This document shows positions 1-64,000 of a stretch of 64,000 bases of DNA, one piece after another. The notes under the pieces were generated by a model. It saw only the letters and a list, made by a program, of their open reading frames with translations. It did no database searches and was not told the DNA's origin. Each line of letters opens with the position of its first letter. Position 1 is the first letter of the stretch. A program made the translations under genes and the position numbers. The stretch is from Alentia gelatinosa (Eukaryota > Annelida > Polychaeta > Phyllodocida > Polynoidae). The stretch spans positions 44,080,028-44,144,027 of the forward strand of contig OX465580.1 of NCBI GenBank assembly GCA_950022655.1, written 5' to 3'.

Positions 1-576
1 ATCTTATCTGCCACCGGGCCAGTTGCATGACATCCATCTGTCAGTCGGTATAGCGTATGAGTATGGACCTGTGTAGAGCATCTATACCTGTGTAGGGCAT
101 GGTGGATCCGAGGAGTGAAGAGATTCAACCTGTCATTTATTCTACCGAGTTCAGCAGAGAGGTCCAGACATCTATCAATAATTTCCTGCTGCTGCCGGGT
201 GTAGATTCTGTTCCCCTTGTTCCACGGTAACATCCATCGCGTAGCAGGTGGTGAAGATTATCTTCGTATTAGGAGACAAGTTACTTACGTCCCTATGTAT
301 GGCCAGACAGAGTTGGGTTACCCTCTCAAGAAATACCTGGGATGATTCTCGACGGAGAGACACCAGACCTGTGTGCCTACACTTCATCGTGGTTTCTGTG
401 ATCCCACACGATATATACACTACATCCATGTCGGTAAGAACCCCAGGTTTATGCAGGTAGTTCCAGATTCTATCAAATCCCGCTCCTTTCAGTGAAACAC
501 AAACGAAGTTCTGGAACATACGAGTATCATTACGCAAATAATTAACCCTCGAATCTCCAATGAACAGACGAACCAT
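1..576 (-). pseudogene. SGNH/GDSL-type hydrolase-like ORF, frameshifted and truncated by window edge
   Basis: The ORF opens at ATG 576-574, 28 bases after the NADAR stop. Its N-terminus is MVRLFIGDSRVNYL, giving the GDS nucleophile block. A second conserved strand reads DVVYISCG, where SGNH families usually carry an N-containing block III, so that block looks altered. The open frame stops at 175. A neighbouring frame continues towards the left edge and carries LTDGCHATG, matching the D-x-x-H block V that supplies the catalytic Asp and His. A frameshift near 190-230 therefore probably splits one hydrolase. In CR1 ORF1 and some Ngaro elements such domains are thought to act on lipid or ester substrates; here activity is unlikely unless the shift is an assembly error. 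Confidence 0.5.
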
Positions 577-604
577 GGTCCTTACCGTTATTACGATTGT
601 ATTA

Positions 605-1450
605 TTATTTCACTGGGACAGCTGATTTCAAGTGTGCCCGCACCCTTTCAAGAATACGACCTGTGTGATTCTCTCCTCTGTAACCCACATTGTCATAATT
701 AGGGTCATTGTACTTGGTGCCCCCACCCCAGAACGGGTCCAGGGTGGCCTCTACCAACTTACTAGGGTATGTGGCCAACAGACGGTCAGACAAAGCTTTA
801 TTTTGTACGAATTTTGCTGAGATGATCGATTCTAGTATGGATATTTTGATACTATCCCAACCATTTGACTTGATTTGTTTACTCAAGTGTTTGATATACT
901 TTGGTGAGCTGCTGTTCAGGACATGGTCTCCCATGTCAATGTCTCCAGCTAGTCCCGCTTTAGTATAAACAAAGGCTTGTTCGACGCTGTTGAATGTGTG
1001 GGTTTGTATGACTTCATAAATTTCTTCCTCGTTTTCGTTGTAGGTTTTCCAAGGTATTGATAGTCTCAGATCGGTAGGGAAAAAGTTACTTAAGAAGGAA
1101 GTTGCGCCGGCAAACAGAATCGATCCCATCTTAGATTTGCGAGTACCCTCCCCGTCCGGCACTCTGCACACAATCGCTAGTGGTTGCGCCTCGTTGACTC
1201 CTGTGATTACGTCACCCACTTGAGTGGTTGTTGATTGCCTTTCCGGCTCAGTAGTTCCCTGAGCACCAGTGTTGACCGGGACATCATCTATAGCATTTTC
1301 CGAGGTGCCGTCTCTATCCTTTTCTTTGGGAGGTGTTGCCACTTTAGGTTGGTCTTTAGCCAAGGCCTTTGTTATGTCAGAGATTATGGATTTCCTTATG
1401 TCGGGGTTAGACAAGGACGGGGGACGTGTTTCTCTAGAGTTCGGAGCCAT
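605..1450 (-). CDS. NADAR (YbiA-like) domain protein inside a retroelement-like cassette
   Basis: A 281-codon ORF from ATG 1450-1448 to TAA 607-605. Residues 1-105 are low-complexity (Ser/Thr/Lys/Asp-rich). Residues about 111-275 form a NADAR domain (DUF1768, the YbiA/N-glycosidase fold). They show SNFFP near 121, the glutamate-bearing SVEQAFVYTKA near 155, an ILESIISAKFVQN helix, the LVEATLDPFWGGG block near 232, and a terminal NHTGRILERVRAHL. The family acts on NAD/ADP-ribose-related or N-glycosidic substrates; the substrate here is unknown. The frame stays open upstream of the ATG to 1606 and encodes IGGRIYNFSDLNEIPVG, resembling the tail of LINE ORF1 RNA-binding domains. The protein may therefore normally be fused to the upstream segment. 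The domain itself has no internal stop. Confidence 0.75.
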   Translation of the reverse strand: MAPNSRETRPPSLSNPDIRKSIISDITKALAKDQPKVATPPKEKDRDGTSENAIDDVPVNTGAQGTTEPERQSTTTQVGDVITGVNEAQPLAIVCRVPDGEGTRKSKMGSILFAGATSFLSNFFPTDLRLSIPWKTYNENEEEIYEVIQTHTFNSVEQAFVYTKAGLAGDIDMGDHVLNSSSPKYIKHLSKQIKSNGWDSIKISILESIISAKFVQNKALSDRLLATYPSKLVEATLDPFWGGGTKYNDPNYDNVGYRGENHTGRILERVRAHLKSAVPVK

Positions 1451-1560
1451 TTGTCTTAGATTTTGTTCTGGGTCCCAATCAGGGGGAAAACATCCGACTG
1501 GTATCTCGTTTAGGTCCGAGAAGTTATAGATTCGGCCACCAATTTTAACTCCCTCTGGAA

Positions 1561-1974
1561 CTAGTTCTGCATTCCCTCCAATTCGCCTTTGGTAACCGTA
1601 ATCATTTTATATATGCCACGAGTCCGCCTCACGTTCCATGGCTCGTCCGGCTTGACAGAGACATTCCAACCTTGGGACGCACCAGTTACACGATATGAAT
1701 TTGAAAGGAAGCGTTCACATGCTGCAAGATTCGTAAAGGACACTAGGATAGGCTTAGGTCTGCCCATTTGGTCTTGAGCTTGGTTGTTTCTACCTACTAT
1801 CCTTGTGATATTCAAAACATCATCTGGCTTAAAATATAGGCCAGTTTCACTCACCAACTGATGAAAAATCATCTTCAAGTCCTCATGTGGAGAAAAAGGA
1901 ACAGCAGAGATAAGTTCAAAAACCCACTCAAAGATATGAATCTGGAAGAAGTCTTGGGAGGCCTGTTGGGATGT
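1561..1974 (-). pseudogene. LINE ORF1-like RNA-binding segment upstream of NADAR
   Basis: An open minus-strand frame runs from just after the stop at 1977-1975 to TAG at 1563-1561. It contains EDLKMIFHQLVSETG, a VLNITRIVGR strand, then RPKPILVSFTNLAACERFL and DEPWNVRRTRGIYKMI. The order (helix, I-x-R-x-G strand, RP-I-V-F strand, basic tail) resembles ORF1p of L1/CR1-type LINEs (transposase_22/RRM-like). The continuation typical of that tail appears in the next frame between 1606 and 1451. One frameshift in 1561-1606 would join this segment to the NADAR ORF. No convincing start codon is visible. Similarity is by motif only. Confidence 0.45.
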
Positions 1975-2859
1975 CTATCTTTTTCGGTCTGCCACAAGAC
2001 TGTCTTGTTTTGTCACTACAATCTCGCTTTCTCACTATGTATTAGATGACTTGTAGACCTAGTTTCACCTATATATGTTCGTCCTTTTTAACAGTAATCG
2101 TTATTACTGTCTCAGTGTATTCTGTAACATATTTTGTGTCTATTGTACCCATATATATGTATTTGTACTGTATTTGTCTATAGAGAATACAGATTGACGT
2201 CTGTTTAGCAACCATTACACCTCTGGTAGACGTCCTTTTTACGTTCGTTGGTGCACGAGAAAAGTTTTCAACATGTTGAAAACTTTCACCGGATGAGTAA
2301 CGGATGCGCGTCCGTAACTCATCCGTAACTTTTCAGTAACTCTTCCATTCTCTTTTGTTCGTATACGTTTCTCTTCCGTTATACATCCACAACTCATCCG
2401 TAACTTTTTTGTCGCCTACAGACACATTGCAGATGTCTACGGATGTCTACAGAAGTGTTGCGGATGTGTTACAGATGTGCATCAGATATCTTGCGGATGT
2501 CTTGAGCAGGCCAATGGATGTCTACAGAAATAAACAGAAATATTACGGTTTGGTTGCAGATGTATTTCTGGGTAAACATTTGTGTTTCAGTTGTGTTACG
2601 GTTGTGTTACGGATACATTACAGACCGATATCTGACTATATACAGGTGAATTTCTATAGATCCTCATTCTGCTTCTGGATACCATACGGTCAACATCTAC
2701 CTGGCCGCCTACATCATGGAAGAAAAGACTATAACAGGTTCAAGCTTCTGCTGCAGTATTGCAAGCTGGTCTGAAGGTTGTTCAAGCTGGCATTGACTAT
2801 ATCAAACTTGTGAAGAAGAGGAAAAAGAAATGATATCGCAAATCCTAGTCAAAGGCCTG

Positions 2860-3991
2860 GCTTGGTCTTGAGAGAAGACAGCAATTTGATCTATACGACC
2901 AGTTGGTGAAGGAGCTACGATTGGAAGACAGCCCTTCCTTCATGAGGATGCCGCCTGCTATGTTTGATGAAATTGAGAGATGTGTGTGGCCTCGTATCAC
3001 CAAGAAACCACCTCCTTCAGGACACCACTAGAACCAGGGATGAAAGTGGCCATTACACCCCAACACCTCACATCTGGGGCCAAGTGTTCTGATATGGGGT
3101 ATGGTTGGTGTGTTCCCCACAACACCATCTCCATCTTTGTGTGAGAGGTAATTATATTCATCTAATATTACACATACATTTTGTTATTTGTTCATATTGT
3201 TTGAATTGTAATATTATTACATTCAACACTTTTTACATATTATCATGTTCACCACATTTTCTATTTACCAATTGATGAATGCCATATATATAACAATGTT
3301 GACTCTAATAATAATTTTTTCCTGTAACTAAATCTTCTTTCCTATCTTTTTCTTTACAGGTGTGCCAAGCCATCGTAGATGAATTTATTGGTGAATTGAT
3401 GCCTGCGCAAACTATTCAGGAGTTCTGGTCCAACATCGCAGATGGCTTCTACAAAAGATGGAACCTGCTGCACATTCTTGGTGCTTTGGATGGAAAGCAC
3501 ATCTCTGCAAATGTCCACCATCGTCAGGTTCTACATACTTCATTTACAAGAAGTTCTTCTGCGCACTTGTCGACTCTGAGTACAAGTTCATCTGGGCGGA
3601 CATAGGTGGGAGTGGTGCAGCATCCAATGCACAGATTTGGAATGACTCTGACCTGAAAATGTCCATCGACTTTGGTGAAATGCAGCTGCCCGACCCAGAT
3701 CCACTGCCAAACGACACAGAGGATGAACTGTACTTCATTGTCGTGGATGAGACCTTTGGTCTAAGGAGTTATCTGCAGAAGCCGTTCAGCTTGAGAGGTC
3801 TTGATCATGAAGAACGGATATTCAACTATCATCTATCCTGGGCCCGTCGTGTGGTTGAAAATGCCTTTGGTATTCTCGCCAACAGGTTCCAGATGCTTAT
3901 GTCAACCATGGAGCATCACCCAGCAACCATCCGTTTCATCGTCACCACCTACATGGTTCTTCACAATCTCCTGCAGACACGTCACCCCTGA
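2860..3991 (+). pseudogene. PIF/Harbinger DDE transposase (broken)
   Basis: Exon 1 (to about 3147) encodes QFDLYDQLVKELRLEDSPSF and PRITKKP, then shifts frame into MKVAITPQHL and GWCVPHNTISIFV, both typical of Harbinger transposases. An intron at 3148-3359 has a GTAATT donor and a pyrimidine-rich TTTACAG acceptor. Exon 2 continues with VCQAIVDEFIGELMPAQTI, then GALDGKH (first catalytic Asp). After a frameshift near 3505-3515 come CPPSSGSTYF, YKFIWADIGGSGAASNAQIW, VVDETFGLRSYLQKPF (second Asp), RARRVVENAFGILANRF-like sequence with the catalytic Glu, and a stop after TRHP at 3991. At least two frameshifts make the copy inactive. Confidence 0.85.
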
Positions 3992-4004
3992 TACAGAACC
4001 ATCT

Positions 4005-4560
4005 ACAGTAAAACCCCGCTTCCGGGACACCCTGCTTAACCCTATCGCACCGGGTACCCGCGGCAGGGGTACAGTCATGGAGCGGGGTACTAGTGCCAGT
4101 GACTACCGCTAGAGGCTGGGCATATAGGCCTATTGTGAACATTTTAATCTCTGTATCACGTGACATGACACGTGATATTTAATACTGTTTTCTATTTCGC
4201 CCGGAATATCAAATATGATGTTATATCTACATTCTCTGAAAGTTTCATGTATATTGAACGATTATTTCCAATTTTATATTAAAAAACGAATATTTTGTAA
4301 ATGATGCCTCAAGGCATCACCCGGCCGGCTCCGGTTGATGCCTTGAGGCATCACCCAGCCAGCCCCGGTTGATGCCTCAAGGCATCACCCGGCGTGAATG
4401 GGTTAAGGGGTGTCCCGCTTTAGGGGTCAATTTGCTCGGAACTGAAATTTCTCTATTAAGAGTTTATTTTAACCCACAGTTAAGGGGACACCCCGCTTTA
4501 GGGGACAGTTTTTCGGTACATGAATGCTTCAAAACCCCGCTTAAGGACACAGTTTGGGGG
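4005..4560. repeat. MITE-like block with CCCCGCTTAAGG ends and palindromic 34-bp tandem units
   Basis: Several partial copies of the words CCCCGCTT(A/T)AGGGG and GGGACA occur around 4013-4045, 4405-4420, 4485-4505 and 4535-4555. They match the ends of the small hairpin at 5148-5224. Inside, a 34-bp unit repeats 2.5 times with a 16-bp palindrome at 4303-4318, 4337-4352 and 4371-4386. The middle copy is in the opposite spelling (CTTGAG against CTCAAG). No ORF of interest is present. Confidence 0.5.
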
Positions 4561-5147
4561 GGACATCTTATCAAAAACATTCCAGATTATCACAAAATCT
4601 GTGTTTATGCTGCTCGTTTGTATACGGGTCAGACATTGTCGCATCCAGAACAATAGATTAAGCATTCCTGGGCGGGCCCGGGCGGCCGGAGTGTGTTGTT
4701 TGAATGGTAATCCCTACATCTCTAGTGGCTCTGGGCAGACTATAATGAGTGAATATTAGTAACAGTGATTTTCGTGCCTGCTGAAGGTGCCAGGTAAGAG
4801 GCCCCCTTACAGGTTAGCGGTGGGCGTCTCAGGGTTGGTAGGTTTGAAGGTGTGATACCTCAGTAGACCTCAACCCCAGACACCCCCTTCAATGAGGTGG
4901 ACCTCCTGGACCTCCTGAAGATGCCTTCCTGGGACTGTGAAACTGTTCTTTGAACTGTGTTGGATGCTGTAAATACATGTATTATTTGTCTATTTATTTT
5001 CTAAATTTGTGTATTTGTTTATATTTATTTGGTATTTATTTTCTATTTATTTGCTTGGAATATGTTATTAATAACCCTTTTAACTTAATAACCAGTATTT
5101 CCTTCATTTATGTAGGTATTCTCTATTGTATAACTATTGGCAGGCTG

Positions 5148-5224
5148 AAAACCCTGCTTAAGGGGATACCCCGCTTAAGGGACACTTTGCTTGGAACAGA
5201 GGATGTCCCCTTAAGCAGGGTTTT
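5148..5224. mobile_element. 77-bp hairpin MITE
   Basis: The left end AAAACCCTGCTTAAGGGGA and the right end, read on the other strand, agree over about 19 of 21 bases, with a second CCCCGCTTAAGGG copy internally. It shares terminal words with 4005-4560. It is too short to code. Confidence 0.6.
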
Positions 5225-5702
5225 AATGTACTTGATATGGAGGACAAGGATAACAATCTTGTTCCTGGAGAGTGGAGACGTGGCTGGGTTATGCGAGTCT
5301 GTGTCGCCATACAAGGTCACAACCAGGACAACCGTGAAGGGGAGAAATTGCTCAATCTCCTGAAACACTGGATGAACTCCCCTGCTGGCATGGTCCCCTG
5401 GCAAGAGAAGATGATCTGAAGAAAACACAACAGTCCTTTTCAGACCCCCCATGTTCCCAAAGGTTTCGGTCACAGCTCAGTTTCTATGTTCTTAAAAAAA
5501 AAAAGTTCTATTTCTTTTTTCTTTTCTTTCTGTTTCTGTTTCTTTTTCTTCTTTTTTTTTCTTTTAGAATTTTCTTTTTCTATTACTATTACTGGTATTA
5601 CTATTGCTTATATCTTCTTCTATATATCTATATCTTTTATCTTATGCCTTGTAATGTGATAGTAGTTTGCACTAGGTATATGCAGTTATCACTATATACT
5701 GA

Positions 5703-5745
5703 AATAAAGAGCCACACAGAAATTTTCAATTAAACAAACTTTATT
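5703..5745. promoter_or_regulatory. Facing polyadenylation signals of the convergent Harbinger genes
   Basis: AATAAA lies on the plus strand at 5703-5708 and on the minus strand at 5745-5740. The minus signal sits about 95 bases beyond the stop of the MADF/poly-Q relic, the expected spacing. The plus signal is the nearest one seen downstream of the transposase relic, though 1.7 kb away because of inserted repeats. Confidence 0.4.
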
Positions 5746-6000
5746 AAAAACATACCTAAATAACAACATATATGCATCCGTTATCACAGAGTTTCGCCCG
5801 GGAGAGTCAGAGTCCTATGTAGCAGAGTTCAAGAGGTTTATGGTGACGGGGTAGCAATAAGATCTGTAGTGCTGATATCCGGCCCACCGGGTGTAGGCAG
5901 GGATAAGTTGGAGAGGTTGAGGCTAGTACTGAAGGCTGGAGGAGAACTGTCTAGTGTCATCAATGCCAAGTTAATCATGCTACAGGTATGGCTCATGTCC

Positions 6001-6420
6001 TGAGAGGTTTGTGACTGCTGTGACTGTGACTTATGTGACTGTGACTGCTGTGACTGTGACTGTGATGACTGTGACTGTGACGACTGTGACTGTGACGACT
6101 GTGACTGTGACGACTGTGACTGCTGCGACTGTGACTCTACCAGTTGCGACTGACTTGAACTCGGGCTCGTCACAAGAGGTACCAGCCCTGAGACGCCCAC
6201 CGTCTCTTTCGAGACTCCCCCACAGGGAGGCCTGCTGCATCGTTGGAATGGCTTGACACCATTGATGCGGCATCGGTTGATAACAGCTGCAGCTGGTTGT
6301 ACTGTGTCTGCTGTTGCTGTTGCTGCTGGTGCTGGTGCTGCAGTTGCTGCTGGTGCTGGTGCTGGTGCTGGTGCTGGTGCTGGTGCTGTAGTTGCTGCTG
6401 CTGTTGCTGCTGCTGCCTCT
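6001..6420 (-). repeat. Coding microsatellites: Gln-Ser and Gln/Gln-His runs
   Basis: Bases 6010-6130 are a TGTGACTGTGACGAC-type array that encodes alternating Gln-Ser on the minus strand. Bases 6300-6418 are a CTGCTGGTG-type array that encodes poly-Gln and Gln-His. The many open frames on either strand here are compositional. Confidence 0.8.
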
Positions 6421-7524
6421 GTCGCTTCCAGTCACAATTCAGTTTTATGGATGTATCCTCAAACTCGAGGAATTTTTCATCTGTCACAGACCAACAGACC
6501 TCCTTCACCCAGTTGATGAAAGCGTTATGAACCTTAGGTACCTCTGTTGTGGTGATGTGGGAAGACACTTCACTTATTTGTGCCTACACTTCTGGGAGAG
6601 TTTTTCTGATTACGGTCATCACTGGTTCAACAGCCCCCCCCCCCTGCTGGGGTCCTCTTTTTGGAGGTGGAGGCTACGGAAGCATGGGATGTTGAGTCAG
6701 ATGGAACCTCGATGTTATCATCTGGAGGCAGATGGTCCTTCTGTACAATTATTTCTGCCTCAGCCCTGTTATCTCTCGCTTTGGCCAGTGCCTCCTGGAC
6801 TTGTAATTATAGGAGGTGAAGACTTATAAATAAATTGCATCAATTAGTTTCCCATCATCTGAAACATTTATGCATAGCATTCGAGTATAGTATTTGTCCC
6901 TGGTATTTAAAATGACAACTACATTATTGATATTTGTACATAATTGAATGGAAAACAAAACAGGTAAATGTGTAATATAATTGTATCAAAGGAATTTGTC
7001 CCTGGTACAGGTTGTGGTAATATAGTGATCTGGCATTTTTGAGGATATTGCAATATGATTGTATTATATGAATACATTACGTAAGCTGATTAAATAAAAT
7101 GTGCTGTATTTTGGATGTAAAACTAAATTGCAGGAAAATAATAAAATACTCACATTCCGTACTGGTTTCTGCCGGTGACGTATGACACCATCCAGGTATT
7201 TAAAGCGTTCCAATACCCATCACTCACAGTATGTGAGGACACGGGACCCCTGGCCAGATTTTGTAGAATGCAGTTTGATATTCCGTCTCTCAGGTCGATG
7301 TACCACACCTCGAGTTCTTTGACTGAAAAGATGAAGTAAAAGGAAATGTTCAGAAATATTGTCTCTATTTCTTTCTACTCAAGTAATTTTGGTATATACA
7401 TAAAACAGGTCTGCTGGGATTGACAGAAATGACCAATCTGTTCACCCTCTTGGTCGCCTTGCCTCCTCGTGGTGCAGACCAGATATGCTTGCACGCAAGC
7501 ATATATAAAGCAATGGGGCTAGGT

Positions 7525-7690
7525 GGGGAGTTAGCTTAGTGGTAAAGAGCACAAGACTTTGTTGATTCAGGTCCCACTGCAGCCACTTTTCTCCTTCACC
7601 CCCCAGCAGTGGTAGATTTACTACTATATCAAAGGCCAATCCTTCTCATACCATGTCTATGTGGTGTGGGAAGTAAAAGAACTCTCACCT
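7525..7690 (+). mobile_element. Possible tRNA-derived SINE
   Basis: GGGGAGTTAGCTTAGTGGTA AAGAGC resembles a tRNA 5' end with a pol III A box. About 35 bases on, TTGATTCAGGTCCCA resembles a degenerate B box. The following 100 bases lack coding potential. It lies in an intron of the MADF relic. No clean tail or flanking duplication is seen. Confidence 0.4.
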
Positions 7691-8625
7691 CAGTAAATGT
7701 GTAGCGGTGGGATTTCCTCCTACATTTATCTCATAGATTTGGTCAAATCCAAAGTAAGTCTAATTGAAAAAATTGGATGTTAATTATGCAATGTGTTTTT
7801 CCAATATAAATGTCTAATTATGATTAAAAATTACAATCTAATGAAAATTTGAAATTTGATTTAGATTAAATGAATTAAAATGTGCACTCATCATCTACAC
7901 CAATATCTGCCGCCTTCTCCCTCCAGAGTCTGTCTTTCATCGCCTTGTTTTTAAACTCTTTGTCTTTGGTACACCACAGGCAGGGGTGAGCCTCTACCCA
8001 TTTGATGATTTCAGTTCCCAACTGCTCATCTCCCAGCTGTATTTTCTTTTTCCGATGGGCTTTCTGTTTTTTTATCAGCCTCATGGGAAGGGATAGTTTC
8101 AGAGGCTATCGACGAGGAAGAGGATGTCCTCATGTGCTGAGCGGGTGGAGAAATGACCTCACCCCCTATAGTAGCAGCAGCAGAGGCTTAAGTAGTAGCA
8201 GCAGAAGCTGCTTCAGCATCCAGTTCCTCTTCAAATTCTTGATGTACTTCAACTTGTATGACTTGCATCTCAGTCTCAGCTGGGGGAGAAGGGGAGGGTA
8301 CAGGGGGTCTCCTCTTCCCCTTCCCTTTATATCCGACTCCTTTCGGCATAGTGAGTGTTCAGTGCGAGATCGAGAAGTGGCTTGAACTTTGACACAGAGC
8401 TCCTCTTTTTATATACCCCGCCATCCTTTTCCACAAGCTTTCCGTTACTCTTCCGTAACTCTTCTGCAATTATACTTTACACATCCGCAACACTTCCGTA
8501 AAAATCTGTTGGCAACTGTTACTCATCCATAGGACTATCAAAACGTAATTATCCGTAACTCTTCCATAAGTTTTCCGCAACATGTCTGGAACTATACCAT
8601 TACTCTTCCAGTGTGTTGCACCGGG

Positions 8626-9470
8626 GTAGTCCATCCGTTCAACCTCGTCACATTCATTTCTCTTCCATAAGCCTAATTTGAATGGGCCATTAGAAATGTA
8701 ATAGAACTTTACACCGCTTGGGTACACTGCACGTAACATGTGTTATTGCTTGTTAAAAGATTTTTGTAAAGTGTATTTATTCTAGTGAAACACAACGAAA
8801 GAGTATCACAGCTCAGTAAGGACCTGAATCATTAGGAATCAACAATGGAGGTAACTGTAGCCTCTAGTCTCTCCAGTCGTCAAGGCTGTTGATGTTCAAT
8901 GTTGTATGTGTTTAAGACGGATGTAAAAGAAAATCCCATGTACAATCACATGATTGAGAATTATGTTCATCAGAAATAGACTATTTTTCAACAAAAAAAA
9001 TATATATCCATAGGTCAAGGAGACATTGGACAATAACTAAAAGGAACATTGGTAGACTGTGAGTACTGCTGTAACCAAGATGAATTGATTCATATGAACT
9101 ATACAGAAGTGAATGTGATTGTATGTTGATGAGAATTGTTATAAATTTTGTTATAATACATGTTATAAATACTTATCTGTGTATGGTTAGGGGCCGCCCA
9201 TAGATGATGTCACACTTTCTTAGGAGATTTTTAGGACCCCCACCCCCTTTCACACTCTGTCACACATTTTGTACCATCCCCCAAATGATTGTCACACTTT
9301 CCAAAACAGCTCCCCCCCCCCCCCCATATTCTTTCTTATGCAAGATGACATAACACAACAGTGATTATATCTTTGACGAAGCTACTGTAATACACCATTA
9401 ATTTAGAGGCAGATATGACTATGACTATGACTTTAGACTAACGAATCATATGCAGTGCTGATCTTTTGAT
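8626..9470. other. Gene-free stretch, interspersed repeat with poly-C
   Basis: I see no coding signal. From about 9189 to 9330 there is GGGGCCGCCCATAGATGATG followed by repeated GTCACACTTT words and C-rich runs (C12 near 9311-9324). This resembles a widespread invertebrate interspersed repeat terminus. Confidence 0.4.
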
Positions 9471-9879
9471 CAAGCATAAATATAGTCTGGTCTAGTCTCT
9501 TCTGGGGGTCGTTGCTCCCCGTTTTGCAGAAACAGACTTGACGGAGGCAACCGGAGGGATTCCTCTGTAATGCTCATTGAGCCCACCAGGTCCCTGGAGG
9601 TTTCCAAACACCCTCCGGAAATCAGTCCGTCTCCAGACTGGGCTTGGACCACCTCCAGAAAGGCTCCCACTGTCCACCTGCCTACTAGGACCCTCTGCTT
9701 ATATCGGATGGGAAGCCTGTGCATTGGATAGTGTTGTTGAACTTATGAGAGTTGTGGTTAATAAAAATCCTCAGTTATGCAGTAAACTGGTGTCCTCGTT
9801 GTGTACTACAATATGTAGGTGAGAAACGGGGGGGGGGGGGGGCGGTGAGAGTGAGTTAGGGAGCAGGATGATAAGAGTA

Positions 9880-11062
9880 GGGCGATTACTGAGAGATCTA
9901 ATGACCACGTTCGCCATCTATCTCAACGTTTAGACAAAGCTTTGGGATTATTATCATCATTGTCTGAGAAGTTGGAAGTTTCCTATGAGCGGGGTTTATA
10001 TGAAGAGACGTCACGAGTTTGAGTCTGAGTTTATGTATTTCACGCATTTTGTTGGCTTGATATTTCACGAGTCGAAGACGAGTGACATTACGAAGCCAGC
10101 AAAATGCGTGACATAAATAGACTCAAACTCAAACGAGTGGCGTCTAGATTTTATCCTACCCCATTTCCACATTTTTTTCAGCATTAGAAAGTAGTGACAT
10201 AAACAACACTTTATGTCACACCCATGACATAAAGAAATCCTATGTTGAGCCTATGGAGTTTTTTTATTAGGTGTAGGATAATACACAAGATCGTAAGGAG
10301 GCTAGTAAGGCTGAGGCAGCTCAGGCGGGCCCAGTGGGGCCGAAGAAAGTGAATTTTCCTAAGGAAAAATAACTTTTGGAGATGAGGAAAGAGAATGAAG
10401 AAAACGGGCTAGGTCGTTTATGGGGGTAGTGCATGTCTTCTACGCACCCAGCCATTCAGGTATTGATGACACTAGGAAGCAGTGGACTGGAACAAGTTAT
10501 GTAGAGGAGGAGAAATATTCACCGAGTTCCTTGAAAAAAGGAATTCTAGCCAGGATGAGCCAGTAGCACGTGTTACCACACAGAAGACAAAAGGAAACGC
10601 CGTAAATGCATGGTTTTTGATTTGGAATTATTTTTCCCGTTCAGGAAAAATATTAAAACTGCCAGTATTGAGGATGTGATTTCCCCTAGTTCTAGTATGT
10701 GCAGTGTTACGGTGGAGCAAGTTGTGGCAACAAATAGTTATAAAAAACACATGCAACTTTTGATCGACAAATCTCTCTACTATGTGAGCTCCGCCATGGT
10801 GCGTTACGACCGAATGGTGTGCAAAAAAGCTGATGTAATTGGTCTAGGTGTTTTCTCATACAGGGACCTCTTGAGAGTTTTTTCTCGTGATGGAACGAAA
10901 GGAAAATAGGTTAGAGGAAGGCAAAAGAAACTCAGAGTTTGCTGGGCCTTCAATGAATGTAAGGGATGCACCTTAGCCTGGTGTAGGTACTGCCATGAGT
11001 GTTCTGAGTGCGCTGGTGCGCACGCAGTGCACGGTTGCCCAAAAACGAAGGACACTAAATAA
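9880..11062 (+). pseudogene. Retroelement gag-like relic with zinc-knuckle tail, split by a hairpin MITE
   Basis: Before 10007 the frame encodes RSNDHVRHLSQRLDKALGLL and SEKLEVSYERGLYEET. After the inserted hairpin it resumes as DRKEASKAEAAQAGPVG. A frame at 10610-10909 encodes VRYDRMVCKKADVIG and FSYRDLLRVF. The next frame reads LRVCWAFNECKGCTLAWCRY and CHECSECAGAHAVHGC, ending at TAA 11060-11062. The Cys/His cluster resembles the C-terminal zinc knuckles of DIRS- and gypsy-like Gag proteins. Several frameshifts are present and no polymerase follows. The segment at 9470-9822, which ends near an AATAAA, could be a remnant of a terminal repeat, but no second copy is in the window. Confidence 0.5.
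10007..10144. mobile_element. Hairpin (foldback) MITE inserted in the gag relic
   Basis: The left arm starts GACGTCACGAGTTTGAG and the right arm is its imperfect reverse complement, ending CTCAAACGAGTGGCGTC. Both arms carry CACGCATTTTG. The arms are about 55 bases around a loop of about 28. Flanking sequence to about 10276 (TTTTATCCTACCCC and GTGTAGGATA) recurs near 34092-34140, so the mobile unit may be longer. Confidence 0.6.
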
Positions 11063-11624
11063 GGGGCAGATGACTCCGGCAAATGCAAAGATCCCAGTGG
11101 AGCGGGTTTTTGTCAGAGGACGAGACATATCCTTGTGCATAATAACTAACCCCATAACAGACCATCTCTAGAGTGTGAACTTGTAATCTGCAACTGATGA
11201 AATATACCCAGATACATTTAATTGGTGGGCTAAAATATAGATGGTGCCAAATTGCTTAATGTTGGAGAGATAAATCATTGACATGAAATAACTATCCCCT
11301 ATTCCACTTCATAATTATCAGCCCAGAAGTATCAAATAGTCAGTGGGGTGTGCTAGATGTCATAATCGGCCAAAATCACCAGGTGAAAACATGGCAATAG
11401 CATCTTGCATCCCTGGCAGAAACCTGTCCTCATTCATCAGAAACAAGGAACTCTTCCAAGTGTAACAGCACTCTCTGCTGTTATACCTAACCACTTGTAG
11501 TATATACAATGATTGACTTTCCTGGTTTTGGACATTCTCCAATTTGGCCGCATTTTTCTTAGCTTTTTTTCACTATATCAGTATAGAAGATATTCCAAAT
11601 TCTCTTTTCTTCTCACTGTGTTAG
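11063..11624. other. No recognisable gene
   Basis: Mixed-composition DNA. A 60-codon minus-strand frame at 11360-11542 (ending RFLPGMQDAIAMFSPGDFG) is the only protein-like stretch, and I cannot assign it. Confidence 0.3.
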
Positions 11625-11640
11625 CTAGTCTATAAGATTA
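11625..11640. repeat. Target-site duplication, left copy, Penelope-like element
   Basis: The 16-bp word CTAGTCTATAAGATTA is repeated exactly at 17504-17519 and brackets the whole element. Confidence 0.9.
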
Positions 11641-12165
11641 GGTATTAGACGTGGCATGTAGCCGTTATGGGTGTGTGACCACGAGTGTTCTCCTGCTTTG
11701 ATTTTCCCTCCAAAGCTCACCTCCGACTGAGGTGGGAACCTGTTCTCATTGGCTGTGGACTTGGCTGTTCCTATCGTTGATTGGTTAAGCCTATGTCTTA
11801 CCACGGTAGCGTACCAGTCGCCATGTCTACCATACAACAACAGGCGTGCGCCTGCGCTCTCCCTCTACTGAGGGGGAGGGTGTATGGGTGGGTGGGGGTT
11901 TACAGGGCAGCTACCCGTCCCAGTCACAGTCAGTTGCGTTTGTGAATCTTTCACTGCATGGGGCCTGTCTCATAGTTAAATATGAGAGTTGTACTGAGCC
12001 TGTCAGTCGGCCTAAAAAGTAACAGGTGGTGTCATAGAAGACTCGTGGTTTCGAAACATTTACTAGTTTCTGATCAGGCATGTGGCTACTTTGTCGTGTA
12101 CTTACGACAGTGTATTATTTGTTGTATATTTTTTATCTAACTGATAAAAAAATCTGTTTGCTTTG
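11641..12165 (-). repeat. PLE pseudo-LTR, 3' copy
   Basis: A 525-bp direct repeat of 16932-17455. It carries one extra A (near 12018) and a few substitutions, including one in the hammerhead-like core (CUGAUCA instead of CUGAUGA, minus strand, 12077-12071). Confidence 0.92.
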
Positions 12166-12240
12166 TTTTTTTTTGGGAGAATCAAAGTGTGAGCAGGAGA
12201 ACATGGTAGGCCGGGATAGCGAGATATCGTGATGAAAATA

Positions 12241-12256
12241 TGTTCATAAAAAACTT
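12241..12256. repeat. 16-bp inverted repeat partner near PLE ORF 3' end
   Basis: TGTTCATAAAAAACTT is the exact reverse complement of 17488-17503, the extreme 5' end of the element that abuts the target duplication. Confidence 0.8.
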
Positions 12257-12322
12257 TTTTTCAGAAATCGGTTTCCCGATTTCATCCAGAAAAATTTGTT
12301 GACGTGGCTTTGTGGATACTCG

Positions 12323-15300
12323 CTAGCCATACTGGTTGTCCATTGTGTTCAGTCCCCATGGGGATTGACTCTTAAGGCGGTGGATCCAGTTGAACTCTAT
12401 CTTGTTCCTCAGGGTCCCCGCCCTTTCGCTCTTTGGGTGACGATAGATGAAGTCCAACACATGGAATTCAACATCTTCCACCCCATTGTGGTCACTTTGG
12501 TTAAAGTGAATGGGCACCTCATTCAGAGTTGCATTTTTTGAGATGTTACGGAGGTGTTCGTACATCCGTTCTCTCAATTTCCTTTTGGTTTGTCCCACAT
12601 ACTGTTTGCCGCATTTCTTGCAGTTGATGCAGTATATTATATTGGAACTGTTGCAGGTTACGTTCCATTTGGTGTCATGCCTACGATTTGTCGTGCCGGA
12701 GGTCAACTTTCCCCCTGTGCTGATCTTAGGACAGTACCTGCAATTTTTCCTATTGCATGTATTTCTGTTCAGGACTTTGTTTTTGTCCTGTTTTTTATCG
12801 CCCTTTTCAGGGTGATATTCCAGCTTTGCTGTGACAAGGTGATCTTTGAGATTTTTCGGTCTCCGATATCCCTTGATAAGTCTACTGCTGTAGATCTTTT
12901 TTGTGGTCATGGACCTCCCCAGGAGGTCCCAGTTTTTTGATACCACTTCCCCCAGTTTGTTGTTCCCTGGGCGATAGGTTGATATCAGGTAGGTGCGATC
13001 TTCGCCACCCTCTGCTGTTCTGGTTTTCTTACCAGCAAGCAGGTCATCCCTGGGTGTGTCGTCTACCTTTTGTTTACTCTCTAGGAGAATTTTTTGTGGA
13101 TAACCTTTGTCTTGGAACTCAGACATCTTGGTTTCCGCATGTCTTTCGTAGTCCTCACATCTCCCGCAGATTCTCTTTATTCTGAGGAGTTGTGAATACG
13201 GTAGGCTACGTTTTGTTGCGGGTGGGTGCGCAGAGTCGTACCTTAGGTACGTATTCGCGTCAGTGGGTTTGCTGAACAGGTCTGTGTACAGCTTCCCTTG
13301 GTCTACTTTCACCTTGGTGTCGAGGAAGGATACTTCTTCCCTCGAGTATTCGTTGGTGAATTTTATCGAGTGATGTGCCGTGTTCATATGGTGTACCCAC
13401 TTTTTGAGTTCATCCTCACCATGGTCCCATATGTAGAAGATGTCATCTATGTATCTCCACCAAACCCTTGGCATGAGATGATGAGATGACAGTATGGTGT
13501 CCTCTATAAATTCCATATACAGGTTTGCGTATGAGGGGGCCAGTCTAGTCCCCATGGCTGTTCCTCTCTTCTGGAGGTAATGTGTGCCATTGAAAACCAT
13601 GTTGTTTTTAGTTAGTACCATCTCCAGGAGGTCTACTAATGAGGCATTGGTTGGTTTTGCTGTCGCTAATCTGCGAAGTTTCAACTTTTCAGCTATAACC
13701 TGTATGCCTTCGGTATTTGGAATGTTGGTGTATAGTGAACTCACGTCTAGAGTCCCTATGATTGTGTTGTCATTGATTGTTCCCACTTTCTCGATTTTAT
13801 TTACAAAATCGTTGGTGTCTTTGACATATGAACTTATGTCTGGCACCAGTGGTTTTAAGAAGTTATCCACAAACGCGGATATCTTCTCCGTTGCGCAACC
13901 ATTTGCCGACACTACCGGTCTCCCCGGTGGCGGGCGTTCCTTTTTGTGAATCTTGGGTAGAAAATAGATATTAGGGGCCTTGACCTTCCTGGTCTTAAGA
14001 GCCCCTGCCATTCTATTTCCTATTTCACCACTGTCTTTCATCTCTTCTATCTTTTTCTCTATCTCACTGTATAGAGAGTTCGTGGGGTCACTATCTAGTT
14101 TTTCGTATGTTAGTGGATCCCCGAGTTGCCTGTCCGCCTCCGCAATATATTGTGCGGTGTCTTGTATTACAGTAGCTCCACCTTTGTCAGCCGGTTTGAT
14201 GACTATACTGTCATCTTTTCTGAGACGTTTGAGTGCGTCCCTTTCACAAGGCATGACATTTTGTTTGGGGCGTTTAATCGTTTTCTCGGGTTTGGAGAGA
14301 TTTATCTCATTGATAGAGATGAAACTTTCCAAGTTTTGGGAGCCCAATGGGGGCTTCCAACCCGATTTTTCCTTCAGACTACGAATTACTTTCTCGTTTT
14401 CATAGGATAGATTAGTGCCCTGTGTATTCTCTGCAGACGGCCCTATACTGGGTCTTTTTTTCGAGAAGAATTGTTTCGTTCTTAATTTCTGATGGAATTC
14501 GTCTAATTCTACTTTAAGATCTCCTTCATTTGAGCTTTGCTGTACCGGACAGAAGTTTAAACCCTTTTCTAAGATTGATACTTCATCTTTCGTTAGGATT
14601 TTTTCAGACAGATTTACCAAGATTGGATTTTTGGATTTTATCGTTTGGTCACTATTGGTATGTTTATCCTTACTGGAAAATTTACCATCTTTTTTGCAAT
14701 GATCAACTAGAACACCTGTGTATGAACACGTTCTGGCTTTATTGGACTGATCACATGTATCAACAACGGTTACATGGTTACCTGAGATAGTACCGAAATT
14801 GGTGTCTTTGGCCCCAATATGGGCTACTCCAACGGGAGTGGTAGATGTGACACCGAGTGTTTCCGGAATCTTAGGACAGTCCCTCACTCTGGCTTTGGAG
14901 GAGGTTGTTCGCCTCTCCCCCTCCCCTTTCCTCTGCCTCTGCCCCCTCTCTTGTAGGAGCCACGGCTTGGCCTGTCGTCGGGGGCGGTTCGCACCTCCTT
15001 GTCTCCCCCGGCCTCCCCGTGTTTGAGCTGGAGGATCCGCAGGAAAACCCGGTTTCCCTACGGCTGCACTCGCTGGCTTGTTGGCCTTCTGCTGTTTCAC
15101 AGCTGCGGTTGCTGGGTCCCTGAATTCATGGGCACCCGGCATACATTGTGGCAGCTGATCTTTTTTCGCCTGGAGTTGCTCCGTCTCCTGCGTCTCCTCG
15201 TGGCGAAGAGCCTTCTTGTTGTGGGCACGTATTTTACCCATAATCGATATTGACTCTTGTGCACTGTTCTGGTCATCCACCAGTTGTTGCACTGTATGAT

Positions 15301-16906
15301 AGTAGGCGTTACTGGCCTTTAGCTGGGCGTGGTGGGCGTGGTAGAAGTAGTTCATGGTGGCAGTCATTATATCACTAGCTGCCTTACGACAAATCGACTC
15401 TACCTCGTTCATCACTGTGGTACTGGCGATGTACTGAGGAGGTTCTGTAACCCCTACAGCCCATGGTTCGGTATGCCCCTCCTCGATGGCACTTTCGTAC
15501 CATTGAGCCCCCAGTAGGGACTTCACCGGTTTGTTGTCCTCATTCTTGGCCTGTCTCCACGGTCCTCGTGCTTCCTCCGGGACCATCGAATCTATGCTCT
15601 GCAAGAGATTAGAACAAGAGTTACTTTCATGTCCCAATCTTTTATTGACAGTGAAGGGATTTGGTTTTGTTATGTTACGTTTGATTTCGTCTACTTGCAT
15701 AACTTTATTTGTCATCTGTCTCGTTTGGTGAGAAACGTGTGTGTTCACCGTGTAGTTATCAGCAAAGTTTGGAATGGAATTCACTTTCTGGCAAATTTCA
15801 TTGTTACTCAGAACGGTACACGTTTTTCTCTTCTTAGGGGTGTAGTTAGACTCTATCTCTGTGTCTAAGTCCTCTAAGAGTGTTAATACCTTATCTGTTG
15901 TAACCTCAATCTGATCGGTATTACGTTTCCTCTTACTCGTTGTGTTTAACGGGGTAAGTGGTGTAGGCGGTATTTCGCCTTGGGCTGGTGAGCGTGTGTC
16001 TATGTCTTTGACCATTCTCTCCCTACCCTGTCTCGCCCCTGGTTGGTTTGCTTCAGTTTGTTCCAAACTGTCGCCCTGTACCTCCAGTGGTGGCGTGATC
16101 TTTTTAGAAGTCGATTCACCAACGGGAGTGCGTGCCGGTTTTGCAAGGCATGCTCCCCTGACTCCATCAAGTACGCAAGAAGTGTGTGTATTGCTAGCGT
16201 CAGTGTGTTCAACTTGCGGTGCGATCGGTAATTTACTTGTACCAAGATCAGCAGCTAAACAACGACAAGGCCCGGCCACCTGGCTGGTGCGTATGTCGCT
16301 GTGATAGTGCGTAGAACCTTTTCTGTCTGCCGTCTGGTCAGGCGTGTCAGGTTCTGAGGGTGTAGTAGAAACTAGGTCAGAGTTGTTAACCACATCTCTA
16401 ACGTTATGCTCGCGGTCAGTGACCGCGGGCTTTTCAGTGTAAATCAGTTTAGTGGAGTTACTTTTCTCTCCACGGACCTGCATTTTAACTGGCTTGTTAA
16501 AGTAATACAATATAGACCTCTGGTTGGAGGCCCGTACAGTGTTAGCTTTAGCGAGTGGAATGACGTTGCTTACCTGTTCGACGCGTTCACTCTCTGTTCT
16601 GACAGCCGGCACCACCCCGGTCGCTCTACGGGAGAACTGGTTGATGCGCTGTCCATTTCGATTGTTTGCGGCTGCCGCTCTCCCGCGGTCGGCCTCAGTG
16701 ACAAGTCTCGGGTCTTCGCGTACCATGTTGCCGGGGTTCGCGACGACTTTCTCCGCTGGCGGGTTAAGGGCGACCGTACTGTCGTCTTTAACCGCGGCGG
16801 ACTGAGCGGTGGTGTCCATCTCAGTAGACTCACCGTCTTTCTCTTGCAACAGCATGGCAGACCACGCTTGACCTGCCGATGCTGCTGCGGGTTTCTCGTT
16901 GGACAT
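12323..16906 (-). CDS. Penelope-like polyprotein: long N-terminal region, reverse transcriptase, GIY-YIG endonuclease
   Basis: A 1527-codon intact ORF from ATG 16906-16904. Residues 1 to about 760 are low-complexity, with Lys/Arg patches, a predicted helical stretch (about 540-585) and an Arg/Gly-rich segment (630-665); I recognise no domain. The PLE RT begins near 890 with IVIKPADKGGATVI. It continues with FLPKIHKKERPPPGRPVVS (982), the LDVSSLYTNIP Asp block (1053), KRGTAMGTRLAPSYANLYM (1113) and the YIDD active site (1152-1155). A Cys-rich linker follows (TCNRKNCRYCPK, 1383). The GIY-YIG nuclease lies at about 1423-1515, with IYCINCKKCGKQYVGQT carrying the PLE-type cysteines inside the motif, then the Arg helix RKLRERMYEH and the catalytic Glu in NKIEFNWI. 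Typical Penelope proteins are much shorter, so the N-terminal half is unusual. The protein is predicted to nick target DNA and copy its RNA in the nucleus. Confidence 0.92.
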   Translation of the reverse strand: MSNEKPAAASAGQAWSAMLLQEKDGESTEMDTTAQSAAVKDDSTVALNPPAEKVVANPGNMVREDPRLVTEADRGRAAAANNRNGQRINQFSRRATGVVPAVRTESERVEQVSNVIPLAKANTVRASNQRSILYYFNKPVKMQVRGEKSNSTKLIYTEKPAVTDREHNVRDVVNNSDLVSTTPSEPDTPDQTADRKGSTHYHSDIRTSQVAGPCRCLAADLGTSKLPIAPQVEHTDASNTHTSCVLDGVRGACLAKPARTPVGESTSKKITPPLEVQGDSLEQTEANQPGARQGRERMVKDIDTRSPAQGEIPPTPLTPLNTTSKRKRNTDQIEVTTDKVLTLLEDLDTEIESNYTPKKRKTCTVLSNNEICQKVNSIPNFADNYTVNTHVSHQTRQMTNKVMQVDEIKRNITKPNPFTVNKRLGHESNSCSNLLQSIDSMVPEEARGPWRQAKNEDNKPVKSLLGAQWYESAIEEGHTEPWAVGVTEPPQYIASTTVMNEVESICRKAASDIMTATMNYFYHAHHAQLKASNAYYHTVQQLVDDQNSAQESISIMGKIRAHNKKALRHEETQETEQLQAKKDQLPQCMPGAHEFRDPATAAVKQQKANKPASAAVGKPGFPADPPAQTRGGRGRQGGANRPRRQAKPWLLQERGQRQRKGEGERRTTSSKARVRDCPKIPETLGVTSTTPVGVAHIGAKDTNFGTISGNHVTVVDTCDQSNKARTCSYTGVLVDHCKKDGKFSSKDKHTNSDQTIKSKNPILVNLSEKILTKDEVSILEKGLNFCPVQQSSNEGDLKVELDEFHQKLRTKQFFSKKRPSIGPSAENTQGTNLSYENEKVIRSLKEKSGWKPPLGSQNLESFISINEINLSKPEKTIKRPKQNVMPCERDALKRLRKDDSIVIKPADKGGATVIQDTAQYIAEADRQLGDPLTYEKLDSDPTNSLYSEIEKKIEEMKDSGEIGNRMAGALKTRKVKAPNIYFLPKIHKKERPPPGRPVVSANGCATEKISAFVDNFLKPLVPDISSYVKDTNDFVNKIEKVGTINDNTIIGTLDVSSLYTNIPNTEGIQVIAEKLKLRRLATAKPTNASLVDLLEMVLTKNNMVFNGTHYLQKRGTAMGTRLAPSYANLYMEFIEDTILSSHHLMPRVWWRYIDDIFYIWDHGEDELKKWVHHMNTAHHSIKFTNEYSREEVSFLDTKVKVDQGKLYTDLFSKPTDANTYLRYDSAHPPATKRSLPYSQLLRIKRICGRCEDYERHAETKMSEFQDKGYPQKILLESKQKVDDTPRDDLLAGKKTRTAEGGEDRTYLISTYRPGNNKLGEVVSKNWDLLGRSMTTKKIYSSRLIKGYRRPKNLKDHLVTAKLEYHPEKGDKKQDKNKVLNRNTCNRKNCRYCPKISTGGKLTSGTTNRRHDTKWNVTCNSSNIIYCINCKKCGKQYVGQTKRKLRERMYEHLRNISKNATLNEVPIHFNQSDHNGVEDVEFHVLDFIYRHPKSERAGTLRNKIEFNWIHRLKSQSPWGLNTMDNQYG

Positions 16907-16915
16907 ACCGGTATC

Positions 16916-17131
16916 TTACAGAGTAAAATGAGGTATTAGACGTAGCATGTAGCCGTTATGGGTGTGCGACCACGAGTGTTCTCCTGCTTTGATTTTCCCT
17001 CCAAAGCTCACCTCCGACTGAGGTGGGAACCTGTTCTCATTGGCTGTGGACTTGGCTGTTCCTATCGTTGATTGGTTAAGCCTATGTCTTACCACGGTAG
17101 CGTACCAGTCACCATGTCTACCATACAACAA
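16916..17131 (-). CDS. Upstream ORF in the PLE 5' pseudo-LTR
   Basis: A 71-codon frame starting MLYGRHGDWYATVVRHRL. It is in the same frame as the main PLE ORF and ends at TAA, only three sense codons before the main ATG. An almost identical frame is in the 3' pseudo-LTR (11840-11625), where it reads into the flank. It could be a regulatory uORF, a leader joined by stop readthrough, or chance. I recognise no domain. Confidence 0.35.
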   Translation of the reverse strand: MLYGRHGDWYATVVRHRLNQSTIGTAKSTANENRFPPQSEVSFGGKIKAGEHSWSHTHNGYMLRLIPHFTL

Positions 17132-17455
17132 CAGGCGTGCGCCTGCGCTCTCCCTCTACTGAGGGGGAGGGTGTATGGGTGGGTGGGGGTTTACAGGGCA
17201 GCTACGCGTCCCAGTCACAGTCAGTTGCGTTTGTGAATCTTTCACTGCATGGGGCCTGTCTCATAGTTAAATATGAGAGTTGTACTGAGCCTGTCAGTCG
17301 GCCTAATAGTAACAGGTGGTGTCATAGAAGACTTGTGGTTTCGAAACATTTACTAGTTTCTCATCAGGCATGTGGCTACTTTGTCGTGTACTTACGACAG
17401 TGTATTATTTGTTGTATATTTTTTATCTAACTGATAAAAAAATCTGTTTGCTTTG
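16932..17455 (-). repeat. PLE pseudo-LTR, 5' copy
   Basis: A 524-bp direct repeat of 11641-12165. It contains an intact hammerhead-like core at 17367-17330. Confidence 0.92.
17330..17367 (-). ncRNA. Hammerhead ribozyme-like core in PLE 5' pseudo-LTR
   Basis: On the minus strand, CUGAUGA (17367-17361) is followed by a perfect 5-bp stem GAAAC/GUUUC (17360-17356 with 17347-17343) around an 8-base loop. Then comes GAAA (17342-17339), then CCACAA and GUC (17332-17330). This is the catalytic core order of a type I hammerhead with a minimal stem III. PLE pseudo-LTRs are known to carry such ribozymes. I could not find good stem I pairing next to the core, so self-cleavage is uncertain. Confidence 0.6.
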
Positions 17456-17503
17456 GGTGTCAACAACACCTCAAATTTTTCAGGATGAAGTTTTTTATGA
17501 ACA

Positions 17504-17519
17504 CTAGTCTATAAGATTA
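17504..17519. repeat. Target-site duplication, right copy, Penelope-like element
   Basis: An exact copy of 11625-11640. Confidence 0.9.
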
Positions 17520-17975
17520 CCTAGGTCTCAATTACTCTACGTGACAACCCCAAAGAATGTTGTCTTATTTAGGGACTCTTATCATTTCTGCTATTGTATG
17601 TATGTGATTTATTGATTTCAGCCTTAATATGAATTAAAAGCAAAAGGTGTTGTCCCTAAGATCTCGATGTCGGCATGGTAACACCCCTATCAACCAGCAA
17701 TACATATTTCCATTGGTTACTCATGGCCTTTGGTCAGGGGTGGTCATTGCTCCCCCTGGTGTTCCCGCCTTACGCGCGTCACCAGCGCCCCTCCTGCCCC
17801 CTCGCGGCTTTCACACATACTGCGCAGTCACGAGTGCGCCCCTGGCAGCGGTCCCGGCCTCACTTCTTCTCCAGCCCTACTGCAGTACACACGTACTCCA
17901 GTATTTTCTCGTCTTCTTGGCCACGTGCTCGCTGCCTTCTACTCCACAAGTAAAGGCCGGCACGTCCATTCTATC

Positions 17976-19000
17976 ATGAGGAATACGCATCACGAGTTAG
18001 GAGGAGAGAACAACATGGGTCCAGCAAACACCCGTAGTAACCCCGTCGCTGGGCCGTCTCAAGGACCAGGTGCAGAGGGCAGCTCGGAAGGTACGGTCAC
18101 GGACTCGAGGCAAACGAGCCGGTCTCCGACAACGGCTCGACCGTTAAGTCCTCGAGGATGACCGCGCTGGAGACGAAAGTAGACACCATGCTCGAGGCTA
18201 TCAACAGGATGTCCCGACAACGATCGTCATCCCGGGCGTCGAGGCCGCTGACGGAACCAACCGCCGTAGAGGCCCGCACCAGGGAATGGGCGAACAAGCA
18301 GACCGCACGACTCCCTCCACCCAGACAGCTGCGGGAGCGTTTCTCCCCAAAGGACTTTCTTCAAAGAGAACTCGACCGTGAGGCTCTGCGCCATGATAGA
18401 ACGGCTGGTAAGTTGGCCTCAGATTTGACCACTTCACGTTTAATTTCAAAGCCGTTTATGTTTGTGGACCGTGAGGGGATATATACCCTCAGTCAGAAAC
18501 TCGAGGTCAGGGGTACGCTGGGCCCCCTCGAGTACATCAGTGCATTCCTGGCCCTCATGGAGGATGACCGTGCTACACACGAGGAGGACCGTAGAGACAT
18601 GTATCGCCACCTCCACCAGGTCTCGGTGGACGCGCAGTCACGGCCGTGGGCCGGCATCCGCCATTGGTCGAACTACATTTTTGACCAGGTGGAGGCAGGA
18701 CACATCTATTGGTCGGATCATGTGAGAATCCAGGATGAACGGGTTCGTCTGGCCATGACCCCTACGGGTGAGAACAGTATCGGACAGGACGGAGACAAGT
18801 CCGGCGGGCACGAGCTGCCATGCCGGGCTTATAACTCGGAGAGGGGGTGCCGCCAGCGCAACGGCCACCAGGAGCGTGTAACCGCAAGCTGTCATATGGG
18901 CTAGGGTACGACAGTACTCTGCAAACACCGACACCCGCACCACGCCGGACACCACACGCCGGACACTCGGTTCGCACCGCCGACATCAAAGCGCTACCAC
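17976..19000 (+). pseudogene. Gag-like protein of DIRS-type copy 1
   Basis: ATG 17976 opens a Ser/Gly-rich N-terminus (GPANTRSNPVAGPSQGPGAE). A frameshift near 18110-18150 moves to the main frame from 18158, which encodes a short helical segment (ALETKVDTMLEAINRM) and then the core shared with copy 2: LISKPFMFVDREGIYTLSQK, GPLEYISAFLALMED, LHQVSVDAQSRPWAGIRHWS and WSDHVRIQDERVRLAM. The zinc-finger region starts (CRAYNSERGCRQRNGH), but a deletion jumps to ACNRK in another frame. The main frame ends at 18904. Inactive. Confidence 0.75.
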
Positions 19001-19224
19001 AACAGGGTTAAAAAAACGGACCGGACGCGCCCCGCGAGTGAGCGAGGCGCGTCGCTCGCCCCCCACGCCCAGTACACACGCACCGTAGCAGAGGGGGGGC
19101 TCAACGGTCAACGGGTGCATAGGTGATGACGCAACACCCCACGTGTCAACAACACCTCCTGCCGGACACGTGGGGAGCACACAGGACAATAACAACACGC
19201 CCACTGAATCCACTAGCGTGCCTC

Positions 19225-20623
19225 CAGCGACCGGCGTGTCATTACGGACATGACATACCCAAAGGAGGATAGTGTGAACGGCTACATTATCAAGAATTCT
19301 GTCTAAGGGCAGGAGCATGACCACTGCCTCCCGACCGTCGACAGCTTCGTCGGCCGCCTGGTGACCTCCGGGCCAGATAGCTATATGTCCACGATAGATA
19401 TCGCGAGGGCATATAAGAATTTCAGGTGCGACCCCCTAGACTGGCCGTTGCTGTGCTTTGCGTGGGAGGACGGGTACTTCTGTGATACGGCCATGCCGTT
19501 TGGTGCCCGAGCCTCCTCGTACCACATGCAGTGCGTGGCAGACTGCATCGTCGGTATCCTCAGCCAGAAGGGGGTCGATGCCTGCATGTACCTCGACGAC
19601 CTGATCATCCTGTCTCCCACACGGGAAAAGGCGGCCGTCGACTTTGGCATCGCCCGTGATCTTTTCAACGAACTCGGCCTCCCGGAGGCACGGGATAAGG
19701 CACAGACCCCGGCACCGGTCGTCACCTGGCTGGGTATTGTGATCAACGCTCCACACGTGAGGGCAGTAGCAAAGAAGCGGTCCCTCACAAAACGGCAACT
19801 CCAGGTGGTCCTTGGCAAGATACTCCATGTATCGAAGTGCATACGGCCGGCCCGGCCGTTCGTCAGTAAGTTGCTCGAGGTTCTCCGGAGGATGACTGGT
19901 TTCTACGTCAACATCAACGCCGAGATGCGGCAAGATCTACAATGGTTCCTCCGCTTCGCTGACGGCTGGAACGGGCACGCCCTCATCCCTCGAGGTCCAC
20001 CGACGAAGTGTCTCATCGTCGACGCGTGCCTCTCGGGCGTCGGGGGTACAGATGGGAGGTACTCATACTCCGGACAGGTGTGCCTTGTCAACGACCCCGT
20101 GAACTGTATCGCCGAGCTCGAGGCACTCAACACCATATTCGTGATGAACACCTTTCTCACTGACCGGGATCGAGGCACGCGGGTGGAGGTCTTCTGCGAC
20201 AACCTGGGCACCGTCCAGGCACTCACATCTGGCCATGCTAGGAATTCGGTCCTCGCCGAATGTGCCCGGCAAGCCTGGATGGTGCAGGCTAAGTTGCAGA
20301 TCGACTTTCTCTACACACACGTACCGGGGGCACTCAACACCGTGGCGGATGCCCTCAGCCGTGCCCACCTGACCTCGAGGGACTATGACAAAGTGGCAAT
20401 GTTCATGAAATTCCATTCCCTCACTGAAATTATGCCTTGTACACACGCGGCATTTATTCCTGTCCTCCGTCTCACATGCAGATCCGGCACTACGATGTCT
20501 CCAGACGAGGGCATCTGCTCGGCAATCAGAAGCACGTGCCCCCGGAACGGTCGCGAACCAGAGGAGCGCCGTCGCGACCTACCTCGCGTTCTGCCGGAGG
20601 ATGGGCGCCGACCCCCACTGTGA
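19225..20623 (+). pseudogene. Reverse transcriptase-RNase H of DIRS-type copy 1 (5'-truncated)
   Basis: Homology starts at DRRVITDMTYPKEDSVNGYI (19228). An in-frame TAA at 19304-19306 precedes a long open frame. RT motifs are STIDIARAYKNFRCDPLDW, GYFCDTAMPFGARASSYHMQ and the YLDD active site (MYLDDLIILSP). RNase H follows with the four acidic positions in LIVDACLSG, AELEALN, EVFCDNLGT and NTVADALSR. The polymerase N-terminal region present in copy 2 (about 53820-54300) is absent, so a deletion joins the Gag tail to mid-polymerase. Confidence 0.85.
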
Positions 20624-21419
20624 GCTTTACCACGGCGTACCTCGAATACGTCGGGGACGACGCCCCCTCACCAGCAACGGTCGCGAACCACCTCTCGCAC
20701 GTGCGGGGGGCGTCGCACCCACGGAGCACTTTCGGATCAAGCGTGCTCTCGAGGCGATGCGGCGAAACAAGATGTATCAGCCCAATATAAAGCCGCCAGT
20801 GCCGTTGGGTGCCATCCGGGCCGTCCTCGCGGCCCTAACAGATTCCCCAATTCACCTCGCTCTACGGGCCGCCATTCTGATCATTTACTACGCGGCACTG
20901 AGACAAAGCGAGGTGGCCCCTCCAACGGTCTCGAAGTATGATGCGGCACGACACCTGTCGCGCTGGGATGTGGTGGTCTGCCGTCGACGCGTGACCGTCC
21001 GTATCAAAGCCGCCAAGAACATGCAGCACGTAGGGGAGGAGAAAACGGTCACGCTGCAGGAGTCACCCGATCCGCGGTTCTGCCCGGTACGTGTGATACG
21101 CCAGATGTTATTGGCGTCCCCTACGGCCAACCTCGGAGACCCGTTCCTCCAGCACGTACACGGGGCGACCGTTACGACCAGAACCTTGACGAAAGAGTGG
21201 AAAGCCATCCTACAAGCCGTTGACCAGCTGCCTACCTTTACGCTGCATGGCCTTCGCAAGGCCGCAGCTACGCAGGCATACCAGGCCGGTATGCCAGAAC
21301 TCTCCATCCAGAGGTATGGCAGCTGGAAGTCAAACGCCCATAGGGCCTACATAAAGAACAATGACGCCCACACAGTTAACCGTGCATTGGTCCTTTCCCT
21401 ACTCAACAAAAACTCTTAA
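20535..21419 (+). pseudogene. Tyrosine recombinase of DIRS-type copy 1
   Basis: The N-terminal SAM-like part (NQRSAVATYLAFCRRMG, then TAYLEYVGDDAPSPATVANH) is spread over frames by short indels. From 20729 the catalytic part is intact to the stop at 21419: RAAILIIYYAALRQSE with the first Arg, FTLHGLRKAAATQAYQAGMP with His-x-x-Arg, and IQRYGSWKSNAHRAYIKN with the Trp/His position and the Tyr nucleophile. The enzyme would integrate a circular DNA copy without target duplication. The N-terminal frameshifts probably inactivate this copy. Confidence 0.85.
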
Positions 21420-21729
21420 TTACTCCCTCCCACCCTCACCTCTATCACTGGTTCCTTGGCATTTTTATTTACCATATACAATTTACCATGTATTGTATCA
21501 CATACAATTAACATTTATATTGTATATCATATTTTCTTATCATAATTGACTGATACTCTACATGTCAATTATCTTATACCTTATTACTTATCCTCATATT
21601 AATATCACATTTATATGTCGTCCAATAAGGTCAGCATAAAATTTTACCATATACTACCATATAAAATTCAATAAAATTTTATGTTCCCAAGCCCTTGCTT
21701 CTCTCCTTTCATCCAGGGTAGGGGTAATG

Positions 21730-22388
21730 ATAGAATATACATGAAAAAAAACAAACTTAAAAAAGTAAAATAACATTCAATCATGTTATAATTTACTATA
21801 GGTTTTGCCTACACTAAATTCTAACTTTCTATTTGGGTATTTTTCGTCACATAGAGTCCTAATCAGGTATGCTCTGTGTAATTAACAAGTCTTAGACATT
21901 GTGATACAATAGTAGGGATATCTGATTTAGTATCTCAATCAGTGCTCATTGTTTGGGGAAACCTTTCTTTCATTTTTATTTTTGGTATTTTTAAAAAATA
22001 CACCCTCTCCGATTTGAGTATCTACCTCAAAACATAAATTTGGTTACTATGACAACACAAAATCTCACATTGGAATGTTTTCAGTTATAGCAAATACATA
22101 TACATGTCAAATATGAAAAAAGCAAAACGGAAATAGTTACGACAAAAAAAGCGATGTGATTGAAAAAAGAACTGTTACTTTGCCGTGAAAATTAGAAAAG
22201 AAATACAGAAAATAGGACTCCACATGAACATGATTCTGATATGGCACGTTCTGAGACCCATTTTGGTAGATGATTTATCTGGTTAAATTTAGGCGGGAGG
22301 TTTATCACATTTATGTCTCGTTGCTGCTCCACTAAACACCCCTCCCCCAAGTAAAATCCCGGATACTGCGAGTGTTCCTAGAGCCTTC
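21730..22388. other. No recognisable gene, AT-rich
   Basis: AT-rich DNA with several adenine-run and thymine-run tracts. I see no coding, RNA or repeat feature. Confidence 0.5.
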
Positions 22389-22389
22389 G

Positions 22390-22647
22390 CTACGTTGAAC
22401 TCCCAGCGGTTGCGTCGCCGCTGCATGGACGCTGGAGTCCAAGGTGTACCCTTTCCGAAGTCCTGGGTACATCCTGGAGGTGAGCGTGGGTTTTGTCGGC
22501 GATGAACGTCCCATCGTCTATTGTGAAGAAATAAGGCCCTGCGGCGGGAGTGGTCAGCCACTGAGCACACGCTTGGAGAAAAATGGGCGCTTTGTCAAAC
22601 AAGGAGCCCTCTGACCTACTGACCTGTTGCCAAGGTGTACTATACAT
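22390..22647 (-). CDS. Unrecognised short ORF in a GC-richer island
   Basis: An 85-codon frame from ATG 22647 with protein-like text (EGSLFDKAPIFLQACAQWL, GPYFFTIDDGTFIADKTHAH). Base composition is richer in GC than the flanks. I do not recognise it. An overlapping frame ends ILLGGGVFSGAATRHKCDKP. It could be a transposon fragment or a lone exon. Confidence 0.2.
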   Translation of the reverse strand: MYSTPWQQVSRSEGSLFDKAPIFLQACAQWLTTPAAGPYFFTIDDGTFIADKTHAHLQDVPRTSERVHLGLQRPCSGDATAGSST

Positions 22648-23506
22648 GGTTCCCCTCTACTGAACAGCAACACCTAGCGAGTTTCGGGAAGGACTGTGTG
22701 GTTCTAAAGGGAGTTGAAGATAAAAATCACATATTGATATTACTTTAAAAACGTGTATACATATTGAGGGCGCATTTATACGAGTTATACACTTAGAGAC
22801 AACTCCTCAGATTGAATTTATAATCATTTGAATATAAACACAATAACAGTATATATAACGATTGGAAAGTTAAGGAAAGGAACAATCCAAGCATCCAGCA
22901 AATTAATGATTAATAGCTGACTGATCGCTGAGGTCATGGTATAAAAGACCTAACAAAACACTTATTTCGGTCCTTGAATCCCCTGTCGTTCGCATTATCT
23001 TTCTCGTCAGCTAGTAGTTCCCATCCATTCTGAACATGACCTGTAAAAATAGCTCAGGAAGGGAGGTTGGACATTGAAGTCCATCCTCCGTTCACAGTAT
23101 TGACGTGCTCCTCAGACGACACTGGCTTCCGGAGAAGCAGACCACAAACAACTGAACTTTACGGTGGCTATGATATACACATACGAAGGAGGATGTCGGA
23201 AGAATTTGGGATGGTGTGTTCGTAAGTACCTTTACTATATATCCATGCCGCATATACTGTAAATACGCCGTATAGCGAACGTACGGCAAAATTATGCACG
23301 TTTCTTATCTATTTTATCAATTTTGGGTATATAGTAAAGATAGAACGACCTACAATGCTTCGTTCCGTACGAACGTTTACGAACTTCCGTGCTTTTTTCA
23401 GCTTGTACAGCATGGTGGGGACGCTCTATGTAATTACAAATATGTATTTATTGTCTTCTATCGTCAATGCCTTTATCATATACAATATGAATATGTGAAT
23501 ATGCAT
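22648..23506. other. No recognisable gene
   Basis: From 23220 to 23345 there are words (CGCCGTATA, GGGTATATAGTAAA) also found in the MITE at 41528-42694, so part is probably a relative of that element. Confidence 0.35.
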
Positions 23507-23533
23507 GTGTGTATATATATTATATATATATTA

Positions 23534-23616
<83 letters not shown>

Positions 23617-23640
23617 ACATATATAAACGGCAGATACATT
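23507..23640. repeat. (TA)n microsatellite
   Basis: A nearly pure AT dinucleotide array of more than 100 bases. The Tyr-Ile ORFs within it are artefacts. Confidence 0.95.
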
Positions 23641-25632
23641 ATATCCACATATATAGATATCCTGCAGAATCTTTAACGATTATATATGGAAATGGTATAT
23701 TTATTCTCGTCCAATATTGTTGAATGAATTTGACCCATATCGTCCCTGGGTCTCGTTGGGGTACAGGAAAGGGTCTTCATGTGCGAACCTAAATTATTTA
23801 ACGTATGACCATAAATACGACATGGTTATGACCGGGCGGTTTACCTATGACATACAGCCGCAGGTAATAAAAAAACCAATAACAATTGAAAGGTTTAACC
23901 TACGTATCATTTTCGGTTACCCACTTGACACCCAGTCAAACTGGCAAACTGCGAGTAAATCGCTGAGGTCATGGTCAGCGGGGCAGATTATAAGACTAAG
24001 ACACTGACCTTCTGCACCGTACTAATGTCACAGATAGGGAAGGGTTAGTTTTTTTCCAGCAAGGTATAAAAGTAAATTTCAAAACTCTATATAACCTTTA
24101 GGTGGCGTAATTTAGCATGAGTATCCAATGCTCAATGAAGTACTACGTTGTCTGTTATGTTGAAGCTAATGCACTATTAAGTTTATTGAGTGTATGACTC
24201 TGAGCACACATGCATCTTACAGGATCCTGAGTATGTACCACTAGGGAACCTTGTTTCAATTTGCTGCTAAATAAATGCCAATCATTTATATCAATCAGAA
24301 TAATTGTGATCTCAGGGGCTCATCACCCTACTTGAATGCATTTGGTGGGGGGGGGGGGGGGGGTTGAGGGTTCCAAGGGTTTTCACAGAGGTTTTGATGA
24401 TGAGATCCCCATCCTCATCATACTTGGAGAACACCAACTGAAGGGGGTATTCCACCAACTGGGTATTCTTTTGACGCTAGGCTGGCCTCTCAGCTGAGCT
24501 CCTACCTGGTGCCTGGTCTCTGGCCGACTGAAAAGGTCGTTTCTTTAGCATGCTCTTCCACCATCCCACCTATTCTAGCCGGCCATTGGCCACAAGGTGC
24601 CTATACACCAAGCTGCGGCGCCCGGCAGATACAGCAGTGGAGAAATGACTCTGACGCTGTCTGGTGGACATTTGCTACAACAATGCGTTACATGAGTTAC
24701 TGTTTTACTAGTTTCGTGACATGTCTAGATGGCCTCTAGATGGTGTGTCCGGTTTCATAAGAACTAGACATTAATTAGAACTAGACGTTTCGTCCGTTCT
24801 TGCTTGCACTGTTGGTGCCGCTTTTCATGTCTGTCTAACACTTTTGTCAGGAAACTAGTGAAACAGGTCCATGACGTGTAGATTTGTCTAATTCTTATGT
24901 TTGGGGTCTGTCTCCACCTAAGGGCAGCTGCTTGTGTTGTCACGAAACTAGACCACCCCAATGTCTGTATGGTGTCACAGACACGTCACGAAACTAGTGA
25001 AACAGGTCCCTGATCTGCTGGTGAACGCTGTGTGGTTGGTACACAGACACCGACCTGGGGTAGTGCCTGGGTGGAACACACCCTTGATTCTCATGAAAGG
25101 TATAAGCCCATATTCTGCTTTTATCAGTCGATATAATCAATTTTGTAGACAGCATAATTTCATTTGACAAGATGTAGCTGGCAGCACCCACAGTCGATGG
25201 CATGCGTGGCTGTAATTCACTCCACTGTTTTCTGATGACTGAACATGTTTTGATAATCACTTCCTAGTGGACAACGAAGAGATGAGGTTTTATCACACAC
25301 ATGGGAATGGAGTGCTCAGAGCAGGCAACTTTCCTTTTTTCCCACGGGAATTCACTATTTCCTTTTGCAGATTATAAATGTTTTTTTCATATTTAAATCA
25401 AAGATGATATCAATCGAGCCTCATCGACACCAATAAAACAGTGAATCAAATCTCCCAATGGACACTCAGTCCCACATTGTGGCCGACAATAATGTGTGTT
25501 CCGCTTTTCCCATACTTTCTGAGGCAGTAAATTCCAGACTTTATTTTGGAACCAAACTGACTTTGGAATGCGAATGTGAGCAGCCTGGTGGGTATGTAGG
25601 GTCGTAGGTAGATGGGTAGTCCAATTGCCAAG
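23641..25632. other. Gene-free stretch with a G-run and a small inverted repeat element
   Basis: A G17-18 run lies near 24344-24363. From 24705 to 25012, TTTACTAGTTTCGTGACATG and its inverted form (CACGAAACTAGTGAAAC) plus a 20-bp direct repeat at 24851-24870 and 24990-25009 outline a MITE-like unit of about 300 bases. I see no gene. Confidence 0.35.
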
Positions 25633-25841
25633 ACCCGGCCACACTGGTGAGATGGATTCATCGCAAGTCCATAAAAAGTCATAAACGGCGGGAGCATCAT
25701 AAAAACAGCGCCGCCCGTTGCATCACACATAATCGCTCCTGTGGGGCTGGGCTTGCATGCGTGTGCGATGCAACAAATCCATTGCATCGCACATCTTGAA
25801 ATGTTCATGATGTGTGGTGGATTCATCCCATCAGTGTGGTG
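25633..25841. mobile_element. Decayed MITE of the GGCCCGGTCCCACTG family
   Basis: It shares more than 40 nearly continuous bases (GATTCATCGCAAGTCCATAA and onward) with the right end of the element at 26526-27191. The opposite end is an inverted, diverged copy (GATGAATCC...CACTGATGG on the other strand). Confidence 0.55.
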
Positions 25842-26525
25842 AATTTTCTATGTATCAGATTAAAGCAAAATCTTTTATCCGTCTTTATAGACACAGTAAA
25901 CATTGTTCAGGATTTAACATCCAAGTCATCAGCCTATGTCGGCTAGTTTTCATCGACCCCGTTCAAATTCAGGGATGTGGGTTGGGGTCATAAATAAATT
26001 AGGGGATATTTTTCGTGTGGAATCTAATGTCTCAGAGTGACTGAGAAAACATGGGAAACATATGGTTATTGGCCATAAAATGGGGCCCGGGTGTGGGGAG
26101 GTTTGAACTACTGTCTATGGGTGTGAACGAGGCCGAATTTATTCTCTATTTGGGGCCATCCATAAATATACATGTGCGCAGATTTTCCTGGAAAATAGTC
26201 GCCACCAGCCCCCCTCCCCTGTTGCACAGCATACGCTTCTCTCATGAATCCCTGTTATTTAGTATGTACAATATCTGCACCTCTCCTTTCCAACACCTGA
26301 AGTAGGATTCATAATGTACCTAAAACAGGTGTACTTCACACCTTTTCCTCAGTCACTGACAAATTTCCCCCAGTACAGAAATCTAGCAACAGGGTGTATG
26401 TTTTGGCTTTTCCTAAAACTTTGCATTTCTTGAAAAAAAACCAACCCAGATTGGACTCTTATGTAATGACACACCGGATACAAAGTGTGAGATCAGTCCC
26501 TTAGGGCAGGGTAAATTGTGACTTA

Positions 26526-27191
26526 AGGCCCGGTCCCACTGATGCGACGCGATCGTCGCATACGTTTTATGGGACCATAAATGTCCCCTCGACCAATTTT
26601 ATTACCCCAACGGCGACGGATTCGTTGCACTCAATCGCAGGAAAAGCAAAGGGTATGCCCGACGGGTGCGATTGAATCGTCGCACCGCTTGGGGCACCAG
26701 AGTATATATATACATGTATATACATACCTACATAAATATATACCTACATGCATTAGTTATATATGTGTGTGTGCTATAACCCTAATATTCAAAGGTAGGT
26801 TAGAAACACAGACTTATGAAATAATACATATTATAAATGTGATATATATATGTAGTTAATAGCCTTGAGATACACTCGTTGTATGACCATACATTATCAT
26901 TATGTAGGTGCTTCATTCTCCAACTGTTAGTTGTTGGGAGTTTGTGGATATTTTCTACATTATCTTCAAAAATATAGGAAGTGCTCCATACATGTGCGAC
27001 TGATTCGTCGCATATCATGAACATTTCAAGATGTGCGATGCGACGGATCCGTCGCATCGCACACAATCGCACACGCACGCAAGGCGATTGAGTGCAATGC
27101 AACTGGCGGCGCCGTTTTTATGACCCTCGCCGGCCGTTTATGACTTTTTATGGACTTGCGATGAATCGGTCGCACCAGTGGGACCGGGCCT
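26526..27191. mobile_element. 666-bp MITE with TTA target duplication
   Basis: The left end AGGCCCGGTCCCACTGATGC and the right end are inverted repeats (AGGCCCGGTCCCACTGGTGC on the other strand). TTA flanks both sides (26523-26525 and 27192-27194), a 3-bp TWA duplication typical of PIF/Harbinger relatives. Internal words such as GCGATGCGACGGATCC are palindromic. No transposase is encoded. Confidence 0.75.
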
Positions 27192-27194
27192 TTA

Positions 27195-27550
27195 AGTAGG
27201 AACCCTGTTCTCAAGTACCCTTGAGACTTATCAATTTTGAATAGGTCTGAAATCAAATCTCATGAGATTCTTTAATTTGGCAATAGAATTTGTTGGGTAC
27301 AATTACCCTATCAATCTTGAGTCCCTACCATTCAGACCAGGAGTTTATGTTCGAGTATAGAATCTCAACAGGATTTGTCTGTAAAAAGATACTCTGTGAG
27401 GTACATCAATCACAATCTCACAGCAGTATCACAACACTCTCACAAACTCTAGGGCCCGAGTGGAAGAACGGCTATATAGCCGAATTCGGTGATTGTGTTG
27501 TAACACAATATCCCCTTAGAAATTGCTAAAAAAACAAAAAAACTCTCACA
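27195..27550. other. No recognisable gene
   Basis: Low-complexity purine/pyrimidine DNA. A 79-codon frame at 27290-27529 is unassigned. Confidence 0.3.
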
Positions 27551-27682
27551 ACCATAATGCTCCTCAACCACCATATTGCCCCTCAATCATACTGCCCCTT
27601 AACCATACTGCCCCTAAATGACTGCTCCTCAACCGTACTGGCCCTCACCCATACTGCCCTTCACTAATACTGACCATCAACC
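27551..27682. repeat. Degenerate tandem repeat, about 17-18 bp period
   Basis: Seven or so units of the type ACTGCCCCTCAACCATA follow each other with substitutions and small indels. Confidence 0.65.
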
Positions 27683-28748
27683 ACTATTCCAGAAACAAGG
27701 AAAGAGACCCATACACAATTAGCTCCCCCAAACTGTGTTTGTCAGACAGCTAAGGGATGACAGACCCAGAACTTTGATAGACAGCCATAGACAAACAGAC
27801 ACAGACCCAGTGAGGCGGTCTGGGGTAGGTGGAAGGGTTGGTATATGACTCCAGTCTAGCTCAACCTAGTCCCTCCATATTAGCAACCCCACCCCCCTTC
27901 AACACACACACTACTTAAATTCCTCCACTGACATGATCATTGAATCTATCACACTCAGACCCATATATGACTTGATTAAGAAACATTTTTATTACATTAG
28001 GATACGCTGATTTTTACACCAGAATCAGTTCAAATTAGTTGCTATATCAGTAATCAGTTTCCATCCTTTCACAATATAAATTTTCATATCACGATTCATT
28101 TTCCGATCGATGATACTCGAGAACAACTGATAAATTCATTTTCTACATGGTTATGTCTTGATGGCTCGCCATAAATCTGGCGTGTTTATCCTTATATGTG
28201 CGACCCCTAGTGTCCTCCACAGATATGCTGACACGATGTGTTCCAAGCTATCCATTCAACTAGCCGGCGGAGATCAAATTCGATCGGGCGTCCTGGTAGA
28301 ACACCGCCTTTCTCCATCCATGGTCAGATTGAAACATCGCCCCTTTTACTTATCACAACCAAAGGCCCCAGGCGGAGGTTTACAACGGACTGGCCATTAT
28401 AACAAGCTGTAACGAACCCCTCCTGCCAGATTTTACTGAACACACCCTCCCCACGTGCCTCGTGTTATACTACAATGCATTCAGGAGGTGGGTGGGTGAG
28501 TGGGTATGGGAGGGGGTGCCTCAAAGGTACTTATCTCCTGGACAACAACGCCTTGCCGTCGAGGATATGTGCCTTTTATTTCTTATTATATATATTTTCA
28601 TTTAACATATCTTTTCCCGGTGTAATCTACCCTTACTGCATCATGGTACGGATCAACCAGTCGACCATCATCGTTTTATTCATAAACATGATTTTCAATT
28701 GCCTTATCGCTTTTTGACACGCCCTATTTTATGTATATGTATATATGG
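27683..28748. other. No recognisable gene
   Basis: Unassigned frames at 28158-28412 and 28475-28717 lack domain-like motifs. I see nothing else. Confidence 0.3.
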
Positions 28749-28888
28749 ACAGTTATCGATGGTTTTGTGGACAGGCAGTGGTAAACCACGAGTTGTTGAA
28801 CGTAGTAATTCACATGCGTTAGCGAGTGTATTAGGAAGTCACCCTCGAGCGGTTTACAGAGCCGCCTTTCCACAAAACCACCGTTTGT
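28749..28888. mobile_element. Hairpin MITE, about 140 bp
   Basis: Left ACAGTTATCGATGGTTTTGT and right CCACAAAACCACCGTTTGT are inverted, with further inverted GGTAAACC/GGTTTAC words inside. Confidence 0.5.
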
Positions 28889-29039
28889 TGTATCTATTAT
28901 AATATATGCCATATAAAATAGAGCACCAACAGGGAAGTCCCATGATTTTGATAACTAACCCCCATAGACAATGGCTGTGAGGCTTTATACCATGTATTTG
29001 AATCCGTATCCCGAAACATATGCAATGGGGACTTTGTAT

Positions 29040-30600
29040 ACGATGGATGGTAAATTTTTTTAGTCATGGTTCTTTAAGATTGATAACTTTTGCAGGGTTT
29101 CCATCTGCCGACTAAAAGCCTACTGATGATTTTCACGCTGTACAAAAGACGGTCGGTGGTTCTCCTTGTAAAAGGTCGGTGTTACATAAGGCCACTAAAA
29201 AAACCCACTTGTTTGTCATCACCGAGCCATGAAAAATATGACGAGGGCGCTTTTTTTTGTTGCTATATTAAAGATGGGTTTTGAAGTGCCATAAAATGGG
29301 CTTCAGACATACAGTAACACCCAGCATAAGCGGACACCCTCCGATCTGGGCCAAAGTTGCCGCTTACGCAGGGTGTCTGCTTACAAAGGGTTTCCAGATC
29401 TTTATTGGCTATACATTTAATGCATCCTTGACATCAGGAGCTTTAATCTGATACTAAATACACATACCTTTCATAATTTCTATCAAGGTTCACCTATTTA
29501 AAAAAATCTTCTAAAATCGTTTTTTCTGATGCGTGCGGTAATGAGAAACAAGTTTTTTTTAGTGGCCTAATGGGTGACCTGCACTGCAAAAATATGGTGG
29601 ACGCTCACCGCCTTGGTAGTAAAATGCAGAGCATCGCCGGTTAATTCAATGTGCTTTGATTTTGATGGTGGGTACAAAAGTCAGTCGGTGGTACCATATT
29701 GCATAAAGCAGTAGTAACAAATTGTTGACCATTTCTATTTCCACCTGACGATTACTGCACAATATGTTGCATAATCGGTCGGTGGTGTGAAATGCTATAT
29801 TCGGTGGTCATTATCGGCAGGTGCAAATGACGTAAAAGTTCTGATCCTGTTTATATATCATGAAAACATAAAATGGCATCTTTGATATGGAAGTTTTTGG
29901 GAACCAACATTTGTGTTGGTCTTAAATTAATTGATTTGAAATATAATTCATTCGAGAATGATGAAGTACAGCAAACATTGGCTCCTAAAACCAATACAGC
30001 TGCGCATGGCTTGTGCAACGGAAAACATGTGACCCTTCAAACAATAGCTGGACATGTTGTGTGGCCCTAAAACTTGATATTCGGAAAAAAAGACCCATCA
30101 AGCTACAATCATGTAGTTCTATCCTTCCCAGAGGAGGGGTCAGTGCATTCTTTATCAAACATTGCTGGACACGACGCCCTCTCCCCAAAAGAACAATGGA
30201 CTCTTTTACTATAGTACCACATCCTCCGACCACACGTCTCCCACGACCCAGTTCACACCTGCCGACGGAAAATGCAATGATGAAATATCGGAAAGTGTAG
30301 CGTCAGTCGGTGGTGCTCGCTGAGAAGGTATCGGTGCCAATATGTGAAAAAGGGTTATTATGAAAATAGCCGTCAGCGAAGGTGATTTGATTACGGCGAT
30401 GGTCTAAAACCAGGTGCGTGGTGACATATTATATGCAATTTGAGAAATTGTTGAGCATTTTTGCTGTTTACACTCACCGGTATTTTAATGGTAGCGTGTG
30501 GTAATCGGTCGGAAGTACCAGATTCTCTAATCGGTGATCAAAATCGGTAGGTGTAAACGGGGCCTCTTTCCCCATCAAACTGGGTCTATGGCCTAAAACT
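29040..30600. repeat. Cluster of diverged MITEs sharing GTCGGTGGT words
   Basis: GTCGGTGGT or close variants occur near 29153, 29683, 29779, 29804 and 30307, with GTCGGAAGT at 30506 and inverted CCGACCAC/CCGACGG at 30220-30265. Inverted pairs such as GGCCACTAAAAAAAC (29197) and GTTTTTTTTAGTGGCC (29556) suggest termini. A separate small hairpin lies at 29316-29393. I see no gene. Confidence 0.45.
29316..29393. mobile_element. 78-bp hairpin MITE
   Basis: CATAAGCGGACACCCT (29325-29340) pairs with AGGGTGTCTGCTTAC (29370-29384). Confidence 0.45.
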
Positions 30601-31559
30601 GTATTTGTCATTTCTGCAGAGGCAAACGCAGGTGCATGGCACACACACGCCCACAGACACACACACGCACACGCACAAACTTGTATATATTCACAAGTTT
30701 ATATATGTGACATAGAGTACTCTTAAACTCCAGGCAAATCACATATTGCCATTTTTACTAAGAATCTGCAGCTTTCAAAGTGAAACGACTGACCCCAGCA
30801 TAGAGCCGACAACTCAGGATGATCGCATTCATGGGGGCCTGGTAAACGCGAGGTTGGACGGGCCTGTGGGAGCCGATGTTTGCACTGCTATATCATCCTC
30901 CAGAATTTGAAAGGGGGTCAATACTGCTAGGTAGGAAGAGACACCGACAGGTACAAATACCACTGCTGTGACACCAAAGGTATGTCAGTAGATTTCTTTG
31001 TAGAATATCAGAGCGCACATTTTCTTGATCTTTAGGGCCAGCAAGTGGATTTCGCAATCCCCACATAACATCTTGCTGACCATCTTGTAGTGAAATATTG
31101 CCCGTCAAATTTAAAGAAGCATCTCCTGGCATAGTAATTTATGTCTTACTTTGTTTGTGTAAAACTTCCTTTCAAAGAGAATACGCGACCGATGCTAGTG
31201 AATAAGATTACTCTAAATACGCTATATCATAAAGACATATAATCACCGTGTGGAATATAAAGGAATCAGTGATGCATAGATACAAGAATCATATATTGGA
31301 GACATAAACAGTGCAAGACAAACAATGATATTGACAAGACATGAAAAGCATAATAATGGTACCAAATTGTATCTTCCAATACTACAAGCTTACTCTAATC
31401 GTGTTAGGCTTACTACATGTTAACATTATCCATCTAACATCCTATTATTTATATAATGTTTATCAAATTTACTATTTAATACTTTTATGTGTTTATTTAT
31501 CCATCCTCATATACTACAATACAATATTACAGTATGAAACACAAACTCGATTTATCATT
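30601..31559. other. No recognisable gene; one protein-like minus frame
   Basis: A minus frame at 31130-30893 starts MPGDASLNLTGNISLQDG and reads smoothly to about codon 50 before losing character. It could be a small exon of an unknown gene. No domain is recognised. Confidence 0.25.
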
Positions 31560-33543
31560 CTATCAGTTCGCTGTTTACTGCGTCTTTTAACAAATATCTC
31601 TTGATTACGGTTTTAAAGTTTCCCTTCTCCGTTATATGTTATCTCTGATGTCAGCAGGTTCCAATACTTCATCCCTACATATATAGGGCTATTCCTGAAT
31701 TTCTCACATCTTGGTCTACTGACCCTAGTTAATATTTTGTTACTCATACAAATAGCTATTCCGCTATGACTTAAGACATTTTCTTTACACTGTGACCAGT
31801 CATATACTTGAGCAAGTAGGTGTATCGCTCTTCTATAATGTAAGTGACGTACCCTGCACGTTTCGTGCAATTAGTTAATTCCAACATCTGTCACCTACCT
31901 TATTTTCAATTTTGCTCTTAATCATTGAGACATATTTGTAATCTGTTCCTATCCTTTTTACTTGCTACAAAGTATACAAAATCAATGTTCTCCAGTTGTG
32001 GAAGGATCATCTGTTTTCCTACTGCTTTTGCTAGTGGCGTGGGCAAAAATATCTCAACTTTCTCAGTTTATACACCTTTTGTTTAACATCTGCAACAATT
32101 TTTCCTACTTGTTTATCGAATCTGAGCTTGTTATCAAGTATAACACCCAAGTAGTTGTATCTCACAACTACTTCTAGATTTTCTCTGCATATATGACAAG
32201 TGTCAGTAAGGGAGCGTTCATTATTTATGACAGGGGGGGTGTGTGGGTTTTGCTTGCCGAATCCTACAAAACAAATTGCCCCCCCCCTCGGAAATACCTC
32301 CAAATGAAATGCCCCCCCCCCTCGGAAATACCTCAAAATAAAAGCCTTAAATCGATTCTTTCTCATATATACAAGTATATGTACACATATAATGTAATGT
32401 TAAGTAAAAAAGCCAGTGAATTCTGGCATGCAAATTTTAACTATCTATAATCAAATCCTCTAATATGCAACTATCCGGCCCTTGAGAAATGCGGACTGTT
32501 AATGATGGTTTAAGAGCAATGACTGCAAACCGGCGTATCATAGTTATAGGATTAGATATCTACCATCTAGGAAGTGAACCAATAGCCTGTCAAGACATGC
32601 TGGCACGGGAGCTTCTGTACCTGCTGCTCTAAGACCTATCTTAAGGGGTTTTCTATTGAGACAGTGGAGGCACCAAAAAGACAACTTTCATGCGCTAAGC
32701 TACATTGCATGGCTATCACCTGACATTGACCATTGAACTGAGTATAGATACTAATACAGTGGAGCTGCACAGCATAGAGTCATGGAGCCGTCTTAGCATA
32801 TTCATGCACAGCCTACAAACTCTAAAATCATTGCAGTTTACTTGTGCGGAAAATAGTCCTGGCTTGATTTCATATGTTTGACTTTTTTAAAAGATTGCGA
32901 ATACTAGACGTCTTGCATGGCAGATTACAAGACGTCTTAGTATGATGAGTTTCCACTCTACAGACATGCACTGCCAGGTGTTACACTACCTCACTTATTA
33001 TCTTCTCTGTCACAATCACCAGGGCTTATATATATATACAAATTTCTTAATTCTGCTAGAAGAGATCAGACACTATTGGCCTCTGTATAGATTATCCAAA
33101 ATACACAGTTCTAGAACCTCTTATGTGGGTGAATCACAAAAACGTAAATCATTGAAATTGAAACGCCCCACCTAGGCAAATGCCGCGAAATGAAAGGCCC
33201 CCTCCAGGCAAATACCGAAAAATGAAATGCCCCCCAGGCAAATACCTCTAAATAAATCCCCCCCCCCCCCGGCAAATATCCTCATTTAATTTGTCCCCTC
33301 CCCCTCCAATAGCTCATCCCCCCCCCCTGCTGTAAATAATGAATGGTCCCTAATGCTATTACTCCGCGCATTTGACAATATCCATATACACTTTGATTTC
33401 TTATAATTAACATTTACAGTCAACTTGTTCATTTTAGACCAATAACTTACCAAATCTAGATTGGGTGGGTTATAAAGAAATTTAACTATCAATAATTGTT
33501 CCTCGAACCAATATATTCTAAGATCGGTCTGATCCAGGTGCAA
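31560..33543 (-). pseudogene. LINE reverse transcriptase C-terminal fragment, split by a nested element
   Basis: Minus-strand frames encode VSYWSKMNKLTVNVNYKKSK and a following segment (33543 to about 33354). After a 1141-bp insertion (32210-33350) they continue with TDTCHICRENLEVVVRYNYL, GVILDNKLRFDKQVGKIV and KVYKLRKLRYF. More decayed text follows (ENIDFVYFVASKKDRNRLQI, NSPIYVGMKYWNLLTSEI). This is the thumb and C-terminal end of a CR1/Jockey-type non-LTR RT (YKYLGVxLD motif). The catalytic FADD box is not in this fragment. Stops are present in the distal part. Confidence 0.75.
32210..33350. mobile_element. 1141-bp DNA element with TAA target duplication, nested in a LINE
   Basis: The left end GGGAGCGTTCATTATTTATG and the right end (GGGACCATTCATTATTTACA on the other strand) are terminal inverted repeats. 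TAA flanks both sides (32207-32209 and 33351-33353). Both ends carry about 34-bp tandem units with C8-C12 runs and the words AAATGAAATG and GCAAATACC or GGAAATACC. It has no coding capacity. Removing the element and one TAA leaves the LINE frame continuous. Confidence 0.8.
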
Positions 33544-34267
<724 letters not shown>

Positions 34268-35965
34268 GCACGATTCAAATTATTAGGAAAATGTACAATA
34301 CAGGTCTCCATACACCCAGCACCCGCGAACAGCGGCAGCAGGGCCTGGCCCGGTCATACATCAACACTCGCTCTATTTGTGTGCCTCGTACTCACATAGG
34401 GACACATGTATTAGTTCATTTCAGATACACACTATTTTCCAAATGTGGTTTAAAGCCCGTCCAACTCCAAGCTCCCCGTATTGACCGATGTCCACTCCAA
34501 ATTGTGACAATAAATACTTTATTCCAACTGGTCGACGTAAGAACTATTTTTCTGTATGCACACGTTATTACAACCCGGGGCATATGACAAATCCATATGC
34601 GCCAGGTATGTCAATGCAGACCCCCTAGGTGTTTTCTATGTGTTGTCATCGCAGATAAATACATTGATTATTTCGATAACGGGTTGTGATATACATCATT
34701 CTGATAGTAGACGCACTGCTATCAAAACGGAGATACCTTGATTTATATGCTACAGTCTCTGACCTACATGATTTGGTCATCATGAAATACTTTTATATGA
34801 ATTATTCACAAAATCCGTTTTTTCTCTCTATAAGTCATTATTATTTCATAGATTGTATAAAAATGATTGAAATAAACCCTCTTTGCTGAGGATTCATCTA
34901 TCAATATTGATGTTTTCATTTTAATTTCAGCTTTACCAACCTATTGGTTCCGACTGGCTACCGTGTCTTCCCAATTCTGGACCTCGATCGGTCAATAGTT
35001 AGCATCCATGTGACTTGTGCAGAAGATAGTTAACTCCATTAACAAGTTGAGAATCCATACACCTCAATGTAACAGTGGACTACGAAAAGGGATTCTGCAT
35101 ACTATCATGTAAGTTGTACTACTTGTGTTTTGGAAATGCTATTGAGAGTTTAATGGCTTTTAAGTTGGAGAGTATACATTAAAGTTATGTGAGCTTTATG
35201 CATATAGCGGATGTATAACGTAGCTAAGAGCCCTTTTTATATAAGAAAGTAATTGAGCAGCACTATGCATACAACTTTGTAAGTAAGAGATAACTACGTT
35301 TAACACCCCAATGGGAAGTGTGGGGGCGGATATGTTTGGACCCCAGCAAACAGAAAAGCAAACTATATACAACTAAATCAGCACTGAGGTTCTATACTCA
35401 TGAATATACATGTAAATACGAATATATCTTAGTGACGCTTACCATAAGGCTATAAAAATAGCTATAGGCCAAACCTGATTACAAGATCCACTGTTAGGAG
35501 AAAGGCTGAATGTGCATGAATACAGACTTTCTACAAATAACTTTTATAAATCAACAATTATCTTGAGCAATGAAATCCAACTACACTGATAAAGCACCTC
35601 AACAATCATCGAAGGAGAAAATTATCTTGATATCACTGAACTTAACAGATTGTGTGGTATGCTTGAGTTGGAAACAGGGGAAGTGAACTATCGTTATCAT
35701 GCATCACGAAACCAGCCTCAGACTCAGAGTTAAACCATCGTGTATTGACAAAGTCTTCTCTCTTTGGTTAAACCACATACGTGCCGCGAAGCAAATAGAA
35801 TGAATATAAAATCGAGAGATAACGTTGTTGTGCGTATTGTAGCAAATGGAAGAGATGTGATGATGTGTGACTATAAGAAGGTTGGTGTGATGTGCCGTAA
35901 TACCAATCTCTTTTAATGCTAAACTCTTTCTCTTTTAATAAGCGTGCAGTGAGATCATGCGCGTA
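34268..35965. other. Gene-free stretch, possible 5' UTR exon at 34931-35108
   Basis: A TTTTAATTTCAG acceptor (to 34930) and an ATCAT|GTAAGT donor (35108/35109) frame a 178-base segment with no long ORF. It could be a non-coding first-exon segment of the fucosyltransferase gene, whose coding exon has its own acceptor 10 kb downstream. This is only a splice-signal guess. Confidence 0.2.
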
Positions 35966-36229
35966 TTACAATAAGATAACATTGCAGAGAAAATAAAAAT
36001 GGGAATTTAAATTGTTTTGGAATTAAATTTCCATAATATTCATTAATATTTGTGTTGGCTAAAATTGAATTCTGCCTCCGTGTACATTACTAAGGGGAGT
36101 GAAATAGCACCTAAGCACTGGTTTACAATTATATTTTTAGTTATGGTTATAAAACAAATACCCCTGTACCATGTCTAAGATATAATTGATCAGAAATATG
36201 TGCAGTAAGAGCAACATGGAATTAATTCA

Positions 36230-36670
36230 TATGGCTAAAATGTGCTTCTTCCTCCATGTACACACATAATTATCAATGTTTCAATAAGACCTTCTAATAT
36301 AGTTTGAAAAAGATATAGTATGAGTAGAATATGGCCAAATTTGTCCATGTGAGAAATTGAATTAAGATCCCCCCCATACATTTTGGAGTTATCACTGGTA
36401 AATAATGTACACAGAGGCACAGTGTCGGTGTTGATGTGGAGGGTATTGGGGTAGGTGGCATGAAAACGGCTATCATGTGTTTTTGCCATTGTGTACACAT
36501 ATTTTATCAAGATCTGCTAATATGATTTGAAAAAAAAAAAAATATATGAGTAGGATGGGACCACATCTGTCCATGTGTGAAATTGAAGCAAAACCTCCCC
36601 ACACACTATGGAGTTATACTGCTAAATTTTGTACATGTAGGCAGATTCTGCCTCTGTGTACACACTTCTG
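36230..36670 (-). repeat. Tandem sub-repeats in left arm of the giant palindrome
   Basis: Two diverged units bounded by TTCTGCCTCCGTGTAC-type words, each with a TTTCAAA...ACTCATA-like inner segment. They correspond to the units at 43745-44645. Confidence 0.55.
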
Positions 36671-37834
36671 CCTCCATGTACATAGGTTTATCTCTTTTCA
36701 TAGCATAAATGGGTCTGTAGCATGAAAAGGAGTCTTGAGGCATCATGGGGCATCGTATCTGATAAATATAATTATGGAAACAAAATTTTGTTATAAAAAA
36801 TTATAGAGAATAAAGAAATAACATATTGCTAGAAAGTGTCATTTTTAGTTTAAAATTCCTATGAAATGGTATATAAAACCATTCCAAATAAATTGCACAC
36901 ATAATTCCTAATATCACCTGGCAGAACTAATGTATTAATCACCATACATGAAAGGGAACAGCTCAAGTTAAAGGATTCTTTTCTGCCTCCGTGTACACTT
37001 CTGCCTCCGAGTATGTTTCAATATTTCACAGCTCTCAGGTGAATGGTACCAGATTCTTGAAATTAACCACATTTTTTGGGAACATGTTTATCAACATGTG
37101 CATATTTTTTTCATATTTTGTATGGCACTTGAAATAAATTGCAGTATTCATAGAAAAACTCCCAACTCCGGGAAAGAATTTCTTTCATATAATTGGTCAC
37201 TGCTGAGCTAGGGACAGAGAAGATGACGAGGCAAGCTTGGGAATAAATAATTTATTATTATTATAAAATGATAAATGATTGATTAAATAAATAAAATGAA
37301 TTAATACATAATTAATACATTGTTTGTATAATGTGATAATAGTTGAATGTGATAATAAATAGTAGATGGGATATAAGAGTTGATTGAATTAATACATTGA
37401 GTGTATGGTAAGTATAAAATATAAATTAAGTTGAAATACAACGAGTATTTATAATAGTGAGTTAATAACATGAATATTTGTATAAAATATGATGATGTTA
37501 ATACATGTAATATTTGTAAAATATATATACCGGCCTACGAATGTAGGAGTATTGATAAAATAGGTTGTGGGTGGGTGGGAAATGAAAACGATGTGTAAGG
37601 TGAGAGAGTTGGTGAAGGAATGGGGCGCAGGCGAGGCCTGTGCCCCAGATGAGGTGTGAGGTGAGAGTGGTGTGAGATCTGTCCACCAGACGTCAGCAGT
37701 GAGCGGTCCCACCAAACCGGTGGGACCATACCACTGCTGAGCTAGGGACAGAGAAGATGACGAGGCAAGCTTGGGAATAAATAATTTATTATTATTATAA
37801 AATGATAAATGATTGATTAAATAGATAAAATGAA

Positions 37835-39949
37835 TTAATACATAATTAATACATTGTTTGTATAATGTGATAATAGTTGAATGTGATAATAAATAGTAGA
37901 TGAGATATAAGAGTTGATTGAATTAATACATTGAGTGTATGGTAAGTATAAAACATAAATTGAGTTGAAATACAACGAGTATTTATAATAGACCTCGGCG
38001 CTAATGTTAATGTACCTCTTTTTGGGGCCTCGAAGTGTCTCTAGCAGCCTCGAGATAAAAAGACGGGTTGGGCGGATGCATTTAGAAACGTGTACCAATT
38101 TACCCACCAGCGACTCCATTTCCTTTCTGGTGACCGACCGTCGTTTGAGGAAGGCGGCGACCGTTTGGCGTATTTCGTCGAGTTTCTGTTGAGGTACTGA
38201 TAGGGTCTTGTCCTCTGCGTTGATCGTGATGCCGAGCCAGGTGAGGCTCCTGGCCAGACCCTGTCTCTTCTTGGGGGCCTCGGGAAGCCCTACTTCTTCC
38301 AGGAGCCTGGTAACCTCGGCTGCATCCCGTTCCGACTGTACCCTGGAGGGAGATAAAACAATGATGTCATCCAGGTACATCCAAACCTTGAGGCCTCTGC
38401 CCCGGAGTGTCGCGACTATGGCATCGGCGACCCGCTGCATGTGGCAGCTCGAGCATCGGGCTCCGAATACCATACTCGCCTCCAGGTAGAATTTCCCCCC
38501 CCACTCGAGGCATTGAAGGGGCCAGTGGAGGGGGTCGGCCTTGAAATTTTTGTAAGCGCGCCTGACGTCGGTCGAGAATAGGTGAACGTCCTCGCCCATC
38601 CTGACCAAGTCGTCCACTATTGAATCGATTGAAGGTAGGCCGTGATTCTGAATATTCCCGAATAGAGAGTTCTTTATGACATATGCATTAACTGACTTGT
38701 AATAGGGGAAGGTGAGGTCTGAGATGACGCGTTGCTCCTCCGAGTCCCGCTTGGGCCTGGACATTAGGGGGGCGACGTGGCACCAGGGGGCGAAGGGGGC
38801 GTGGTCGTAGGGACCGACCAGCCCACCTAGTCCCAGTTCTTTAGTGATGAATGAGTCTATGGCCTTAGGGAAATCAGTGGCGCTAGCATGGTTTGGCGTA
38901 CCCATGCTATCGCTCACCGGCCCCATATAACCCAGGGGGAATCCATGCGCTATTAGGTCGTAGAGTTCTGGGTCCACCCCCTCGACGCATAGTATTATTT
39001 TCCAAGCAGTGAGGTTGAGACCAGTGGGGAGTGCTACCTTACTACTGACGCTATTAGGGAGCCCAGTCGACCGAACAATGTCATAGATGCGTGACAGCTC
39101 GACTGACTCGGTCGAGGCCGCGGACACAGACATGTTCGGCCAATATTTTTCCCTGTGTGGCTGAAAAGCATGTGGACACATATCGATATCATGCTCAACA
39201 ATGTTATTTTCACAAATGAGACGTATGGCCGCAAAGTCGGGGTCGTTACCTGTTGTCCTTTGGCGTTGCTCGAGGGCCACGCCCCCTTCCTTGTTGATTG
39301 AGCTCAAGCCGGTGCGTGCTTTTTCAGTGCTGACGCACTCCGCCCTCCAGTTCGGTGCTTCCGCAGAGTATTCTCTGGAGTGGCGAACTTGTCTCTCACA
39401 TTCCCCTCCATTATAACGCCTGGCCAGCACTACATACTTCATGGGCTTCGAATCGAGCAGACCGGAAGTTCCGCCATCTTGGATGCGCTGCAGCTGGTTC
39501 CTAGCGTCACGCGGCGCATGTGTCTGGCTGGTGCCCGTTCCAGTTGTCCATAGGGCGCCGCCATCTTGTTTTCGCTCTCCACGCGTATCCTTGGTCTCAC
39601 CCGCATGCCAGCATAGGCCCCGCTGGTTGAGTGTAGTGCGTTCCGCTGTCGCTCTCCTTCCCGATGTTTCGCACCCTTCCCGTGTCGGCTGTGTAGCAGC
39701 AGGCGTCCCTGACAACGGCTTGCCAGAGACGCCTACTGGCTGTTTTTGAGGCCGTACGGCCGTGTTGCTCCCCTTGCCTTCTGTCACGGTCAAGTCTGTT
39801 GCAGATGGACATGTTATGGCCGTTGTAAAAGTTCCCCGTTCGCCTGTACCAATACGAACAGGCGTGAACGCATGTGGTGCCTGCTTCCTCGTGATCGCCC
39901 CGGTAGCTACAACCCTTGCTGGCGTTGAAGTCTCTACACGCAACTTCAC
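37835..39949 (-). pseudogene. Reverse transcriptase of DIRS-type unit B (RNase H and recombinase deleted)
   Basis: A 704-codon open frame overlapping the Gag zinc-finger frame by about 350 bases in another phase. The first 300 residues are low-complexity. The polymerase part shows IYDIVRSTGLPNSVSSKVAL, LIAHGFPLGYMG, FAPWCHVAPLMSRPKRDSEE, RVISDLTFPYYKSVNAYVI, FSTDVRRAYKNFKADPLHW, MVFGARCSSCHMQRVADAIV and the YLDD active site (VWMYLDDIIVLSP). It then reads LVGKLVHVSKCIRPTRLFIS and YINISAEV. After that the frame runs into the AT-rich 3' terminal region, so RNase H and the recombinase have been removed by one internal deletion. Compared with copies 1 and 2 it is a clearly different subfamily. Confidence 0.85.
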
Positions 39950-41170
39950 GACCGCGTTGGCCGGTCCTTGAGTTCGTGTTGTTTGTCGCGCCTCTGGATT
40001 GCACGACAGGTGCGTGCCGTGCCGACTGCTGTAGTGCCGGGGCCCGGTCCATTAGACACAGCCGCACCCTCTCATGCTGTATTACATGCCAGTCTGACCA
40101 CGAGATCTTGCCTTTCTAGACTTGGTCAAAAATATGCCGTGAAAACCTTCTCACCGAGGGCCATGGTCGTACCATAGCGTCATCTACGACGCCTTGTAGA
40201 TGCTCGAGTAGGTGGGGGTTGTTGTATAGGGGACAGAGCCATTGTTAGTTCATGAAGCAGTCACTAGGTGGTCGGGGGACAAAACCTGCATTCTGGCTCT
40301 TTGTTCTTACAAAATTCCGCTGCCTCTCAGTGTTTTACCAAGGTTCCTTTGACTCTCTACACCGATCCCAGAGCAGGAAGATATAATGCTAAAACCCAGG
40401 ACATGGTGTTTTTCACATGGAACACTTTATTTACATATGTGAGCAAGGCAAGAAAAGTGACATTTCCCAATTATCACTCACTTCTTTTGCACCTCCATTA
40501 GTGAAGAACAGCTACTTTTTCACCTCCTTTAGTGAAGAACACCTACTTGGGGGGCGTCATGGCGGCGCCCATGGATCATAGGCTATATGCCGTATAGGTC
40601 CGAGCGTCGGTCATCCCTGATGAGACAAATCAGGGCCCGTATGTATTCCAGCATAGTGATGTCCTTGCGGGCCTCCAATTTGTGTTTCAGACTATCCACC
40701 CCCTCCCGGTCCAGGTACATGAAGGGTTTTGGAATATAGCAGTCGACAAATATATCGGAAGACAATGCGACCTTACCTTCGGACCGTAGGGGGCACATGT
40801 ATTCTTTCGCAAAATTCACTCTAGAGGTAGCCGTCGTAGTCTTGTTGGCGTCGGAGTTCACGTGGGGGAGGCATATGCTGATCCGCAGTATGTTGCCGGT
40901 GTCTGCTCATGGCCTTGAGCAGGAGGTCCATTTTTCGGTCGAGACCACGGACATCCTCCTCCAGGCGATCCACATGGACGCTCGACCGAGAGCTACATGT
41001 GCTCGCCTCGTCCACGGTTTCATAACCTGACCGGCCGTATTTGAAGCTTACTTCGTGCTCTGGCTCGCTTTGGGCCTCAGTGGCGTCGCTCCGGTCCTCT
41101 GATTCTTCCCTATCTCTTTCCCTCCTCTCATTTCTCTCGTTTCTCGTCTTTCCTCTTGTTTTGGGGGCCA
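39597..41170 (-). pseudogene. Gag-like protein of DIRS-type unit B, interrupted
   Basis: ATG near 41170 opens MAPKTRGKTRNERNERRERD, then a helical segment (VHVDRLEEDVRGLDRKMDLL), a frameshift near 40830, and the conserved core IPKPFMYLDREGVDSLKHKL and MLEYIRALICLIRD to 40583. About 370 unrelated bases (40215-40580) interrupt it. Core homology then resumes (HLQGVVDDAMVRPW, SRHIFDQV, an in-frame TAG, GKISWSDWHVIQHERVRL). It ends with a zinc-finger block (VACRDFNASKGCSYRGDHEE, TTCVHACSYWY, SICNR) and a stop at 39597. Confidence 0.7.
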
Positions 41171-41527
41171 TGATAATGGCCGTTGTTGTACTTTGTTCTT
41201 GAACTTGGTTGTAAAGTACCGCAGGTGTAGGTCGATGAATTGCCAAAAAGGGGTGAGAGTAAAATGAAAACGATGTGTATGGTGAAAGAGTTGGTGAAGG
41301 AATGGGGCGCAGGCGAGGCCTGTGTGCCAGATGAGGTGTGAGGTGAGAGTGGTGTGAGATCTGTCCACCAGACGTCAGCAGTGAGCGGTCCCACCAAACC
41401 GGTGGGACCATACAATCAATATTCTTTTATCATATTAGATTAGACTCATTTTCCCTTATTTCTGCTAGTTGAACATGTTCTTTATGCATAATAAACAAAG
41501 AAATCATTTTAATATCATAAAAGCCTA

Positions 41528-42694
41528 CACTGCGCAAAACCAACCACTTTACATATATATGTGAATGGCGTATATAGGTATGCTTTTGCGTATACAAGTT
41601 GATATATATACACCTGATTCTGTTGTATTTACACCACTATCGAATAGTTCTGATCTCTGCCACTTGGGGACACCACTGTAGCATATTTCATTTGCCATTA
41701 GTCATTAAGTCCTTGGTATATAGAAAATCAAATGTTATATTATTAATTTGGTTATAAAATTGTTCTAAAACCCTATTAATTATATTTTCATTAAATACTA
41801 ATAATTAACCCAGCAATTTAAATAGATGTTACTTTAAAACACCATTTCTATTTCTGTCAGTCTAGGCCTACTATATAATGGCCTTGTTCAAGCTTATAGC
41901 TGATACCTGAGGCCATCTTACCCCTGCCTGACCCCCGCCTGACCCCCGCTTCACACCCGCTTCACCCCTGCCTCACCCCCGCCTCACCCCCGCCTCACCC
42001 CTGAGAGTGTAGGGATACCACCATACTGACTCCTACCCCCACTTAACCCTCACCTAACCCCACCAGCACTGAAGTCCTCTCCCTACACATGTGACAATGC
42101 GGCTGCCCGGCCCCCGCCCTTTTCTTTTTTTCAACAGTATACATATATATACACCAAACGTATATAAGATGTATACAACCGGCGTATACATGGCACAGAG
42201 GATATTTCCTCTTGTATATGCCAGATGTGAAATACAGCCAAGATGCTACTGTATATATAGAATGTCCTGACCATGCTGTACAAGTCACAGAACGAGATGG
42301 TAATTTACGGTACAAACCGTAAATTATCATCGAGTTCTGTGACTTGTACAAGCATGGTTGGATGTTATATATTTACTATATACCCAAAATTTAAAAAAAA
42401 TCATTAATTTAATTTTTAACAACCGATATGTTAATAAAGGTGTATGGCAAGGTGGTCAGTATTTTAGTGTATGGACCAGCGGTCCGTACAGAATTTTTAC
42501 GTCATATGCCGAAACGGTGCGTATTTACAGCATATACAGCATGGGTATATAGTAAAAAAGGAAACAGTCTTGTATACATATCATACGCTGGTGTGAAATA
42601 TGGGCATATACATATGAAAATAAGTCAATATACAGCCGATGCATGCACCTACGCGATGGCGTATATATGAATAAATTGGTGGTTTTGCACAGTG
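41528..42694. mobile_element. 1167-bp MITE with CTA target duplication
   Basis: The left end CACTGCGCAAAACCAACCA and the right end (CACTGTGCAAAACCACCAA on the other strand) are inverted repeats. CTA flanks both sides (41525-41527 and 42695-42697). The empty site (GCCTAAA) is visible in the other palindrome arm near 43100. It contains a hairpin at 42270-42358 and many CGTATA/TATACG words. No transposase is encoded. Confidence 0.75.
42270..42358. repeat. Near-perfect 41-bp-arm hairpin
   Basis: ACCATGCTGTACAAGTCACA... pairs with ...TGTGACTTGTACAAGCATGGT around a 6-base loop (42311-42316), with about four mismatches. Confidence 0.8.
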
Positions 42695-43744
42695 CTAAAG
42701 TAGAGTTTTATTTGTCCAGACTATTAGCCATTTTAGGGACACTACTATTGAACTGCCTAGATTGTATGGAAAAACTCCTGAAAGGATCCGAGAAATTTTC
42801 TTTTCTTACCATCTTTGAGTGAATTGTCACCAAATTCTGAATATCGATCATGCATATATATATATATATGGTCGAGATTCAGAATTTGGCGATAATTCAG
42901 TCCAAGATCGTAAAAAAATAAAATTCATAGGATCCTTTTAGGAGTTTTTCCGTGCAATCGAGGCAGTTTTTTTTATTGTATCCGTAAAATGGCTAATGGT
43001 TTGGACTTATATTGGGTTCAGTATGCCATATTGAAGTAATAGTCTCTTTAATATTTCTGCCTCCATGTACATAGGAATATCAATTTAAAACTCTATTTTA
43101 GGCTTTTTTAAAATGAAAATGATAGAGTTTCTTTGTTTGTTATACATGAAGAACATGTTCATCTAGGAGAAAAAAGTGAAAAAGATTCCCTACCTATTAT
43201 GATTAAATATTGATTACCAAATGTATGAAGGATAATTTTTTCCCAGAGCTTGCCGCTTTCCCATGAATACTGCATTTTTTTAAATTACCATTAAAAGTCT
43301 GAAAAAATATGTACATGTTGATAAACATGTCCCCAACAAATATGGTTAATTTTAAGAATCTGGTACTATTTAGCTGAGAGCTATAAAATATTGAAACGTT
43401 GTACATGGAGGCAGAAGTGCACACGGAGGCAGAAAAAAAGTCTTATAACTTGGCCTGTTCCCTTCCTATATAATGATTTATTCATTATTTCTGCAGGAAA
43501 TATCAGGAATTATGTGTGTGGTTTATTTGGAATGGTTTTATTTATCATTTCAAAGCAAATTGAAACTGAAGATGACACTTTCTAGCAAGTTGTCCATTTC
43601 TTTTTTTCTCCTTGTTTTTTGACCCCCAAAAATATTTTTTTCCATAGATTTATTTATCATATTCGATGCTTCTGTAGTGCTCCATGATGTCTCAGGTCTC
43701 CCTTTCATTCTACAGACCCATTTATGCTATGAAAAATGATAAAA

Positions 43745-44645
43745 ACCGATGTACATGGAGGCAGATGTGAACACGGAGGCAGAATCTGCTTCTGTGGAAA
43801 TTATTTACCATTACAATTCCATAGTGTGTGGGAGGATATTAATTCAATTTCACACATGGACATATGTGGTCCTATCCTACTCATGGTACATCTCTTTCAA
43901 AATATATCAGCAGATTTTATGGAAATATTGATAAATATATGTGTACACGGAGGCAGAAGCATATTTTAGCCATTTTCATGCAACTAACACCAATCCCCAT
44001 CCCCATCAACACCCACACCCATCAACCAACACCCACAGCAACACCTACCAACATTAAGACCAATAGCAGGCTGAGTTTGGGTTTGAAAACAGAGGTAAAC
44101 CTATGTACACGGAGGCAGAAGTATGTACACGGAGGCAGATTCTGCATCAGTGTACATGATTTTCCAGTGTAGTGGTTGCAGCTATTTCAATGCAATTTCA
44201 CACATAGACAGATCATGGTCATGCCCTACTCATATAATATTTCTTTCAAATTATATTAGAAGATCTTAGGGAAATATTGATAATTACATCTGTACACGGA
44301 GGCAGAAGCATATCTTAGCCATTTTCATGCCACCAACACAAATTCCCACAAATACCAACACCCACCAACACCCACACCTATCAACCAACACCCGAAGCAA
44401 CTCCGATTTTTGGTTTGAAAATAGAGATAAACCTCTGTACACCGAGGCAGAAGTGTGTATTCTACCTCCATGTACATTATTTACCAGTGATAACTCTGAA
44501 GTGTGTGGGGGGATTTTAATTTAATTTCTCACATGGACAAATGTGGTTATATTCTACTCATACTATATCTTTTTCAAACTGTATTAGGAGGTCTTATTGA
44601 AATATCAATAATTATGTGTGTACACGGAGGGAGAAGCACATTTTA
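43745..44645 (+). repeat. Three tandem units of about 300-360 bp in right arm
   Basis: Each unit starts and ends with GTACACGGAGGCAGAA-type words. Each contains AATTTCACACATGGACA and a GGAAATATTGATAAT-like segment. CA-rich spacers follow the first two. Confidence 0.65.
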
Positions 44646-45156
44646 GCCATATCAATTAATTCCATGCTGCTCCTACTACACATATTTCTGATCAATTATA
44701 TTTTAGGCATGGCACAGAGGTATTTTTTCTATATTTTATAACTACAAAAAATAGATCATAAACCAGTGTTTTGGTGCTATTTCACTCCCCTTTGTAATGT
44801 ACACAGAGGTAGAATTCAATTTTTAGCCAACACAAATATCAATGAAAATTAGGGACATTTCTTGGCAAAACCATTTAAATTCCCATTCTTATTTTCTCTG
44901 CAATGTTATCTTATTGTAAAATTAGTTCAGTGATAAAATTGAGTTGTTTTTTGTAAAGTGTAGACAATTATTCAATAAACATATACTCTGATACCCAATG
45001 TTTAGACATACTATAGTTCTATTGTTACTACCAGACGGCAGATGGATTTAGCTAGGATAGAAAAATGGGATTCTTGGTGTATGAAAGCCCCCTTTAACAG
45101 TATCACATACATTCATAATTTACCTATTTTTCAGGTGGCGGAGCGGCTTGCCTATC

Positions 45157-46542
45157 ATGGGGACCGGCATTAGACCAATGGTGGCCGTTACATGGATGCT
45201 ACTTGCTATGAGTATGTTTGTCCAGTATGATTCCTGGTTAAGAACACGGCAAATGCTACCTGGCCAAGTCTATGAACTTTCTTATGATGATGACTCTGAA
45301 GAAGGATACATTGAGATCGGGTCTCACGCACATAACACGCGAACAGAAAGGCCCATTTTCAGACGTAGATATCGATTCAAACCCAAACTCGACCCAATAG
45401 TAACATCAAAAGAGGTAAATGTAGAGCGAGTTCTTAAGCGAATGGCTAATGTCAAGGAAGGTTCAACCTCTTTCAAACAACGGCAATCGCCTAAGCTTGG
45501 TACACGTATCACTGAGGAATTTCGGTCTTTTAGGAAAAGCAGCAGGTGGGGTAGGAGTGTTGGACAGTCCCTACCTTCCCGTAGACCGCGGGTGAAGAAG
45601 ACGGTCCTTATATGGACACCTTTCTTTGGATCATACATGGACTGGTTTGATTTCTACGGCTGGCCATCAAAGCAATGCGCCAGGGATTGCTTATTCACAA
45701 TCCAGAAGGATCATCTAGAAACTGCAGATGCACTATTAATTAATTCTCGAGATCTAGTCAAAGATTCCACAAGATTACCTTGGATAAGGAAATATAATCA
45801 GTTCTGGATTTACCATAATGCAGAATCAACATTGAATGTGGAGCTGCCGCTGGAACAATATGGCGGTGTTTTCAATTGGACCAGCACGGTTCGTACGGAT
45901 TCCGACGTCCCAGCCTTCTATGGCAAAACAGTGAAGGGGAGCGTAAGAGACAATGCACAGATGATACATAACGCGCAGTTCGAAAGGAAGACTCTTGGGG
46001 TAGCTTGGGCTGCAAGCAATTGCTTAAGCAAAAACAACAGAGAAGGGTATGTTAGAAAGCTTCAGCAATACATTCAAGTGGATGTCTTTGGTAGCTGTGG
46101 CACCTTTGAATGTTCAGGTGGTTGGTCCAAGGCTGATGCATGCTTAATGCCCTATAAGTTTTATCTAGCTTTTGAGAACTCAAACTGCGAAGATTACGTT
46201 ACAGAGAAGCTTTGGAGGACATACACAACAGGCAGCATTCCCATCGTCAGAAGTGGTGCTAATTACAGCAAGCTGGCCCCACCAGGGTCCTACATCAACA
46301 CCGCAGACTTTCGTTCACCAAGGAAACTCGCTGCATATCTCAGGAAAGTAGCCAGTGATAAGAGGCTATACATGAGTTACATGAAGTGGCATCGCACCCA
46401 TACAGTACAGCGTCACGAGGGACAGTACTGGTGTGACCTATGTGATGCCTTACACTCCAGGTCAGGGGAGCATAAAGTTTATACTGACCTCGCTAGCTGG
46501 CATCAAAAGGACTTCTGCTACAAGCAATATAGATTTTTCTGA
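45157..46542 (+). CDS. Alpha-1,3-fucosyltransferase (GT10), Golgi type II membrane protein
   Basis: A 461-residue ORF. I use ATG 45157 because it lies just after a TTTTTCAG acceptor (45134) and places a short cytoplasmic tail (MGTGIRP) before a signal anchor (about 8-24, MVAVTWMLLAMSMFVQY). A Lys/Arg-rich stem follows to about 145. The N-terminal FUT domain begins KKTVLIWTPFFGSYMDWF. The GDP-fucose-binding C-terminal domain includes GVAWAASNC, VDVFGSCG and the diagnostic block FYLAFENSNCEDYVTEKLW (about 335-353), then GSIPIVRSGANY. N-glycosylation sequons are at NWTS (240) and NYSK (369). The C-terminal tail has extra cysteines (YWCDLCDAL). The enzyme transfers fucose from GDP-fucose to GlcNAc of glycans in the Golgi lumen. 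Coding is in a single exon. A possible AATAAA is at 46800-46805. Acceptor specificity cannot be inferred. Confidence 0.95.
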   Translation: MGTGIRPMVAVTWMLLAMSMFVQYDSWLRTRQMLPGQVYELSYDDDSEEGYIEIGSHAHNTRTERPIFRRRYRFKPKLDPIVTSKEVNVERVLKRMANVKEGSTSFKQRQSPKLGTRITEEFRSFRKSSRWGRSVGQSLPSRRPRVKKTVLIWTPFFGSYMDWFDFYGWPSKQCARDCLFTIQKDHLETADALLINSRDLVKDSTRLPWIRKYNQFWIYHNAESTLNVELPLEQYGGVFNWTSTVRTDSDVPAFYGKTVKGSVRDNAQMIHNAQFERKTLGVAWAASNCLSKNNREGYVRKLQQYIQVDVFGSCGTFECSGGWSKADACLMPYKFYLAFENSNCEDYVTEKLWRTYTTGSIPIVRSGANYSKLAPPGSYINTADFRSPRKLAAYLRKVASDKRLYMSYMKWHRTHTVQRHEGQYWCDLCDALHSRSGEHKVYTDLASWHQKDFCYKQYRFF

Positions 46543-47291
46543 ATTCATCTTCATCCGTCGATTCTATCTCACCTCATATGAACCTCATATTACAATACTG
46601 GACTGTTCCATTGGTGCAATCAAACCGGCCATACATGTAAACAGCATGCTATTTATGAGCTTTTTCTTATACTAACATTGCGCAAAGAGTCATTAACTGT
46701 GGTATATTCCGTGATCCCCATTACATAAAAAGTAACCATTGTTATTATTGCAAACGACCCCATGACTGTAAGATGCCATAAAATGCCACTCAGGAAAGTA
46801 ATAAAAAAGCAATGGGGCTTTTAGAAACAGTCATTTCGCTGATATGATTGACTTGATTCAAATGTTCATCTCTCATTCATCATTTCATTGAAATATCGGA
46901 CTGTGTTCGCTTGATAATACATGAGTTACTGTTCAGCGCGCTTGCCGGTGCTTGTGTAATTGAGACCCTCGTTCTGTCAAACAATGCTTAGGCTGGCCCA
47001 ACACCGTCTTATTGATAATTGCCTCAGCTTCACATAGATAGGCCTAAAAATATATGTGTGCTTTTCAGAGTTGCCAATGTGTTAGTATGCAGATATGTAT
47101 GGGAACTGTATCCCGACAGGTGCTATAGTTGTATATTTGTTACCAATGTATCACACCAGAGGGCATCTGTTTTTACCCGCCTTCTACTTCACTTCCGCCA
47201 TCCTCAGGCATTCATTCCCGCCAACGCCATTACAGCATATACACTAGCTGAGGTGGAACTTTTATTTTTCCGGGAAAATTGCGGTGCTGAC
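46543..47291 (+). other. Probable 3' UTR and intergenic DNA
   Basis: No gene is visible after the fucosyltransferase stop. AATAAA at 46800-46805 is a candidate polyadenylation signal. Confidence 0.35.
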
Positions 47292-47615
47292 ATGGCATCG
47301 CGGCTCAGATACTGCAACAAATGCAGAACGAGACATTTCAAACCAACAGGCTCGAAATGTCCATGGCAGGTTGAGGATGAGACGCCTAAAAAGTCCGGTA
47401 AATACGGGAGGAAAAGCGCGGAGACGACCTCGAGATATCTACTTTGAGAGATGAAATGAGGGAGGTATACAACAATGTATCGCGACAGGTTGCGGATTTG
47501 CGCGAATCTGTCACCCTCCTAGTCCACAACGAAAAGCCAAGGGAAGCCTCAGGGCCTCACGGCTGTTCTACAGGCTGCCCTCTGGTCGGCCGGGGTCTTC
47601 ACACCCCATAAGTCT
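47292..47615 (+). pseudogene. Retroelement gag-like start: Cys-rich motif plus coiled coil
   Basis: ATG 47292 encodes MASRLRYCNKCRTRHFKPTG followed by SKCPWQ, a CxxC...H...C pattern seen at the N-terminus of many invertebrate retroelement proteins. That frame stops at 47447. In the next frame the sequence continues as a heptad-like stretch (LRDEMREVYNNVSRQVADLR). A frameshift is likely. It abuts an unrelated LINE fragment. Confidence 0.35.
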
Positions 47616-47699
47616 CTCTACACTCCCTCAGGCATGGAGGTATCCGAACAAGCAGCACTCTACGGAGCCCCTCATGCGGCCCTCCAGCACCAGAACAAA

Positions 47700-48486
47700 T
47701 GGGCCTCCATAATGTCCCTCAGAACCTATGGTTGTGAAAAATCGCAGATAGCCTTAGACAAGTTTGGATTATGGTCTGAACAAAACAAATTATCTATTAA
47801 TGCACAGAAAACCAAATATATGACCTTTCGATCGGTCTATAAATGCAAACAAATAGGGCATGTGTCACTTTTTCTAAAAAATACAGAATTACAAAACGTC
47901 ATAAATTATAAATACCTTGGTTACCATCTAGACCCGAGTCTAACCTTTGGAAGTCATATCAAAGAAACCCTAAATAAGTTAGCTATCGTATTCATCAATT
48001 AGGTAAACTTAGACCATTTATGGACAAAACTACATCGTTGAAAATTTTAAAATCTTTTATGTCTTATTTTGACTACGGGGATTTATTGTATTATAACCCC
48101 CCAAAATATTTATTGGATAAACTCCAACGTGCACAAAACCAATGCCATAGAATTGTCTTGAAGTCTGACCCCGTACCCATGTCCAAAACCTGCATAAATG
48201 GGCAAAGATTCCATATCTCCATGAGAGAAGGAAATCACAGCTCCGGAACTTTATGTATTTACGTGCTAAGCAAGATGAATATTTGGACTTACGAAATACA
48301 AGACTTTATACTGCCCCTGTGTTATACATTGTGCAGCCCAATACATAGGCATATGTTAAGAGTGTAGAATACACCGGAGGCACCTTTTGGAATGCGCTAC
48401 CACCACTTGTGAGGCTTACCCCAACCTACCCGGAGTTTAAAAAACTGCCGAAAACAATAATGCTAGAATCTATTCCTATCATTTGA
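47700..48486 (+). pseudogene. LINE reverse transcriptase C-terminal fragment
   Basis: The text ALDKFGLWSEQNKLSINAQK followed by TKYMTF, and then NVINYKYLGYHLDPSLTFGS, is the region after the RT active site of CR1/Jockey-type LINEs. A frameshift near 47990 leads to KLRPFMDKTTSLKILKSFMS, FDYGDLLYYNPPKYLLDKLQ and RAQNQCHRIV. A further shift leads to the typical terminus SVEYTGGTFWNALPPLVRL, with stop TGA at 48484-48486. It is 5'-truncated, as is usual for dead LINEs. Confidence 0.8.
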
Positions 48487-48842
48487 AATGTCTCATGATC
48501 ACCATGATATATTTGTGAAGTACTGAAATCACCTATGACAATCTACAGAGTTGTACACAACTATCATTATGAACATCTCACGAAAACAAGCGTAGGAAAC
48601 CCCACAGCTGAGACTTTGTCCATCAGGTTTTTATTGGTTGACCTTTTATGTAATATGAAAAATGTATCATGTGTTTTTCTGCTACTAATGAAAGAACTTG
48701 ACAAAATAATCGAATTGCCTCGAGAAAAGAGAACATAGTGGAAAATATTATCAATAGTTATTTCCAGTTGTACTCTGTCCGCTGTACGTTAGTCATTAGT
48801 AGTTGGTGCTAGTAAACCTGGACTAAAGTTACAATCGCAAGC

Positions 48843-48978
48843 AGGACTGCTTGAGAAGTATAACATGTGTGTGATGTTTATTACTATATATAGTGGCCTT
48901 ACACACATCTAGGACTGCTTGAGAAGTATAACATGTGTGTGATGTTTATTACATTGTATAGTGGCCTTACACATATCT
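48843..48978. repeat. 68-bp tandem duplication
   Basis: Bases 48843-48910 and 48911-48978 both start AGGACTGCTTGAGAAGTATA and are almost identical. Confidence 0.85.
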
Positions 48979-50058
48979 GTATATGAATAGATAACTTTAT
49001 GAATAAAGAGAACATAGTGGAATATATTTGGCCAGTCGTAGTTGTTCTTAATTTAACACTATCTGTAAAAAAACAATTAAAGAGACATTATTAGTTTATA
49101 TAATTGCAGTGTTTCCAATTCACTTTCACATTTCTAGCAAGTCTATTGATCCCTCAGTATTGCTACAACAAATGTAAACATGTTTTTGATTTTACAGAAT
49201 ATTATTTCAAGTGATTTGCTAGAAATGTGCCTAAGTATTGGTAGATCATTTTCTGAAATTGTCCAAGAAATAAAGTTGGAAATACAAAATAATTTTGTTT
49301 ACTTCTCGCATTTGTGTCACATAAAGCCTCTGACGTGAGAATGTTCGCGCTACCCTGTTTCCATTGATCACGTCATCCACTTTTGAAATATGTTGCAACC
49401 CTCATAAAGCCATGTGGAATCATTAACTTTGAATGTAGGCATAATGCAGGTCATTCAGAAATAGATTATTAAAAATACAAATAATTTACAGAAAAAGATT
49501 TGAACATGTTGGCACGAAATAGATTCTTGTGTCGGGAACCGTGTCCTTAATATAAAGACATTCTTCTCGGTATTAATATTACTAAAGGCTTTTTGCTATA
49601 CTGCGAATAATACAGATCATGTGCTACAGTAAATTAGAGAAAAATAAAGAACGTAACGTTTATCTAAGTTTTGTTTTTCAAAGACGCTTTAATACGGAAA
49701 CTACTGTACAGGCGGATATGCTTTTGAGCTTTTAGCCCCGTTCGTTTGTGTAGATTCTAACATTTTTAGGTAACCACAGACCTGTTTTTACAAAAACAAA
49801 TGTAAAACACGGGTTTGGTGCTGCACACACGCATATACACCAACCTCAACAGTACTGCCAACACTCGCTCTACAATGTTAGTTTATCCTCCTTTGTATTA
49901 TTTGTTTACTAACATACCAATAGTGTTTATGTTACAGTAAGATCCGGGTCTAGTTAGTTCCAAAATCGATATCTGTACACATAGTCGGATAGCGCGACAG
50001 AAAACCTGTATATATATATATGAAGATATGATATATTGATACGAATGATAAGATAATG

Positions 50059-50059
<1 letters not shown>
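48979..50059. other. No recognisable gene
   Basis: AT-rich DNA with no coding, RNA or repeat signal that I can support. Confidence 0.5.

Positions 50060-50141
<82 letters not shown>
50060..50141. repeat. (TA)n microsatellite
   Basis: A TA array of about 80 bases. Confidence 0.95.
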
Positions 50142-50142
<1 letters not shown>

Positions 50143-51081
50143 CAAAGGAGTGATTGATTTGGCTTATTTAATATCAAGGTAGGTTATTTATTGTTGATAA
50201 CCTCCAATATAAAGAAAAAACATTCTGGTGGTTGGCGTCTGCATCGGTCGAGGGTTGAAGTTGAAAAAGGGCTGATGTGGCCCTCACGTCACCTCTCTCA
50301 CGTGTGCCAACCATCAGTGCAAAATAAGGCGTGCTTGTGCAGAAAACATGGCACAACGTCTGTCATTTTCATCGGAACTGTGGTCGTAATATATATTATT
50401 ACATACCTATGGCTGAACGTCTATGAAATACTACCTGCTGCTAGGGGTGCAGTATAAATAATGTTCGGGCGCACTGCGCCCGTAGTGAATATTTGGGCGC
50501 ACTGTGGCAAAAATGAATTCATCAGCTTCATAGGTACATGAAATAAGTATATAAAATGGCGTTTTTCTTGATATTTGAGTATGTTATGATAAAAACGCAT
50601 AGTGACTGAGCTTGAAGGGATGTATTTATGGCATCAAAAGACCTCGAACATCCATTCAGGCTCAGTACGTTTTCTCTGATTCTAACATCACCGTATTCAA
50701 CATATTTTTAAAAATAACTACTCATCCAAACTTAAGATGGAGCCTATCTTTATATGTGCCCTCTGTAATTTGAACAATATCATAGGTTAAAGGAATTTCC
50801 TTGCATCACTTTTTTCGTATACAGATATGCAGTATATCTATTATTAGTCCAATTAGAGTGATGTTATATAGACAAGGGTGTCACAAGATAGGCCTCGGTA
50901 CAAGCTCTTCCACAGCTTTAGTAAACCAGTGTTGATTTTTTGTAGCGAAAAATAACCATAAGCAAATTCAAACTGACCAAAAGTATGTTTGAAATAAACA
51001 CATAAAAGATAAGCTATTCCTATATACCTATGCGCGAACAACCTATGGCTACTTAACGCTGCTGGGGGTGGAATAACTTTT
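50142..51081. other. No recognisable gene
   Basis: An unassigned 88-codon frame at 50191-50457 has a hydrophobic stretch (GTVVVIYIITYLWLNVYEIL), but there is no context to support a gene. GGGCGCACTGCGCCC (50466-50480) is a small palindrome. Confidence 0.3.
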
Positions 51082-51157
51082 GTTTACTGCCCAGGTTGAC
51101 GTTTACTGCCCAGGTTGACGTTTACTGCCCAAGTTGACGTTTACTGCCCAGGTTGAC
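51082..51157. repeat. Four tandem 19-bp units
   Basis: GTTTACTGCCCAGGTTGAC is repeated four times, one copy with AAG for AGG. Confidence 0.9.
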
Positions 51158-51212
51158 GTTCAGAGACATTCGGTTTTATCGATATTAGCCGACAATTGAA
51201 GGTATATAGGAA

Positions 51213-51358
51213 TAGGGAAACCACATACCAGTGGAAATAAGTCAAAGCTACTCGGTATGGCGTGGAAAAATTACTGCCCGCGGCTACGCCTTCGGCAGTA
51301 ATTTTTCCAAGCCTTACCTCGTAACTTTGACTTTTTCCCACCGGAACATAGTTTCCCT
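51213..51358. mobile_element. Foldback MITE with 65-base arms
   Basis: The arms include the perfect pair GGAAAAATTACTGCC (51264-51278) and GGCAGTAATTTTTCC (51294-51308). Outer pairing (AGTCAAAG/CTTTGACT, TAGGGAAAC/GTTTCCCT) continues with mismatches. Confidence 0.7.
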
Positions 51359-52001
51359 GTAATATAAAATGCGTTGAACGCATGTCGAGATGTTATGCCA
51401 TGGTTTCTCTGGCTAGAAGGCGGGGGGGGGGGGGGGGGGAGGAAGATTATTAGTAACTTGCTTTGTATTCTTATAAGGTGTATTGTTGCAATTTGTAGCA
51501 AAAGTTAATTGAATAATCGTTTAAGAAATACCTTCATAAATGGTAAATGGCTTCAAATAGTGCAGAAAATGAGAATTTTTACATATGGTTGTTCACGACA
51601 TGGTTTAGTACTTATCTGGAACTTACTTCTCAGTTTTCTTCTTCTAAATGACTCATACCAATGGTGATATTTACCGGCTGTTGCACGTTCCCTATAATAA
51701 TTCATTTCCCCGGAGAGTATGAAATTCAATGAAAGGATCCAAATAGGACACAGGAGAATTCCGTAGAAGTGATTCCAAAATATAAAAGAGGAACCTGCAG
51801 CAGGATTTCCATCTAAGTCTAACGTTAGGGGAATGCAATAGACGTGCAAGCTTGAATACTAAAATTAGAAAGATTACTTTCACTACTCTGTATATATGGC
51901 TGTATGAAGCTTTACAACATGATAGAATGAAATCCTAAGTTCAAATGCTTGTTCACTGACGGACGCTAGCTTGATAAATTCTTTGTTTCTTTAAATAATT
52001 G
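51359..52001. other. No recognisable gene; G-run
   Basis: A G-tract of about 18 lies at 51422-51439. The Pro-run ORF on the other strand is an artefact of it. Confidence 0.4.
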
Positions 52002-52293
52002 GTAGCCCATGGCCGTAGGGTCAGGGGCGGTCATTGCTCCACCTGAGGCAATCCCCTCCTACTAGCGCACCCTGCGCACCCCCTCGTGTAGGCCATGTGA
52101 ACCACGCGGTCACGTGGTACGCCGCTACACTGACCTCTTCCCATTCTCCTGCTTTCCTTCACCACGTACGGACGTACTCTACAATTTCTCCTTTTGGCCT
52201 ACATCGCTCGCCGTCCCTATACTCCACGAGTATCGGACCGAGCCGTACGAGGACAACTACGGGTGATTTGAAAGTACTACTACAGGGAGGAAG

Positions 52294-53432
52294 ATGCCGA
52301 AGACACGGGCCACGCCAGGACCTTCGCAGGCGCAGGAGGGGGACCAGATCTCCGACTCGACCGTGAGGGCCAGCGAGGACCACGTGGAGTCCGTCTCTCA
52401 GGCTGGGAGTGTGAGATCCGCGAGGGCCACGGCCGTTGACGCCAGCCTCGCCCAGATGAGAGCCAACATCAACGGCGTGGTGCAAGCCGTAGCAGCACTG
52501 ACCAGGGCGAGGTCCCAGGACCGAGGTTCCCGGGCGCCCTCGGCACGATCAGCAGCCGCACCGCACGGAGGACGGAGGACTGGGCCGAGGACCAGGCCTC
52601 CCGGGTACTCCCGGAGCCGAGACAGCTGAGAGACCGCTACGCCCCGGACGCCTACGTCCAACGCAAACTGGACCGGGAGACGATACGCCACGACCGCACG
52701 GCCGGTAAGCTGTATTCTGATCTTAATATTGCTCGCCTCACATCGAAGCCGTATATGTTTCTGGACCGGGAGGGAGTGTACACTCTCTCCCAGAAATTGG
52801 AGTTGAGAGGGAGTTTGGGACCGATGGAGTACGTCAGCGCCTTCATCGGCCTTCTCAGCGACCACTGTGCTGTGGCCCCCGGGGACCGGGACCACATGTT
52901 CAAGCACCTACACCAAGTCTCGGTCGACGCCCAGTCCCGACTGTGGGCCGGGGTACGTAGGTGGTCGCAGTACGTGTTCGACCAGATAGAAACGGGCCGA
53001 CTCGCGTGGAGCGATTACAGTTTAATTCAAGAGGAGCGAGTGCGACTGGCCATGAAGACCGGGACCACTCAGTCTAGGTCGGACCCCGGGAAGGCGAGCT
53101 CCAAGGATCTGCCATGCCGGCAGTACAACTCGGACCGGGGGTGCCGGCACCGGGGCAGCCACGAGGACGGGCCGGTGAAATGGCTACACATCTGCTCGTA
53201 CTGCGATTCCGTTGGGAAGCAGTGCGGGCATTCCCTACACGCGTGTAACCGTAAGCTAGGATACACAATGGGGTACGACGCCCAGCCCGCTCCTCCTGCT
53301 GCACCCCGCCGGGCCCGACCGGCCGGATACACCCCCCAGGCCGGACATACGATGCGGGCGGTAGAGCCCAGGCAGGAAGCAGTCCACCAACAAGCACCTG
53401 CAAAAAACGGTTACGGTGCGCCCCGCGAGTGA
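52294..53432 (+). pseudogene. Gag-like protein of DIRS-type copy 2
   Basis: ATG 52294 opens MPKTRATPGPSQAQEGDQIS, then a helical segment. A frameshift near 52540 moves to the frame that encodes EPRQLRDRYAPDAYVQRKLD, RHDRTAGKLYSDLNIARLTS, KPYMFLDREGVYTLSQKLEL, GPMEYVSAFIGLLSD and LHQVSVDAQSRLWAGVRRWS. The C-terminal zinc-finger block is complete here: LPCRQYNSDRGCRHRGSHED, HICSYCDSVGKQCGHSLHAC. The stop TGA (53430-53432) overlaps the beginning of the polymerase frame, so polymerase expression may need a frameshift or reinitiation. Confidence 0.8.
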
Positions 53433-54930
53433 TCGGAGCGCACCCCGAAACAGGATGCTCACGTGCACGCACCCCCGAGCCCGGGGTCACCGCGTACACA
53501 GCACGTGAGATCACACAGGATGAACCCCCGGATGCTTGCGTAACGACCCCCAATAAACCGCGGGCCAGGACGTGGGCACAGGTGGTGAGCGGGCCCGGAC
53601 CGGATACGGGCCCAACGGCTGCGCCCCCACAGAGCAAGCAGACCGGGCAGGACAGGACCAGTGACGTCGGCCCCCACGTGATGGGGAGCGCACGTGGACC
53701 TGGAAACAACAACAACAACACAAGTAACACGTGGCGAGCGGCCACGATGGTGGGCGTCGCCCCCCAGCACGTGGGGGGTGTTAGTGTTACCGCGCCACAC
53801 CGAGTAACACAGACTAACACTCCGGATTTCGACACACTAAAGGAAGTGTGCCGCACCGGAGTTATTCCTCCCGGGGTCCGGACGGATCCGGAGGCCCTAC
53901 TACATCACCGCCGTGCGGAATGGCCGTCTCTCCACGAGGACGCGCCTGCGGCACACGGGCACATCTACGAGGCCGTTCGGGCGTCGGGGCTTCCCAACGC
54001 TATGTGTGCAAAAATTACGCTCCCCACCGATCTGAATCTACGGGCGTGGGAGGCGTACCTGATGGGAATGGATGGGAAGGCCGAGCTCCTCGGATTCATC
54101 CGCTACGGGTTCCCCCTCGGCTACCTCGGGCTTGCCTCCGATACTCGGGATATGCCTAATCACCCTAGCGCCACCGCTTACCCGGTCGAGGTGAGCGACT
54201 TTGTGAGAAAGGAACTAGGCTTCTCAAACTTCCTCGGGCCGTTTCCGGAGGCCCCGTTCGGCCCGTGGTGCCACGTGTCTCCCCTGATGTCGCGGGAGAA
54301 ACGGGACTCTCCAGGCAGGAGAGTGATCACGGATATGACTTTCCCCAAGGAGCGGAGCGTTAACGCCTACATTATGAAGAACACTGTGTACGGCGAGGAG
54401 AGAGAGCACAGCCTCCCCACGGTCGACGGCTTCGTCTCCCGGCTGGTGGCCTCGGGGACTGGGATCTACATGGCGAGGATCGACATCTCGAGGGCGTACA
54501 AGAATATCCGCTGCGACCCCCTCGACTGGCCGCTGCTATGTTTCTCCTGGGACGGCGGGTACTTCTGCGATACGGCGATGCCGTTCGGTGCCCGCGCCTC
54601 GTCCTACCATATGCAGTGCGTCGCCGAGACCATAGTGGAGATTCTTGCCCAGGGGGGTGTCGAGGCCGCCATGTACCTCGACGACTTGATAATTCTCTCT
54701 CCCACCAAAGAGAAGGCGGCATCGGACTTCGCGGCAGCGCGCAGCCTTCTCAAAGAACTAGGTCTCCCCGAGGCCCGCGAGAAAGCGCAGCCGCCCAGCC
54801 AGACGGTGCGATGGCTGGGGATACAGATCGATGCCGCCGAAATGACGCTCACGATCCCCGAGGACAAGCTGGAGGAAGTCCGAGAACACGTGGCGGCCGT
54901 GGCCCGAAAGCGGTCTCTGACGAAGACACG
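53429..54930 (+). pseudogene. Reverse transcriptase of DIRS-type copy 2 (3'-truncated)
   Basis: The open frame starts by overlapping the Gag stop. No ATG is near the start. A low-complexity region is followed by HIYEAVRASGLPNAMCAKIT, IRYGFPLGYLGLASD, FGPWCHVSPLMSREKRDSPG, RRVITDMTFPKERSVNAYIM, ARIDISRAYKNIRCDPLDW, MPFGARASSYHMQCVAETIV and the YLDD box (AMYLDDLIILSP). It stops resembling RT after VARKRSLTK (about 54925), where it fuses in frame to recombinase sequence and ends at 55012. The N-terminal polymerase region lost from copy 1 is present here. Confidence 0.88.
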
Positions 54931-55464
54931 GTCGCAAACCAGCGAAGCGCCGTATCGACATACCTCGCGTTCTGCCGGAGGATGGGGACGGACCCTCAGG
55001 CACCGTCCGTGAGTTTCGTAACGGCTTACCTGGAGTACGTCGCCGACCACGCCCCCTCACCAGCGACCGTGGCGAATCATCTCTCCCACCTACGGTCGCA
55101 CCTACAGCTCTCCGGTGGAAACGTCGCGGTGACCGAGGACGTACGGGTGAGGAGGGCCCTCGACGCCATGAGGAGGGACAAGACGTACCAGCCGAATATC
55201 AAGCCGAGGACAGGACGCCGATAACGACCCGGTCGTTAACTAAACAGTGGAATAGGCTACTCGCCCAGGCCGGCCACCCCCCAAAGACATACACCCTTCA
55301 CAGCCTGAGAAAGGCCGCCACCACACAGGCCTTCCAGGCCGGGGTGCCAGAACTGTCCATTCAACGGTACGGGGGGTGGCGCTCCAACGCGAACAGGAGC
55401 TACATCCTGGACGCGAATGCCACTGAGGTCAACAAATCACTTATAAAATCCCTCAACAAGTGAC
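54931..55464 (+). pseudogene. Tyrosine recombinase of DIRS-type copy 2 (internally deleted)
   Basis: The N-terminal part is intact in one frame (VANQRSAVSTYLAFCRRMG, SFVTAYLEYVADHAPSPATV, RRALDAMRRDKTYQPNIKP). At 55213-55226 a deletion removes the segment with the first catalytic Arg and shifts the frame. The C-terminal part resumes as TTRSLTKQWNRLLAQAGHPP, YTLHSLRKAATTQAFQAGVP (His-x-x-Arg) and IQRYGGWRSNANRSYIL (Tyr), ending at TGA 55462-55464. Inactive. Confidence 0.82.
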
Positions 55465-55871
55465 TTGTAAACTTTTTTCTTTCCCACCCACCACCACCTT
55501 TCATGGTATTTTTGGGTTATTTTATACATTTTATACAAATACATATACGTATTATCTCATAATACTAGTATAACTATACCTCATTGACACCTGTCAATTA
55601 ACATATGTATTTTTCAATATGTATATTCTCTTCATACATCATATTTACCAATATGTATATCCTGTATCATATTCTCCAATATGTTATACCTTTCATACCA
55701 TATTTACAAATATGTTCTTTCATATCATATCTAACATATGGATATGCTTATCATTTACATATTTCTACCTTGTATAAACATGTCATGTCTGATTGCTTCA
55801 TAAAATTAAAATAAATTTTATTTTCCCAACTCTAGACTCTCCTTCTATTGTGTTCAGGATACAGGGTAATG

Positions 55872-56314
55872 AATTTCTAGAATAATCATTTGAAAAGACT
55901 ATTTTGTCTCCAGATTGTCAATAGTAGCCGGAAAGAGCAATTGTAGTCGCCATTATCAAGGGGGTACATTGAAAGTTAGAAGAGGTAAATATACTTGACG
56001 ACTTTTTGAAATTATAATTATATAACATAACACTAGCTAAAGTGTACATGAACATTTTTGTCCAACTTATTCTAAGATGAAACGTGAAAATCTAGGTTAA
56101 TAAAAGTGCATACTATCATTCAAGGCACTGGTTAAAAATGGAATAGCAGCCTGATCTGATAGTACCAGCCTATCGTCAGGCATATCGAGAAATATAGTAA
56201 ATTGTCAATAGCATCTCAATTAAATTGGAACTATTTTGATACGTTTCCATATAAAAGTGATAACGATAAAACACCAACAGGAAATGCAATAAGGGAATAT
56301 AAAAAAGGAAATGG
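55872..56314. other. No recognisable gene, AT-rich
   Basis: It lies between the DIRS end and the GPCR stop and probably includes GPCR 3' UTR. No canonical polyadenylation signal is evident close to the stop. Confidence 0.35.
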
Positions 56315-57434
56315 TTACAGATTGGTACAAGGTGGGGTTCCTATTTCATCACCTTTGGCGCCTACTGGGGTACTCATTTGACCACCATTGGTGACCACCG
56401 CATGGCACTTTTTACCGTTATTGTCCTGCCTCTTCAAGGCCATACCACCACTGTTCAGGGTCATACTCACAGTCTGGCTTCTGGAACGTTCATACTCATC
56501 ACGTCTAGTTACGATACATCGCATCATGTTCCATAATTCCCGACGAAACATGGCGCCGCTCACACAATACAACAGGAAGTTGACGGCGTGGTTCAGACGC
56601 CGCATGACATCACTCAGCGGGATGGCGACGTCGAGCCAGGATTCGGTGTATAGGTAGGTGAAGCCCATAGACGCATCCACAACGAAGAGAAGAGCTTCAG
56701 GAAGCGTCAAGACAACGAAAACAAACGTTGTTGTGACGAGCATGACGGCGAACCTCCGGTTCTGATCATCGGACGCTCCGGCAGTCATGCGCTGTCGGCA
56801 GGCGCTGGCCCTGCGCAGCTGGACGACGATCAAGACGTTACTGACCAAAATCACCACAGACGGAAGCACACTGTACAGCACCAGAAAGATCATCAGTGCC
56901 CTCTGATGGAACGCCGTTTCGTCGATGAAGCAAACAATGTCCCCCGTGGGCTCGTGGACGAGTATATAGGTCCCCACCACACCCCACAAGGCCCACATAG
57001 CGACGACGATTCCAATGGCTCTCTTCCGTGTGCACATACTTTTGGCCATCCATGGATGAAAGATGATGATTACGCGCTCGAGTGTGACGAGCACTAAGGT
57101 CCACGAGCTGGCGATACTGACCAGATTCATGAACCAAGTGTACAATGTACACCCGGGCTCAGATACACGATCCCAGAAGCCAGGGTCCAGCATCTGGATG
57201 CAGGATGGGTCCACCCATAGAGTGACCGTGTCAGCGACAGCCAATGCTCGCAGGAAGACGGTGAAACTCTTGTGTTGGTACACACGTCTCTGCAGCACGC
57301 ACAAAGTCAGAATGTTGCCAATGGTGCCTACAAGTAGAATAGGGATTGTGGTCCCTAGTAATAGTGAAACCTGTGTTGTATCGCCGTCGTCAGCCATGAG
57401 CATAGAGTGTTTCATAGCACACTTCACACATCCT
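56315..57434 (-). CDS. Rhodopsin-family (class A) GPCR, peptide-receptor-like orphan
   Basis: A seven-helix receptor. The coding exon begins after a TTTTTCTTTGTTCTCAG acceptor (57435). The first in-frame Met is at 57415, giving 366 residues, or an upstream exon may add more. Counting from that Met: TM1 17-41 with GTIGN (N34), TM2 with LAVAD (D62), C89 before TM3, TM3 ending LERVI (E113-R114 in place of DRY), C162 in the second extracellular loop, TM5 172-197, and TM6 with LTLPEALLF (P239, no CWxP tryptophan). TM7 has NHAVNFLLY (NxxxY-type variant of NPxxY). The tail is Ser/Thr-rich. The TM6/TM7 variants recall the FMRFamide/TRH-receptor-like group expanded in invertebrates. It is a plasma-membrane receptor; the ligand is unknown. 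Confidence 0.93.
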
Positions 57435-59132
57435 GAGAACAAAGAAAAAATAGGCAATTATGATAGCATCATGTGAATACTCGAAATAGGCCATTCCATT
57501 GATTTACAGGGAGTAAAAGCAAGATCACTGAAAAGGCAGATACACGTGCTCAAAACAGTGCATTTTGATGTTTTACTGGCGCTCGTGCCTCTGACCAAAT
57601 TATACTCGGAGATAATGTTCCAGTCTCCAATATTTTAAATGCATATTTTTAGCACACTTAACAACTGTCATTGTAACCTATTGGCACACTCATTCAAAGT
57701 CGATTGTAGTAAAGTAGACTTCAATTGTAGTAAATATAACCAAAAGCAAAATTCTATACTCAAAGTCACACACGAAGCCTCGTTCTTAGCAGCATCTAGG
57801 AGCAATTGAATAATCTAAGATCGTAGTTGACGTGAAGACACTTTTCTGTGCCTCGTATACAAAGGCTATTATATAATAATATTGAAGTCTGTTTGATAAG
57901 ACAGTATTAGCCGTCCATAAGGTCGTCGATAAGTGTTAAATAAAGTTGCCCGACATCTTCCTTAGGTTTCTATGGCATATAGAAAAGGGTCTACATGTAG
58001 GATTCTAGATTATTTAACGGGCCCTGTGGGTGTTGTCTTGAGCACGGGTATAGATCTGCCGTTTCAGTGGAGTCACCTTTAGCTCCCTATTGATCTTCAA
58101 ATCACAAACATTAGTGTGACGCCATTCTCCGCTCACGGACTGTTGTGATAAACATAGTCCGCTGTCACTTCCTGAGTACATTGATAGGCGATAACAACAC
58201 ATCTCCACTTTTTTACTTCTGCCAAACATCAAACTGCATTGTGCCATTCATGAAGATGTCAAACTATCAAATTTTAAAATAATAACTTGATACAGTCACT
58301 GAGAATGGACCGAAGGGTTGGTATTATATTCACGAAACCAAAAGCGCATATAGGTCTGCACCAAAACACGTGTGGTGTCATGGAATTCCCATACGTACTG
58401 TCAGAGCCAATGCGATCTATGAACTTTGTATAGCCCCACGGAGGGAAAAACAGCCTTACTGTAGGCCTTTCTGGGCTGTGGTCTGTGGAAAAGATGCATG
58501 GAGCTAGGTATACTATAGGGTAAGTGCGTAACTAGGGATTACGGGCTGATTTTCGTCCGAACTTATATTCAACAGGTTCAACACATGATAACACACGTCA
58601 TCCTCAATGTTATCATTTGATTTGACTATATAATTATGTTATACATGATCGCATACCTATATTCTCTCAAAGTTTCATATACATGTATATCGACTTTTTC
58701 CTGCCTGGGGAAACCTACATTAAAACACACGCCTTTTCATGAGAGAACAGCTTAAATATGGTACATAAATCATATATATGTAATGTATTTGAAGTTCATC
58801 TCAAGCTGAACAAACCTGTATAGAAGGTTGGGGGATAGAAATAATTATGAGCAACCCAATTCAAACTTGAACTGAGGCAAAAATAGTAAATTGCAAGGTA
58901 ATATACACTAGACAGCAGCAAAACTACGTGTCAAAACTTCTGAACTTCATCCATCATCAGACTCCGATTTCCGTCATAAGGTTCAGGCAAATGCTAAATA
59001 CACGATATTTCAAAAAGTGTCTAGAATCCAATTACATTTGAATACTAAAATCTGCAAGCTATATATATACGGGGCTACAAAATAGAACTGAACAGATGCA
59101 GCCTGAATAGGTCTGACGTAGCAGCGTTAGCA
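57435..59132. other. No recognisable gene; GPCR upstream region
   Basis: It may contain an upstream GPCR exon, but I find none. Words near 58660-58690 (TTCTCTCAAAGTTTCATATA) resemble 4235-4255, suggesting a shared old repeat. Confidence 0.3.
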
Positions 59133-59534
59133 GGCGTTTACACCAGACGACTGAAAATGTGACAACTGTAGGTCGTCAAACCAATAGTCGTCAGGTTGCG
59201 CTCGATTACCGAATGTCGGCCGCAATAGTAGTTAACCCGAGAATTTCCTCAAGCGTTCACACTGGACGACATTCTATAGAAATGTACGACGACTGACTTT
59301 TCACAGAGTCGTCAGGTGCCTAGACGATTAATTCAAGCCGCCTTGACATAGTCATCGGCTTCAAACCATCTGAATACTCACCGGTGGTGGTGCCAACTTG
59401 CGTAATCTGACGTAATCTGTAGTCGTAACCCATTTGGCGTTTATACTACACGATTTCTTGCTATTTACGGCTGAAAGTCGTCAGGTGGTGCTAAATTCAA
59501 GAATCGTCGCCTATAATCGTCTAGTATAAACGCC
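59133..59534. mobile_element. 402-bp MITE with GGCGTTTA ends
   Basis: The left end GGCGTTTACACCAGACGA and the right end (GGCGTTTATACTAGACGA on the other strand) are inverted repeats. AGTCGTCAGGT words recur internally in both orientations. No coding capacity. Confidence 0.75.
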
Positions 59535-60480
59535 GGGTGAGCGTGATTTTGGACAAATTGGTTGAGGTCAGTGACCAATATGACCTCTACGTGAGGCGAC
59601 GTAGATTGTAATAGTGGTGCCATATTTATAAACTATGTAATGCTTAACAACAATTTATTTTCTTATAACTCGGTCAGAATGGAAACTACCTTCATTAGAT
59701 AATCACGATGTTTACCAGAATTTCTCAAAGAATAGGTTCTTAAATGGCTAGCATTGTACATTCATAAATAGCGAAAATGAAGCACTTTTTGTATGTTTTG
59801 CAGTTTCTGAAGTAAAACGGATATGGAAGATAACAAAACATATAGATATGTTTATATGTTTCTGAAATGTGTGCAGATTTTATATCCATTAATGCTACTT
59901 ATCATTATTACATAATTTACTTCCCTTTAAAAAGAAAACCCTTTTCAACGTGGGTGTCCTATAGTCTCAGTCCTATACTTAGAAGATGAATGTCGCAATG
60001 ATACATGTTTTTGGAAAGATTTTCAATAGTGATAGATTTTGTTATAGCTTGTTACCACATGGAAAGTCAACTATGGTCATATTATGATGTGTCATCATTG
60101 AGTGCGACTCCTAAGATAACAGCAAACAAAAAGAATATGAAGCCCCAGCTTCTACTAAAATCATTAATAAAGGACCCTTTAAAAATGATACATGTGTCAT
60201 TGACCAAGTGTTTTCACTAACAACATTTCTAAAATGATATATGTCTATAACAACAATAGGTAAAGGCACGATTGGATGTCGTTAAAATAATACTTTACCG
60301 ATATCAGCGCTCCGAGTGATCCAGTGCCAGTTTCAAAGTGATATCCTTTCAGTCATATGTTCGTGAATATGACTTGTGGTGTACTCGAGGGCGGATGTTG
60401 ATTTTTGACCACATCCTCCCAATACGATGTGGCACATGTGGGTTATTTATCATATGCACGGTACGCTGCCTAGTATAGAA
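59535..60480. other. No recognisable gene
   Basis: AT-rich DNA. A 71-codon frame at 60005-60220 is unassigned. Confidence 0.35.
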
Positions 60481-60487
60481 AGGAGAA

Positions 60488-60579
<92 letters not shown>
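60481..60579. repeat. (GA)n microsatellite
   Basis: A nearly uninterrupted GA array of about 95 bases. Confidence 0.95.
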
Positions 60580-60581
<2 letters not shown>

Positions 60582-61184
60582 TGTTCGTTAAGGAACAGAG
60601 TATAGAAATATGGTAAACTTAACTTTCATCAGTCAGAACTACATGCTGGAGGTGGATGTCTGCAAACGTCCTTCTATTTTGCACAAATGACAAATTCCTC
60701 CATATGTAGATATGCCCTAATTGATTACTGTATTGCTAGTATCTCTACAAACATCTATCATCCTATTGACAGGACTCCCTCATGTCATTTTGTAGATGGA
60801 GCATACATATAAAAATGATAAGACTACGACATGTGATTAATATATTGTGGTGGGAACAGAGTGTTGATGCACTGGAAATCCAGGGACTTATTACAGGGGA
60901 TCTTCTACCCAACATGAGTTGCAGTCACATAATCATTATGTCTTATGTGAGGGTGACTGCTGCTCTGGTGCAAGTCAAGCTGGCTTCGATATTACTGAGC
61001 TCAGACTTTCCCGGTCATTGCCTGTTTTACCCATATCTGTTAATAACTTAGTGCAGTCAGGCTGTTGACCCATAGCGTTGATCCTGTATCTGTGTACCTG
61101 AATATTACACGAAATGGATTAATGAATGCAATAATTTGTAAATTATTTAGCTCAATTGACTTTCAGCATGGACATACAACTCTA
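60580..61184. other. No recognisable gene
   Basis: An unassigned 89-codon frame (60782-61051) is the only long ORF. Confidence 0.3.
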
Positions 61185-61519
61185 CAGGCCTTTCTAAAAC
61201 ACTTTGAATTGTGCTTCTATCTTCATTCTATGTGGTTTAAAAAAATGTGAAACTTTTTGTCACTTTGGATTGACAGGGTTGAGACTGTTACCGACATAAA
61301 AAATACATCAAAAGTACTCCTCGAGATTAAAATCTTGAGAATGTCGGAGCCTTAGGAGACCTAGCCCTTACAAAATAGTTTTTACAGGCCTTTCTAAAAC
61401 ACTTTGAATTATGGTTATGTCTTCATTCTAAGTGGTCTAAAAAATGTGAAACTTTTTGTCACTTTGGATTGACAGGGTTGAGACTGTTGCCGACATAAAA
61501 AATACATCAAAAGTACTCC
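61185..61519. repeat. Spaced direct repeat of about 135 bp
   Basis: Bases 61185-61320 and 61385-61519 both run from CAGGCCTTTCTAAAACACTT to AAAAGTACTCC with few differences. The 64-base spacer is unrelated. Confidence 0.85.
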
Positions 61520-61695
61520 CACATTGATAGTCAAATGAGCTACATCATTTTCAATCTATCCTTTATATTGCAGTATCTGGCAAATCATTGATTCCCCAAA
61601 ATAATCACCCTTAAACCAGCGGGACTATCGTGAATAAAACTTTTAAAATTATAATCGACTTTCATTTTTTTAATTTTTTTTTATTCAAAGAAGTT

Positions 61696-62420
61696 TTACA
61701 TTACTCGTTCATCGGTTTCCCGGCGATCTTCCACCCGGCAGTTACATAAACTGTACAATACACGTATTGATATACACTGACAGGACATTACAGGACCAAG
61801 GACAAATACAAAAACTTTTGTACATCTTACAAGTATCCCTATAATCTGTCCTCTTAGGGCATTAAGATATTGGCATTTTTCAGTCTTTTGACCTTTTCGT
61901 TTCAAAGCATGCAACGGGTCTTTGGACCCCTTTAATCATTCATGATTCCACCAATCTCAGTTTTTATTTTGTTTTTGAAGATATATCCTTCTATTATTGT
62001 TTATGTATAGATCTTGTTTTAACCTTCCAGTATTTTTCACCAAGATACAGAGGAGTATGCATAATTTTTTTAATTTTCGGGTTTGGTATCTTGAGTCTTA
62101 TTTTCTGTGCACCCCTTGTTCTTTTTTTACATCTATTTAAAAAATATTGTCTTCACATAATGCCCACCATTTCATCATAACTAGTAAATGTGTTGCTCAT
62201 CTAATGGTTAAATCTCTAATTTTCATTTTTCGTGGAGTTGCTCAATATGCATGTCTACTGCTTTATTCATGCCAAAAGCACATCTTAGTGTTTTATTCAT
62301 AACTACTTGAAGTCTATCCCTGTTTCGTTGTGATGTGCAGAAGTATACAAAGTCAGAATATTCAATTACTAGTCGGAGAGTAGAGGAAACGCCAGCCTCA
62401 TGAAGATCACCTTTCAGCCT
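61696..62420 (-). pseudogene. LINE reverse transcriptase 3' remnant
   Basis: A minus frame near 62400-62240 encodes LVIEYSDFVYFCTSQRNRDR and a following LQVVMNKTLRCAFGMN. This matches the C-terminal helical region seen in the LINE at 31560-33543 (FVYFVASKKDRNRLQI). The rest towards 61696 is full of stops. Confidence 0.55.
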
Positions 62421-62672
62421 TTATACCAGGCCATCAATTTCTATGAACCGGACTTACCAGCCTTGCCTTAAAATCACTGAAAAGGTGTAGCCTAGAATGC
62501 GTTTGGAGAATGCCTCCGGGTAAGACCACACCAAACTTTGTAATTGAAGCCTCTCTCCGCTATGACCTATCTCAATCTAGAATGGATGACAATACAGAAA
62601 CAGCTAATGCCAATATAAAACATAACTTTCTAAATGTTTAATTATAAAAAGACAGTGTTAAAGACATTAGTT

Positions 62673-62678
<6 letters not shown>

Positions 62679-62708
<30 letters not shown>
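62679..62708. repeat. (ACT)n microsatellite
   Basis: About ten ACT triplets. Confidence 0.9.
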
Positions 62709-62709
<1 letters not shown>

Positions 62710-63464
62710 GCAGGGGACTCCTTCAAGCAGAACGTATGATACATTCAAGCGCGAAAAGTTCAGTCGTTTATGTTTTTTCTATGCATTCATACCATCCATT
62801 GTCCTCTTTGATAGGAGATAATAAGATACCTGCTCTATTGTTTGATATCAAGCCTATTGCCCGAGGAAAATATAAAGACAACCTATTTGAGTGAAAAACC
62901 TGGGAGTGAAATACCTAAAGAAACCTATTGTGTGGATCGCTGTGCCGAGTCAGCGCTATCCCACGGTGCACCTGGGAAAATGACAGACATTAGAGGGCCT
63001 AATTTGTGTTCATAGGCTAGCTGGGACCTAGAATGAATTTAAGAATACGAGGTACTTCCAGTTTGAGTAGTTATTACAAGCCTCTATGGGCTCCAGATAA
63101 ATATCCTATCTATTGAGATAGAAATGATCTATCATATGTACATGTCATATAGACATTTAAAACACTCTTAAGTTTCAAGAAATATATAAACGTTTTCTGT
63201 TTGAGTTGTATTCCCATTGAAGTAATGTGTGTGGATGTACATAAATCTGTTATTAGTTCCCATTACCATATCATATCATCAACCAGTGACATCAAAGAGG
63301 CCACTCTACCTAAATAGCGTCAAATCAAAAAAAGGTAATCTCACAGGGCTACATAAGAGCCATCAAGGTAACCCTGCATCCCATAAAGCATTTGGCACCC
63401 GAACTGCGGTCACCAATGGAGTGTTTAGAATGGATATGCAGTCACATGGGACGTAATGCGATAA
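62709..63464. other. No recognisable gene
   Basis: I see no supported feature before the LINE frame opens. Confidence 0.35.
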
Positions 63465-64000
63465 ACTGATATATCACATCTTCACTTACTATGTTTGCCA
63501 ATCATCCGTTGTTTTTATAGGTTTTTCACCTGGTTACAGGCAATGGTTATTTTCCAAAATATAATGGACTACTCTATTTTTCCAAATGCCTGGTCGCATG
63601 CAACCATAATACCGATCCCCAAGGTCAACAATTCTTTCCTGCCCGGGGATTGGCGACCAATTTCGTTGTTACCAATCCCTGGAAAAATGTTTGAGCGTAT
63701 TGTACACCGCTATGTTGCCACTTATATTGAGTCAAACAAATATTTTAACGATAACCAATATGGCTTTAGGAGCGAACGAGGTACTACTGACGCGATTATT
63801 CACCTGGTTAATGATCTTTACTATTTTAGAGATAACAAACAGTTAACACCATGCCTTTTTATAGACTTTAGTAAGGCCTTTGACCTCGTAGACAGGAAAA
63901 TAATTATTCAGAAATTAGAAAACCAATTTAACATCGCAAATGAATTGACCAAGTGCATAGAAAGCTATCTAGACCATAGAATGCAATGTACTAGAGTTGG
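63465..64000 (+). CDS. LINE reverse transcriptase, open and cut by right window edge
   Basis: A frame open from 63465 (after TAA 63462-63464) to the last base, at least 178 codons. It encodes MDYSIFPNAWSHATIIPIPK, GDWRPISLLPIPGKMFERIV, DNQYGFRSERGTTDAIIHLV and CLFIDFSKAFDLVDRKIIIQ, then KLENQFN and SYLDHRMQ. These are the fingers and palm motifs (including the first catalytic Asp in FIDFSKAFD) of a CR1/Jockey-type non-LTR RT. The FADD box should lie just beyond 64000. With no stop or frameshift seen, this is the best-preserved LINE in the window. The start of similarity near 63540 may mark 5' truncation. Confidence 0.88.

Follow-up and report, generated by a model that had tools for sequence, protein, structure and literature searches.

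On the minus strand of positions 1–1975 of the window, by which we mean the whole analysed stretch of 64,000 nucleotides, an L1-type ORF1 RNA-binding segment is followed by a NADAR domain and then by a frame starting with the motif GDS. With a probability of roughly 80%, we regard this arrangement as a 5′-truncated, frameshifted copy of a non-LTR retrotransposon, whose L1/Tx1-type ORF1 carries a NADAR domain that would act in cis on ADP-ribosylated nucleic acid. Three segments on one strand had already been described at this place in a sequence-only reading of the DNA, and all three were recovered.

Locus layout and similarity to ORF1

The following features were assigned (positions in the window, strand, content, and basis of the assignment in brackets), given in the direction of reading:

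1975..2340, minus strand, region upstream of the preserved ORF1, with a probable 5′ truncation close to 1975 (translation, tblastn)
1561..1974, minus strand, ORF1 5′ part as preserved, LINE-1-type RRM segment, 137 codons (BLASTP, hhalign, tblastn)
605..1606, minus strand, ORF1 C-terminal tail, linker and NADAR, 333 codons open (frame, Pfam, alignment)
1493..1543, minus strand, ORF1 CTD tail IGGRIYNFSDLNEIPVG, aligned to ISIDGRLYSTQTLNEIP of the related protein P0001 (9/17 identical, E 0.01 alone)
626..1096, minus strand, NADAR domain PF08719 with Glu209, Lys216 and Glu286 at catalytic positions (Pfam, NCBIfam, PDB)
3..576, minus strand, candidate SGNH/GDS hydrolase frame, which leaves the window (motif layout)

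The segments 1561–1974 and 605–1606 overlap by 46 bases and are in different frames; therefore, ORF1 is frameshifted in the window copy. The third open stretch covers 175–609 and is resumed in another frame at 3–257, up to the edge of the window. Its frames show the window copy to be dead: ORF1 is broken between 1561 and 1606, and a second break lies near 225 in the third frame. The ORF1-type tail at 1493–1543 is in frame with the NADAR domain, as had been described; the first segment (1561–1974) is out of frame with the second. The distance of 28 bases between the NADAR stop codon (605–607) and the GDS start (first ATG at 576) was borne out.

In BLASTP, the first segment (1561–1974) matched the RRM region of the related proteins P0001 and P0002 (E 3e-6 each; 30% and 24% identity), in both of them ahead of the NADAR domain, and hhalign aligned it to the family profile A3 with a probability of 86% (E 5.2e-6, 99 columns). 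Also, the relatives P0038, P0047 and P0050 matched the RRM segment of the window by tblastn (E 9e-5, 5e-5, and 7e-4, respectively), two of the matches reaching 1914. The tail IGGRIYNFSDLNEIP matches P0001 ahead of the NADAR domain of this protein, weakly when taken alone (E 0.01). Since the RRM segment and the tail both match ahead of the NADAR domain of the relatives, the window keeps the order RRM segment, CTD tail, NADAR. Of the features of an L1/Tx1-type ORF1, the RRM and the CTD tail are thus found in the window copy by homology, and no coiled coil was seen by eye.

Upstream of the preserved part, no coiled-coil-like frame was recognized in the three-frame translation of 1975–3000, which was inspected by eye and not with a predictor, and tblastn with 65 family and related proteins (E limit 1e-3) gave no ORF1-family similarity beyond 1914. 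Therefore, a 5′ truncation close to 1975 is probable. At the other end, the element runs off the first base of the window, so that ORF2 with the reverse transcriptase (RT), which is expected to the left of base 1, is out of view; for the window copy, neither an RT or endonuclease nor a poly(A) tail or target-site duplication was visible. Within the 64-kb window no second copy of the element was found, one 21-base match being obtained at E 0.12.

The neighbourhood in the window is crowded with transposons. A rhodopsin-type GPCR and a GT10 fucosyltransferase are also encoded in the window, and suggest that the host is an animal.

The NADAR domain and its relatives

In Pfam, residues 171–327 of the second frame (window 626–1096) matched PF08719 with E 2.5e-26 (93.3 bits vs a cut-off of 35.1), covering profile positions 12–163 of 163; a match well outside what chance would produce. 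The NCBIfam model TIGR02464 (riboflavin-intermediate N-glycosidase) was matched above its cut-off as well (E 8.9e-25; 87.7 bits vs 73.7), while the match to the NCBIfam anti-phage NADAR model (E 3.4e-9) was far below the cut-off (36 bits vs 240). Among PDB sequences, the domain matched E. coli YbiA (2b3w, E 2.1e-6), and the Phytophthora NADAR (8bau) with an E-value of only 0.063. In an E. coli NADAR, Glu88 and Lys95 are reported as catalytic and largely conserved across the superfamily, together with a further conserved Glu (PMC11543638); Glu at this further site is described as a hallmark of the YbiA family (PMC11125620). According to our own mapping via the 8bau alignment and the text of PMC11543638, E209, K216, and E286 of the 605–1606 frame are the catalytic Glu, the Lys, and the YbiA-type Glu, and the triad of the window copy is intact. 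In the alignment of 65 proteins, the expected residue was present at the three active-site positions in 56/58, 55/58, and 55/57 ungapped rows. The full Glu-Lys-Glu triad is intact in 45 of the 51 family NADARs and also in P0003, and the remaining six (P0027, P0031, P0032, P0038, P0041, and P0044) have one change each. With its fold and catalytic residues in place, the NADAR domain of the relatives' ORF1p is probably an active ADP-ribosyl glycohydrolase. A tblastn search of the NADAR frame against phages gave 353 records, every one with less than 60% identity. NADAR alone is common, and so the domain by itself is no evidence for a retroelement.

A search of the NADAR frame against 5.8 billion proteins gave four matches, P0001–P0004. 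P0001–P0003 have 416–503 residues with the NADAR domain located towards the C-terminus, and P0004 is a bacterial NADAR (Simkaniaceae) by the naming of its source. By a profile search, 63 proteins were obtained, of which 57 lie on contigs of more than 300 kb. The relatives are spread over many long contigs and some of them apparently share one, as their contigs are equal in length (P0051, P0052, and P0057; P0030 and P0036; P0001 and P0034), which is a pattern as of repeats. For the family counts, 59 of the 65 proteins were used and P0003, P0004, and P0061–P0064 were set aside. P0003 was not returned by the profile search, yet it has RRM/CTD, NADAR, and the triad; in P0062 and P0063, 0.80 of the RRM columns are occupied, but P0062 looks unrelated by eye. 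When the presence of a domain was called by a 60% coverage rule, RRM/CTD plus NADAR were found in 41 of the 59 family proteins, NADAR only in 10, RRM only in five, and neither in three. The suggestion that a retrotransposon carries the NADAR enzyme was thereby strengthened in part, namely by an L1-type ORF1 with a C-terminal NADAR in 41 of 59 relatives across many contigs.

The RRM/CTD part was not recognized by Pfam alone, and in a search of profile A3 against PDB sequences NADAR came first, followed mostly by coiled-coil stretches, with L1 ORF1p absent among the best 60 of 127 matches. The likeness to L1 ORF1p was detected by fold comparison only. A model of P0001, calculated from a 29-row alignment, had a mean pLDDT of 82 and a pTM of 0.40, so the domains are reliable, but their mutual arrangement is not. 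With limits read by eye, it comprises a helix (2–111), an RRM (~162–248), a CTD (to ~302), and a NADAR domain (~332–498). The top PDB matches of this model in Foldseek were the NADAR 8bau (5.1e-10), YbiA (6.9e-8), and the human LINE-1 ORF1p trimer 2yko (4.2e-5). The architecture of the relatives' ORF1p, as modelled, is coiled coil, RRM, CTD, and NADAR.

Human LINE-1 ORF1p stops after the CTD and is not known to have a NADAR domain. Its RRM and CTD (2yko/2ykp) are common to P0001 by fold, and P0001 also has a long N-terminal helix. By fold match the coiled coil/RRM/CTD part of the relatives is homologous to L1 ORF1p, and by analogy to L1, for which this function is established, it is predicted to be a multimeric RNA-packaging protein.

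Scans of viral contigs with P0003, with the window RRM segment, and with the SGNH reading of the third frame (see below) gave no relatives. With profile A3, 285 stretches matched, of which 239 were confirmed and 80 kept; these 80 loci were treated as putative virus NADARs. In a scan of genome contigs with P0001, two contigs from bacterial bins were found, the NADAR part alone matching. A NADAR tree of 100 rows was calculated from the window, 57 of the 65 proteins (eight were too short), two bacterial sequences, and 40 of 79 viral ones (every second; one of the 80 viral loci yielded no row), using a quick method and a midpoint root. In this tree, the window NADAR is located on the side of the LINE family, P0003, and P0004, apart from the 40 virus rows (SH-aLRT 99), and outside the 51-member family, with a best identity of 38% (to P0015). 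Its grouping with P0003 and P0004 (support 88) was not relied on, both being long branches. As P0004 is named bacterial, the LINE side of the tree does not consist of retroelements alone; together with the position of the window outside the 51-member family this means that capture of NADAR may have happened more than once. Either a single old capture or two captures may account for this.

The frame downstream of the NADAR domain

In SGNH hydrolases the conserved blocks follow each other in the order GDS, Gly, GxN, DxxH. When the third frame is joined across its break near 225 (spans 175–576 and 3–257), a reading of 191 residues is obtained with GDS at 7–9, Gly31 and Gly33, GIT at 58–60 instead of GxN, and DGCH at 180–183. 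The joined reading therefore has the SGNH-type GDS Ser, the block II Gly (Gly31), and DxxH, and lacks the block III Asn, the oxyanion Asn being replaced by Thr. In 200,000 shuffles, a stricter pattern of this layout occurred 0 times and a looser one 18 times, where both patterns were written after sight of the sequence and refer to the frame joined across the break. Against plasmids, the SGNH reading gave nothing at E 1.

There is a considerable chance that the GDS frame does not encode an SGNH hydrolase at all, and is either a stretch left open by chance or the beginning of ORF2 in a decayed state. This would agree with the searches of the third frame in Pfam, PHROGs, NCBIfam, PDB, and the protein collection, in which no SGNH match was found, with the very poor single-sequence model (pLDDT 37), for which Foldseek gave no match at E ≤0.001, and with Thr in place of the block III Asn. 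On the other hand, GDS, Gly, GxT, and DxxH stand in an order and at distances that fit SGNH (0 and 18 per 200,000 shuffles, with post hoc patterns and a joined frame). Furthermore, SGNH/GDSL domains or frames are described in CR1, RTEX, Penelope-like, and bdelloid LTR elements, also as separate ORFs (PMC3905857, PMC5408684), so that an SGNH frame would not be strange here. Guided by motif order and spacing, we lean slightly towards a putative SGNH hydrolase. The hydrolase proposed in the sequence-only reading has the motif spacing in its favour, but found no backing in profile, homologue, and fold searches and has the Asn-to-Thr change against it.

If the frame does encode such an accessory enzyme, it would share this with the ORF1 esterases of the ZfL2-1/CR1 type (PMC3905857) and the GDSL frames in ORF3 of bdelloid elements (PMC5408684), but these elements belong to other classes than that of the window, whose GDS frame is without profile support. 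ZfL2-1 keeps the Asn (N195) where the window frame has Thr, and its Asn-to-Asp spacing is 84 residues vs 120 in the window frame (PMC3905857).

Known NADAR elements and proposed role

The statement in the sequence-only reading that no well-described case was known does not hold. A YbiA-family NADAR is reported to be apparently present in ORF1 of several Tx1 LINE families of Crassostrea gigas, and one Gypsy lineage of the brown alga Ectocarpus also has a NADAR, in Pol (PMC12477816, Genome Biology 2025). Thus, the core of the finding is already in print. The oyster Tx1 LINEs have a LINE ORF1 with a YbiA-family NADAR as in the window element, a likeness drawn from the published description (PMC12477816); in the main text of this paper the term SGNH is absent. 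The Ectocarpus Gypsy is likewise a retroelement with a YbiA-type NADAR, but it is an LTR element with the domain in another protein (PMC12477816), and probably represents a separate capture. The NADAR antitoxins associated with DarT1 and E. coli YbiA have the same domain as the window and share with it the catalytic Glu and Lys and the YbiA-type Glu; they are bacterial and stand-alone or located in toxin operons, and the passages on them in PMC11543638 and PMC11125620 describe no fusion to an RNA-packaging protein. In the literature searched, which held few subscription journals and neither preprints nor Repbase, NADAR and Tx1 were found together in PMC12477816 only, and none of the papers listed described NADAR together with SGNH in a single element; for a LINE, this pairing would be new if confirmed. 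New here are the divergent ORF1-NADAR lineage, the modelled architecture of coiled coil, RRM, CTD, and NADAR, the counts of catalytic residues, and the candidate SGNH neighbour.

In L1-type elements, ORF1p is the protein that packages the RNA of the element. In the mechanism we propose, ORF1p would coat this RNA and accompany it to target-primed reverse transcription, and the C-terminal NADAR would travel with it to the site of reverse transcription. Host ADP-ribosyltransferases would add ADP-ribose to element RNA, cDNA, or target DNA, and the NADAR domain would strip it in cis from guanine bases or ends, so that the template stays copyable. The downstream GDS frame may be a second accessory enzyme, an SGNH esterase, between ORF1 and the unseen ORF2. 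An action in cis on template, cDNA, or target DNA is suggested because ORF1p travels with the RNA and because tested NADARs act on guanine-ADPr: the characterized enzymes remove ADP-ribose from guanine in DNA (PMC11543638, PMC11125620). For the NADAR in the oyster LINE ORF1, a role in RNA processing during transposition has been suggested (PMC12477816), and for NADARs of eukaryotic RNA viruses macromolecular host ADP-ribosylation was proposed as the target (PMC9503650).

The NADAR of ORF1p could instead act on soluble ADP-ribose derivatives or NAD-derived alarm signals and thereby blunt an NAD-based defence of the host, as has been argued for phage NADARs (PMC9503650). We consider this unlikely. 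Passing the TIGR02464 cut-off (E 8.9e-25) and the match to the anti-phage model (E 3.4e-9, although with 36 bits vs 240) are in its favour; against it, the fusion with an RNA-binding packaging protein favours nucleic acid in cis as the substrate, and the hydrolysis of guanine-ADPr in DNA by tested NADARs (PMC11543638, PMC11125620) as well as the macromolecular targets favoured for NADARs of eukaryotic RNA viruses (PMC9503650) point in the same direction. Very improbable is a host gene or domesticated ORF1-NADAR gene with no transposable element, since the openness of the 333-codon frame and the occurrence of NADARs in many animal groups (PMC11125620) are opposed by frameshifts in ORF1 and the next frame, an apparently truncated 5′ end, the transposon-crowded neighbourhood, and the distribution of the ORF1 family across many long contigs; a host gene was rejected because of the frameshifts and the many contigs that carry relatives. 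A phage-like NADAR insertion of the ordinary kind was rejected too, as the RRM and the CTD tail fit the ORF1 family.

For the retrotransposon copy with a NADAR domain on its ORF1p, a wider interpretation is tentative and on the whole doubtful, namely an animal LINE lineage having both a NADAR-ORF1p fusion and a separate SGNH esterase before ORF2, in addition to an ORF1-NADAR lineage at most 38% identical to the family. As the window lineage reaches 38% identity to the family at best, the association would be old or the result of a second capture. If a LINE with two such enzymes exists, its ribonucleoprotein would clean ADP-ribose off its own template and would, in addition, have lipids or acyl groups as substrates.

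The roles of eukaryotic NADARs are called unclear (PMC11125620). With the window element, the little-noticed class of retrotransposons with NADAR on an RNA-binding ORF1p gains a divergent lineage and a well-resolved architecture. With the active site kept in 45 of 51 relatives of a selfish element, this class would allow a direct test of whether ADP-ribosylation of retroelement RNA or cDNA serves animals as a defence.

A Penelope-like candidate

One long open frame is flanked by two pairs of direct repeats:

12323-16915, (-), open frame of 1530 codons without interruption, with RVT_1 and GIY-YIG domains
11633-11932/16924-17223, first direct-repeat pair
12015-12165/17305-17455, second direct-repeat pair, on the same flanks

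The element looks Penelope-like. Both repeat pairs are 98% identical, lie in direct orientation and show a spacing of 5.29 kb; together with its repeats, the element looks recent in age and possibly still intact.

DIRS-like copies

Three further elements are DIRS-like, listed here with the inverted-repeat arms around one of them:

18041-21419, (+), RVT_1 and tyrosine recombinase (Phage_integrase)
52440-55463, (+), resembling the former at the nucleotide level
37835-40115, (-), RVT_1
35966-37110 and 43302-44919, arms of long inverted repeats

The domain scan covered the first and third copies, while the second was placed by its resemblance to the first (78-86% alike over stretches of 71-300 bases). 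The third is enclosed by the inverted-repeat arms, pieces of which are 80-90% complementary.

Other fragments, NADAR proteins and host-like genes

3395-3991, (+), DDE_Tnp_4 transposase fragment (E 6.3e-18), PIF/Harbinger-type
63465-63998, (+), reverse transcriptase start running off the right window end (RVT_1, E 1e-15)
45085-46542, (+), host-like GT10 fucosyltransferase, single open frame
56315-57457, (-), host-like rhodopsin-type GPCR, single open frame

The reverse transcriptase was ruled out as ORF2 of the NADAR copy, the LINE-type remnant at the left window end, because it lies far away on the opposite strand. Among the NADAR proteins retrieved from databases, P0062 and P0064 are built otherwise than the LINE ORF1 family (coiled coil, RRM, CTD and NADAR) and appear lysine- and asparagine-rich by eye; P0063, whose NADAR sequence equals that of P0062, is counted with them.
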